This document shows, in pieces, positions 1-42,268 of a DNA stretch of 42,268 bases. The stretch comes from Anaerococcus senegalensis JC48 (GTDB lineage Bacteria; Bacillota; Clostridia; Tissierellales; Peptoniphilaceae), in the NCBI RefSeq assembly GCF_000321005.1, contig NZ_HE578907.1:870389-912656 (forward strand). Direction: 5' to 3'. The number at the start of each line of letters is the position of its first letter. The first letter of the stretch is position 1. The notes beneath the pieces were generated by a model. That model saw nothing but the letters and a program-made list of their open reading frames with translations. It made no database searches and was not told the origin of the DNA. A program made the translations under genes and the position numbers.

Positions 1-40
1 AAAAAGACAGCCTACAACACTTGTATATAAGCTATCTTAT
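1..40 (-). terminator. Intrinsic terminator after tRNA-Arg
   Basis: Read on the minus strand, a stem of AGATAGC against GCTGTCT (one G-U pair) encloses an inner TACAA/TTGTA stem with a GTG loop, and ends in a run of at least five U at the window edge. It lies just after the tRNA 3' end and would end transcripts of the nadE-phosphoesterase-tRNA unit. Confidence 0.7.
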
Positions 41-46
41 AAAACT

Positions 47-120
47 TGGCACGCCAAAGAGGAATTGAACCCCTATCTTAAGCTTCGGACACTTTTGTTT
101 TACCATTAAACTATTGGCGC
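47..120 (-). tRNA. tRNA-Arg (anticodon CCG)
   Basis: A 74-nt cloverleaf with encoded CCA. The acceptor GCGCCAA pairs with TTGGCGT (G1-U72 wobble), the D stem is GTTT/AAAC, and the T arm carries TTCAATT. The anticodon loop GTCCGAA places CCG at positions 34-36, so it reads CGG Arg codons. The closing base pair of the anticodon stem is an A-A mismatch. The 5' end overlaps the last 10 bases of the phosphoesterase gene, whose stop codon TAG is tRNA bases 8-10. A possible own promoter (-10 TATAAC, 127-132, with a poor -35) would lie inside that coding region. Confidence 0.9.
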
Positions 121-902
121 TTGATGGTTATATTGGAAAATTGTATCCTATTTAAAAATCTTAAATCCATAAGGGTATTTCCAAGTCCCGAATCTATATA
201 TATTTGTGAATTTTCATATTTAAATAATCCCTTATCATATTTTGGAAAATATCCTTCTCCAGGTGCTAGTAAGGCTCCTATTATTGGAAATCTAACTTGT
301 CCTCCATGAGTATGACCTGAAAAAATTATATCCATATTATCACAAAGATTTTCTCTAGCATTTTTAGAAAAATGACTTAAAATAATATTTAAATTTTTAT
401 CATTAGTATTGTAGTTTTCAAATGAATAATTATAATAAGAAAGTCCATAAATATAAATTTTTTCTTTTCTTATTTCTAAATATTGCCCATCATTTTTCAA
501 ATATTTTATACCCAATTTCTCAATTTCTTTTATAAATTCATCAAGCATTGGACCTGCTTCTTCATGATTTCCTGTAATATAATAAGTTTTTATCCCTAAT
601 TTGGAAAGCTCAGCTAAAAAGTTTATTGCCTTATTAAATTTTTTAACAACTCCATAGTCATTTATATCCCCAGTTAATATAATAAAATCAGGGTTAAATT
701 CTAAAATTTTTTTCTTGAAATATCCCATGTTTCTTAAAATATTTGAATGAAAATCACTTATTTGGGTAATTTTAATATTTTCTTTTAATTTATCGTTCAT
801 AATATTAACCCTTACTTCTTTTGCCCACTTGCATTGGTAAAAAATATAAGATAAAAGAAGTAAGATTGTTATAAATATTATTAATATTATTGTCTTAATC
901 AT
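111..902 (-). CDS. Membrane-anchored metallophosphoesterase (YkuE/YaeI type)
   Basis: A 263-aa calcineurin-like phosphoesterase. An N-terminal hydrophobic segment (about residues 3-22) would anchor it in the membrane with the catalytic domain outside, as in YkuE-like proteins. The dinuclear metal-site motifs appear in order: DFHS (50-53), GD (78-79), GNHE (111-114), SH (176-177) and GHTHGGQ (196-202). The substrate is unknown; related proteins hydrolyse phosphodiesters or pyrophosphates of lipids or nucleotides. It overlaps the end of nadE by 8 bases, implying translational coupling. Its stop codon lies inside the tRNA-Arg gene, so the residues K-R-Q before the stop are partly written in tRNA acceptor sequence. 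Family assignment is firm; the role is inferred. Confidence 0.88.
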   Translation of the reverse strand: MIKTIILIIFITILLLLSYIFYQCKWAKEVRVNIMNDKLKENIKITQISDFHSNILRNMGYFKKKILEFNPDFIILTGDINDYGVVKKFNKAINFLAELSKLGIKTYYITGNHEEAGPMLDEFIKEIEKLGIKYLKNDGQYLEIRKEKIYIYGLSYYNYSFENYNTNDKNLNIILSHFSKNARENLCDNMDIIFSGHTHGGQVRFPIIGALLAPGEGYFPKYDKGLFKYENSQIYIDSGLGNTLMDLRFLNRIQFSNITIKRQ

Positions 903-2706
903 CTAATTTTTCTATTCTTTCCATAAAAATTTCTGAGGACATATCTGATGGTAATAAATATCCTCTTCTCGGAGAAAATGACTTTTCGCTCATAGCTGGA
1001 CCATCAACTGATACTGATCTTTTAAACTGACTTGATGTAAGTCTTTTATAAAATGATTTTAGCCATTTTTTTATTGTTTTACTATCATATTCATCTCTAA
1101 AGGCTGATTTTGCTTTTTGATAAGTTTCTTCTATTGAACAATTTTCTAAAAATTCATATGTGAAAAAGTCAATTAGTTCGTAAGGCCCTATTATATCTTC
1201 TGTTTTTTGGCTAATTTTATCTTCACTTTCATTTTTAAGTTCTGGTGAAATTGGAGTTTTTAAAATATCATCTAAAACTTCTCTTAATTTTTCATTTTCA
1301 GTTTTTTCAACTAAATATCCTACGATATATCTCAATTCGGTTTTTGTTAAAGACGCATTTATAGCATAAGATGACATGTGATCTCCGTTATATGTTGCAA
1401 AACCTTGAGAAATTTCTGACTTATCTCCGGTACCAATAACTATTGCATTTTCCATATTTCCCTTGTCAAATAAAATTTGTGTTCTTTCTCTTGCTTGGGC
1501 ATTTTCATAGGCTATATCTTGAATTTTTCCATCATGACCTATATCTTCCAAGTGGATATTTACAGCATCTTTTATTACAATTTCATTTAATTTTATTCCA
1601 AAGGCTTCTGCTAGTTTATAAGCATTTGTTTTTGTTCTTTTGCTAGTTCCAAAAGCTGGCATAGTATATAGTAAAATATTTTCTTTTGGAAGATTCATTT
1701 TTTCAAAGGCTTTTACAATAAATAAAAGAGCCATAGTTGAATCAAGCCCTCCACTTAGGCCTAAAATAACTTTTTTACATGAGATAGACTCCATTCTTTG
1801 AATCAAAGCATTTGATGCGATTTCAAAAGCATCATTTACATATTTTTCTTTGTCTGTTTTAATATATGGATATTTATTAATTTCACCAACATCTGATGAA
1901 TCATTAAAATGAAAGCCTTCAGAAAATAAATCTGCATCTACATCAAAATATTTACTAAAGTCGGCTAGTTCTTCCCTATTACTTTTTATTATTTGCCCAT
2001 CTTTTCCAACAATATTTAAACCCTCATATACAAAATCAGTTGAGCTTTCTCCAGGTCCTGTACTTGAAAATAAGTATGTTGTATTTTGTGATAAAAACTT
2101 AATTTTTTCCTCAATTTTTTCCCTAGAACCAATAAATCTTGTTTTTGCACTTGGATTTAAAATAATATCTATGTCGTTATTAGATTTTGCAATTAAAGAA
2201 TCAGGGATAATTTTATCCTCATTTTCTCCAACACTTAAGCTTATTTTTATCCCATCTATTTCAAGAAAAGATTTATTATAGATATTAATATACTCACCTT
2301 TTACTACAATAAAATCATCTTTTAGCAAATCAAAAATATATTTTTCATGGTCTTTAAAATTATCCTTAAAAAATCCACCAAGAATTTCCCCTTCTTTTAA
2401 TAAAAAGACCATATCAATTATTTTATTTCCTAACTTAATTGGAAGACCAAGAGAAAATAAAGTATCAATATCTTCAGAGAATTTTTTCAAATCGAATAAA
2501 CTATCAAGACAAGAATTTAAAATATCTTCATTTTTGAAACCATCATACAAACTTGCACCAGTAAGACATAATTCAGGTAAAAGTAAAATATTTACAAGAT
2601 CATTATTAGCTTTTTTTACTACTTCTTTTATTTTTTTTGTATTATAAGATACATTTCCTACTTTAATTTTAAAATTATCAGCTCTTAATTTTAAATTTTT
2701 TTTCAT
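895..2706 (-). CDS. nadE: NAD+ synthetase, two-domain form with a glutaminase domain lacking its Cys
   Basis: A 603-aa protein of the glutamine-dependent NAD synthetase architecture, which makes NAD+ from deamido-NAD+ and ATP in the last step of NAD synthesis. Residues 1-270 form a nitrilase-like (CN-hydrolase) domain and 290-603 an NAD synthase domain with SGGLDS (318-323), GTGDKSE (425-431) and GDHMSSY. In the nitrilase domain the catalytic Glu (E45 in LPELCLTG) and Lys (K114 in FFKDNF) are present. The position equivalent to the Cys of the family motif ICED reads VGEN, with Gly160 (codon GGA, 2227-2229). The synthetase may therefore depend on free ammonia. Start ATG at 2706 follows AGAGGG. 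Transcription probably starts from an extended -10 at 2766-2774. Confidence 0.93.
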   Translation of the reverse strand: MKKNLKLRADNFKIKVGNVSYNTKKIKEVVKKANNDLVNILLLPELCLTGASLYDGFKNEDILNSCLDSLFDLKKFSEDIDTLFSLGLPIKLGNKIIDMVFLLKEGEILGGFFKDNFKDHEKYIFDLLKDDFIVVKGEYINIYNKSFLEIDGIKISLSVGENEDKIIPDSLIAKSNNDIDIILNPSAKTRFIGSREKIEEKIKFLSQNTTYLFSSTGPGESSTDFVYEGLNIVGKDGQIIKSNREELADFSKYFDVDADLFSEGFHFNDSSDVGEINKYPYIKTDKEKYVNDAFEIASNALIQRMESISCKKVILGLSGGLDSTMALLFIVKAFEKMNLPKENILLYTMPAFGTSKRTKTNAYKLAEAFGIKLNEIVIKDAVNIHLEDIGHDGKIQDIAYENAQARERTQILFDKGNMENAIVIGTGDKSEISQGFATYNGDHMSSYAINASLTKTELRYIVGYLVEKTENEKLREVLDDILKTPISPELKNESEDKISQKTEDIIGPYELIDFFTYEFLENCSIEETYQKAKSAFRDEYDSKTIKKWLKSFYKRLTSSQFKRSVSVDGPAMSEKSFSPRRGYLLPSDMSSEIFMERIEKLDD

Positions 2707-2765
2707 AATATCCCTCTAATTTCTTAACTTATAAATAAAATTATAAAATTAAATTTACTTATTAC

Positions 2766-2774
2766 ATTATACCA
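2766..2774 (-). promoter_or_regulatory. Extended -10 promoter for nadE operon
   Basis: On the minus strand TGGTATAAT matches the TGnTATAAT extended -10 element. No good -35 hexamer lies 16-18 bases upstream, which extended -10 promoters tolerate. It sits about 60 bases upstream of the nadE start in an otherwise AT-rich 257-base gap (2707-2963). Confidence 0.55.
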
Positions 2775-2963
2775 TAATTGACTTTTACACGCATTATTGA
2801 TTAATTACTAAATTTTTTTAAAGAATAATAATATATTTAATTTGATAAAATTTATAAGGATTTGATATAATTATTTTAGGAAAACGTTAAATAATTTACA
2901 ATTTTGTCAAATCTTTATTTAATAATTTAATTAATTAAATATTATATTTAGAAAGGAAAAATA

Positions 2964-3671
2964 ATGAATAAAAAAGCAATTATATTAGCACTATCAATTA
3001 TTATGCTAACAGGATGTGGGAAAAAGAAAGAATATACAAATTCAACAAAAAGTAATAAGACTTCTATTGAAAGTAGCGAAAAAGCAAAAGATGATAATAA
3101 GTCTAATATAAATAAAGAAAAAGAAAATAAAGATGCTGAAAAAATTGATGATGATAGCTTTGTAAATCCAAAAAATATAGGAAAAACTATAGGTAATGAT
3201 CAGCTTGACTATAAAATTAAAAAAGCTGGAGTAAAAGAGAACGAATATACAACTGGGCCATTTAAAGTTAAAATTACTGGTGTATCTGCAGGAATTATGA
3301 CACCAAAATCAGAAGAAATGAAGTCTTTTTTGCAAGATAAGGAAAATACCCAAGTAATAATTTTATTTGCCAATGTTGAGAATACAGAAGACAAGAAGGC
3401 TAATCTATACTTAAATCAATCACTAATAACAACAGATACACAAGAACAACTAGAACCAGATTTATTACTATCTGAGGGAAGTGGAGAATTTTTGTCTGCT
3501 GTTAAACAAGATATGACTATGGTATATTATCCTCAAACTGATGTAGAAAAAACCAAAGAAATTGTTCTTCATGTTGAAGCTCCAAGCGATGAAAATTTTG
3601 AAACTATAGGAGATGAACTTAAAATTACAATAACATTTAATGATAAAGGTGAATTTGAATCTATTAAATAA
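2964..3671 (+). CDS. Secreted lipoprotein, DUF4352/DUF5067-like
   Basis: A 235-aa protein with a clear lipoprotein signal: two Lys, a hydrophobic stretch (5-14) and lipobox LTGC with Cys18 as the lipidation site. Residues 20-65 are a Lys/Glu/Asn/Ser-rich linker. From about 95 the sequence alternates hydrophobic and polar residues (PFKVKITGV, QVIILFANVEN, LKITITF), as in immunoglobulin-like lipoprotein domains of the DUF4352/DUF5067 kind; that assignment is by pattern only. The RBS GAAAGGA lies about 7 bases before ATG. A weak promoter (TTGTCA at 2904, TAATTA at 2928) precedes it. It is monocistronic, followed by a hairpin terminator. Function unknown. Confidence 0.8.
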   Translation: MNKKAIILALSIIMLTGCGKKKEYTNSTKSNKTSIESSEKAKDDNKSNINKEKENKDAEKIDDDSFVNPKNIGKTIGNDQLDYKIKKAGVKENEYTTGPFKVKITGVSAGIMTPKSEEMKSFLQDKENTQVIILFANVENTEDKKANLYLNQSLITTDTQEQLEPDLLLSEGSGEFLSAVKQDMTMVYYPQTDVEKTKEIVLHVEAPSDENFETIGDELKITITFNDKGEFESIK

Positions 3672-3719
3672 ATATTAAATCAATTATATTTATTCTTAAT
3701 TAATAAAAAATTTTATACA

Positions 3720-3755
3720 TCAAAAAACTGCCATAAAATGTGGCAGTTTTATAAT
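3720..3755. terminator. Bidirectional terminator
   Basis: A 10-bp stem AAAACTGCCA/TGGCAGTTTT with a 7-base loop (3724-3750) is flanked by A- and T-rich stretches on both sides. It lies between the convergent lipoprotein and fprA genes and could serve both. Confidence 0.8.
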
Positions 3756-3763
3756 TTTTAAGA

Positions 3764-5002
3764 TTATTTTTGATCTTTTGCTTTTTGAACTTCTTCTCTT
3801 CTTTTTTTCATTGATTCGAAGATTCCTTCTACTAAAGCATCCATATCTGGTTCTTTTGCAGATTTTAGTGATGAAACTATATTTACTTGTTCTGGAAGAA
3901 CATCTATCAATTTCATTTCTTCGTCCAAGAATTTTTCCATTTTTTCTCCAGCTGTAGGAGCCCAAGATCCATTATCCATTATAGAAATTGCTCTATTTTG
4001 TACGTTAAGAGCTGCCATATCATGGATAAAGTCTTTCATTTTTGGATAAATTCCAAGGTTGTATGTTACTGATGCAAGAACTATATTTGAATATTTAAAT
4101 GCATCTGAAATCAAATATGAAACGTCTGTGCTTGATACATCTCTTAAAGAAATATTTGTCATTCCTTTTTCAGCAAGTTTTGATGCTAGAGCTTGAGCAG
4201 CATATTCTGTATTTCCATACATTGATGCATAAGCAATTAATACACCTTCTTCTTCTGGTTGGTAGCTTGACCATTTGTTGTATTTATCTAAGATATAACC
4301 GAAGTCTTTTCTCCAAACAAGTCCGTGAAGTGGGCAGATATATTTGATATCAAGTCCACTAGCTTTTTTAAGAACTGATTGAACAAATGTACCATATTTA
4401 CCTACGATATTTGTGTAGTATCTTCTTCCTTCATCTAACCAATCTCTATCCCAGTCTACTTCATCAGCAAAAAGTCTTCCGTCATTAGATTTAAATGAAC
4501 CAAATGCATCTGCTGAGAATAAAACTTTGTCAGTTAAGTCATAAGTCATTAAAACTTCTGGCCAGTGAACCATTGGTGCTTCCACGAATGTATATTCGTG
4601 TTTACCAAATGAGATTGAATCTCCTTCTTTTACTTCTATATATCTATCATCTACATGATATCCAAATTGTCTCATAAATAAGATAGCTTTTTCACTAGCA
4701 ATTATTTTTACATTTGGATAATAATGTAGCATTAATTCAATTGCTGAACAGTGATCTGGTTCCATGTGTTGAATAATCATATAATCAAGATCACGATCAC
4801 CAAGTACTCTAGATACATTTAATATATATTCTCTTGTAATAGACCAATCAACTGAATCTATTAATACTGTTTTTTCATCCATTAAAAGGTATGAGTTGTA
4901 TGAAACACCGTCTATAGGAAAAATATTTTCAAATAGAGCAAGTCTTCTATCATCTCCACCTACATAATATAAGTCGTCTGTAACTTTTCTAACTGTATAC
5001 AT
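3764..5002 (-). CDS. fprA: FprA family A-type flavoprotein (O2/NO reductase)
   Basis: A 412-aa flavodiiron protein. The metallo-beta-lactamase-like domain (1-245) carries the non-haem diiron ligands: HMEPDH (79-84), H146 in APMVHWP, D165 in SADAF and H226 in PLHG. The flavodoxin domain (254-400) has the FMN phosphate loop SMYGNTE (260-266). Such proteins reduce O2 to water or NO to N2O in the cytoplasm of anaerobes, normally taking electrons from rubredoxin or an NADH:rubredoxin oxidoreductase. It starts 12 bases after the stop of the acyl-CoA dehydrogenase fusion, so the two are co-transcribed. That suggests the fusion, with its rubredoxin-like tail, is the electron partner. The C-terminal 20 residues are charged and probably disordered. 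Confidence 0.93.
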   Translation of the reverse strand: MYTVRKVTDDLYYVGGDDRRLALFENIFPIDGVSYNSYLLMDEKTVLIDSVDWSITREYILNVSRVLGDRDLDYMIIQHMEPDHCSAIELMLHYYPNVKIIASEKAILFMRQFGYHVDDRYIEVKEGDSISFGKHEYTFVEAPMVHWPEVLMTYDLTDKVLFSADAFGSFKSNDGRLFADEVDWDRDWLDEGRRYYTNIVGKYGTFVQSVLKKASGLDIKYICPLHGLVWRKDFGYILDKYNKWSSYQPEEEGVLIAYASMYGNTEYAAQALASKLAEKGMTNISLRDVSSTDVSYLISDAFKYSNIVLASVTYNLGIYPKMKDFIHDMAALNVQNRAISIMDNGSWAPTAGEKMEKFLDEEMKLIDVLPEQVNIVSSLKSAKEPDMDALVEGIFESMKKRREEVQKAKDQK

Positions 5003-5014
5003 ATATTCCTCCTA

Positions 5015-6946
5015 CTACTTTCTATCTTCTGGTACATCCATTTTAATGAATTGATCTTTACCTTCTCCTGAAACTGGTGAAACCCAAGAATCTGGTAATT
5101 TATCGAATGGTGTTCCTGGTTCAATTCCATTTTCTGGATCTCCTTCTTCTGGATTATATTCATATCCTGAACCTAAATCTACATAGATTGGATTTGTAGG
5201 AGCCATTTTTCTTGGTTTTGATCTTTTGATTTTTTTCATAGGTGGTGCTGGTTTCTTTTCTTCACCATTATCTAATTCTTTGATTAGAAGTGGAAGAATT
5301 TCCATAGCATCTCCAACTATACCATAATCACAGTTATTGAAAATTGGTGCATTTTTAGAATTATTAATTGCAACAATTGTTGAAGCATTTTTAATTCCTT
5401 TTAAGTGTTGACCTGCTCCAGATACACCTACACCAATGTATAAGTTTCCTTTAAATGTTTGTCCACTCATACCAACGTATCTATTAATATCAACATATTT
5501 TAATGTTTCTGCTACTGGTCTTGATGATGAAATAGCTGCACCTGCTTGATAAGCTAAATCTTCTATCAATTTCATATTTTCTTTATCACCTATACCACGA
5601 CCTGCTACTACTATTCTTTCAGCATCTGGTATTGGTGTGTAAGGATCAATTCCTACAGTAAAGTCATATCCGTCCTTTTGAAGTGCTGCGACAAGCTTTT
5701 TAACTGCTTCCTTAGGATCTCCCTCATAGATTTCTCCTTTTCTGACTCCGGCAATGGGTCCAGATTTTTTGTTAGATCCAACAGTTTTAACTTTTGGTGC
5801 TCTACCAACAGTATGAGCTCCAACAACTACTCTCATTATTTCATTTGTACCTTCGTAGATTTGTGTAATCTTAGAATCTCTGTAGAATCTTTCAACATCG
5901 ATACCTTTGATAAATCCAGATCCACCGTACATTTGTAATGCTTCATTTGTAATTTTTGATGCAAGATCAGATGCAAATTGTTTAGCCATAGCTGCGTCTG
6001 CAGAATATCTTTCGTGATTTTCTTTCATTTCAGCAGCAGAATAAATCATAAGTCTTGCAGCTTTTAAATATGTTGCCATATCAGCAAGTTTAAATGTATT
6101 TGCTTGAAGGTGAGCTATTGGCATACCAAATTGTTCTCTTTCTTTAGCATATGATAGAGCTGATTCATAAGCACCTTGAGCAATTCCTAGAGCTTGTGAA
6201 GCTATACCAATTCTACCACCATCAAGAGTTGCCATAGCAATTTTAAATCCTTGACCTTCTTTTCCAAGTAGATTTTCTTTAGGAACTTTTACATTATCGA
6301 AATGTAATTCGGCTGTACATGAAGATCTAATACCTAATTTATCGTAGTGATCAGAACATGTAAATCCTTCCATGCCTTTTTCAACAATAAATGCTGAAAT
6401 ACCATGAGTTCCAATTCCTGGAGTTGTTACTGCAAATACTACATATGTATCTGCTTTTGGAGCGTTAGTAATAAATATTTTTTTACCATTTAATATATAT
6501 CTTTCGCCATCCAAATCTAGTTCAGCTGTTGTTTCAGTTCCACCTGCATCAGATCCAGCATTTTCTTCTGTAAGACCAAATGCACCGATTTTTTCACCTT
6601 TTGCTAAAGGAGTTAAATATTTTTTCTTTTGTTCTTCAGTACCAAAAGCAAAAATTGGCCAAGAACCTAAAGATGTATGTGCAGAACAAATTACTCCAAC
6701 ACCACCATCTACTCTTGATAATTCTTCAACTGTGATCGCATAGCTCATTACGTCTAAACCTTGACCACCGTATTTCTTAGGATAAGGAATTCCTAAAAAT
6801 CCTAATTCTCCCATTTCCTTTACTATTTCGTCAGGAAATTCATTATTTTGATCAAGTTCAAAAGCTATTGGTTTAACTTTTTCTTCAGCAAATTCTCTGA
6901 CTTTTTTACGTAAAGCTTCATGCTCATCTGTTGTTTTAAAAAGCAT
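5015..6946 (-). CDS. Acyl-CoA dehydrogenase/EtfA C-domain/Cys-less rubredoxin-like fusion
   Basis: A 643-aa three-module protein. Residues 1-380 are a complete short-chain acyl-CoA dehydrogenase with the flavin/substrate segment [14 protein letters not shown] (122-135), the RXXFG motif region, and IYEGTNE with catalytic Glu365. Residues 440-560 match the FAD-binding C-terminal domain of electron-transfer flavoprotein alpha (GRGIG 449-453, RPVAE 476-480, SGAGQHL 509-515, CDYGIVGD). The N-terminal EtfA domain is missing and no EtfB is encoded nearby. After a Lys/Pro-rich linker (560-583), residues 586-636 align along their length with rubredoxin ([32 protein letters not shown]). The four iron-binding Cys positions are Asp590, Ser593, Ser623 and Ser626. 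ATG at 6946 follows AGGAGG. It leads the operon with fprA. Confidence 0.93.
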
Positions 6947-6993
6947 ATATTCCTCCTAAAAAAATATAATATCCATTTTTGTTTTACAATATA

Positions 6994-7022
6994 ATTTTAT
7001 ACTGAAAATGTTTTTTTGTCAA
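6994..7022 (-). promoter_or_regulatory. Sigma-A-type promoter for ACAD fusion-fprA operon
   Basis: On the minus strand a perfect -35 TTGACA (7017-7022) is followed after 17 bases by TAAAAT (6994-6999), inside TATAAAAT. It is about 50 bases upstream of the start codon, in the divergent intergenic region. Confidence 0.7.
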
Positions 7023-7273
7023 CACAATTTATTTTTATAATGTTAAATAATATAAATAAAAAAACACTGAATAAATAATTTTTGTAAAACTCGTTATAGT
7101 AAATATATATCCTAAATCTCTATATTTAATCAATCTTTTTGATTTTTTTGAGATTTTTTATTTTATATAAAAAATTATTTAGTATAAAATTTGAGAAAAA
7201 GTTTTCTAAGGAGATTATTTAAATTCAAATGTTCAAATGCTTTATTTTTTATTTAATTTTGTTTTTAATAAGG

Positions 7274-7279
7274 TATAAT
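7274..7279 (+). promoter_or_regulatory. -10 box for second fprA
   Basis: TATAAT lies 33 bases before the ATG at 7312, with the RBS GGAGG at 7303-7307. The -35 region is A/T-rich and poor (ATTTAA at the 17-base spacing). Confidence 0.5.
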
Positions 7280-7311
7280 AATTCTAAGAAAAATATAATT
7301 TTGGAGGTTAT

Positions 7312-8527
7312 ATGCAATTTATAAAAAAAGTTTATGACAATATTTATTGGGTTGGCGCCAATGATAGGGCATTAAAAAGATTTGAAAATATGTTTACCCT
7401 ACCTAATGGTGTTTCTTACAATTCATATATTATAAAAGATGATAAAAACGTATTGATGGATGGTTCTGATTCTTCTGTAATTAGAACTTATCTTGATAAT
7501 GTTGAATCTGCTCTTGATGGGGAAGATTTAGACTATATTGTAGTTCAACACATGGAACCTGATCATTGTGGATCTATTGATTTTATCCTAGATAAATATC
7601 CTAATTGTAAATTTGTAGGAAATCAAAAAACTATTAAATTTTTCCACCAATTTTATCCAAATGATAAATTTGATGAAGATAGATTTGTTGAAATTAAAGA
7701 TGGGGATGAATTAAACATTGGTAAAAGAAATTCAAAAGTTTGTTTTTGCTCCAATGGTACACTGGCCAGTAGTATTTACGACATATGAAACAACTGAAGG
7801 TTTATTCTTCTCAGCAGATGCTTTCGGTTCTTTTGATGTTCTCGAAGGACATATTTCTGCTAAACACTACATCAAAAAACAATCATGGCTTGATGAAAAT
7901 AGAAGATATTATATAAATATAGTTGGAAAACAAGGTAGAATGGTAACAAATCTTCTCAAAAAAGTTTCTGATTTTGAAATTAATGCAATCTTCCCTCTTC
8001 ATGGACCAGTTTATGATGATAAAGAATCTATTGAATTTATTCTTGATAAATACGATAAATGGGCAAATTTCAAGCCTGAAAGTAAGGGTGTAGAAATTGT
8101 ATTTTCTTCAATGTATGGAAATACAGAGCTTGCTGCTGATGTTTTAGCTTCAAAACTTGATGAACTTGGAGTTGAAGAAATCAAATTATATGATGTTTCA
8201 GATACTGATTATTCATATATTATTGCTGATAGCCATAAATATTCTAACCAAGTATTTGTTGCAATGAACTATAATGCAGGTCTTTATCACAAAATGGATG
8301 CTCTTTTAAGAGAATTAGTAGGAACTGGATATCAAAACAGACACATCTCATTCATCCATAACTTCTCATGGGGTGGAAAATCTCTAGAACAAGCAAAAGA
8401 AATTCTTGAAAGTGGAAAACATGAATATATTGGAGAAGATTTCATTATAAATTCTTCTATGAAAGATGATCAAGAAAAAACTCTTGAAGATTTAGCTAAG
8501 GCTATTAAAGAAGATTTAGATAAGTAA
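7312..8527 (+). pseudogene. fprA: Second FprA flavodiiron protein, split by a frameshift
   Basis: Two overlapping frames together make a full flavodiiron protein of about 405 aa. The first frame (7312 to about 7735, stop 7788) gives the N-terminal half with VVQHMEPDH. The second frame (open from 7718, stop 8527) gives APMVHWP, SADAFGSF, LHGPV and the flavodoxin loop SSMYGNTE. Removing one A from the tract AAAA at 7734-7737 restores GKRNSKFVFAP. That has the same length as GKHEYTFVEAP in the intact paralogue at 3764-5002, so a single extra base in 7722-7741 explains the break. All diiron ligands and the rest of the reading frame are intact, so inactivation is recent, phase-variable or a sequencing error. 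It has its own promoter, RBS and terminator. Confidence 0.88.
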
Positions 8528-8535
8528 AGATATTA

Positions 8536-8566
8536 AAAGGATGCGAAATTTCGCATCTTTTTTTTT
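8536..8566 (+). terminator. Terminator of second fprA
   Basis: The perfect 18-base palindrome GATGCGAAATTTCGCATC (8540-8557) is followed by a run of nine T, directly after the fprA stop codon. Confidence 0.85.
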
Positions 8567-8568
8567 AC

Positions 8569-8595
8569 AAAAAAAGAGCATATTTCTATGCTCTT
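8569..8595 (-). terminator. Terminator of hydrogenase operon
   Basis: On the minus strand, stem GAGCAT/ATGCTC with a 6-base loop (8576-8593) is followed by a U run formed by the A tract at 8569-8575. It lies just after the hydrogenase stop codon, back to back with the fprA terminator. Confidence 0.8.
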
Positions 8596-8602
8596 AATTA
8601 TT

Positions 8603-10111
8603 TCAGTCTTTTGGTTTGTCTTCATCTGGGATGTTTTTGTTATCATATGGAGATTTATAAATTGATTCTTTAGCAAATTGTTTTACTGCTTTTCCTGTTT
8701 TAAGTTCTGAAATTAAGGTTCCAGGTCCTCCAACGCATCCTCCAACACATGCCATTCCTTCTAATAAAAGTCCATCTTTTCTTCCAAGTTTTGCCATTTG
8801 TGCTAGTTTTACACAATCAGCAAGTCCTTCTGCTTTTTCAACTTTTACATCTAAGTCTGGATTTATTTCTACAATTCTTCTTTTTACAGCTTCAGCTACT
8901 CCTCCGCTTACTGCATAATTTCTTCCAGTTTCTGATGCATCTTGCCATTCTTCATCTACTTTTATTTCTGCAGGATCAATGTCTTTTGATAAGAACATTC
9001 CCATCAATTCTTCATAAGTTATTACATAATCAATTGTTTCTGCAACTTCTGGTCTTCTTGCTTCAAGTTTTTTAGATATACATGGACCTATAAAAGCTAC
9101 TTCTGCTTGATCATCCATTTTTTTGATGTGTTTTCCTGAATAAATCATAGGTGTTGATGATTCAGAAATTTTATCGTTTATTTCTGGGAATTTTTTCTTT
9201 ACCATTAATTTCCATGAATAGCAACATGATGTACCCATAAATGGAATTTTTTCTGGAACACTTTCTACATATTCATGTGCTTCATTTAGAGTAGTTAAAT
9301 CTGCTCCCAGTCCGACTTCTATTACATCTTTAAAACCTAATTGTTTTATTGCTTCTTTTATTTGAACAGGGGATGCCATTTGTCCAAATTGTCTTACAAA
9401 TGATGGAGCAACTATAGCATATACATGTTGATGTGTATTTAGTGCTTTTGCTAATTGATAAATTTCTGTTTTATCAGATATCGCTCCAAATGGACAAGCT
9501 GTTATACATCTTCCGCAAGCTACACATTTATCATCATCTATTTCTGCTCTACCTAATTGATCGCTTTTTATTGCTTTTACACCACAAGCTTCTGCACATG
9601 GTCTTTTTGTATGAGCAATTGCATTGTATGGACAAGCTTGAACGCATTTTCCACATTTAATACATTTTTCTTGGTCAATTATTGATCCATCTGATGTATA
9701 AGTTATTGCATTTTTTGGGCATACATTTACACATGGGTGAGCAATACACGCTCTACAAGTATTAGTTACTTCAACTCTATTTTCAGGACATGCTTCACAA
9801 GCAATTTTTATAACTGAAACGAGTGGTGGCTCATATTTTTTTATATCAAAATCTTCATCATCAAGTCCATCTGTTATAGCTCCAGTATTATCTGCAGTTC
9901 TTGCATGAAGACCTACTCCCATTCTAAGTCTTTCGCCCATTACAGCTCTTTCTCTAAAAATATTTTCTCTGTAAGATGCTTCTTCTCCTGGAAGTATGTC
10001 AAAAACTTCTGTTGCTATATCATATATTGGCCTATTTTCAAAAGCAATTTTTGCTATATGTTCGAAGGCCATTCTTCTAATATTTAATATGTTTATGTAT
10101 GTTTCTTTCAT
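8603..10111 (-). CDS. Monomeric [FeFe] hydrogenase with N-terminal ferredoxin clusters
   Basis: A 502-aa iron-only hydrogenase, interconverting H2 with protons and electrons at the H-cluster. The Cys-rich N-terminal part (105-210) has several 4Fe-4S motifs: CEACP, CRACIAHPCVNVCP (119-132), CIKCGKCVQACP (150-161), CAEAC and CVACGRCITACP (196-207). The H-cluster domain (230-475) has TSCC (294-297: C296 proton relay, C297 ligand), GPCISKK with C344, and EGMACVGGC with C455 and C459. The first motif continues with Tyr-Ser-Trp where most families have Pro-x-Trp. Length and layout suit the group B monomeric enzymes. A [2Fe-2S] ferredoxin gene lies 22 bases upstream. HydE, HydF and HydG maturases are not in the window. 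Direction in vivo (H2 release versus sensing) is unknown. Confidence 0.92.
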   Translation of the reverse strand: MKETYINILNIRRMAFEHIAKIAFENRPIYDIATEVFDILPGEEASYRENIFRERAVMGERLRMGVGLHARTADNTGAITDGLDDEDFDIKKYEPPLVSVIKIACEACPENRVEVTNTCRACIAHPCVNVCPKNAITYTSDGSIIDQEKCIKCGKCVQACPYNAIAHTKRPCAEACGVKAIKSDQLGRAEIDDDKCVACGRCITACPFGAISDKTEIYQLAKALNTHQHVYAIVAPSFVRQFGQMASPVQIKEAIKQLGFKDVIEVGLGADLTTLNEAHEYVESVPEKIPFMGTSCCYSWKLMVKKKFPEINDKISESSTPMIYSGKHIKKMDDQAEVAFIGPCISKKLEARRPEVAETIDYVITYEELMGMFLSKDIDPAEIKVDEEWQDASETGRNYAVSGGVAEAVKRRIVEINPDLDVKVEKAEGLADCVKLAQMAKLGRKDGLLLEGMACVGGCVGGPGTLISELKTGKAVKQFAKESIYKSPYDNKNIPDEDKPKD

Positions 10112-10133
10112 TATTTATTCTTTCCTTTAAATA

Positions 10134-10424
10134 TTATTTAAAATTATTTTCAAATGCCTTATCTAATATGTACTCCATGATAACTTGTGTTTTAGCATTT
10201 GTAAATACTTTTCCATCAACAATTACAACTGGTGCATTTTTTTTATTTTTTTTACACTTGTCGTTACAAGTTACCATTTCTATTTCTAATTCTGTTTCTT
10301 GTATTTCTAAATCTTCTTTGTATAATCTATCATTAAATTCTTCTACAAAGTCAGATAATCTGTTATAGATTATATCAGATCCTAGCATAGTACATCTTGC
10401 TCCTGCACAAACTTCTATCTTCAT
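10134..10424 (-). CDS. Thioredoxin-like [2Fe-2S] ferredoxin (NuoE-like)
   Basis: A 96-aa small protein with C6 and C11 (CAGARC) near the start and C53 and C57 (CNDKC) in the middle. This C-x4-C...C-x3-C pattern is that of the thioredoxin-fold [2Fe-2S] ferredoxins found as HydA partners and as the NuoE C-terminal domain. Tandem Lys/Asn residues follow the last Cys, then APVVIVDGKVF, typical of the fold's C-terminal beta strands. It is first in a two-gene operon with the hydrogenase and probably passes electrons to or from it. The RBS AAGGAG lies 6 bases before ATG. Two overlapping TATAAT-type -10 boxes lie at 10456-10467. Confidence 0.85.
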   Translation of the reverse strand: MKIEVCAGARCTMLGSDIIYNRLSDFVEEFNDRLYKEDLEIQETELEIEMVTCNDKCKKNKKNAPVVIVDGKVFTNAKTQVIMEYILDKAFENNFK

Positions 10425-10455
10425 ATTTACTCCTTAAATTTTTTTATAATTACTC

Positions 10456-10490
10456 ATTATAATTATATCAAATAAATATAAATTTTAAAA
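10456..10490 (-). promoter_or_regulatory. Candidate promoter for ferredoxin-hydrogenase operon
   Basis: In the 66-base gap after the sensor kinase gene, the minus strand reads TATAATTATAAT, giving two adjacent -10 hexamers (10462-10467 and 10456-10461). The -35 candidates are AT-rich and weak. No terminator separates the kinase gene from this point, so read-through from the pst operon is also possible. Confidence 0.4.
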
Positions 10491-12110
10491 TCATTTATAA
10501 GGAATTGATATTATAAATCTAGTTCCATAACCATATTTACTTTCTACTTTTATATCGTAGTTTAAATAATCGCATATATGTTTTACAATTGATAAACCTA
10601 GTCCTGTCGATTTTAATGTTCTTGTTCTTTGTTTATCTGCAACATAAAATCTTTCAAAAATTCTTGGTAGATCCTCTTTTTTAATTCCTATGCCTTTATC
10701 TTCTATAATTAATTTAATAAATCTTTTACCTTTAATGTATTTTATAGCTATTTGACCATTTACCTTATTATATTTTATTGCATTTTCATAAATATTTGTT
10801 ATTAGATCTGTAAAAAGAGATTCATGAGTTCTAATATATATATCATCAATTTCATTTAATATCTTTATATTTTTTTTGTCTGTTAGTCTATTAAATCTTT
10901 GGATGCAGGATTCTACTACATTTTTAATATTTATTTCATTTCTACCTTCTTCAAGATTTTCTTCATCTAGTTTTGATAATTTTAATATGTCATCAATTAT
11001 ATTTAAAAGTCTGTTTCCTTCTTCATTTATTATTTGTCCAAATTTCTTTATATCGTTATTTTTTACAAGACCTGTAGCAATTAGTTCAGCATATCCATTT
11101 ATACTTGTAAGTGGAGATTTTAATTCATGAGTTACATTTGCAGTAAATTCTCTTCTCATTATCTCAGCTTTTTTATTTTTAGAATCATCTATTACTATGA
11201 TAATATAAGAAACAATTTCTTTATCGATTATAGGATCAATAAAGAGTTTTACACTTATTTCATCAATATCTATGCTTATATTTTTTCCTCGTTTTAAAAG
11301 TCTTGTTTGTCTAAGAGCTAACTTATAGTCATCATTATCAACTAAATTATCTAATTTTTGATCTCTTTTTATTCCTAATAAATTTTTAGCAGCTTCATTT
11401 AAAACTTGAATATTGCCATTTTTATCAAAATAAATAAAGCCTTCTTCCATATTAGAAGTAATCTTTTCTATATTTAAAATTCTTGATTTTAGTTTCAAAT
11501 TTTCTTCTATTAGTAAATTCTTTTGATTATTAAAATTTTCTATATAAAATTTGGGATCATTTTTAAAGTTATTAAATTCTTTTTTATCATTAATTCTATC
11601 TTTAAAAGGATTTAACAGTTTTTCATGTAATGAATTAGTAATATAGATATTTATTAAAAGTGCTAATAAAATACCTATTATTAATAAATATGATTTTTTA
11701 AAAATATAAATAACGAGACTATCATTATAATATTTGATAGCTAAAATTCTTCCCTTATATTTTTTTGCAAAATTATTTTCTTCTTTTCTTATAAAATTTT
11801 TCTTAAATTTTTTTACTATATCAGTATTATCAAATTCATAATTTTTTATTATATTTATGTCAATTCCAGAATTATACAAAACTTTCCCATCACTATCTTT
11901 CAATAGAATATCAAGATTGTAAGAATTCTTAAAATCATCTAAATTATCTTTATCAATATCCCTATAAGTAAGAAAGCTCAAGGAATTTTCTACAAATTCA
12001 TCTTGAGCTTTTTTTTCTTTATTATATGAAAATAAACAAGATACTATAAAAATAATAAAAATAAGCGAACTTGTGATAATATTAATATTTCTATTAATTA
12101 TTTTTTTCAT
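10491..12110 (-). CDS. phoR: PhoR-type sensor histidine kinase
   Basis: A 539-aa membrane sensor kinase. TM1 is about residues 11-28 and TM2 about 140-158, flanking an extracytoplasmic region of about 110 residues. A PAS-like segment follows (215-310, MEEGFIYFDKNGNI). The HisKA domain has phospho-acceptor His328 in VTHELKSPL. The ATPase domain has an N box around NIYENAIKYN (439-448), DKGIG (471-475) and GLGLSIVKH (503-511). It overlaps the response-regulator gene by 4 bases. Gene order after pstB and phoU makes phosphate starvation the likely signal, relayed through PhoU and the Pst transporter as in PhoR systems. Confidence 0.9.
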   Translation of the reverse strand: MKKIINRNINIITSSLIFIIFIVSCLFSYNKEKKAQDEFVENSLSFLTYRDIDKDNLDDFKNSYNLDILLKDSDGKVLYNSGIDINIIKNYEFDNTDIVKKFKKNFIRKEENNFAKKYKGRILAIKYYNDSLVIYIFKKSYLLIIGILLALLINIYITNSLHEKLLNPFKDRINDKKEFNNFKNDPKFYIENFNNQKNLLIEENLKLKSRILNIEKITSNMEEGFIYFDKNGNIQVLNEAAKNLLGIKRDQKLDNLVDNDDYKLALRQTRLLKRGKNISIDIDEISVKLFIDPIIDKEIVSYIIIVIDDSKNKKAEIMRREFTANVTHELKSPLTSINGYAELIATGLVKNNDIKKFGQIINEEGNRLLNIIDDILKLSKLDEENLEEGRNEINIKNVVESCIQRFNRLTDKKNIKILNEIDDIYIRTHESLFTDLITNIYENAIKYNKVNGQIAIKYIKGKRFIKLIIEDKGIGIKKEDLPRIFERFYVADKQRTRTLKSTGLGLSIVKHICDYLNYDIKVESKYGYGTRFIISIPYK

Positions 12111-12766
12111 ATCTCTCCAAGTTTATATCCTAAATTTCTTACAGTTTTTATGTGTATTCCTGCTGATTTTAATTTGTTTCTAAGACTTGCTATGTGGACA
12201 TCAACCGTTCTGGTTTCTCCCTCATAATCATAGCCCCAAATTTTTAATAGAAAATCTTCTCTCGTAATTACATTACCAATGTTTGCCATAAATAACAAGA
12301 GCATTTCAAATTCTTTATAAGTTAAATCAATTTTTTTGCCATCAATTTTTACAGTTCTTTTTTTGATATTTACTTCAATATTTGCATAAGTTAAATGCTC
12401 TCTATCCTTTTTCTCGCTTCGTCTTAATACAGCTTTTACCCTAGATATTAATTCTAAAATTGAAAAAGGTTTAGTAATATAATCATCTGCACCACTTTCA
12501 AGTCCTAAAACTTTATCATATTCACCGTCTCTTGCAGTAAGCATTATTATTGGCACAGTTGAAAACTCTCTAATTTCTTTTAATATTTCCAAGCCATCTT
12601 TTTCAGGTAACATTACATCAAGAATTAATAAATCCACGCTTTCTTTTCTTACCAAATCTACAATATCCAGACCATCTTCAAACCCTTTAACTTGATAATC
12701 TTTTTCTGATAAGGCATATAATACTAAATTTCTAATTGCCTTGTCATCTTCTACAACGTATATCAT
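12107..12766 (-). CDS. phoP: PhoP/PhoB-type response regulator
   Basis: A 219-aa OmpR/PhoB family regulator. The receiver domain (1-115) has the acidic pair E6-D7-D8, phospho-acceptor D50 in LILDVMLP, the switch Thr in MLTARD and Lys in YITKPF. The C-terminal winged helix (125-219) has the recognition region TRTVDVHIASLRNKL. It overlaps phoU by 4 bases upstream and the kinase by 4 bases downstream. TTTACA-type repeats before both pstS genes are the expected binding sites for a PhoP of this class. Because it lies at the end of the operon it controls, positive autoregulation is likely. Confidence 0.9.
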   Translation of the reverse strand: MIYVVEDDKAIRNLVLYALSEKDYQVKGFEDGLDIVDLVRKESVDLLILDVMLPEKDGLEILKEIREFSTVPIIMLTARDGEYDKVLGLESGADDYITKPFSILELISRVKAVLRRSEKKDREHLTYANIEVNIKKRTVKIDGKKIDLTYKEFEMLLLFMANIGNVITREDFLLKIWGYDYEGETRTVDVHIASLRNKLKSAGIHIKTVRNLGYKLGEI

Positions 12767-13389
12767 AATCTTGTTGAATAATCAGCTATTTTTGCTAGCC
12801 TATCTCCAAGCCTTTCAAAATATTTATAAAAAAGTACTTTTTCTGATAATTCCATAGGTGTAATTAGGTCTGATTTAGTTAGTTTTACAAGATAATGGAT
12901 ACAATCTTCAAATAATTTATTATTGATTTCATCATCTTCTATAGTTTTTAAGGCAAGTTCATTATTATTATCTTCAAAACTTTGAATTCCATTTAAATTC
13001 ATATTCTTTTGATTTTTTATAAAAGTTTTTACAAAATCCTTCTCTTCAGCTCTTAAAGGAAATTCTAAAATAATTGCAGCAGCTTGAGCTATGTGATTAG
13101 ATACTCTTTTATAAGTTGATGCTAATTTTATTGACATTTGTAAAAATCTTAAATCTTTAGCTACAGGTTGTTGAAGAGCTAACAAATCATAGCAAAATCT
13201 TTCAATATCTGCTGCATATTTTCTAATATCATGATCAAGATCAATTATTTCTTCTAGGTTAATTTTTTGGTCATTTTCAAGATAAAGTTTAAACCTATCA
13301 TAAGATAATTGAATTAAATCTGATATGTTTTTTTCCATTTGTCTAATATTTTCTAAATCTTCTATATATCTTGTTCTCATATCAGCCAA
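12763..13389 (-). CDS. phoU: Phosphate transport regulator PhoU
   Basis: A 208-aa, mostly helical protein of usual PhoU length, with two similar three-helix bundles. Each has an E/D-rich metal-binding motif: [12 protein letters not shown] in the first and [17 protein letters not shown] in the second. PhoU links Pst transporter activity to the sensor kinase and prevents excess phosphate uptake. The N-terminus ([15 protein letters not shown]) matches the family start. It overlaps pstB by 8 bases and the response regulator by 4, consistent with tightly coupled translation. Confidence 0.92.
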
Positions 13390-14233
13390 ACCTTCCTGTT
13401 ATATAATCTTCTGTTCTTTTATCTTTAGGATCATTAAATATTTTTTTTGTCTCATCCATTTCAAGAACTTCTCCAGTCAAGAAAAATGCTGTTTTATCTG
13501 AAATTCTTGCTGCTTGTTGCATATTGTGAGTAACTATTACTATAGTATATTTACCCCTTAAATCTTCTAATAATTCTTCAATTGATGCTGTTGAAATTGG
13601 ATCTAGGGCACTTGTAGGTTCATCCATCAAAATAATTTCTGGATTTACAGAAAGAGCTCTTGCTATACAAATTCTTTGTTGTTGTCCACCAGAAAATGAT
13701 AGGGCATTTCTGTCTAGTTTATCCTTAACTTCATCCCATACACTTGCTGATTTTAAAGATTTTTCTACTATTGCATCAAGTTCATCTTTATCTTTGATTC
13801 CATCAATTTTTGGACCATAAGTAATATTATCATAAACAGATTTAGAAAAAGGATTTGGAGTTTGGAATACCATTCCTACATTTCTTCTTAGACTAACTAC
13901 ATCAATGTCTTTTTTATTTATATCTTTTCCATCAATTTCTATAAGACCTTTTATATGACAATCAGCAACTAAATCATTCATCCTATTAAAACATTTTAAA
14001 GTTGTAGATTTACCACAGCCACTTGGTCCTATAAATGCAGTAATTTCATTTTCTTTAATTTCCATATTTATTTTTTTTAAAGCTTGAAAATCTCCATAGA
14101 ATAAATCTAAATCTTTTACATTTATTATAGTTTTTCTATCTTTATTTAAATTCGATTCATTATTTCCAAAAAAAGTTTTTATCCTTGTTTCATTATTTGT
14201 TAAATTACTATTTATATCTTTTGTTTTTTCCAT
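13382..14233 (-). CDS. pstB: Phosphate ABC transporter ATPase PstB
   Basis: A 283-aa ATPase energising phosphate import through PstCA. Walker [10 protein letters not shown] (69-77), Q-loop VFQTPNPF, signature [10 protein letters not shown] (178-187), Walker [13 protein letters not shown] and switch His in VTHNMQQA are all intact. It carries about 35 extra residues at the N-terminus, rich in Asn and Lys, ahead of the usual start of the domain ([11 protein letters not shown]). The ATG at 14233 has a good GGAG 7 bases upstream, so the extension is probably translated. It lies between pstA (10-base gap) and phoU (8-base overlap). Confidence 0.95.
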
Positions 14234-14243
14234 TATTATCTCC

Positions 14244-15044
14244 TTATTCTATTATTGCTTTTGATATTTTTGCTGATACAAAGTTTAAAACTATTACAAA
14301 AATAAGTAATAGTACTGCAGTTGCATAAGCCTCATTCACATGAAATCCTTCAGTTGATAATACATACATATGAACTGCCATTGTTCTTGCAGAATCAAAT
14401 AAGGATGAAGGTGTTTTCGCAACTGTTCCCATAGTATAAATTAATGCAGCTGATTCTCCAACTATTCTACCAGTTGACAAAAATATTCCTCCCAAAATTC
14501 CATTTATAGCTTCTGGAATTACTATTTTAAAAATTGTTTGAATTTTTGTTGCTCCAAGAGCCAAAGATGCATGAGCTTGAAGAGGATTTACATTCAAAAT
14601 CGCCTCTTCTGTAGTTCTAATTATTGTGGGTAGAATCATTATAGCCACTGTCAAACATCCTGCTATTAATGAGTATCCTAAATGTAGGGCATCTACAAAA
14701 AATAAATATCCAAACAAACCATACACAATCGATGGAATTGATGAAAGAATCTCTGTTGCAAATCTTACAGATTTTATCAAAAGTTTATTTTTTGCATATT
14801 GAGATAAATAAATCGCCGTAAATATACCAATCGGGATGGTTATAATTAGAGTAATTATTATTGACAAAAATGTCGTAACCAAAGCTGGTATAATTGAAAC
14901 ATTTTGTGATGTATATTTTAATTCAAAAAGTGATGGAGAAATATTTGGTATACCATTAAATAAAATATAAGCGATTATTATTCCTCCCACAGCAAATCCT
15001 AAAAGTGATAGGATATAAATTAATATTTTAAAAGAATTTTTCAT
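14244..15044 (-). CDS. pstA: Phosphate ABC transporter permease PstA
   Basis: A 266-aa integral membrane permease with about six membrane segments, starting with one at residues 7-30. The ABC coupling loop [20 protein letters not shown] contains the EAA-type motif that contacts PstB, and [11 protein letters not shown] is typical of PstA. It forms the import channel with PstC. It starts 9 bases after pstC and ends 10 bases before pstB. Confidence 0.94.
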
Positions 15045-15053
15045 CTTTCACCT

Positions 15054-15914
15054 CTACATTCTTGATTGATCTTTATCTCTGATAAAGTTAAATATTATAT
15101 TTATCAAAAGAATAAATACAAATAATACCATACCTGTTGCTATAAGTGATTCTCTGTGAAGACCTGATGCATAGCCCATCTCTAAAACAATATTAGTTGT
15201 AAGAGTTCTTACTCCATCAAGTAAAGATCCTGGCATTCTTGGTTGATTTCCAATAACCAAATACACAGCCATTGTCTCACCAATTGACCTACCAATTGCA
15301 AGAATTATTGATGAATAAATACCGCTTTTTGCATAAGGAACCATAACTTTTCTAATAGTTTCTTCTTTTGTTGCACCCAGTGCAAGGGAACCTGTATAAA
15401 AAACTGAAGGTACTTGCTCTAATGAATTTTTTGAAATATTTACCATAGTTGGAAGAATCATTATTGCTAATAAAATTGATGCAGTTAACATATTCATTCC
15501 TCCAGTTTTAAATGTTTTTGAAATAAATGGAACCAAAACCATCATTGCAAAAAATCCATAAATTATTGAAGGAATTGCTGCCATCAAATTTATAAGGCCA
15601 TTCAAAAAATTATATGATTTTTTAGAATAATAAGCCAAATATATTGAAACAGCAAGACCAAAAGGAACTGCAATTAGGGCAGAAACTAAAGTTACTAAAA
15701 TTGAACCTAGAATCATTGGTCCAATTCCAAAAAATGCTGGTTTTGCAGTAGGTGCCCATTTTGTTCCAGTAATAAATTTTAAAAGTCCATATTGATTAAC
15801 AAAATTAATTCCTGATTTAAAAATAAAAAATGTAATTAAAATTATTAAAATAATAGACATTATGGCAGAAATCAAAAATACAATTTCACCAAATTTTTCT
15901 TTTATTGATTTCAT
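15054..15914 (-). CDS. pstC: Phosphate ABC transporter permease PstC
   Basis: A 286-aa membrane protein with six predicted segments. PstC hallmarks are present: GTKWAPT near residue 50, the coupling loop [19 protein letters not shown], and SIGETMAVYLVIGN. It heterodimerises with PstA. Its start follows directly on the end of the second pstS, whose stop is at 15915, so the two are translationally coupled. That makes the diverged pstS at 15915-16778 the one most tightly linked to the permease. Confidence 0.94.
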   Translation of the reverse strand: MKSIKEKFGEIVFLISAIMSIILIILITFFIFKSGINFVNQYGLLKFITGTKWAPTAKPAFFGIGPMILGSILVTLVSALIAVPFGLAVSIYLAYYSKKSYNFLNGLINLMAAIPSIIYGFFAMMVLVPFISKTFKTGGMNMLTASILLAIMILPTMVNISKNSLEQVPSVFYTGSLALGATKEETIRKVMVPYAKSGIYSSIILAIGRSIGETMAVYLVIGNQPRMPGSLLDGVRTLTTNIVLEMGYASGLHRESLIATGMVLFVFILLINIIFNFIRDKDQSRM

Positions 15915-16778
15915 TTATCTTAACTCTCCTGTATTTGTAATCTCTCCTTTATAAATATCTCTAAGTTGTTTTAAACTTAAGTTATTTATCTCTTTATTAT
16001 CCTTATTTACAATAATTGCAATTCCATCAATTGCAAAAACTTCAGATGATAGATTTTTATCTTCTAATTTATTTGAAATCATAGCTATATCAACCACTCC
16101 ATCTTTTACATTTTTAAGCCCTGTAAGAGATTCATTCGATAAAACTTCCACTTCAACATCTTTATTTAATTTTTCATAATTTTCTGCAAGTTTTTCAACA
16201 ACTGAACTAAGTGAAGATGATCCAGTTATAGTTAATTTTCCTTTTAGATCTTTTGATTTATATTCTTTCTCATTGGTAATAGCAAGAAGTCCATCTTCTT
16301 CAATTAGTTTTTTTGCACTTTTACTTTTTACATAAGTCAAAAAATCTTTTGACAAATCTGTCAATGAATCTTTTTTGTAAGCAAGTCCAAAAGGTCTTTG
16401 CAATTTATAATCTCCACTTTCAATACTATCTTTATTTGGACTAATTCCATCAATCTTTACAGCTTTTACACTATCATCCAAAGCTGTAAGAGATACATAA
16501 GCAATTGCAGTCTTATCTACTCCAACTGCTTTCAAAACTCCATTTGTAGAATTAATTACCATAGAATTATCTGTAGTCATATCTTCGTGATTTCCTTTTT
16601 CATCTTCTTTTATCAATCCAACTTGTTCAATAAAACTTTTTTTAGTTCCTGAACCATCTTCCCTACTTGTAACTGTAAGGTCAAAATTTTTACCATCTAT
16701 AACATTATTTTGATTTTTACCTGAACATGAGCTTAGTAAAATTAATGTCGATAGAAATAATAATAATTTTTTTACCAT
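15915..16778 (-). CDS. pstS: PstS-like phosphate-binding lipoprotein, circularly permuted and diverged
   Basis: A 287-aa lipoprotein (lipobox LSSC, Cys18). I chose ATG 16778, 6 bases after AAAGGAG; the frame is open 15 codons further up without an RBS. Canonical PstS has a GSTSV-type loop first and the REDGSGT loop in its second half. Here SREDGSGT (38-45) follows the linker directly and the GSSSL-type loop comes at 186-190. The protein ends with LRDIYKGEITNTGELR, which in canonical PstS lies just before REDGSGT. The phosphate-contact segments of the displaced half are altered compared with the upstream copy (TGSSAG to NESLTG, SREL to SNKL), so ligand affinity may differ. It is preceded by its own Pho-box-like repeats and abuts pstC. 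Confidence 0.88.
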   Translation of the reverse strand: MVKKLLLFLSTLILLSSCSGKNQNNVIDGKNFDLTVTSREDGSGTKKSFIEQVGLIKEDEKGNHEDMTTDNSMVINSTNGVLKAVGVDKTAIAYVSLTALDDSVKAVKIDGISPNKDSIESGDYKLQRPFGLAYKKDSLTDLSKDFLTYVKSKSAKKLIEEDGLLAITNEKEYKSKDLKGKLTITGSSSLSSVVEKLAENYEKLNKDVEVEVLSNESLTGLKNVKDGVVDIAMISNKLEDKNLSSEVFAIDGIAIIVNKDNKEINNLSLKQLRDIYKGEITNTGELR

Positions 16779-16844
16779 AAAAACTCCTTTATTTCTTTCT
16801 CTACATAATAATATTAAATACATATATCAAATAAATAAATCTTA

Positions 16845-16870
16845 TGTAAAATATATGTAAAGTTTGTAAA
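16845..16870 (-). promoter_or_regulatory. Candidate Pho box before proximal pstS
   Basis: On the minus strand three TTTACA hexamers occur at 16865-16870, 16856-16861 and 16845-16850, with start-to-start spacing of 9 and 11 bases. This matches the Bacillus-type PhoP site, repeats of TT(A/T/C)ACA about 11 bases apart. The last copy could act as a -35, with an AT-rich -10 near 16823-16828. It lies between the distal pstS terminator and the proximal pstS start, giving the latter its own phosphate-controlled promoter. Confidence 0.7.
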
Positions 16871-16877
16871 TAATAAA

Positions 16878-16912
16878 AATAAGCTCAAAGGAAGTTTTCC
16901 TCTAAGCTTATT
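16878..16912 (-). terminator. Hairpin between the two pstS genes
   Basis: On the minus strand a 16-bp imperfect stem runs from AATAAGCTTAGAGGAA to TTCCTTTGAGCTTATT, with two G-U pairs and a 3-base loop, followed by a short U-rich stretch. It begins 8 bases after the distal pstS stop. It may terminate, attenuate or protect the distal pstS mRNA so that the binding protein is made in excess over the permease. Confidence 0.65.
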
Positions 16913-16919
16913 TTAATAA

Positions 16920-17879
16920 TTATTTGCTTAATTCAGATGTGTTTTTAACTTTTCCTGAGAATATTTCTTTTAATTGATCTTTGGTAAGATCATTTATTTT
17001 TGTATCATCTTTATTAACTACAACTGCTATTCCGTCTTTTGCTAAAACTTCAACTTGTAATTTATCTTTTTCTTCATCTTTTAATTCTCTTGATGCCATA
17101 GCAATTTGACTTACATCCGAAATTGTAGATTCAATTCCTGCAGATGATCCTGTTGATTGAATTTCTATATTTGCATCTGGATTTACATCTTTATATTTTT
17201 CTACAAGTTTTTCCATAAGTGGAGTAACTGATGTAGAACCTGCAATTGTTAAGTTACCCTTGATTTTTTTTGCTTCATAATCTTTAGCTTCAACTTTAAT
17301 ATATCCTTCTTTTCCTACAATTTCTTGAGCATCTTTACTAAGTACAAATGCTAAAAAATCTTTTGCTAAATCATCAAGCTTTTCTTCTTTAAATGCAAGA
17401 TTAAATGGTCTTTGAAGAGTATAATCACCAGCTTCAATATTTTCTTCAGTAGCTTCTGCACCATCAACTTTTACTTTTTGTACACTATCATTTACGCTTC
17501 CTAATGAAACATAACCAATTGCTGATGGGTCTTGAGATACAGTTTGCATTACACCATTTGTAGAATTTTGTACAACAGCTTCATCAGTTGTTAAATCTTT
17601 CTTTTCGCCATCTTTTTCTTCTTCAAGACCAACAAGTTCAATAAAAGCTCCTCTTGTTCCAGAACCATCTTCTCTTGATACTACAGTTATATCAAAATCT
17701 TCTTGATTAGATTTAGCTGTATCTCCATCTTTTTTTTCATTAGCAGTGCTTGCACTTTCAGTTTGACTGGATCCATTTGATCCATCATTTGCCTTATTAT
17801 CCTTATTTCCACAAGCTGACAAAATCATTGATAATGAAAGTGCAGCAACAATTATTTTTGAATTTTTAATTTTCATCAT
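16920..17879 (-). CDS. pstS: PstS phosphate-binding lipoprotein, circularly permuted
   Basis: A 319-aa lipoprotein with lipobox LSAC (Cys23) and a Ser/Asn/Lys/Glu-rich linker to about residue 60. The order of binding loops is inverted relative to known PstS: SREDGSGT comes first (68-75) with QNSTNGV and AIGYVSL, the segments that normally form the second half. Then come GSTSV (214-218), TGSSAG (243-248), SREL (263-266) and DGIAVVVN, which normally open the protein. It ends with LKEIFSGKVKNTSELSK, the canonical hinge that usually precedes the REDGSGT strand. All binding motifs are intact, so phosphate binding is expected. A second ATG (17876) has the better distance from AAAGGAG (6 bases against 3) and may be the true start. 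It is first in the pst operon behind a candidate Pho box. Confidence 0.9.
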   Translation of the reverse strand: MMKIKNSKIIVAALSLSMILSACGNKDNKANDGSNGSSQTESASTANEKKDGDTAKSNQEDFDITVVSREDGSGTRGAFIELVGLEEEKDGEKKDLTTDEAVVQNSTNGVMQTVSQDPSAIGYVSLGSVNDSVQKVKVDGAEATEENIEAGDYTLQRPFNLAFKEEKLDDLAKDFLAFVLSKDAQEIVGKEGYIKVEAKDYEAKKIKGNLTIAGSTSVTPLMEKLVEKYKDVNPDANIEIQSTGSSAGIESTISDVSQIAMASRELKDEEKDKLQVEVLAKDGIAVVVNKDDTKINDLTKDQLKEIFSGKVKNTSELSK

Positions 17880-17948
17880 TTACTCCTTTAATATTTGTAA
17901 CTTCATTATGAATAATAAAGCTTATTTATTTTAAAATGATTATCTAAT

Positions 17949-17965
17949 TGTAAAATTTATGTTAA
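17949..17965 (-). promoter_or_regulatory. Candidate Pho box before distal pstS
   Basis: On the minus strand TTAACA (17960-17965) and TTTACA (17949-17954) are spaced 11 bases start to start, matching TT(A/T/C)ACA repeats. A further ATTACA at 17980-17985 is 20 bases away and overlaps the -35 of the divergent asnA promoter, so it is uncertain. The site is about 70 bases upstream of the pstS start. Confidence 0.6.
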
Positions 17966-17978
17966 TTTATTTAATATC

Positions 17979-18006
17979 TTGTAATTTAAAACAAAACACA
18001 TATAAT
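17979..18006 (+). promoter_or_regulatory. Promoter of asnA
   Basis: TTGTAA (17979-17984), a 16-base spacer and a perfect TATAAT (18001-18006), 35 bases before the asnA start. It is divergent from and closely spaced with the pstS Pho box, so PhoP binding could affect it. Confidence 0.65.
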
Positions 18007-18041
18007 TTAATAGTAAAAAAAAATTAGTAATAGGAGAGAAT

Positions 18042-19055
18042 ATGTACGATATAAAAATACCAGAAAATTATCAAAGTGATAAAAATTTATATAAGACACA
18101 ATTGTTAATAAAGGAAATAAAGGATTTTTTCCAAATAAATTTATCTAATAATTTAAATTTAAAAAGAGTAACAGCACCTTTATTTGTAGAAAATTCTACT
18201 GGTCTTAATGATAACCTATCTGGTGTTGAAGAGCCTGTTAAATTTACACTTCCAGAAGCAAACAACGCCAATATGGAAATTGTCCATTCTCTTGCAAAAT
18301 GGAAAAGATATGCCTTAAAAGAATATAATTTTGCAATGTATGAAGGATTATATACTGACATGAATGCAATTAGAAGATGTGAAGAGCCTGACAATACTCA
18401 TTCTTTCTACGTTGACCAATGGGATTGGGAAAAAATAATTAAAGATACCGATAGAAATGTTGATTATCTAAAATCAACAGTTCTTACAATTTTTAATACT
18501 TTAAGAGCCTTGGATGAATATCTTTGTAAATTAATTCCAAAAAGAGTTAAACTCTTACCAAATGATATTAAATTTTTAACTAGTCAAGAATTAATTGATG
18601 AATTTCCAGAATGTAAAGACAGTAAGGAAAGAGAAAAAGCTGCATGTAAAAAATATAAGGCTGTATTTTTAATGCAAATTGGAAAAGTTTTATCAAATGG
18701 AAAAGTTCATGATATGAGATCTCCAGATTATGATGATTGGAACTTAAATGGTGATATTTTAGTTTACAATCCAGTTCTAGATGACCAATTAGAATTATCA
18801 TCAATGGGAATAAGAGTTGATTCTAAAACTTTAAAAGAACAATTAAAAATTGCTGATTGTGAAGATAGATTAAAATTCAAATATCATAATTTGCTTATAA
18901 ACAATAAACTTCCACAAACAATAGGTGGAGGAATCGGACAATCTAGGTTATGTATGTTCTTTTTACAAAAAGCTCATATAGGAGAAGTTCAAGTTTCATA
19001 TTGGCCAGATGAATTAAGAGAAGAATTGAAGAAAAAATCAGTAAATTTATTATAA
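18042..19055 (+). CDS. asnA: Aspartate-ammonia ligase AsnA
   Basis: A 337-aa ammonia-dependent asparagine synthetase, making asparagine from aspartate, ammonia and ATP in the cytoplasm. It is related to class II aminoacyl-tRNA synthetases. It has full family length and the usual landmarks: GLNDNLSGVEEPV (54-66), LAKWKRYAL, the segment MNAIRRCEEPDNTHS, YVDQWDWEK, and the motif-3-like GGGIGQSRLCM near the end. ATG follows AGGAGAGA. It is a single-gene transcript between its own promoter and a strong terminator. Using ammonia rather than glutamine suits an anaerobe living on amino acids. Confidence 0.96.
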   Translation: MYDIKIPENYQSDKNLYKTQLLIKEIKDFFQINLSNNLNLKRVTAPLFVENSTGLNDNLSGVEEPVKFTLPEANNANMEIVHSLAKWKRYALKEYNFAMYEGLYTDMNAIRRCEEPDNTHSFYVDQWDWEKIIKDTDRNVDYLKSTVLTIFNTLRALDEYLCKLIPKRVKLLPNDIKFLTSQELIDEFPECKDSKEREKAACKKYKAVFLMQIGKVLSNGKVHDMRSPDYDDWNLNGDILVYNPVLDDQLELSSMGIRVDSKTLKEQLKIADCEDRLKFKYHNLLINNKLPQTIGGGIGQSRLCMFFLQKAHIGEVQVSYWPDELREELKKKSVNLL

Positions 19056-19063
19056 TTTTGTAT

Positions 19064-19096
19064 AAAAAAAAAGGACTTATTAGAGTCCTTTTTTTA
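19064..19096. terminator. Bidirectional terminator asnA/recQ
   Basis: Stem AAGGACT/AGTCCTT with a 6-base loop (19071-19090) has an A run before it and a T run after it, so it works both for asnA (plus) and recQ (minus), which converge here. Confidence 0.85.
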
Positions 19097-20881
19097 TTGG
19101 TCAAATTCTTTAATTTTTTCTATAAAAATTTTTCCGTATTGTTTTAATTTTTTATCTCCAACTCCCTTAATTTTTAAAAAATCTTTTTCATTTTTAGGTT
19201 TTAATTTTGCCATTTCTGACAAAGATGCATCAGAGAATACTATAAAAGGTGGGATATTTCTTTTTCTTGAAATTTCTAATCTTAATTTTTTTAAATTATT
19301 AAATAAATCACTATTATAGGAAATATTTTCACTAAATTTATCAATTTTTTCTTTTTTATTTTCTTCTTTTAAATCTCTAATATAAATTTTCTTTTTAGAA
19401 AATAAAACTTGTTTAGATTTTTCATTTAATTTTAAAATGGGATATTTTAGTCCAGAAACCTTTATATAACCATCAGCAACCAATACTCCTATCAAATCTT
19501 TAATATATTTAGAAGATTTATCTTTCATTATTCCAAATGTAGAAAAATTTTTTAAATTTTTTTCTTTAGAATTTTTATTATTTGATCCTTTCAAACAATC
19601 CACAATAGTAGAAATTCCATATCTTTGATCAAGCCTATAAATACAAGATAAAACTTTTTGACTATCAATACTAGCATCAATTTTTTCATAATCATCTAAA
19701 CAATTAGAGCAATTATCACAGTTTTCTTCTGAATCTTGACCAAAATATTCTAGGATAAATGATCTTAGACACTTACTTGTATTTACATAGTTTATTATCG
19801 TTTGAAGTTTTTCAAGTTTTATCAGTTGATATTGTCTATTATTAGTTTGAGAAATCAAATATTTATTTACAACAATATCTTGGCCAGAATAAAGTAGGAT
19901 AGCATCTGATTTTTCTCCATCTCTTCCTGCCCTACCTGCTTCTTGATAATATGATTCCATATCTTTAGGCATATTCATATGAATTACATATCTTACATCA
20001 GACTTATCAATTCCCATCCCAAAGGCATTTGTTGCTATAATTATATTTTTCCTATCATAAATAAAATCTTCTTGATTTTTCTTTTTTTCTTTATCGGATA
20101 AACCAGCGTGATAATAAGTTACATCATAAGATAACTTTTTTAAATATTTATAGCAAGTTTCAACTCTTTTTCTTGTAGATGCATAAATTATTCCAGACAA
20201 GTCTTTTTTATCTTTTAAATAATCCCTTATATAAGAAAGTTTATCCTTTGGCTTTCTAACTTCAAACAATAGATTTTCCCTATCAAAACCTGTTACTTTT
20301 ACAAAAGGATTATTCAAGCCAAGGTTTTTTATAATGTCTTCTCTTACAGATGATGTAGCAGTAGCAGTAAAGGCTGCTATTTGAATTTTTTTATCAAATA
20401 AATCATAAATTTGAGGAATTATTTTATATGATGGTCTAAAATCATGTCCCCACTGAGAAATACAATGAGCCTCATCTACTGCTATAAATGAAATATTTAG
20501 ATTTTTTATAAAGTTAATGAAAAATTCATTTTCTAATCTTTCGGGAGAAATATATAAAATTTTAATTTTATTATTTTTTATTTTTCTTAAAGTATTTGTA
20601 TAAGCTTCTATATCCTGGCTAGAATTTATAAAGGCTGCATCAATACCATTTTCGATTAATGAATCAACTTGGTCTTTCATAAGTGAAATTAAAGGAGAAA
20701 TAACTAAACAAATTCCATCAATCATTAAAGCTGGTAATTGATAACAAATCGACTTTCCTCCACCAGTTGGAAGAACGCCTAATACATCTTTACCTTCTAA
20801 AATATTTTTAATTAATTCCTCTTGTCCTTTTCTAAAAGAATCATATCCAAAATATTTTTTCAAATTATCTAAAATATCCAT
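19094..20881 (-). CDS. recQ: ATP-dependent DNA helicase RecQ
   Basis: A 595-aa 3'-5' DNA helicase of recombination and repair. Motif I is TGGGKS (39-44), motif II DEAH (136-139) followed by CISQWGHDFRP, and motif VI is YYQEAGRAGRDG. The RecQ C-terminal zinc site is visible as a Cys cluster, KCLRSFILEYFG then CDNCSNCLD (about 370-400). A winged-helix region follows and then an HRDC domain (about 520-592). The length is usual for bacterial RecQ. It starts 43 bases after the DUF4097-like gene, separated from it by a hairpin terminator. Confidence 0.95.
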   Translation of the reverse strand: MDILDNLKKYFGYDSFRKGQEELIKNILEGKDVLGVLPTGGGKSICYQLPALMIDGICLVISPLISLMKDQVDSLIENGIDAAFINSSQDIEAYTNTLRKIKNNKIKILYISPERLENEFFINFIKNLNISFIAVDEAHCISQWGHDFRPSYKIIPQIYDLFDKKIQIAAFTATATSSVREDIIKNLGLNNPFVKVTGFDRENLLFEVRKPKDKLSYIRDYLKDKKDLSGIIYASTRKRVETCYKYLKKLSYDVTYYHAGLSDKEKKKNQEDFIYDRKNIIIATNAFGMGIDKSDVRYVIHMNMPKDMESYYQEAGRAGRDGEKSDAILLYSGQDIVVNKYLISQTNNRQYQLIKLEKLQTIINYVNTSKCLRSFILEYFGQDSEENCDNCSNCLDDYEKIDASIDSQKVLSCIYRLDQRYGISTIVDCLKGSNNKNSKEKNLKNFSTFGIMKDKSSKYIKDLIGVLVADGYIKVSGLKYPILKLNEKSKQVLFSKKKIYIRDLKEENKKEKIDKFSENISYNSDLFNNLKKLRLEISRKRNIPPFIVFSDASLSEMAKLKPKNEKDFLKIKGVGDKKLKQYGKIFIEKIKEFDQ

Positions 20882-20904
20882 ATATCACCTATTTTTTTCT
20901 AAAA

Positions 20905-20933
20905 AAAATAATTAAGCATAAAACTTAATTATT
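20905..20933 (-). terminator. Terminator after the DUF4097-like gene
   Basis: On the minus strand the 10-bp AT-rich stem AATAATTAAG/CTTAATTATT (7-base loop, 20907-20933) is followed by a U run. The stop codon and last two codons of the upstream gene (from 20925) lie inside the stem. Confidence 0.65.
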
Positions 20934-21932
20934 TCCTTCTATATTATCATTGTCTTGGTTTATATTAAGATCAGGCTCATCTAAAGGTATAGATGAATCA
21001 TCACTAATTTCATTTGGAGAAGTTATAAACTCTTCATCTTTCATAACTTTTCCTTCATCTTTGTTTATTAAAATATCACCAATTTTGGTTTTCAAATTAA
21101 GAGTCTTCTTTTTATTATTTCCTGTAGAATATCCATCCAAAATATTTCTATAAGAAACATTACCCAACACAAAATTACCAACATTTAACTTAGCATTTAT
21201 ATTAAAAGCCTTGATTGAATCCTTTGTAGAAATTTCTATATCCCCATTTTCATTTTCCAAATTTTGATCTGCCTTTAATTTGCTATTTTTTAAAATAATA
21301 TTTCCAACCCTAGTTTTAAAATTTGTATCCTTAACTTCAGAATTTTTAACTAAAATCGATCCAACATCATTAGTAACAGTGCCTGTAATTTTTGACTTAT
21401 TAAAGCTGATATTTCCACTTTCTAAATTAAGATCCATATCCTTACTATTTAAATCGGAAATTTTTATATCTCCAGCTCCAACTCTACCTTTAATACTTTC
21501 AATAGATTTATTCTTTGGTAAAAAAATTCTTACAATTTGAATTTTATTCTTCATATAAAGTTCTTTGCCCTTAATATCAGATGATAACTTTAAATTCCCA
21601 TCTTTAAATTTTGTTTTAACTTCATATGAATTATCATCCTTATATAAATTTGTATATTCTACGTAAGGATTAGTTGAAGATTTTTCAATTCTAACATCAC
21701 AAGTATTCAAATCAAAATCTATTGATTTTAAATCATCTAAATCAACTCTCATAATCTTTGACGAATTGTAAGAATTTTCATTTATTTCCTGGAAAGATTT
21801 TCCATTCTTATTTTTAAAATTAATATTCCTAGATAATAAAAAAATCAAGACTAAAATAATTAGGGCACAACCCCCTATAATCAATTGCTTCTTATCAAGT
21901 TTAAAGCTATTATTTTTTTTATCTTTACTCAT
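20925..21932 (-). CDS. Membrane-anchored DUF4097-like beta-strand repeat protein
   Basis: A 335-aa protein with one N-terminal membrane segment (about 17-34) after a Lys-rich cytoplasmic start. The rest, to about 290, is a run of short strands with regularly spaced 'GDI'/'GNI' turns (GAGDIKI, SGNISF, VGNIILKN, NGDIEIS, VGNFVL, IGDILIN). This is the pattern of the DUF4097 putative adhesin/beta-helix family. The C-terminal 45 residues are acidic and probably unstructured. It lies 18 bases after truA. Members occur near membrane-stress regulators elsewhere, but nothing here fixes the function. Confidence 0.75.
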   Translation of the reverse strand: MSKDKKNNSFKLDKKQLIIGGCALIILVLIFLLSRNINFKNKNGKSFQEINENSYNSSKIMRVDLDDLKSIDFDLNTCDVRIEKSSTNPYVEYTNLYKDDNSYEVKTKFKDGNLKLSSDIKGKELYMKNKIQIVRIFLPKNKSIESIKGRVGAGDIKISDLNSKDMDLNLESGNISFNKSKITGTVTNDVGSILVKNSEVKDTNFKTRVGNIILKNSKLKADQNLENENGDIEISTKDSIKAFNINAKLNVGNFVLGNVSYRNILDGYSTGNNKKKTLNLKTKIGDILINKDEGKVMKDEEFITSPNEISDDSSIPLDEPDLNINQDNDNIEGNN

Positions 21933-21950
21933 TTAACTCTCCCATAATAA

Positions 21951-22709
21951 CTAGCTTTCTAAATTTCTATAATCTATGCTATCAAGATAAAGCCCACCTG
22001 CTTTTAAAGTTGGATTCGCTCTTTTTTTATTATTTTTATCGAAATAATATTTAAAATCATCAAGGCTGATTTTTCCGCGACTAAGCTCAATCAAAGATCC
22101 AGCCATAATCCTAACCTGATTATGAAGAAAACTTTCAGCCTTAAAATATAAAAATAGCCTATTTTCATTTAAAATAAAATAGCAATCATCAATTTTTCTT
22201 ACTGTATTTATTATATCATTTTTATCACTTAGCATAAAGGCTCTAAAATCATGCTCTCCCTTTAAAATTTCCATTCCTTTTTGAAGCTTATCAAAATCCA
22301 ATTTATATGTTATATTTTCCATATAATTTCTATAAATTGGATGAAGAATTTTATCAAGAGATATAATATATTTGTAAGTTTTAGTTTTTACAGAAAATCT
22401 CGCATGAAAATTTTTTTCAACTTTTTTGGATGAAAGTGCCAAGATATCTTCTGGTAGATATTTTTTTAAATGAAAATGAAATTTATCAGATCTAATTTCT
22501 TTAGCTGTCAAAAAATTTACATACATTTCATTAGCGTGGACTCCACTGTCTGTTCTTCCACTTGCGATAATCCTATTTTTTTCGCCAGTAACTTTTCTTA
22601 TCGCTTCTTCCAAATCTTTTTGAACAGTTCTTTTATCTTTTTGAATTTGAAATCCTTCAAATAAAGATCCATCATATTGAATCTTTAATAAAATATTTTG
22701 AATACTCAT
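21951..22709 (-). CDS. truA: tRNA pseudouridine synthase A
   Basis: A 252-aa TruA, which converts U38-U40 of the tRNA anticodon arm to pseudouridine. The catalytic Asp is D54 in ASGRTDSGVHA (49-59). YKYIISLD, HDFRAFM and FLHNQVRIMAGSL are typical of the family. It overlaps ecfT by 4 bases, and the order ecfA1-ecfA2-ecfT-truA is a common arrangement in Gram-positive genomes. Confidence 0.96.
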   Translation of the reverse strand: MSIQNILLKIQYDGSLFEGFQIQKDKRTVQKDLEEAIRKVTGEKNRIIASGRTDSGVHANEMYVNFLTAKEIRSDKFHFHLKKYLPEDILALSSKKVEKNFHARFSVKTKTYKYIISLDKILHPIYRNYMENITYKLDFDKLQKGMEILKGEHDFRAFMLSDKNDIINTVRKIDDCYFILNENRLFLYFKAESFLHNQVRIMAGSLIELSRGKISLDDFKYYFDKNNKKRANPTLKAGGLYLDSIDYRNLES

Positions 22710-23500
22710 ATGAAAAATTTAACAATAACTACAAGACAAAACAAAGTGAATAAGATTAAAACAAGATAATCTATTTTGGTCATTTTTATTTCATTAAGTC
22801 TAGTTCTTTCTCTACCAATTCTATAAAGTCTAGCTTCCATAGCTGTTGCAAGATCATCACTTCTTTTAAAAGAATTTATAAAAAGCGGAACCAAAAGAGG
22901 AATCATATTTTTTGCCCTATTAATAATATTTCCAGATTCAAAATCTGCACCTCTTGCCATTTGTGCCATTTTTATTCTTTGAGCTTCTTCAAATAAAGTT
23001 GGAATAAATCTTAGAGAAATGGAAACCATCATAGCAAGCTCTCCTGCCGGAAATCCAAATCTTTTTAAAGGAGAAAATAATTTTTCTAATCCATCAGTAA
23101 GCTCCATTGGAGAAGTTGTAAAAGTCAAAACTGAAGTAGCAACGACAATCATAATAATTCTTACAAACATAAAAATAGTTTTATAAAGACCCTCATAAGT
23201 TGCAGTTAAAGAAAATATTGTAAAAAGTGTCTTACCACTTGTTGTAAATAAATTTATAAGTCCTGTAATTAGTAAAATCCAAATCAAGGGCTTAATACTT
23301 TTTATTAGTGATTTTACAGGTATTTTTCCTATATAAATCATAATAATTAATAAAACTACAAAAGGAATATATCCTATAAAAGTTTGGACAAAAAATATAG
23401 TTATTATAAAAAGTAAGGATGCTATTAATTTAACTCTTGGATCTAAGCTATGAATAAATGTATCATATGGTAAATATTGACCTATTGCTATATTACTCAT
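22706..23500 (-). CDS. ecfT: ECF transporter transmembrane subunit EcfT
   Basis: A 264-aa membrane protein with about five or six hydrophobic segments. It has the EcfT N-terminus (GQYLPYDTFIHSLDPRVKL) and the coupling helices ending in Ala-Arg-Gly (AQMARGADF and AMEARLYRIGRERT), which dock onto the two ATPases. It is the shared scaffold of a group II energy-coupling-factor vitamin transporter. No substrate-binding S component is encoded in the window, so specificity is set elsewhere. It overlaps ecfA2 by 8 bases and truA by 4. Confidence 0.94.
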   Translation of the reverse strand: MSNIAIGQYLPYDTFIHSLDPRVKLIASLLFIITIFFVQTFIGYIPFVVLLIIMIYIGKIPVKSLIKSIKPLIWILLITGLINLFTTSGKTLFTIFSLTATYEGLYKTIFMFVRIIMIVVATSVLTFTTSPMELTDGLEKLFSPLKRFGFPAGELAMMVSISLRFIPTLFEEAQRIKMAQMARGADFESGNIINRAKNMIPLLVPLFINSFKRSDDLATAMEARLYRIGRERTRLNEIKMTKIDYLVLILFTLFCLVVIVKFFI

Positions 23501-24346
23501 TTTTAGCCTCCAAATATTTTTTTAATTCTAAAACAGCATCTTCAACTGTATAAATGTCATCTCTTACAATTTCATCTTTTTCTTTTAAAGCCTTCATAAA
23601 TTTTGTAACTTGTGGAATATCAAGGCCTATTGATAAAAGATCAGTTTTTGTAAAGGTATCATAGGTTGACTTATCAGAAAAAATTTCTCCTTTATTCATT
23701 ACAATTACTCTATCTACATATTTTGCAACATCTTCCATAGAATGGGAGACTAAAACTATAGTTAATTCTGGATCTTCATCATATAATTTTAAAATTTCTC
23801 CAAAAATCTTATCTCTACCTTTTGGATCAAGACCTGCAGTTAATTCATCCAAAACCAAAACTTTTGGATTCATAGAAATAATTCCACAAACTGCAACTCT
23901 TCTTTGTTGACCCCCAGATAATTCAAAAGGAGATTTTTCAGAAATTGTTTCATAATCTAGTCCAACTGCAGCCATAGATTCTTTCACTCTTTTTTCAATT
24001 TCTTTTTCATCAAGTCCCATATTTTTAGGACCAAAGGCAATATCTTTTGCAACTGTCTCTTCAAATAATTGATTTTCAGGATATTGAAAAACTAGTCCAA
24101 CCTTAAATCTAATATCTCTTCTTGTACTCTTTTGTTTTGTATTAACTCCATCAACAAAAACATCTCCATTTGTTGGAATCAAAAGCCCATTTAAAAGTTG
24201 AACAAGGGTTGATTTTCCTGATCCAGTTTGTCCAATTAGCCCAATTATTTCATGTTTATTTATTTCTAGATTTACATTTTTTAGAGCATAATTTTTCTCT
24301 TCATTTTCTTCATTATAAATATAATCGACATTTTTTAATTCTATTT

Positions 24347-24350
<4 letters not shown>
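23493..24350 (-). CDS. ecfA2: ECF transporter ATPase EcfA2
   Basis: A 285-aa ABC ATPase of the ECF module. Walker A is GQTGSGKST, the Q-loop is VFQYPENQLFE, the signature LSGGQQRRV, and the switch His lies in VSHSMEDV. The Walker B segment reads VLDELTAGLDP, with Leu where nearly all ABC ATPases have Pro after the catalytic Glu. The catalytic Glu and D-loop are kept. The C-terminal extension (DLLSIGLDIPQVTKF) is usual for EcfA. It overlaps both neighbours by 4-8 bases. Confidence 0.94.
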
Positions 24351-25180
<830 letters not shown>

Positions 25181-25207
25181 TTTTTCTTCCTTTCAATTTT
25201 TTTATAC

Positions 25208-25247
25208 ATAAAAAGTGACTATCTAAAAAATAGATAGCACTTTTTAA
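25208..25247 (-). terminator. Terminator after L,D-transpeptidase gene
   Basis: A long stem of AAAAAGTG plus CTATCT against AGATAG plus CACTTTTT with one bulged base and a short A-rich loop (25210-25245). A-runs and U-runs occur on both sides. Confidence 0.75.
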
Positions 25248-25250
25248 AAA

Positions 25251-26675
25251 TTAATATAACATATTTGGTGAATTATTTGTTGAAGATTCATAAACCACAA
25301 CTGGAGTATTTATCTCTGCAATTTCATATAATTTTTGAGCTTGTGCTGGTGGTATGTTTATGCAACCATTTGAACCTGAAAATGTATAGTAATTTGATCC
25401 AAATGTTGATCTCCATCCAGCATCATGTAATCCTTCACCATCCCAACCTATTGGCATCCAATATTTTACAGGCGTAACATAATTACTTCCATCAAAATTA
25501 ATACCTCTTAAGTCTTTATTCATTTCCTTTGACATAATAGAACCTACACCCTTGTTTGTTAAGGCATCATGTGCTTTATCACCTGTTACAACTGGAGTAG
25601 AAATTACAAGTTCTCCATTTTTGTAATACCATAAATGTTGTCTAGAAAGATCAACTTCGACATAAGTATCTTTTAAATCAGATCCATTTTCATATCTTTC
25701 GAATCCTTCTCTATCATATACAGGATCAATTTGAGCAGATTTTTTTTCATCAAATTTTTCAAATAAAGCATTTATTGTTTCATCTTGATTCATTACAAAA
25801 CCATACACTCCAGGATTTACTGTTATTTCTCCAATATCAGTTGCTTTAAATTTCCTATTATTTCCATAAGTATCGGTTTCTTCAGCCATTTTTGCTACAT
25901 AAGCACTAACTTTATCATAATTTAATGACAATTTATTGTTTTCAAAATCAATCATATCAGCTAGTTTTTCGCCTTCTAATTTGTAATCAAATCCTTTTAT
26001 ATTAAATTTAAAATTTAATTTTAGATACTCATTAGATTCTTGTAATGCTTTTTGTATATTTTCATCTTTTGCATAAATTTTTGGACGCTCATAAAAAGAT
26101 TCATCCAACTCTATGTTATTACTCCTAGTTTTTACAGAATTTATAACTTCATTTTTCAACTTATTATAATTAACTTTATTACCTTCAACTTCTTCTTTGA
26201 TTTTAAATTCTTTACCATCAAATGCTAAACTAGCATCTTTTGGTTCAACTACCTTATTCATAAACTGAGAATTTTTTAAAATTTCATCTAATTTATTTTC
26301 ATCATAATTTACATTATAATCAAATTCAAAATCTTCTTTAGTTAAAAAGCTAATTGGCCATTTTAATGGATTTTGATCAAGACTTGCTCCTTTTGGGATA
26401 TTTGCCTTATAGTCTATATCTTTTGAATTAAATGTTAATTCTTTTTCATCTAATCCTTTAATTTTTATATCAAAGTCCCCTACACTATCGCCAATAATTG
26501 ACTCTTTTGGTGAAAACGAAACATTTTTTCCATTTACATGAGTATTTGGTAATGCAATAAATGTAAATAAAACTGTGCCGATTATATATATTCCCAAAAC
26601 AATACCTGCTACTGTTAATATCTTCTTATTAGTATTGTTGTTTGTTTCATTATTATTATTATTAATAATACGCAC
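25251..26675 (-). CDS. Membrane-anchored L,D-transpeptidase (YkuD domain)
   Basis: A 474-aa cell-wall enzyme forming 3-3 peptidoglycan cross-links or attaching proteins. It has an Asn-rich N-terminus, one membrane segment (19-41), a long extracellular region resembling PG_binding_4 (about 125-310), and a YkuD domain (337-464). Catalytic Cys438 lies in SGSNGCIN and His417 in GLHDAG. The usual His before Gly-Cys is Asn, a variant seen in some Gram-positive members. The only conventional in-frame start, GTG 26675, shares its first base with the Shine-Dalgarno AGGAGG (26675-26680), so it is badly placed. ATT codons at 26669 and 26666 lie 5 and 8 bases from it. The upstream gene's stop TAG overlaps the same Shine-Dalgarno. 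Confidence 0.88.
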   Translation of the reverse strand: MRIINNNNNETNNNTNKKILTVAGIVLGIYIIGTVLFTFIALPNTHVNGKNVSFSPKESIIGDSVGDFDIKIKGLDEKELTFNSKDIDYKANIPKGASLDQNPLKWPISFLTKEDFEFDYNVNYDENKLDEILKNSQFMNKVVEPKDASLAFDGKEFKIKEEVEGNKVNYNKLKNEVINSVKTRSNNIELDESFYERPKIYAKDENIQKALQESNEYLKLNFKFNIKGFDYKLEGEKLADMIDFENNKLSLNYDKVSAYVAKMAEETDTYGNNRKFKATDIGEITVNPGVYGFVMNQDETINALFEKFDEKKSAQIDPVYDREGFERYENGSDLKDTYVEVDLSRQHLWYYKNGELVISTPVVTGDKAHDALTNKGVGSIMSKEMNKDLRGINFDGSNYVTPVKYWMPIGWDGEGLHDAGWRSTFGSNYYTFSGSNGCINIPPAQAQKLYEIAEINTPVVVYESSTNNSPNMLY

Positions 26676-26678
26676 CTC

Positions 26679-27845
26679 CTAATTGATGTAATTATAGTAC
26701 CACTTAATAGCAATTTTATCTATCTTTTTTCGGTTTTTTCCAAAATATTGATATAAATCTACCTTTTCTCCTCCATTATATAATTTTCTTTTTTTCGAAA
26801 TTTTTCTTTTAATATTTCTGTCAATTTTTTCATCAGATGAAATTATAAACATTGACCAAGTATTTAGATTTTTAAATTTATTATCAATCATTTTTGATAT
26901 TTTTTCCTTATCAAATTTTGACAATCTTTCACCGTATGGTGGATTTGATATAAATACTCCAAAATTATCTTTTAGATTTATTTCCCTAAAATCTTTGTTT
27001 AAAAAAGTAATATCTTCATAAACACCAGCATTTAATGCATTATTTTTTGCAAGATTAATTGCATTTTTTGATATATCCGATCCTAAAATATTTATTTTTT
27101 TATCATAATCTATTTTTTGATAAGATTCTTTTTTTATTTTTTCAAATCTTTTTTTATCAAAAAACTTAAAAGATATAAAATCAAACTCCCTATCAAGACC
27201 TGGTGCTATATTTCTTTCTTTTCTTGCTGCCTCTATCAATATAGTCCCAGATCCACAAAATCCATCAAATAAAAACCTATCGTCTTTATAAAATGATAAA
27301 TCAATCAAGGCTGCTGCCAAATTTTCTCTTATTGGAGCTTTTACACTACCTTCTCTATATCCTCTTTTATGAAGACCATCTCCAGATGTATCAAGACAAA
27401 GTGATACAATATTTTTTTCAATCATCACTTCAATTTTTACTCTAGTTCCAGTTTTTTTAAATGTGGAGATTTTATATTTTCTTTTTAAAGAATTGATAAT
27501 TGCTTTTTCACTTATCGATTGGATTGAAGGTATAGAAAATAGTTTGGATTTGTAAGTTCTTGCATTTACAATAAAGTTATCATCAATATTCAAATAGTCA
27601 AACCAGTCTATTTTATTTATATTTTCAAATAATTGCTCAAATGATTTTGCTTCAAATGAGGAAATTTCCAAAAACACCCTATCAGCTTCTCTTAAATTTA
27701 AATTTAAGTATCCTATATCATCTAGATTTCCATTTAAAATTATTTTTCCATTTAAGACTTTAAAATCTTTATATCCTTCTTCTAATAATTGTCTTTTTAT
27801 TAAGCTTTCTAGACCAAAGCTTGTGGTAATAATTATTTTCTCCAT
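26679..27845 (-). CDS. 23S rRNA/RNA N2-guanine methyltransferase (THUMP + RlmL/YpsC type)
   Basis: A 388-aa SAM-dependent RNA methyltransferase. Residues 45-155 form a ferredoxin-like/THUMP RNA-binding part. The catalytic domain has the SAM loop FDGFCGSG (193-200), the acidic loop GSDISK (255-260) and the active-site motif NPPYGERL (301-308) of N2-G methyltransferases such as RlmL and YpsC. The C-terminal part is Lys-rich (KKIDKIAIKWYY). It is upstream of and translationally coupled to the L,D-transpeptidase. The exact target base cannot be told from sequence alone. Confidence 0.9.
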   Translation of the reverse strand: MEKIIITTSFGLESLIKRQLLEEGYKDFKVLNGKIILNGNLDDIGYLNLNLREADRVFLEISSFEAKSFEQLFENINKIDWFDYLNIDDNFIVNARTYKSKLFSIPSIQSISEKAIINSLKRKYKISTFKKTGTRVKIEVMIEKNIVSLCLDTSGDGLHKRGYREGSVKAPIRENLAAALIDLSFYKDDRFLFDGFCGSGTILIEAARKERNIAPGLDREFDFISFKFFDKKRFEKIKKESYQKIDYDKKINILGSDISKNAINLAKNNALNAGVYEDITFLNKDFREINLKDNFGVFISNPPYGERLSKFDKEKISKMIDNKFKNLNTWSMFIISSDEKIDRNIKRKISKKRKLYNGGEKVDLYQYFGKNRKKIDKIAIKWYYNYIN

Positions 27846-27895
27846 AACAGTTATATTATATCAAATTAAGTACTTTTAAAAAACTTAAATTTATT

Positions 27896-27925
27896 TTGTT
27901 ATTTTTAATCTACTATGGGTATCAT
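27896..27925 (+). promoter_or_regulatory. Candidate promoter of superoxide reductase gene
   Basis: TTGTTA (27896-27901), 18-base spacer, TATCAT (27920-27925), 31 bases before the ATG, with AGGAGG as RBS. No palindromic PerR-type operator is evident around it. Confidence 0.45.
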
Positions 27926-27956
27926 TTTAGTGTAGATAAAAATTTAGGAGGATTTT

Positions 27957-28316
27957 ATGTTATTAACACAAACAGTTCAATCAGGCGATTGGAAAAATGA
28001 AAAACACGTACCAGAATTAGAATATAAAGAACTTGGCGAAGGAAAATATGAAGTTTCTGCTTTTGTAGGAAAAGAAATCGCTCATCCAAATACATTAGAA
28101 CATCATATTTCTTGGATTAAAGTTTTCTTTATTCCAGAAGGTGAAAAATTACCAGTTGAAATAGCAAATTATAATTTCTCAGCTCATGGTGAAAGTGAAC
28201 TTTATACAACTCCAAAAGCTGTTGGTGAATTTAAATCAGATAAAAAAGGTACATTATTTGCACTAAGCTATTGCAATATTCATGGACTTTGGGAAAATTC
28301 TTTAGAAATTAAATAA
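27957..28316 (+). CDS. Superoxide reductase (neelaredoxin type, 1Fe)
   Basis: A 119-aa protein reducing superoxide to hydrogen peroxide in anaerobes. The iron-site ligands are all present: E15 and H17 in NEKHVPE, H43 and H49 in HPNTLEHH, and C106 and H109 in CNIHG. It starts directly at the SOR domain and lacks the N-terminal desulforedoxin Cys4 centre, so it is a single-iron enzyme. Its electron donor is usually rubredoxin. No canonical rubredoxin gene lies in this window; the only rubredoxin-like domain here has no cysteines. It is monocistronic with its own promoter and terminator. Confidence 0.93.
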   Translation: MLLTQTVQSGDWKNEKHVPELEYKELGEGKYEVSAFVGKEIAHPNTLEHHISWIKVFFIPEGEKLPVEIANYNFSAHGESELYTTPKAVGEFKSDKKGTLFALSYCNIHGLWENSLEIK

Positions 28317-28325
28317 TTTTTCAAA

Positions 28326-28361
28326 TAAAAAATGCGAGGATTTTATTTCCTCGCATTTTTG
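28326..28361. terminator. Bidirectional terminator SOR/DegV
   Basis: A 12-bp stem around AATGCGAGGA/TCCTCGCATT with a 7-base loop, preceded by A and followed by T runs, between convergent genes. Confidence 0.85.
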
Positions 28362-28363
28362 TT

Positions 28364-29218
28364 TTAATCAATTGGCAAAAATCCAAATCCAAATAATCCT
28401 GGTCCTGTATTTGCTCCGAGGCTTGGAGCGATTTGTGATGCTAAAAATAGGCTAGATTTTTCTTTAAAATCTTTTAATTTTTCTTCTAAAATTTCAGATC
28501 CTTTTTTGTAGCCACCGTTTGAAATTACCATGTAATATTTATCTATTTTTCCCAAGTACTCACTTGCAAGTTTTTCCATTTCTTTTATAACTTTTTTCTC
28601 TCCCCTACAAGTTTTTACTATATGATATTTTCCATCAAGAGGATCACATACAACAATTGGTTTTATATTTAAAAGTTCTCCAACTTTTCCAAAAGCTTTT
28701 GGAACTCTACCTCCAGCTATTATATATTTAAAAGTATCTAGGGTAAAAAATATTTTAGATTCTTTTTTCTTATCTTCTACCATTTCAACAATTTCTTTAA
28801 ATTCGTATCCTTTTTTTATTAAGTCTTTAGCATAAATTGCAAGAAGTCCAGTAGTTAAAGCTACAGATTGAGAATCAATAACTTCAATTTCTAAATCATT
28901 ATATTCAATTTGAGAGCATAAATTATAAAAACCAGTGAAATTTTTTGAAATAGTAATTATTAATAATTTTTCAAATCCATCATTTTTAATTTGATCAAAT
29001 TTTTCTTTTAATTCTCCAGGTGATGGTATTGATGTTTTTGGTAATTTTTCGTTCTTTTTTATCCAATTATAAAATTTATCAGGCTTTAATTCTACCTGTT
29101 CTTTGTAAAATTCTCCATCTAAATTCACATAAAATGGCATTAAATATATGCCAAACTCTTTTGATTTTTCTAGATCTATATCCGATCCAGAATCTACTAA
29201 TACAGCTATTTTTTCCAT
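28364..29218 (-). CDS. DegV family fatty-acid-binding protein
   Basis: A 284-aa member of the DegV family (FakB-like), cytoplasmic proteins that bind a fatty acid and present it to a fatty-acid kinase for phosphorylation. The family start VLVDSGSDIDLE, the loop TSIPSPGELKEKF, the SxxxTGFY segment (SKNFTGFYNL), GGRVPKAFGKVGELLNIKP and the C-terminal GANTGPGLFGFG are all present. It starts 5 bases after the MBL-fold gene. A second DegV lies at 38250-39116. Which fatty acid each prefers cannot be seen from sequence. Confidence 0.9.
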   Translation of the reverse strand: MEKIAVLVDSGSDIDLEKSKEFGIYLMPFYVNLDGEFYKEQVELKPDKFYNWIKKNEKLPKTSIPSPGELKEKFDQIKNDGFEKLLIITISKNFTGFYNLCSQIEYNDLEIEVIDSQSVALTTGLLAIYAKDLIKKGYEFKEIVEMVEDKKKESKIFFTLDTFKYIIAGGRVPKAFGKVGELLNIKPIVVCDPLDGKYHIVKTCRGEKKVIKEMEKLASEYLGKIDKYYMVISNGGYKKGSEILEEKLKDFKEKSSLFLASQIAPSLGANTGPGLFGFGFLPID

Positions 29219-29223
29219 CTTAT

Positions 29224-29997
29224 TTAATCCTTTATATCTACAATAATTTTTTGACCTGAATCTATTATCGGTCTAAATACAGTATCTTTTAATTCAACTT
29301 CTCTTTTAAATTTTTGGCTAATTTTTTCATGATCTCCACTGTGAATTGGAAACATTAATTGAGGCTTTACAGTATCTGCAAAAATTTTTGGTCCCTTATA
29401 ATAATTATTTTCCAACCTATAATCAACAGGGAAAAATGCAATATCTATATTATTATTTTTAATTTTTTTTATTTGGTCGATAAATGCATAATACTCTTTT
29501 TTTAGGTTTTTGTCATCATAATCTGGCCAAGCCCAATAATTTAAATCTCCAGCATGAAAAATATTTATTCCAGAAATATTTAAAAGAATTGATATACCTT
29601 CGTCAGTAGAACCAAAAGTTTTTATTTTTATATTTTCATTTTTTATTCTTATTTCAAAAAATTGATCTGGATCTACCAAATATACATTTTTAGCATTATA
29701 TAGATATTTCAATTGGTCTATGCCAAGTTTATTATCTTTTATATAAATAATATTATCATCATTTTCTAAATGAGCAATATCACTTGACAATATATATGTG
29801 TAATTTTTCATGTTAGGAATTTTTAAAATTTCCGAAGTGTAATGATCTGAATGGCCATGACTTGCCACAAATATCACTTTTTTATCTTCAGGAATATTTA
29901 AAACTCCCTTATAATAATCAAATATAATAAAATAATCCCCTATTTCAACACTATAGCAGGAATGATAAATATAAGTTATTATAATTTTTTCAATCAT
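29224..29997 (-). CDS. MBL-fold metal-dependent hydrolase (UPF0173-like)
   Basis: A 257-aa metallo-beta-lactamase-fold protein. Metal-ligand motifs are HGHSDH (47-52), FHAGD with H148 and D151, and IHSGDH with H219. The compact size and ISGINIFHAGDLN resemble the UlaG/UPF0173 group of cytoplasmic hydrolases. The substrate is unknown. It is first in a pair with degV. The ATG lies 7 bases after GGAG. It is divergent from ybaK across about 100 bases. Confidence 0.82.
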   Translation of the reverse strand: MIEKIIITYIYHSCYSVEIGDYFIIFDYYKGVLNIPEDKKVIFVASHGHSDHYTSEILKIPNMKNYTYILSSDIAHLENDDNIIYIKDNKLGIDQLKYLYNAKNVYLVDPDQFFEIRIKNENIKIKTFGSTDEGISILLNISGINIFHAGDLNYWAWPDYDDKNLKKEYYAFIDQIKKIKNNNIDIAFFPVDYRLENNYYKGPKIFADTVKPQLMFPIHSGDHEKISQKFKREVELKDTVFRPIIDSGQKIIVDIKD

Positions 29998-30099
29998 CTA
30001 TTTACTCCTATTTTCTTATAAATTAAGTATACCCAAAATAAGTCATTTTTAATGAATTTTTAAATTTTTCTGGTAATATAAAAAAAGAAGGGAGCAGAC

Positions 30100-30576
30100 A
30101 TGGGAAAAATAAAAACTAATGCAATGAGAATTTTGGAAAATAATAATATAGATTATGACGAGATTGAATATGATTTAGGTGGAGAATTTAAATCAGCAGT
30201 TGATGCTGGAAAAAAATCTCACGTAAATTTAGATATAATGTATAAAACTATTGCAACTATTTCAAAAGATAATGATATTATAATTTATTTACTAAGAAGT
30301 TACGATACTATTGATATGAAAAAGGCTGCAAAAGTTGCAAAAGTTAAAAGTATTTCTATTCTTCCAACAAAAAATTTAAAATCAAAAGTAGGATACCAAA
30401 GAGGTGAAACAACTCCTCTTGCAATGAAAAAAGATTATCCAGTTTTTATTGATGACAGTGCAAAAGAATTGGAAAAGATGATTGTATCTGGTGGAAAATG
30501 TGGAGTAAGTTTAAAGTTAAATCCAAAGGACTTAGCCAAAGTAGTAAATGCTAAATTTGAAAATATAAGACAATGA
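30100..30576 (+). CDS. ybaK: Cys-tRNA(Pro)/Cys-tRNA(Cys) deacylase YbaK/EbsC
   Basis: A 158-aa YbaK-family trans-editing factor that hydrolyses cysteine mis-attached to tRNA-Pro. KTNAMRILE at the start, the conserved Lys in MYKTIAT, VAKVKSISILPTKNLKSKVGYQRG and GGKCGVSLKL match the family closely. The RBS GGGAG lies 8 bases before ATG. A possible extended -10 (TGGTAATAT, 30071-30079) precedes it. It overlaps the downstream unknown gene by 4 bases. Confidence 0.93.
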   Translation: MGKIKTNAMRILENNNIDYDEIEYDLGGEFKSAVDAGKKSHVNLDIMYKTIATISKDNDIIIYLLRSYDTIDMKKAAKVAKVKSISILPTKNLKSKVGYQRGETTPLAMKKDYPVFIDDSAKELEKMIVSGGKCGVSLKLNPKDLAKVVNAKFENIRQ

Positions 30577-31277
30577 TTTTAAAAATTATTAAAAACAAAA
30601 AAATTTATTCTTACCAATATAAGGATGTATTTGACCTAGATTTTAAATTAAAAAACAGAGATTTTTATAAATTAGAAAATACAAATGATGTAGATAAAGT
30701 TATTATTAGTATAAATAATGATAAAAATTTTGAAAGTCTTAGACTTTTAGTGATTTTATCACCTATTTTTATTACAATCTTCGACAATTCTACTTCTCTT
30801 GAATTTTTTAAAAAAAATTTAGAGGAATCTAATTTTGAATATGGACTTTATTCTAATTTTTTTGAAGATTTTTCAAAAGATGCTTATTTCGAATTTTATA
30901 GAAAAAATGAAAAAAAAGAAGATATAATTTTAAATGAAAATAATGAGATTAATTTCACTATAAATCTTGTTGAAGATAAGTACATTTTATCTTTAGTTTC
31001 ACTTATTGAAGTTATTTTTTCAAAATATAATAGGAAAAATTTAATAGAATACTTTGAAGAAATTAGAAATAATATTGTAATAAACGGAAGAAGATCTATC
31101 ATAGCTAATGATATTTACGCTTTTTATTTATCAAAATATTTAGTAAATTGGGCATTAGATCTTATGAAAATTGCAAAATACAAGGATAAGGATAGGTTTA
31201 TATATATAAAAGAAATTTACAAATTAACAAACAATTTAAAAAGACCAATTAAAAAAAGTGGTGTTTCAGAAAATTAA
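30573..31277 (+). CDS. Unknown protein, co-translated with ybaK
   Basis: A 234-aa protein I do not recognise. It has no signal peptide. A hydrophobic stretch around residues 55-70 (LRLLVILSPIFITIF) may be buried or membrane-associated. The C-terminal half (about 130-230) looks helical, with IEVIFSKYNRKNLIEYFEEI and YLSKYLVNWALDLMKIAKY, and carries many Lys and Arg. It overlaps ybaK by 4 bases (ATGA type), so it is coupled to it. Its last codons lie inside the terminator stem, so the C-terminal sequence is constrained by RNA structure. Confidence 0.75.
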   Translation: MILKIIKNKKIYSYQYKDVFDLDFKLKNRDFYKLENTNDVDKVIISINNDKNFESLRLLVILSPIFITIFDNSTSLEFFKKNLEESNFEYGLYSNFFEDFSKDAYFEFYRKNEKKEDIILNENNEINFTINLVEDKYILSLVSLIEVIFSKYNRKNLIEYFEEIRNNIVINGRRSIIANDIYAFYLSKYLVNWALDLMKIAKYKDKDRFIYIKEIYKLTNNLKRPIKKSGVSEN

Positions 31278-31302
31278 ATTTTTCTCTAGCACCACTTTTT
31301 AA
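31252..31302. terminator. Terminator overlapping the end of the unknown gene
   Basis: An 11-bp stem AAAAAGTGGTG (31253-31263)/CACCACTTTTT (31290-31300) encloses a 26-base loop with a further weak stem. The stop codon (31275-31277) is inside the loop. A and T runs on both sides allow use by the aldolase operon from the other strand. Confidence 0.7.
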
Positions 31303-31392
31303 TCTTTAAGAGGGTAATAATTTTTTATCAAGCCATATTATAACTAAAGATAAGCTTATACATTTTTAAATTTTTAGAAATTTAGTAGAATA

Positions 31393-32229
31393 TTAAGATA
31401 ATTTTATTACATTTGACCTATGCTCAACTATATTAACTATTGATTCATTTGCATTCTTTAATAAATTTCTTAAAGATGTTGTTGGTTTAGCTGATGGAAA
31501 GTCGTTAACTATATTTTCAATATAGTTTTTATTTAGTTCAGTTCCAACATTGAATTTCATCATTCCTTTTTCAGCGCACTTATGAAAATCTTCATCTGAT
31601 ACTCCTGTACCTCCATGTAATACCATTCCCACATCTGACAATTCATTTGTAAGTGTATCAAGTAATTCGAAGTTTATTTTAGCTTTTCCATTATATAAAC
31701 CATGAACAGTACCTATTGCTACTGCTAATGCATCTATTCCTGTTTCTTTTACAAATCTTACAGCATCTTCAGCTTTAGTATAAATAATTGAATTTACTTT
31801 TTCTTCAATTCCATCTTCTGAACCACCTATGCTACCGATTTCACCTTCTACACTAACACCTCTAGCGTGTGCATATTCAACTACTTCTTTAGTATTTTTT
31901 ATGTTTTCTTCAAAAGGCAATGAAGATCCATCATACATAACGCTGTTATAACCAGCATCTATTGCTTCTTTAATAAAATCAATATCTTTACAATGATCTA
32001 AATGAACACATAAATCTATATCTTTAGCAAATAAATTTGCTGTTGCTACTATCCAATCAAGTCCTATATATTCAGCAGATCCTTTGGATGTTTGAATTAT
32101 CACTGGACTATTAGTTTTTTTAGCTCCTTCTACAATGTATGGAAACATCTCCATACAATGTAGGTTGAAAGCTCCTATTCCTCTTTTTCCTCTATATTTT
32201 TTGAATAATTCACTTAAATTTAAATACAT
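31393..32229 (-). CDS. Class II fructose-bisphosphate aldolase family (ketose-phosphate aldolase)
   Basis: A 278-aa class II (zinc-dependent) aldolase. Zinc ligands and active-site residues are visible: D78-H79 in HLDHCKD, E130 in EGEIGSIGG, H176 in GTVHG and H205 in LHGGTGV. Family members cleave fructose-, tagatose- or related ketose-phosphates; sequence alone does not decide which. It is last in the PTS operon, and its ATG shares one base with the stop codon of the 99-aa gene. It most likely splits the phosphorylated sugar imported by this PTS rather than acting as the glycolytic aldolase. Confidence 0.88.
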   Translation of the reverse strand: MYLNLSELFKKYRGKRGIGAFNLHCMEMFPYIVEGAKKTNSPVIIQTSKGSAEYIGLDWIVATANLFAKDIDLCVHLDHCKDIDFIKEAIDAGYNSVMYDGSSLPFEENIKNTKEVVEYAHARGVSVEGEIGSIGGSEDGIEEKVNSIIYTKAEDAVRFVKETGIDALAVAIGTVHGLYNGKAKINFELLDTLTNELSDVGMVLHGGTGVSDEDFHKCAEKGMMKFNVGTELNKNYIENIVNDFPSAKPTTSLRNLLKNANESIVNIVEHRSNVIKLS

Positions 32230-32528
32230 TATCTTCCCCTTACTATATCTTTAGATTTTTTCATTAATGCATCTATTCTGTCTAAATTGAATTTTATCTT
32301 GTCATCTTCTCCATTAGATCTCGCTTCGCTTAATTCCTTGTTATACAATTCCATTAAATAAGTATAAACTCTACCTAATTTTTTATGTTCTTCTATATAA
32401 TTTTCTAGTTTGCTAATTGCTGTTTTTATTTCACCTTTTTCAACTAAAGCTTTGCAATCATCTAATAAAGTCTTTTCAAAACTAGTTTTATTCTCTTTTC
32501 TCTTTTTATTAAAAAACATATTAAACAC
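32229..32528 (-). CDS. Small helical (TPR-like) protein in PTS operon
   Basis: A 99-aa protein I cannot assign. After a Lys/Phe-rich N-terminus it is predicted all-helical: LLDDCKALVEKGEIKTAISKLENYIEE, then KLGRVYTYLMELYNKELSEA and a third basic helix. The spacing is reminiscent of a pair of TPR-type hairpins. It overlaps the EIIC gene by 8 bases and the aldolase start by 1, so it is translated with both. It is probably a specific accessory of this sugar system, perhaps a scaffold or regulator. The ATG at 32528 is inside the EIIC 3' end. Confidence 0.75.
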   Translation of the reverse strand: MFNMFFNKKRKENKTSFEKTLLDDCKALVEKGEIKTAISKLENYIEEHKKLGRVYTYLMELYNKELSEARSNGEDDKIKFNLDRIDALMKKSKDIVRGR

Positions 32529-33807
32529 CTAACAATCCTACAATTGGTTTAATTATCCAAGCATATAATAATGCTGCTGCAACTGTATCCACATCTGTAG
32601 CTGTTGCATTTATGAATCCCATTGAATTAAAAATCATAACTAATAATGCTGGTAAAAATGTGATGAATAAACCATGTGCTATACCACCAATAATTGTTCC
32701 TCTTACACCACCTGTTTCGTTACAGAAGATTCCAGCTGTACCACCAGCAAAGAAGTTTGAAAGCATTCCTGGTAAAAGCATTGCTAATCCTATTTTTGGG
32801 AAGAATAACATACCAATAACTGTACCTATTGTTGTTGAAACAAATCCTAATGTTACTGCGTTTGGTGCATAAGGAAATAATACTGGACAATCCAAAGCTG
32901 GTTTAGCATCTGGAACTATTTTAAGAGCAATTCCTCTAAATGCTGGTACTATTTCACCTAATAATAATCTAACACCTGCTAGTAATACGTATACACCTAC
33001 TACAAATTGCATACCTTGTGTAAATGCATAAACTATATAATTTAAGTTACCTGTTCTTTCTGCTACCACCTCTGGGCCTGCAAATATTGCTGTTATAATA
33101 AATAGTATTATCATAACAAAGCCTACAGATAAGTAAGTATCATTTAAGAAAGATAATGATGATGGTAAATCTATATCTTCAGTTGAATTTTCTTTATTAC
33201 CTGTTATTTTTGAAATTAGTGCTGCAAATAAATATCCAATTGTACAGAAATGTCCTAATGCTATGTCATCACTACCAGTTATTCTTCTTACAATTGGTTG
33301 TGCAACTGCTGGCATTGCTACTGCAAAAATACCACCGATTACAGATCCAATAATAATATTAGGAACTAAACCTAAACCAGCATCTGCCCCAAATACAATT
33401 ACCATTGTAGCCATCCAAAGAATAGCTTGTCCTGTTAAAAATATATATTTCCATTTAGTAAGTCTAGCTATTATTATATTTACTAAGAATATTCCTAAAA
33501 ATGCGAAAGCAATTTGGTTACCGAGTCCAAGTTCATTCATAGCTTGACCATTTACTGCTTCAATTGATGGAACAATTCCTTGCATTCCAAATCCAGCTGT
33601 AAAAATTTCACCAAAGTATACTAACACATTTACTATAATTGATGAACCTGCTGATAAAACTAAGTATCCTAACATGGTTTTAAAAGTACCAGATACTATG
33701 TCACCAAAATTTTTCTTCTGTGCCAATAATCCTATAAAAGCTATTAAACCTATAGTTATAAAAGCTTGTGTTAAAATATTATTAATAATAAAATTTAATA
33801 CTGCCAT
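32521..33807 (-). CDS. PTS EIIC, ascorbate/SgaT-UlaA family
   Basis: A 428-aa integral membrane permease of the SgaT/UlaA (PTS-AG) superfamily, with about ten membrane segments. Features include FGDIVSGTFKTMLGYLVLSAGSS near the start, the repeat-like LGHFCTIGYLFAALI, and the Gly-rich loop FFAGGTAGIFCNETGGVRG. It carries the sugar across the membrane and receives phosphate from EIIB. It is somewhat shorter than typical UlaA (about 465 aa). L-ascorbate is the best-known substrate of the family, but other members move other sugars. No ascorbate-pathway genes (ulaD, ulaE, ulaF, ulaG) are here, so the substrate is probably different. Confidence 0.9.
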   Translation of the reverse strand: MAVLNFIINNILTQAFITIGLIAFIGLLAQKKNFGDIVSGTFKTMLGYLVLSAGSSIIVNVLVYFGEIFTAGFGMQGIVPSIEAVNGQAMNELGLGNQIAFAFLGIFLVNIIIARLTKWKYIFLTGQAILWMATMVIVFGADAGLGLVPNIIIGSVIGGIFAVAMPAVAQPIVRRITGSDDIALGHFCTIGYLFAALISKITGNKENSTEDIDLPSSLSFLNDTYLSVGFVMIILFIITAIFAGPEVVAERTGNLNYIVYAFTQGMQFVVGVYVLLAGVRLLLGEIVPAFRGIALKIVPDAKPALDCPVLFPYAPNAVTLGFVSTTIGTVIGMLFFPKIGLAMLLPGMLSNFFAGGTAGIFCNETGGVRGTIIGGIAHGLFITFLPALLVMIFNSMGFINATATDVDTVAAALLYAWIIKPIVGLLGV

Positions 33808-33816
33808 AAATTCCTC

Positions 33817-34104
33817 CTATAAAACCCCCATCTCATCTAGAACAGGTTCTAATTTTTCTCTAATTTCTTTTTTATCAATCAACTTATTAAGATAAATAAC
33901 TCTTGTATCTAGATTGTATTTATCCATTTGGTTTTTAAAATTAGAAGCAAGCATTAGTATATCTGCTCTTGTTCCTGCTGCTGAAGAAATATCGCTATGG
34001 TCAACTTTTGCATCAACTCCTAAATCCTTCAACACGCTCTCTACTGACATTTGGCAAGCAAAGCTACTGCCTAGACCTGCACCACATACAACTAAAATAT
34101 TCAT
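33817..34104 (-). CDS. PTS EIIB, lactate/ascorbate type
   Basis: A 95-aa EIIB. The phospho-accepting Cys7 lies in VVCGAGLGSSFACQ, the P-loop-like signature of SgaB/UlaB proteins. Residues 30-95 include HSDISSAAGTRADILMLAS, which fits the small alpha/beta fold. It passes phosphate from EIIA to the sugar held by EIIC. Its ATG overlaps the EIIA stop by one base, and EIIC follows after 9 bases. Confidence 0.92.
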   Translation of the reverse strand: MNILVVCGAGLGSSFACQMSVESVLKDLGVDAKVDHSDISSAAGTRADILMLASNFKNQMDKYNLDTRVIYLNKLIDKKEIREKLEPVLDEMGVL

Positions 34105-34556
34105 TACTCATCCTCCCTTATTAATGAATTTAAATATGTAAGCTTATCTTTTTTTGATAAGTTTAAGAAATAATTTAATTTATCAACTAACCCTTTTTCA
34201 ATAATGTTTATAATCTTTTTCAACATATCTAAATGGTTCTTATTATCTATTGCTGTAAATCCAATTAATACTTTAATCGAATCCTGTTTATTATCGTCAA
34301 AATATATATCATTTTTTATAGTTATAATAGAACATCCTATCTTTAAAGCCCCATTTTCTGGTCTTGTATGAGGTATTACTACATTTGGACTAATCATGAT
34401 ATACGATCCATAATTTTTCACATCTTTTATAATGTTATATTTATAATCTTCATTTGCATAACCTGATATTTCTAGTAAACGACCAGTTTCAAGGATTGCC
34501 TCTTTCCAGTCTTTAACTTCAATATCAAATTTTGTATTCTTATCTGTAATTTCCAA
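34104..34556 (-). CDS. PTS EIIA, fructose/mannitol/ascorbate (EIIA-2) type
   Basis: A 150-aa EIIA-2 domain protein. The phospho-His is H63 in VIPHTRPENG, the classic signature. The C-terminal helix region (LKKIINIIEKGLVDKLNYFLNL) fits the family. It accepts phosphate from HPr and donates it to EIIB. It lies 4 bases after the regulator gene. The same EIIA-type domain is also fused to the regulator, allowing the regulator to sense PTS flux. Confidence 0.9.
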   Translation of the reverse strand: MEITDKNTKFDIEVKDWKEAILETGRLLEISGYANEDYKYNIIKDVKNYGSYIMISPNVVIPHTRPENGALKIGCSIITIKNDIYFDDNKQDSIKVLIGFTAIDNKNHLDMLKKIINIIEKGLVDKLNYFLNLSKKDKLTYLNSLIREDE

Positions 34557-34560
34557 ATAA

Positions 34561-36453
34561 TCACTCCATTTCTAAAGTTAATATTTCTTTAAATTCTCTT
34601 ATATCTTCACTATTTATTAATTTATCTACATTCTTTCTAGAACTAAAAACTTTGAATAATTTCTTAAATAAAAAATCCCATTCTTTTATTTTATCTTTTG
34701 GGATTAATAAAAGCATAATTAAGTAGACTTCCTCATCATCCCAATCTATTGCTTCATCACTTATCAATATTGCTATTTTCATTTCTTTAGCTGTATATGA
34801 TAGAGGATGAGGAATTGCAATTCTATTACCTAAGCTTGTATTTCCCATTTTTTCTCTATCATAAATAGATTGAATTTGTTCATCATTGAGTATATTTTTA
34901 TTTTTTAAATCTTTAGTTAAGTAATTTAAAACGTTTATTTTATTATTAAATGATTTTTTATAAAATAAATTTTTATCAAATACTTTAAGATATTCTAAAT
35001 TATTTACATATCTTAACTTGTTTTTTACAATATTTACTTCTACGTTATTTAGGATATAATTAACTCTTATTGATCCTTCTATTTCAATCGTATTGTTTAA
35101 GCTACTTAAAACTAGATCATAGTCTTTAAACATTTCATCTTTATATTTAGTAGAAGAAACTATATCAATATTTTTGATTTCCTTTTCAAATTTTTCTAAT
35201 AAAGAATATTTCAAAAATCTAGCTGTTGATAATCCTGCTCCACAAACTATTAGAATATTGCTTCTTGATTCCTTTCCATTACTATTAGCTCTATTAAAAG
35301 CTGTTCCTAAATGTAATGACAAGAATAGTATTTCAGTATCATCAATTTCTTTTTTAATAACATTATTTATTTCTTCTGCTGCTACTATTCCCATATCATA
35401 TGCTATTGGATATTGACTCTTTATATCAGATAAATCAATATGATTAATAGAACTATTTAACATGTACCTATTAATAGAAGTAGTAAGATGCATCTTCAAA
35501 CTTTCTGTAAATATATCATCATTAGAGAAATCCATTGAAAAATCTCTTTTTATTCTGTCTATTATTCTGTTATAGATTGTATTTACAAGATTATTAGCTT
35601 CGATTTCATCATATTCTGTTGAAAATTTTTGACTAGTTATCAAATGTTTTGTTAAATAATAGCAATCATTATTTAAGTCATAATTTAATTTTTCTTTTAT
35701 TATTTCTACTAAGTCTTTTACAATATCTTTTTCAATTGAACTGTTCATAGTATGTAGCAAGTTTTCATCATAATCAATCTTATTTTTGTTTCTAAGAATA
35801 GAAATCAAAATATGAATTATAAAGCTATTGAACGCAATACTAGTTAATGATACATCGTATTTATTTAATATGTTAATGGTTATCCTTCTTATCTCTTCTA
35901 TTTCCTTTATATCAAATAGATTAAGTGAATCTAAAAAAAATTCATAATCACTAGATGAAGAAAATAGCAAATTAGACATACATAACCTAATATTATTTTC
36001 ATTTCCCTTAATGTATATTCCTTCTTTATTACTTACTACTAATTCAATTTCGTAGTTTTTTAAAGCTTCTCTAGTATTTTTTATCAATTTTTTTAATGTA
36101 TTTTGAGAGACATATAGTTCTTCTGCAAAGTCTATACTGTATTTCTTTTGATTGAAATAATTGTTAATTAAGAGAGTGTTAATAAACCTATTTATTAATA
36201 TTTCATTCTCATCTTCTGAATTATACAAGTTATGTAATTCATAAATAGTTGAGTTATTATCAAATTTTATTCCTTTTCCTTTTGCTACTATTAATTTATT
36301 TTCATAGCTAAGTCTTTTATTTATGCTATTAATTTCATTTAAAACCGTTCTGTCAGAAACATTTATAATTTCCGAAATTTCTTGACAAGTAATTGTATCT
36401 TTAGACTCTAATAAAATTCCTATAATTTTCTTTTGCCTATTAGTAATTTGCAT
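34561..36453 (-). CDS. PRD-domain transcriptional regulator (BglG/MtlR/LicR type) with EIIB and EIIA domains
   Basis: A 630-aa PTS-controlled regulator. An N-terminal DNA-binding HTH lies at 5-60 (ITCQEISEIINVSDRTVLNEI) with a second Mga-like helix region (100-130). PRD1 is about 185-290 with H214 and H269, and PRD2 about 300-400 with H322 and H381. The EIIB-like domain (398-480) has C404 in IVCGAGLST, and the EIIA-2 domain (500-630) has H549 in AIPHPLSY. An HTH rather than a CAT RNA-binding domain means it is a DNA-binding activator, regulated by phosphorylation at these His and Cys. Its start codon directly follows the stop of the P-loop kinase gene. A perfect inverted repeat upstream of the operon promoter (37159-37174) is a good operator candidate. 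Confidence 0.92.
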   Translation of the reverse strand: MQITNRQKKIIGILLESKDTITCQEISEIINVSDRTVLNEINSINKRLSYENKLIVAKGKGIKFDNNSTIYELHNLYNSEDENEILINRFINTLLINNYFNQKKYSIDFAEELYVSQNTLKKLIKNTREALKNYEIELVVSNKEGIYIKGNENNIRLCMSNLLFSSSSDYEFFLDSLNLFDIKEIEEIRRITINILNKYDVSLTSIAFNSFIIHILISILRNKNKIDYDENLLHTMNSSIEKDIVKDLVEIIKEKLNYDLNNDCYYLTKHLITSQKFSTEYDEIEANNLVNTIYNRIIDRIKRDFSMDFSNDDIFTESLKMHLTTSINRYMLNSSINHIDLSDIKSQYPIAYDMGIVAAEEINNVIKKEIDDTEILFLSLHLGTAFNRANSNGKESRSNILIVCGAGLSTARFLKYSLLEKFEKEIKNIDIVSSTKYKDEMFKDYDLVLSSLNNTIEIEGSIRVNYILNNVEVNIVKNKLRYVNNLEYLKVFDKNLFYKKSFNNKINVLNYLTKDLKNKNILNDEQIQSIYDREKMGNTSLGNRIAIPHPLSYTAKEMKIAILISDEAIDWDDEEVYLIMLLLIPKDKIKEWDFLFKKLFKVFSSRKNVDKLINSEDIREFKEILTLEME

Positions 36454-37056
36454 TTAAGTTCTCATTTCTATATTCAGAAATCTATTTATAGCATCTACAT
36501 CTGCATATTTTTTTGTAACATCTATTTCCAGAAGCTTGCCTAATTTAAATTTATCGTATTCTCTTAATTTGCAATGTTTTATAAATTCTTCAAGGCTTAT
36601 TAGATTGTCTTTTCTTTCTTCTAAACTCACTTTTCTATTTTTGTCATAACTATTTAATAAGTGTGCTGGATTTCTACTTTCATCTAAGTCTCTTTTAACT
36701 CTTCTTTTATAGATTTCTTTTATATCTCCATTTAATCTAATCGTAATTGACTTATAATCATATTTAAAAGACAATTCTTTCAAAGTTGGATATTGCAAAT
36801 AACTAAATGGATAGTCTATTACAATATCCTTATTTTCACTCATCATAGAGTTTAGTTTCATATAAAAAAACTCAAAACTCAAATTATATATTTTCTTTTT
36901 TTCTTCTTTATTCTTAAAACCTAAGTTATCATATATAAACTCTTCAATCTCATCTATTGAAATATATTCTAAATTCTTATTATGTTCTATCAAGCTATTT
37001 ATGATACACGTTTTCCCTGTGGCTGGATATCCCGCTAAAATTATTAAATTTTTCAT
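36454..37056 (-). CDS. P-loop kinase-like ATPase, first gene of PTS operon
   Basis: A 200-aa AAA_33/zeta-toxin-like P-loop protein. Walker A is GYPATGKT (9-16), and a basic stretch (IYKRRVKRDLDESRNPAH, about 114-131) suits a kinase lid. A conserved ISIDEIEEFI and VIDYPFSY provide acidic residues near the P-loop. Small kinases of this kind phosphorylate sugars, nucleosides or amino-sugars. As first gene of the operon it may add a second phosphate to the imported sugar phosphate before aldol cleavage. That role is an inference. No toxin-antitoxin partner is present. The ATG follows GGAGG by 4 bases. Confidence 0.8.
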   Translation of the reverse strand: MKNLIILAGYPATGKTCIINSLIEHNKNLEYISIDEIEEFIYDNLGFKNKEEKKKIYNLSFEFFYMKLNSMMSENKDIVIDYPFSYLQYPTLKELSFKYDYKSITIRLNGDIKEIYKRRVKRDLDESRNPAHLLNSYDKNRKVSLEERKDNLISLEEFIKHCKLREYDKFKLGKLLEIDVTKKYADVDAINRFLNIEMRT

Positions 37057-37120
37057 AAGTCCTCCATCACATTATTTTACTTTTTTCTAAAAAATAGATT
37101 TTATTACTTTAATTGATTTA

Positions 37121-37149
37121 ATTATAAGTGATTCTTAAAATTTCATTAA
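37121..37149 (-). promoter_or_regulatory. Promoter of the PTS-aldolase operon
   Basis: On the minus strand TATAAT (37121-37126) lies 17 bases from TTAATG (37144-37149), a poor -35, as expected for an activator-dependent promoter. The start codon is about 65 bases downstream. Confidence 0.55.
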
Positions 37150-37158
37150 GTGACTTTT

Positions 37159-37174
37159 TTTCGTTACAACGAAA
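37159..37174. promoter_or_regulatory. Candidate operator of the PTS operon (7-2-7 inverted repeat)
   Basis: TTTCGTTACAACGAAA has perfect 7-base arms around a 2-base centre, and is the only CG-containing palindrome in this AT-rich gap. It is centred roughly 50 bases upstream of the expected transcription start, an activator position, just above the weak -35. The PRD regulator of the same operon is the likely ligand. Confidence 0.6.
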
Positions 37175-37244
37175 TCATAAAATTAATATTAAAATTTGAA
37201 ATAAAAATTTAAAAAACAGAATATAAACTCTTAAAAGAAAAGTC

Positions 37245-37276
37245 AAAAAAAGATGTGAAAATTTCACATCTTTTTT
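37245..37276. terminator. Hairpin terminator (second of tandem pair)
   Basis: The stem GATGTGAAA/TTTCACATC (37252-37270) is flanked by A6 and T6 runs, making a symmetrical terminator. It lies downstream of the EamA operon on the minus strand and upstream of the PTS operon promoter. Confidence 0.75.
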
Positions 37277-37291
37277 CAAAAATATTATTTA

Positions 37292-37337
37292 ATAAAAAAA
37301 TGATGCTACAAAATAAATTTAATTATTCTATAGCACC
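37292..37337 (-). terminator. Terminator of the hisS-degV-eamA operon
   Basis: On the minus strand GGTGCTA/TAGCATC (one G-U pair) encloses an AT-rich, partly paired loop, and is followed by a run of seven U. It begins 6 bases after the EamA stop codon. Confidence 0.6.
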
Positions 37338-37342
37338 GCTTG

Positions 37343-38242
37343 TTATTTTTTCCCCTTCATTAAAACCAATGAGCCTGTCAGAACTAAAATTAATCCTAAA
37401 AATAGTCTTATTGTGAAAATTTCTCCTAAAATTATAACTGATAAAAGTGAACCAAAAATCGGAATAAATAATTTAAATACTCCAAATTGATTTGCACTGT
37501 GATTTTGTAAAACTATGGTCCAAATTGTAAAGGAAGTTGCTGTAATAAAAGCTCCATAAAATAACATAAAAAAAGCTTTTAAGCTTAAAATTACAGGATT
37601 TACCCATAAAATTCTACCAAAAATAATAAGTGGCAAAGAACCTAGTAAAAGTGCCATTCCATTTAATAAGTAGGGATCAGATTCTTTTGAATATTTTCTT
37701 AATAAAACTGAAGATAAAGCATTTATAAAAGTTGAAGCAAATATAAATCCTTCACCTGTTAATTTAAAACCATGTCCTAATTTTTGATTTGAATTTACCA
37801 AAATAATTCCTGCTGTTCCAATAATTAAAGCAATAATTGTATTTGAAGAAATTTTATCTTCTGGAACTAAAAAAAGAGAAATTATTACAATCATAAAAGA
37901 ATTTGACGCTTGAATTATAGAAGATTTTACTCCACTAGTATTTGATAAACCTATATAATAGAAAAAATATTGTAGACAAGTTTGTAAAATTGCTAAAGTT
38001 ATTACCAACTTTATATTTACATTTTTTATAGAAATTTTATTTTTCCCAAAAATTTTAGCATAAATAAAGGCCAAAATACCAGCCATAAAAAATCTAATTC
38101 CTGCCACATAAACTTTAGAAAAAGTATCGTAAGATTTAATATCTAAAACTAGATAAGTAGATTTAATAAGGGGGATTGCGCTCCCCCATAAAAACATTGC
38201 TATTAAAGAAAAAATAACGGCATTTTTTTTATTTTTAAGCAT
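37343..38242 (-). CDS. EamA/DMT family transporter
   Basis: A 299-aa inner-membrane protein with ten hydrophobic segments arranged as two EamA repeats (about 7-140 and 155-298). AMFLWGSAIPLIK at the start and LGEIFTIRLFLGLILVLTGSLV at the end are typical of drug/metabolite exporters. I chose ATG 38242, preceded by TAGGAGAAAT. The open frame extends 18 codons further up, over the end of degV, without an RBS. Only 7 bases separate it from degV. The transported compound, probably an amino acid or metabolite, is not known. Confidence 0.88.
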   Translation of the reverse strand: MLKNKKNAVIFSLIAMFLWGSAIPLIKSTYLVLDIKSYDTFSKVYVAGIRFFMAGILAFIYAKIFGKNKISIKNVNIKLVITLAILQTCLQYFFYYIGLSNTSGVKSSIIQASNSFMIVIISLFLVPEDKISSNTIIALIIGTAGIILVNSNQKLGHGFKLTGEGFIFASTFINALSSVLLRKYSKESDPYLLNGMALLLGSLPLIIFGRILWVNPVILSLKAFFMLFYGAFITATSFTIWTIVLQNHSANQFGVFKLFIPIFGSLLSVIILGEIFTIRLFLGLILVLTGSLVLMKGKK

Positions 38243-38249
38243 ATTTCTC

Positions 38250-39116
38250 CTATCTCTTTTTCCCAAAATATGACAGAGAATACATACCAGGTCCAACGTG
38301 AGAACCTATTAATGATCCAATTGGAGCAAGGCTTACTTTTGCATTTGGAAATTTCTCCTCAACTAATTCTTTTAATTTTTTTGCATTCTCATCATAATAT
38401 GCATAACCTATAAGAACTTCATTTGAAATTTCTGGTAGCCAATTTTTTTGGAAATTTTTTAACAAAACTTTTATAGCTCTCTTTGTTCCTCTTTCAAGTT
38501 TTAAAACTTCAAGAGAACCATCATCAGTTATGTGAATAACTGGTTTTACCTTTAAAAAATTTCCTATATCAGCACTAGTTTTGGAAATTCTTCCACCCTT
38601 GTATAAATATTTAAGGCTTTCAACCCCAAATTGAGAAACCATATATTTGGAATTTTCCTTAATAAAAGAATCTATTTGGTCTATATCCTTCCCTTCTTCT
38701 TGCATTTTTACAATAATTTGGCACAAAAGTCCTGCACCAGTTGACGCTTGCTTTGGATCATAAATATAAATTTTTCTATCTGAATATTTTTTAATTAAAA
38801 TATCTTTTGCTTTTTGAGCATTTTCAAAAGTTCCAGATAAAGAATCACTTAAACCTATATAAAAAATATCTTGGCCATTTTTTAAAACTTCCTCAAAATA
38901 TTTTTCAAATGAAGCTAAATTTACTTGACTAGTTGACACATTTTTATCTTCTAACATATATTGATAATATTTATTAAGATTTTCTAAATCTGTTCCAATA
39001 ATTTCATAAACTTCATCTTCCATATTTGACTGCATGGGAACTATTGTAATATTTGATGACTTAATAAAATCAACATTCATGTCGCTTGAGCCATCTGTAA
39101 TTATTTTAAATGTCAT
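38250..39116 (-). CDS. DegV family fatty-acid-binding protein
   Basis: A 288-aa FakB-like protein, paralogous to the one at 28364-29218. ITDGSSDMNVDF at the N-terminus, STSQVNLASFEKYF, the SDSLSGTFENA fatty-acid/phosphate loop, GGRISKTSADIGNFLKVKP and the C-terminal GSHVGPGMYSLSYFG mark the family. It probably delivers a fatty acid to the FakA kinase for membrane lipid synthesis. It lies between hisS (8-base gap) and the EamA gene, with no functional link evident. Confidence 0.9.
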   Translation of the reverse strand: MTFKIITDGSSDMNVDFIKSSNITIVPMQSNMEDEVYEIIGTDLENLNKYYQYMLEDKNVSTSQVNLASFEKYFEEVLKNGQDIFYIGLSDSLSGTFENAQKAKDILIKKYSDRKIYIYDPKQASTGAGLLCQIIVKMQEEGKDIDQIDSFIKENSKYMVSQFGVESLKYLYKGGRISKTSADIGNFLKVKPVIHITDDGSLEVLKLERGTKRAIKVLLKNFQKNWLPEISNEVLIGYAYYDENAKKLKELVEEKFPNAKVSLAPIGSLIGSHVGPGMYSLSYFGKKR

Positions 39117-39124
39117 AATTCTCC

Positions 39125-40423
39125 TTAAAGGTAATCACTAATATTTTCAATTTTTACACTTATTTGATTACCATCTTCCATATTTTTTAAAGAAACCATT
39201 TTATTATCATATTCTTCTTGCCCAATAATTATAACTTTTTTAACACCAATTTTATCAGCATAATTAATTTTTTTCTTAAACTTTCCATCTTCAAGATATA
39301 TATCAACTTTATACCCTTTATCTTTCAAATTATTTCCTATATCAATAGCATAAAAATTTAACTTTTCATCCATAGGAATAATTAAGCAATCTGTAAAATC
39401 TTTTTTGTAATTTTCCAATAGTCCAAGTTCTTGTAATTGAAAAAATAATCTAGTAAGACCAATTGAAAGGCCCACTCCTGGTAAGTTTTGTTTTGAGAAA
39501 TTTCCAGCTAAATTTTCATACCTTCCACCAGAACAAACACTTCCAATAGATTCGTAACCTTCTAAAAATGTTTCATAAACTGTAGAAGTATAATAATCAA
39601 GCCCACGAGTAATTGATAAATCAATCATGATAGATTTATCATCTATTCCAAATTTAATCATATAATCATAAACTTCTTTTAATTCTTTTAGACCCAATTT
39701 GTAATTATCATTCAAATTTAAGTCTTCCAAATATTCCAAAAGTTCTTTATTATCTCTTTTATTATTAATTAATTCCATTAATTTTATAGATTTTTCTTCA
39801 CCACAAAGATCCTTTAAAAGTTCTTTTGTTTTTTCATCGCCTATTTTTGCTTTTTTATCAATAGTTCTTAAAACTTCTTCCTTATTAGAAATTTCAATTG
39901 ACTCAAAAAATCCATTTAATAATTTTCTATTATTAATATGAAATTTTATTCCATTAAAATTAAGTTTTTTAAATATATCATAAATCACCTTTGGTAAAAG
40001 TGCATCATTATGAATTGACAAAGAATTATTTCCAATAATATCAATATCACATTGATAAAATTCCTTATATCTTCCTTTTTGATTTCTTTCTCCCCTATAT
40101 ACTTTTGCTATTTGATATCTTTTGAAAGGGAAATTTAGATTAGAAAAATGTTCAGAAACATATCTTGCAAGAGGAACAGTCAAATCAAATCTTAATGACA
40201 TATCTTTTTTTGATGAATCAATTCCAAAGATTTGTTTTTCAGTTTCTCCGCCACCCTTAGCTAACAAAATATCATTTTTTTCAATAGCTGGTGTATCTAT
40301 TGGTAAAAACTGATAAGATAAGAATGTTTCTTCAATTATATTTTTTATGTGATCAAAAACTAATTGCTCTTGAGGTAAAAGTTCCATCACACCGGCAATA
40401 GTTTGTGGTTTTACTATATTCAT
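39125..40423 (-). CDS. hisS: Histidyl-tRNA synthetase
   Basis: A 432-aa class II synthetase of usual length. Motif 2 is around FKRYQIAKVYRGERNQKGRYKEF, and the HisRS signatures are SITRGLDYYTSTVYE and the Gly-rich SIGSVCSGGRYENL. LRFDLTVPLARYV forms part of the active site. The anticodon-binding domain is about 340-430. No T-box leader is visible; only 13 bases separate it from the upstream unknown gene. The order DUF6873-like, hisS, degV, eamA forms one transcript. Confidence 0.96.
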   Translation of the reverse strand: MNIVKPQTIAGVMELLPQEQLVFDHIKNIIEETFLSYQFLPIDTPAIEKNDILLAKGGGETEKQIFGIDSSKKDMSLRFDLTVPLARYVSEHFSNLNFPFKRYQIAKVYRGERNQKGRYKEFYQCDIDIIGNNSLSIHNDALLPKVIYDIFKKLNFNGIKFHINNRKLLNGFFESIEISNKEEVLRTIDKKAKIGDEKTKELLKDLCGEEKSIKLMELINNKRDNKELLEYLEDLNLNDNYKLGLKELKEVYDYMIKFGIDDKSIMIDLSITRGLDYYTSTVYETFLEGYESIGSVCSGGRYENLAGNFSKQNLPGVGLSIGLTRLFFQLQELGLLENYKKDFTDCLIIPMDEKLNFYAIDIGNNLKDKGYKVDIYLEDGKFKKKINYADKIGVKKVIIIGQEEYDNKMVSLKNMEDGNQISVKIENISDYL

Positions 40424-40436
40424 TATAAACTCCTAA

Positions 40437-41114
40437 TCATATCCATATTAAAGATCCAGTATCTATTAGATTAGTATCTGGATATATTAAATTTAATTTT
40501 TCTTTAATTACTATATTTTTAATTATATCATATGAATTTAATCTTTCTATATTCCCATTGAATAATATAGTATTTTCATCAATTTTTCCAAAACATCCTC
40601 CTAAAAATCCTTTATCAAAACCATCAAGAGGAATTTTTTCCTCATTTAATAAAATAATTGGAAGATTATTTTTTAATTTTTTAAAAATCCCCATATCACT
40701 TGTTAAAATATATTCATTAAAAACAAGCATAGAACATCTACTATAACCTTGCTTAATAAATAAATGCTTAATATTTTTTTTATTAAAATATAATTTAATA
40801 TTTTTTTCCGTAAAATCATTGTGAATATAATAGTTTTTGAATTTTACTACATTATAAAGAGCATCAAAAGGATATTTTTCTCCTACCTTTTCGCCTTTTA
40901 TTATATTTATATTTTTTAGATTTTTTTTGTAGTAATCATAGACGTTCTCATCAACGATAATATTTTTTTCATCTAATTTAAATAAAGAAAGATCTGGATG
41001 ATCTGAAATTCTTTTGTCTATATTTGGATTATCAATTGTTTTTAAATACTTTATATTCTTTGAATCCAAAAAATCTATAAATTCTTTTTTTGATTTGTGA
41101 CTAATAATTAGCAT
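40437..41114 (-). CDS. Unknown protein, DUF6873-like
   Basis: A 225-aa protein resembling clostridial proteins annotated DUF6873, recalled from the motifs KQGYSRCSMLVF, LTSDMGIFKKL and LDGFDKGFLGGCFGK. It has no signal peptide or membrane segment. Cys residues near 127 and 174 lie in the two best-conserved motifs and might act together. I chose ATG 41114, preceded by AAGGAGAAAT; the open frame continues 8 codons upstream without an RBS. It is first in the hisS operon, 22 bases from the tRNA terminator. The function is not known. Confidence 0.75.
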   Translation of the reverse strand: MLIISHKSKKEFIDFLDSKNIKYLKTIDNPNIDKRISDHPDLSLFKLDEKNIIVDENVYDYYKKNLKNINIIKGEKVGEKYPFDALYNVVKFKNYYIHNDFTEKNIKLYFNKKNIKHLFIKQGYSRCSMLVFNEYILTSDMGIFKKLKNNLPIILLNEEKIPLDGFDKGFLGGCFGKIDENTILFNGNIERLNSYDIIKNIVIKEKLNLIYPDTNLIDTGSLIWI

Positions 41115-41135
41115 ATTTCTCCTTAATTTTAGGTA

Positions 41136-41158
41136 CAAAAAAAGTCCTCAATGAGGAC
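41136..41158 (-). terminator. Terminator of the tRNA operon
   Basis: On the minus strand GTCCTCA/TGAGGAC forms a tight hairpin (41144-41158) followed by seven U. It lies 5 bases after the tRNA-Cys 3' end. The downstream hisS operon may still depend on read-through, as no clear promoter is visible in the remaining 22 bases. Confidence 0.8.
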
Positions 41159-41163
41159 ATATT

Positions 41164-41237
41164 TGGAGGCGCCACCCAGATTTGAACTGGGGATAAAGGT
41201 GTTGCAGACCTCTGCCTTACCACTTGGCTATGGCGCC
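41164..41237 (-). tRNA. tRNA-Cys (GCA)
   Basis: A 74-nt cloverleaf with encoded CCA: acceptor GGCGCCA/TGGCGCC, anticodon loop CTGCAAC with GCA, and T loop TTCAAAT. Last of three tRNAs in one operon. Confidence 0.97.
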
Positions 41238-41241
41238 ATAT

Positions 41242-41316
41242 TGGAGCGGAAGACGGGATTCGAACCCGCGACCCTCGCCTTGGCAAGGCGATACTCTACC
41301 ACTGAGCCACTTCCGC
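41242..41316 (-). tRNA. tRNA-Gly (GCC)
   Basis: A 75-nt cloverleaf with encoded CCA: acceptor GCGGAAG/CTTCCGC, anticodon loop TTGCCAA with GCC, and T loop TTCGAAT. Middle gene of the tRNA operon. Confidence 0.97.
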
Positions 41317-41324
41317 ATTTTTTC

Positions 41325-41400
41325 TGGTGCCCAGAGGCGGAATCGAACCACCGACACGGGGATTTTCAGTCCCCTGCTCTACCGACTGAGCTATCTGGGC
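41325..41400 (-). tRNA. tRNA-Phe (GAA)
   Basis: A 76-nt cloverleaf with encoded CCA: acceptor GCCCAGA/TCTGGGC, anticodon loop CTGAAAA with GAA, and T loop TTCGATT. First gene of the tRNA operon, about 15 bases after the -10 box. Confidence 0.97.
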
Positions 41401-41415
41401 AAACATTACTTTTAT

Positions 41416-41444
41416 AGTATAGGATAAATCTTATAACTTGTCAA
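41416..41444 (-). promoter_or_regulatory. Strong promoter of tRNA-Phe-Gly-Cys operon
   Basis: On the minus strand a perfect TTGACA (41439-41444), a 17-base spacer and TATACT (41416-41421), the nearest to consensus in the window. It is placed to start transcripts just before tRNA-Phe. Confidence 0.85.
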
Positions 41445-41520
41445 ATTTATTTTAGATTTTTTAAGAATTTTTTATATAACCTTTCTAAGTTACTGCAAAA
41501 TTTATTATACTAGTTAATTT

Positions 41521-41611
41521 AATTTTCGCAAATCAAATTTTTCATATAAAAAGCTTTATAAAATTATTAAGATTAATTTTATAAAGCTTAGGTCATAAGA
41601 TTGCGAAATTT
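41521..41611. repeat. Nested inverted repeat in the intergenic region before the VOC gene
   Basis: An inner perfect inverted repeat with 16-base arms (41551-41566 and 41574-41589, AAGCTTTATAAAATTA and its complement) surrounds a 7-base spacer. Outside it, ATTTTCGCA(A)ATC near 41522-41534 is complementary to GATTGCGAAAT near 41599-41610 with single-base offsets. It lies in the 321-base gap 41401-41721, which otherwise holds the tRNA promoter, a possible plus-strand promoter (TTCTAA 41483, TATACT 41506) and the VOC operator. It may be an mRNA leader hairpin, a terminator-like element or a small MITE-like repeat. Confidence 0.7.
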
Positions 41612-41686
41612 CTTATCTATTATTTATATACCCTGACTAAAATTTATCCTGTAAAAAATTAGTAAAATTTATTTTAAATTTTTTGG

Positions 41687-41702
41687 GTATTAATATTAAT
41701 AC
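41687..41702. promoter_or_regulatory. Palindromic operator candidate before VOC gene
   Basis: GTATTAATATTAATAC is a perfect 16-base palindrome 19 bases upstream of the ATG and overlaps a possible -10 (TATTAA). Its position would suit a repressor site. Being AT-only in the core, it could also arise by chance. Confidence 0.45.
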
Positions 41703-41721
41703 AGAGAATTTAGGAGGTATT

Positions 41722-42102
41722 ATGAATTTTAAATCTATTCATACATGTATTTATACAGACAATGATAAAGAAAGTATAAAATTTTATGAAGATGCATTAA
41801 ATATGCATATAACTCGAAGAAAAGATTATGATGAAGATGAATTTTCACTTATTTATATGGCTACTGAAGATGGGGCTTATGAATTAGAATTAACTTTCAA
41901 CCATGATGGTAGAAAATATGAACACGGATCTTATTATGGACATATGGCCTTCAAAACAAAAGAATTTGAAAAAGCTTATGAATTTCACAAAAAAATGGGA
42001 GTCGTAAGTCAAGAAATTGGTGGACTTTCTGATGGTTCTGATAAATTTTATTTCATAAAAGATCCACAAGGATTTTCTATTGAAATAATTGAAGAAAAAT
42101 AA
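41722..42102 (+). CDS. VOC (glyoxalase/bleomycin-resistance) family protein
   Basis: A 126-aa vicinal-oxygen-chelate protein resembling lactoylglutathione lyase in size and order of motifs. HTCIYTDNDKESIKFYEDALNM forms the first beta-alpha unit with H7, ELELTFNHD supplies an acidic residue, YYGHMAF gives a second His, and FYFIKDPQGFSIEIIE closes with the metal-binding Glu. I chose ATG 41722, preceded by TTAGGAGG. The frame is open 13 codons further up but has no RBS and crosses the palindrome. The substrate is uncertain; methylglyoxal adducts are the usual guess for this sub-family. It is a single gene. Confidence 0.85.
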   Translation: MNFKSIHTCIYTDNDKESIKFYEDALNMHITRRKDYDEDEFSLIYMATEDGAYELELTFNHDGRKYEHGSYYGHMAFKTKEFEKAYEFHKKMGVVSQEIGGLSDGSDKFYFIKDPQGFSIEIIEEK

Positions 42103-42132
42103 TAATCGTTTGATAATTTATACTTTTAATCA

Positions 42133-42240
42133 AAACTACCAGCTTAGCTGGTAGTTTGCACAGCGCCTATAAGGCGCAAATACCGGCACGCCCCTATTGG
42201 GGCTGTCGAGTATTCTGTCACATGCACCAATTTCCCAACT
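42133..42240. other. GC-richer hairpin cluster (structured RNA or IS end), open at window edge
   Basis: Three hairpins follow the VOC gene: an 11-bp perfect stem with a TTA loop (42133-42157), GCGCC/GGCGC with a 5-base loop (42163-42177), and CGGCA plus GCCCC against GGGGC plus TGTCG with a 4-base loop and one bulge (42184-42208). A terminator-like hairpin then follows. The stretch is visibly richer in G and C than all protein-coding DNA here. Possibilities are a structured non-coding RNA or the subterminal palindromes of an IS200/IS605-type element extending past the window. I recognise no known RNA family and see no transposase. Confidence 0.55.
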
Positions 42241-42261
42241 ACTGCTTAAGCAGTTTTTTTA
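42241..42261 (+). terminator. Intrinsic terminator at window end
   Basis: ACTGC/GCAGT with a 4-base TTAA loop (42241-42254) followed by seven T. It would end a plus-strand transcript covering the hairpin cluster, which supports that cluster being transcribed. Confidence 0.75.
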
Positions 42262-42268
42262 TTTGTTT

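Follow-up and report, generated by a model that had tools for sequence, protein, structure and literature searches.

The two adjacent pstS genes in the window (the whole stretch of 42,268 nucleotides of Anaerococcus senegalensis DNA that was analysed) encode circularly permuted phosphate-binding proteins of a PstSCAB importer, in which the half carrying the REDGSGT loop (C-half) stands ahead of the half carrying the GST loop (N-half). We propose that this order originated by duplication and trimming of a collinear pstS gene, that a second such event probably took place in another Pst lineage, and that the proximal of the two copies later diverged at its pocket, and we give this explanation as a whole a probability of about 0.9. 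The order of the halves, the breakpoint shared by both proteins, the operon, and the Pho-box-like sites can be read directly from the DNA. The features of the window were as follows.

16920..17879, minus strand: distal pstS, first gene of the operon, 319 aa, permuted (C-half, then N-half); Pfam, NCBIfam, half-HMMs, and rotation scan
17811..17879, minus strand: signal peptide and lipobox Cys (..MILSAC) of distal PstS; by eye from the translation, predictor-free
17298..17699, minus strand: distal C-half (SREDGSGTR ... GYIKV), residues 61-194; own half-HMM, E = 2e-67
17280..17297, minus strand: distal linker (residues 195-200) where the former C- and N-termini are joined; gap between the half-HMM matches
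16929..17279, minus strand: distal N-half (GSTSV, STGSSAG, MASREL ... SGKVKNTSEL), residues 201-317; own half-HMM, E = 2e-53
15915..16778, minus strand: proximal pstS with changed pocket residues, 287 aa if read from the likely ATG, permuted like the distal gene; ORF list, half-HMMs, PDB alignment, and pocket comparison
16287..16688, minus strand: proximal C-half; half-HMM
15921..16262, minus strand: proximal N-half (GSSSL, SNESLTG, MISNKL); half-HMM and pocket comparison
16876..16914, minus strand: terminator-like hairpin between both pstS genes; the sole such site in 10000-19500
17949..17965, minus strand: Pho-box-like TTAACA-N5-TTTACA upstream of distal pstS; exact-site scan
16845..16861, minus strand: Pho-box-like TTTACA-N5-TTTACA upstream of proximal pstS; exact-site scan
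15054..15914, minus strand: pstC permease; TIGR02138 above cut-off
14244..15044, minus strand: pstA permease; TIGR00974 above cut-off
13382..14233, minus strand: pstB ATPase; TIGR00972 above cut-off
12763..13389, minus strand: phoU; PF01895 above cut-off, TIGR02135 below its cut-off
12107..12766, minus strand: response regulator, PhoP-like by position; PF00072 and PF00486
10491..12110, minus strand: histidine kinase, PhoR-like by position; PF00512 and PF02518

Both pstS genes adjoin pstC, pstA, pstB, and phoU, which places them in a Pst importer. The original prediction located both open reading frames correctly (distal 16920-17879 and proximal 15915-16823, minus strand). The start of the proximal frame calls for a small correction: AAAGGAG lies just upstream of the ATG at 16778, making this start (287 aa) likelier than the ATG at 16823. 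The hairpin between the two genes carries little weight by itself, because one such hairpin was observed at 10000-19500 and 1.7 were expected in shuffles.

In both window proteins, a lipoprotein signal and a linker are followed by the SREDGSGT half and then by the N-half, which contains GSTSV in the distal and GSSSL in the proximal copy. The half-HMMs matched in this order, the C-half profile covering residues 61-194 of the distal protein and 47-180 of the proximal stop-to-stop frame, and the N-half profile residues 201-317 and 189-302, respectively. PF12849 and TIGR02136 both matched each protein in two stretches, the best of which aligned the last part of the protein with the first half of the model. 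PF12849 whole-protein scores of 109.8 and 118.8 bits (gathering cut-off 27) assign both proteins to the family. Neither reached the curated cut-off of TIGR02136 (140.2 and 201.8 bits, cut-off 206.6), as expected since TIGR02136 is a collinear model, and neither has the N-half GST loop ahead of the C-half REDGSGT loop as collinear PstS proteins do.

In the rotation scan, each mature chain was shifted by one residue at a time, and every rotated form was aligned with 10 collinear PstS proteins (five from Clostridia-type genomes and one each from Vibrio, Treponema, Chloroflexota, Acidobacteriota, and an archaeal bin). Alignment scores were 150-318 in the native order and 262-554 at the best rotation (1.7 to 2.0 times), and the best cut fell at mature residues 118-150 in all 20 comparisons (two proteins against 10 references). 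These residues span the last C-half helix, the linker, and the sequence up to the strand preceding the GST loop. In the controls (both proteins against PDB 4H1X and three collinear pairs), the peak lay at most 5 residues from the native order. The half-HMMs, the split Pfam and NCBIfam matches, and the 20 rotations together confirm the claim that both proteins are circularly permuted.

An assembly or frame artefact behind the permuted order, in favour of which nothing was found, is ruled out by independent genomes and a solved structure, as the same order occurs in a 96% identical relative, in 129 unique ORFs, and in 4H1X. The original prediction had argued for an ordered permutation over an assembly error, and the many other genomes and the collinear solved structure bear this out. 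It was also right that the binding loops of the distal copy are intact, with SREDGSGTR, GSTSV, and MASREL kept.

The breakpoint lies in the loop that follows '..W.E' and leads to the strand before REDGSGT. Between the half matches of permuted ORFs, as placed by later HMMs, there are 12-28 residues (12-19 in 128 of 129; the value of 28 belongs to the protein L053, discussed below), and the chain ends 2-4 residues past the N-half match in 120 of the 129. We take the break loop to be a surface loop of the second PstS lobe, so that the lipid anchor would now lead into that lobe. Both chains had been described as ending at the hinge. They do end at a common place, but "hinge" is loose, since the first crossover of the PstS fold is followed by a helix and the end presumably lies in the loop behind it. 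The chain runs from the lipid anchor through the linker to the strand before REDGSGT, on to the old C-terminus, then by a short linker to GSTSV at the old N-terminus, and finishes in the loop after IFSGK..xxSEL. The fold and phosphate pocket would be those of an ordinary PstS, with the anchor and both chain ends on the other lobe.

The permuted PstS order is not private to the A. senegalensis genome and is common among related bacteria. In the family to which the window belongs, 101 of 129 genomes matched a permuted query at E <= 1e-16, and the matches listed spanned both halves. An even class sample of 148 genomes contained 70 with matches at E <= 1e-14. Searching related genomes for the same order, as a check on the original prediction, found it widely, with a full-length permuted match in 29 of these 148 genomes, from 21 families, and a further match truncated at the end of its contig. 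At E <= 1e-45, 15 of the 398 genomes in a phylum sample passed, comprising 13 permuted and two doubled genes, and the class of a Virgibacillus genome had a full-length permuted match in 4 of 299. Among the matches listed, named holders of the permuted form were Fusicatenibacter, bins of Lachnospiraceae, Oscillospiraceae, and Peptococcaceae, and Adlercreutzia (Actinomycetota). Architecture was scored for 250 unique ORFs, gathered with PstS queries and thus no census: 129 were permuted (CN; two incomplete, and three further permuted ones were read later), 115 collinear (NC), five doubled (NCNC), and one a half fragment of a gene lying in two frames. Separately, 20 phage records matched, 19 of them without annotation.

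The phylogenetic tree of PstS placed 31 of 32 permuted rows in one clade (support 92/77, not starred), 30 of them at 98/88. This clade was nested within a set of 60 collinear rows that covers several phyla, with the collinear L046 adjoining it (93/89). Identity cut-offs had reduced 130 rows to 87 for a first tree and 230 to 92 for this later one. The 69-aa piece of the proximal copy of genome G003 and L080 (cut at a contig end) were left out of all trees, L104 was left out of an L104-free tree, and both L104 and L081 were left out of the later PstS tree. With all 43 permuted rows in the first tree, the order label needed three changes, or two without L104; the count of three arises because L081 joins the collinear L104, both being long branches under a program warning. 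The AU test for all permuted rows as one clade gave p = 0.159 without L104 and p = 0.123 without L104 and L081, leaving a single origin unrejected. In a quick tree of PstC, a separate data set limited to the 77 rows whose PstC neighbour has 180 residues or more, the 27 permuted-operon rows (two being the same window PstC) formed one clade with an SH-aLRT of 100 and a long stem.

It should be noted that the later PstS tree was rooted on Vibrionaceae rows by choice, and that L236 was lost from it to the identity cut. Because the tree program infers no root, the polarity (collinear first) is based on this chosen root and on a wide phylum range. The uninferred root is a point in favour of a permuted ancestor from which the collinear order was derived. 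However, we consider this highly improbable, as permuted rows nest inside collinear ones under the Vibrionaceae root, and the collinear form occurs, among the matches listed, in Pseudomonadota, Chloroflexota, Acidobacteriota, Spirochaetota, Thermodesulfobacteriota, and archaeal bins, whereas the nine permuted proteins among the matches listed come from eight Bacillota and one Actinomycetota (Adlercreutzia, L236).

With the collinear order as the starting point, the permutation probably arose in an ancestor of a large Bacillota lineage. The most likely route would be that a collinear pstS was duplicated in frame and that its first N-half and last C-half were then lost. The permuted pstS was afterwards probably inherited together with a distinct PstC lineage; within the genus of the window it was later duplicated, and the proximal copy has diverged at the pocket. 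That permutation came before gene duplication, as originally predicted, is supported by the position of both copies in a permuted clade of many families and by the restriction of the second copy to 8 of the 31 genomes of this genus, where it adjoins the distal copy in all eight loci.

Doubled N-C-N-C genes, the textbook intermediate of a circular permutation, show that the first step of duplication and trimming occurs. Five single-frame N-C-N-C proteins of 531-586 aa were found (L043, L044, L045, L260, and L261). Their copies are 73-89% identical within a protein and 45-65% identical between the three lineages concerned (f8, f10, and f222), suggesting that each lineage doubled independently. 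The inner C-N core of L043, L044, and L045 aligns with permuted proteins without rearrangement, and PstC/PstA lie downstream of all three. In the first tree, two single-copy proteins fell beside doubled ones: L106 grouped with the L045 copies (99/97), and L051 with the L043/L044 copies (86/92). Tandem copies are known to undergo gene conversion, and one old doubled gene with copies homogenised in this way, rather than three recent doublings, would fit the likeness of copies within each of the five proteins. However, several later losses would then be needed to place the single-copy L106 and L051 beside doubled copies, and we regard this history as unlikely compared with independent doublings.

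The doubled genes were also considered as direct ancestors of the permuted clade. This was rejected for L043, L044, and L045, whose copies have one another as nearest relatives, with nearby collinear PstS next (for L260 and L261 the comparison was of identity, outside the trees). The tree-placed doubled proteins are therefore side branches rather than ancestors, and indicate only that the duplication route is open. Doubled genes occurred in at least 3 of 198 genomes of the order and in 2 of the 398 genomes of the phylum sample, and none was present among the 34 matching genomes of 391 in the class (E <= 1e-62). Seven order rows with open-frame figures of 595-897 (G010, G021, G041, G330, G216, G282, and G309) were rejected as doubled, their ORFs being single permuted genes of 293-334 aa. 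A contig profile search that used an alignment headed by a doubled protein returned mostly collinear PstS among the best 80 and is no measure of frequency. That no doubled stage was seen in the permuted clade would be accounted for if pstS had split into two half genes that then fused in the other order. However, doubled single-frame genes were found in three lineages, and the 250 scored ORFs contained no separate half genes (retrieval by long matches may under-sample halves), so that fission and fusion appear quite improbable and duplication with trimming is preferred.

One permuted protein may derive from another event. L053 (genome G033, in the family of the window) is permuted at the same loop as the main clade and sits in the operon of another, collinear Pst lineage. 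The ten best matches of its C-half were collinear, led by L123, L125, L047, and L131 (101 to 93 bits), with the first permuted match at 81.6 bits, and the six best matches of its N-half were collinear by a small lead (72.4 versus 69.3 bits). The PstC of L053 is nearest to those of L179, L131, L124, and L123, all in collinear operons, and its nine best-match loci are collinear operons or a repeat of one. For its PstA (425 aa), only the collinear L179 and L047 aligned over about 400 residues among the best 12 loci, the others aligning over 201-251, in a comparison in which many loci were too short to contain pstA. L053 thus probably represents a second permutation at the same loop in another Pst lineage, making two events.

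Alternatively, all permuted PstS including L053 could descend from one permutation, fast evolution having drawn L053 and its permeases to the L131/L179 lineage. This is consistent with the very long L053 branch (1.81 in PstS and 3.22 in PstC), with the support of only 73 for the L053-L131 PstC join, with the AU test (p = 0.123, one clade unrejected), and with a whole-chain L053 query, whose six best family matches were permuted (40-43%). However, the collinear best matches of both halves (ten for C and six for N), together with the PstC and the long PstA alignments that point to collinear operons, argue against it, and we consider it possible but rather doubtful. Keeping to the second permutation, we lean towards a history in which PstS was permuted at least twice at one loop, each time in its own Pst operon lineage, with doubled genes recurring in the same phylum.

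A PstC- or PstA-like gene lies at most 1.5 kb downstream on the same strand of 112 of 114 permuted and 102 of 112 collinear ORFs. With the phosphate-contacting residues taken, as we assume them, from E. coli PstS, the contacting loops are intact in the distal copy only, and the proximal copy departs at two conserved positions. The distal copy would be expected to bind phosphate and dock on PstC/PstA. The PstSCAB importer is probably under phosphate-starvation control: the 42 kb window contains two exact Pho-box-like sites, one before each pstS, with 0.34 expected. Two or more exact sites appeared in 3 of 100 shuffles, and with one mismatch permitted the count was at chance level. Within the genus, an exact site precedes pstS in all 22 single-copy loci; in the two-copy loci it precedes the distal gene in 5 of 8 and the proximal gene in 7 of 8.

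All eight proximal copies of the genus share GSSSL, SNESLTG, and M[IV]SNKL. In the pocket, Glu replaces Gly where STGSSAG has become SNESLTG, and Asn replaces Arg where MASREL has become MISNKL. Asn at the Arg position was found in 8 of 114 permuted rows, which are the eight proximal copies, and all 112 collinear rows have Arg. At the Gly position, 37 of the 114 permuted rows have Asp, and the Gly change by itself is thus not out of range. We read the proximal copy as one whose ligand may have changed or been lost, over one with ordinary phosphate binding. That it no longer binds phosphate, being either a binder of another anion or a decaying duplicate, is slightly favoured by the two substitutions at conserved or nearly conserved positions, by a proximal stem branch of 0.64 in the first tree, and by the copy of genome G003, which is split over two frames; the range seen at the Gly position speaks against such a loss. 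Decay in turn is opposed by the occurrence of the same changes in all eight copies and by the exact Pho-box-like site kept in seven of them, suggesting a retained, changed function.

The chain order of PstS, a textbook binding protein, is taken for granted in family models, and both window proteins score below the curated PstS cut-off. The permuted lineage offers natural proteins with the same parts in another chain order, probably anchored via different lobes, and comparing them with collinear PstS could show what anchoring and topology do to folding, to closing, and to docking on PstC/PstA. The occurrence of doubled genes in several lineages suggests that the initial doubling in the duplication-and-trimming route arises repeatedly. 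If PstS was indeed permuted at least twice, it would be a natural laboratory in which circular permutation can be sampled both in its precursor state and as its end product. The main permuted lineage would also have kept a distinct permease partner alongside PstS.

Among PDB entries, 4H1X ("Phosphate-binding protein pstS 2") is closest to both window proteins; it aligns with each in one collinear stretch (E = 4.3e-61 and 8.6e-54) over nearly the whole domain and falls inside the permuted clade. In contrast, 4Q8R, 4GD5, and 1TWY align with the distal protein in two swapped pieces. The window proteins belong to the 4H1X type by their C-before-N order, the same break, collinearity with 4H1X, and membership of the permuted clade. 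We take 4H1X to be PstS2 of Streptococcus pneumoniae, presumably from a second Pst system alongside the collinear PstS1 (PDB 4LAT is S. pneumoniae PstS1). In the window genome the permuted form was the only PstS type found in a PF12849 search, whereas the organism of 4H1X presumably also has the collinear PstS1.

The original prediction knew of no description of such a permutation. This stands in that no text calling PstS permuted was found, but the protein type is common and present in the PDB; as the deposited 4H1X already has the permuted order, the protein itself is not new. The search covered open-access full text, from which most subscription journals are missing, and its negative outcome is for that reason weak evidence of absence. 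"4H1X" did not occur in any open-access full text searched, and the stem "permut" is absent from the main text of PMC12421899, PMC4913102, and PMC12096839. PstS of this kind is thus a known protein type with a topology unremarked as far as the open-access search reached. According to PMC4913102, the pst2 operon of S. pneumoniae is constitutive, either Pst system is enough at 1 mM phosphate, and Pst1 is the main low-phosphate system. The same paper reports that, in unencapsulated S. pneumoniae, the pst1-phoU1 and pst2-phoU2 double deletion cuts phosphate uptake by about 50%, and that pst2-phoU2 deletion alone left uptake unlowered (PMC4913102). We count the first result in favour of activity in a relative of the window proteins and the second against it.

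Collinear PstS proteins (TIGR02136; 4GD5, 4Q8R, 1TWY, and E. coli 1IXH) have the same halves, motifs, and operon as the window proteins, but with the halves in the opposite order, and the window proteins stay below the curated TIGR02136 score. The doubled PstS proteins resemble the window proteins in the permuted order of their inner C-N core, but keep whole collinear copies that are alike within one protein. A precedent for the phenomenon is TpMglB-2 (Tp0684), described in PMC4990184 as a circularly permuted type I glucose-binding lipoprotein whose permuted form also occurs in Gram-positive bacteria; its authors proposed a "Type Ic" class and suggested tethering as a reason for the permutation. 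Like the PstS proteins of the window, TpMglB-2 is a solute-binding lipoprotein of an ABC system that was circularly permuted in nature, although it belongs to another binding-protein class and has another ligand.

Each of the two pstS genes in the window is preceded by an exact Pho-box-like repeat, and these are the only two such repeats in the whole window:
16845-16861, minus strand, Pho-box-like repeat ahead of the proximal pstS
17949-17965, minus strand, Pho-box-like repeat ahead of the distal pstS
A terminator-like hairpin lies between the two genes (16914-16876, minus strand) and was the sole one detected within 10000-19500.

Elsewhere in the window lie a fusion protein, a split flavoprotein and its paralogue, and tRNA genes:
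50-120, minus strand, single tRNA gene close to the window edge
3764-5002, minus strand, paralogue of the ODP/flavodiiron-type flavoprotein, in a single frame
5015-6946, minus strand, fusion protein combining an acyl-CoA dehydrogenase, an ETF-alpha domain and, at the C terminus, a rubredoxin domain (translation, PF00301)
7312-7788 and 7718-8527, plus strand, ODP/flavodiiron-type flavoprotein, split over two overlapping frames (domain matches)
41167-41400, minus strand, cluster of three tRNA genes
The split of the flavoprotein may reflect a frame error, decay or frameshift. The rubredoxin domain of the fusion protein (PF00301, E 1.7e-13, residues about 594-633) retains no cysteines in the translation and therefore cannot bind iron in the usual mode.

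The proximal pstS is split over two frames (227 + 69 aa) in one genome of the genus, G003 (L010:496-1367, minus strand), alone among the eight proximal copies. PstS is doubled in frame (N-C-N-C, N and C being the halves with the GST and REDGSGT loops) at five loci from three lineages (L043, L044, L045, L260, L261). The operon of another locus (L053:3070-6462) carries a second kind of permuted PstS, and its PstA (425 aa) matches, over its length, the PstA of operons with collinear PstS.
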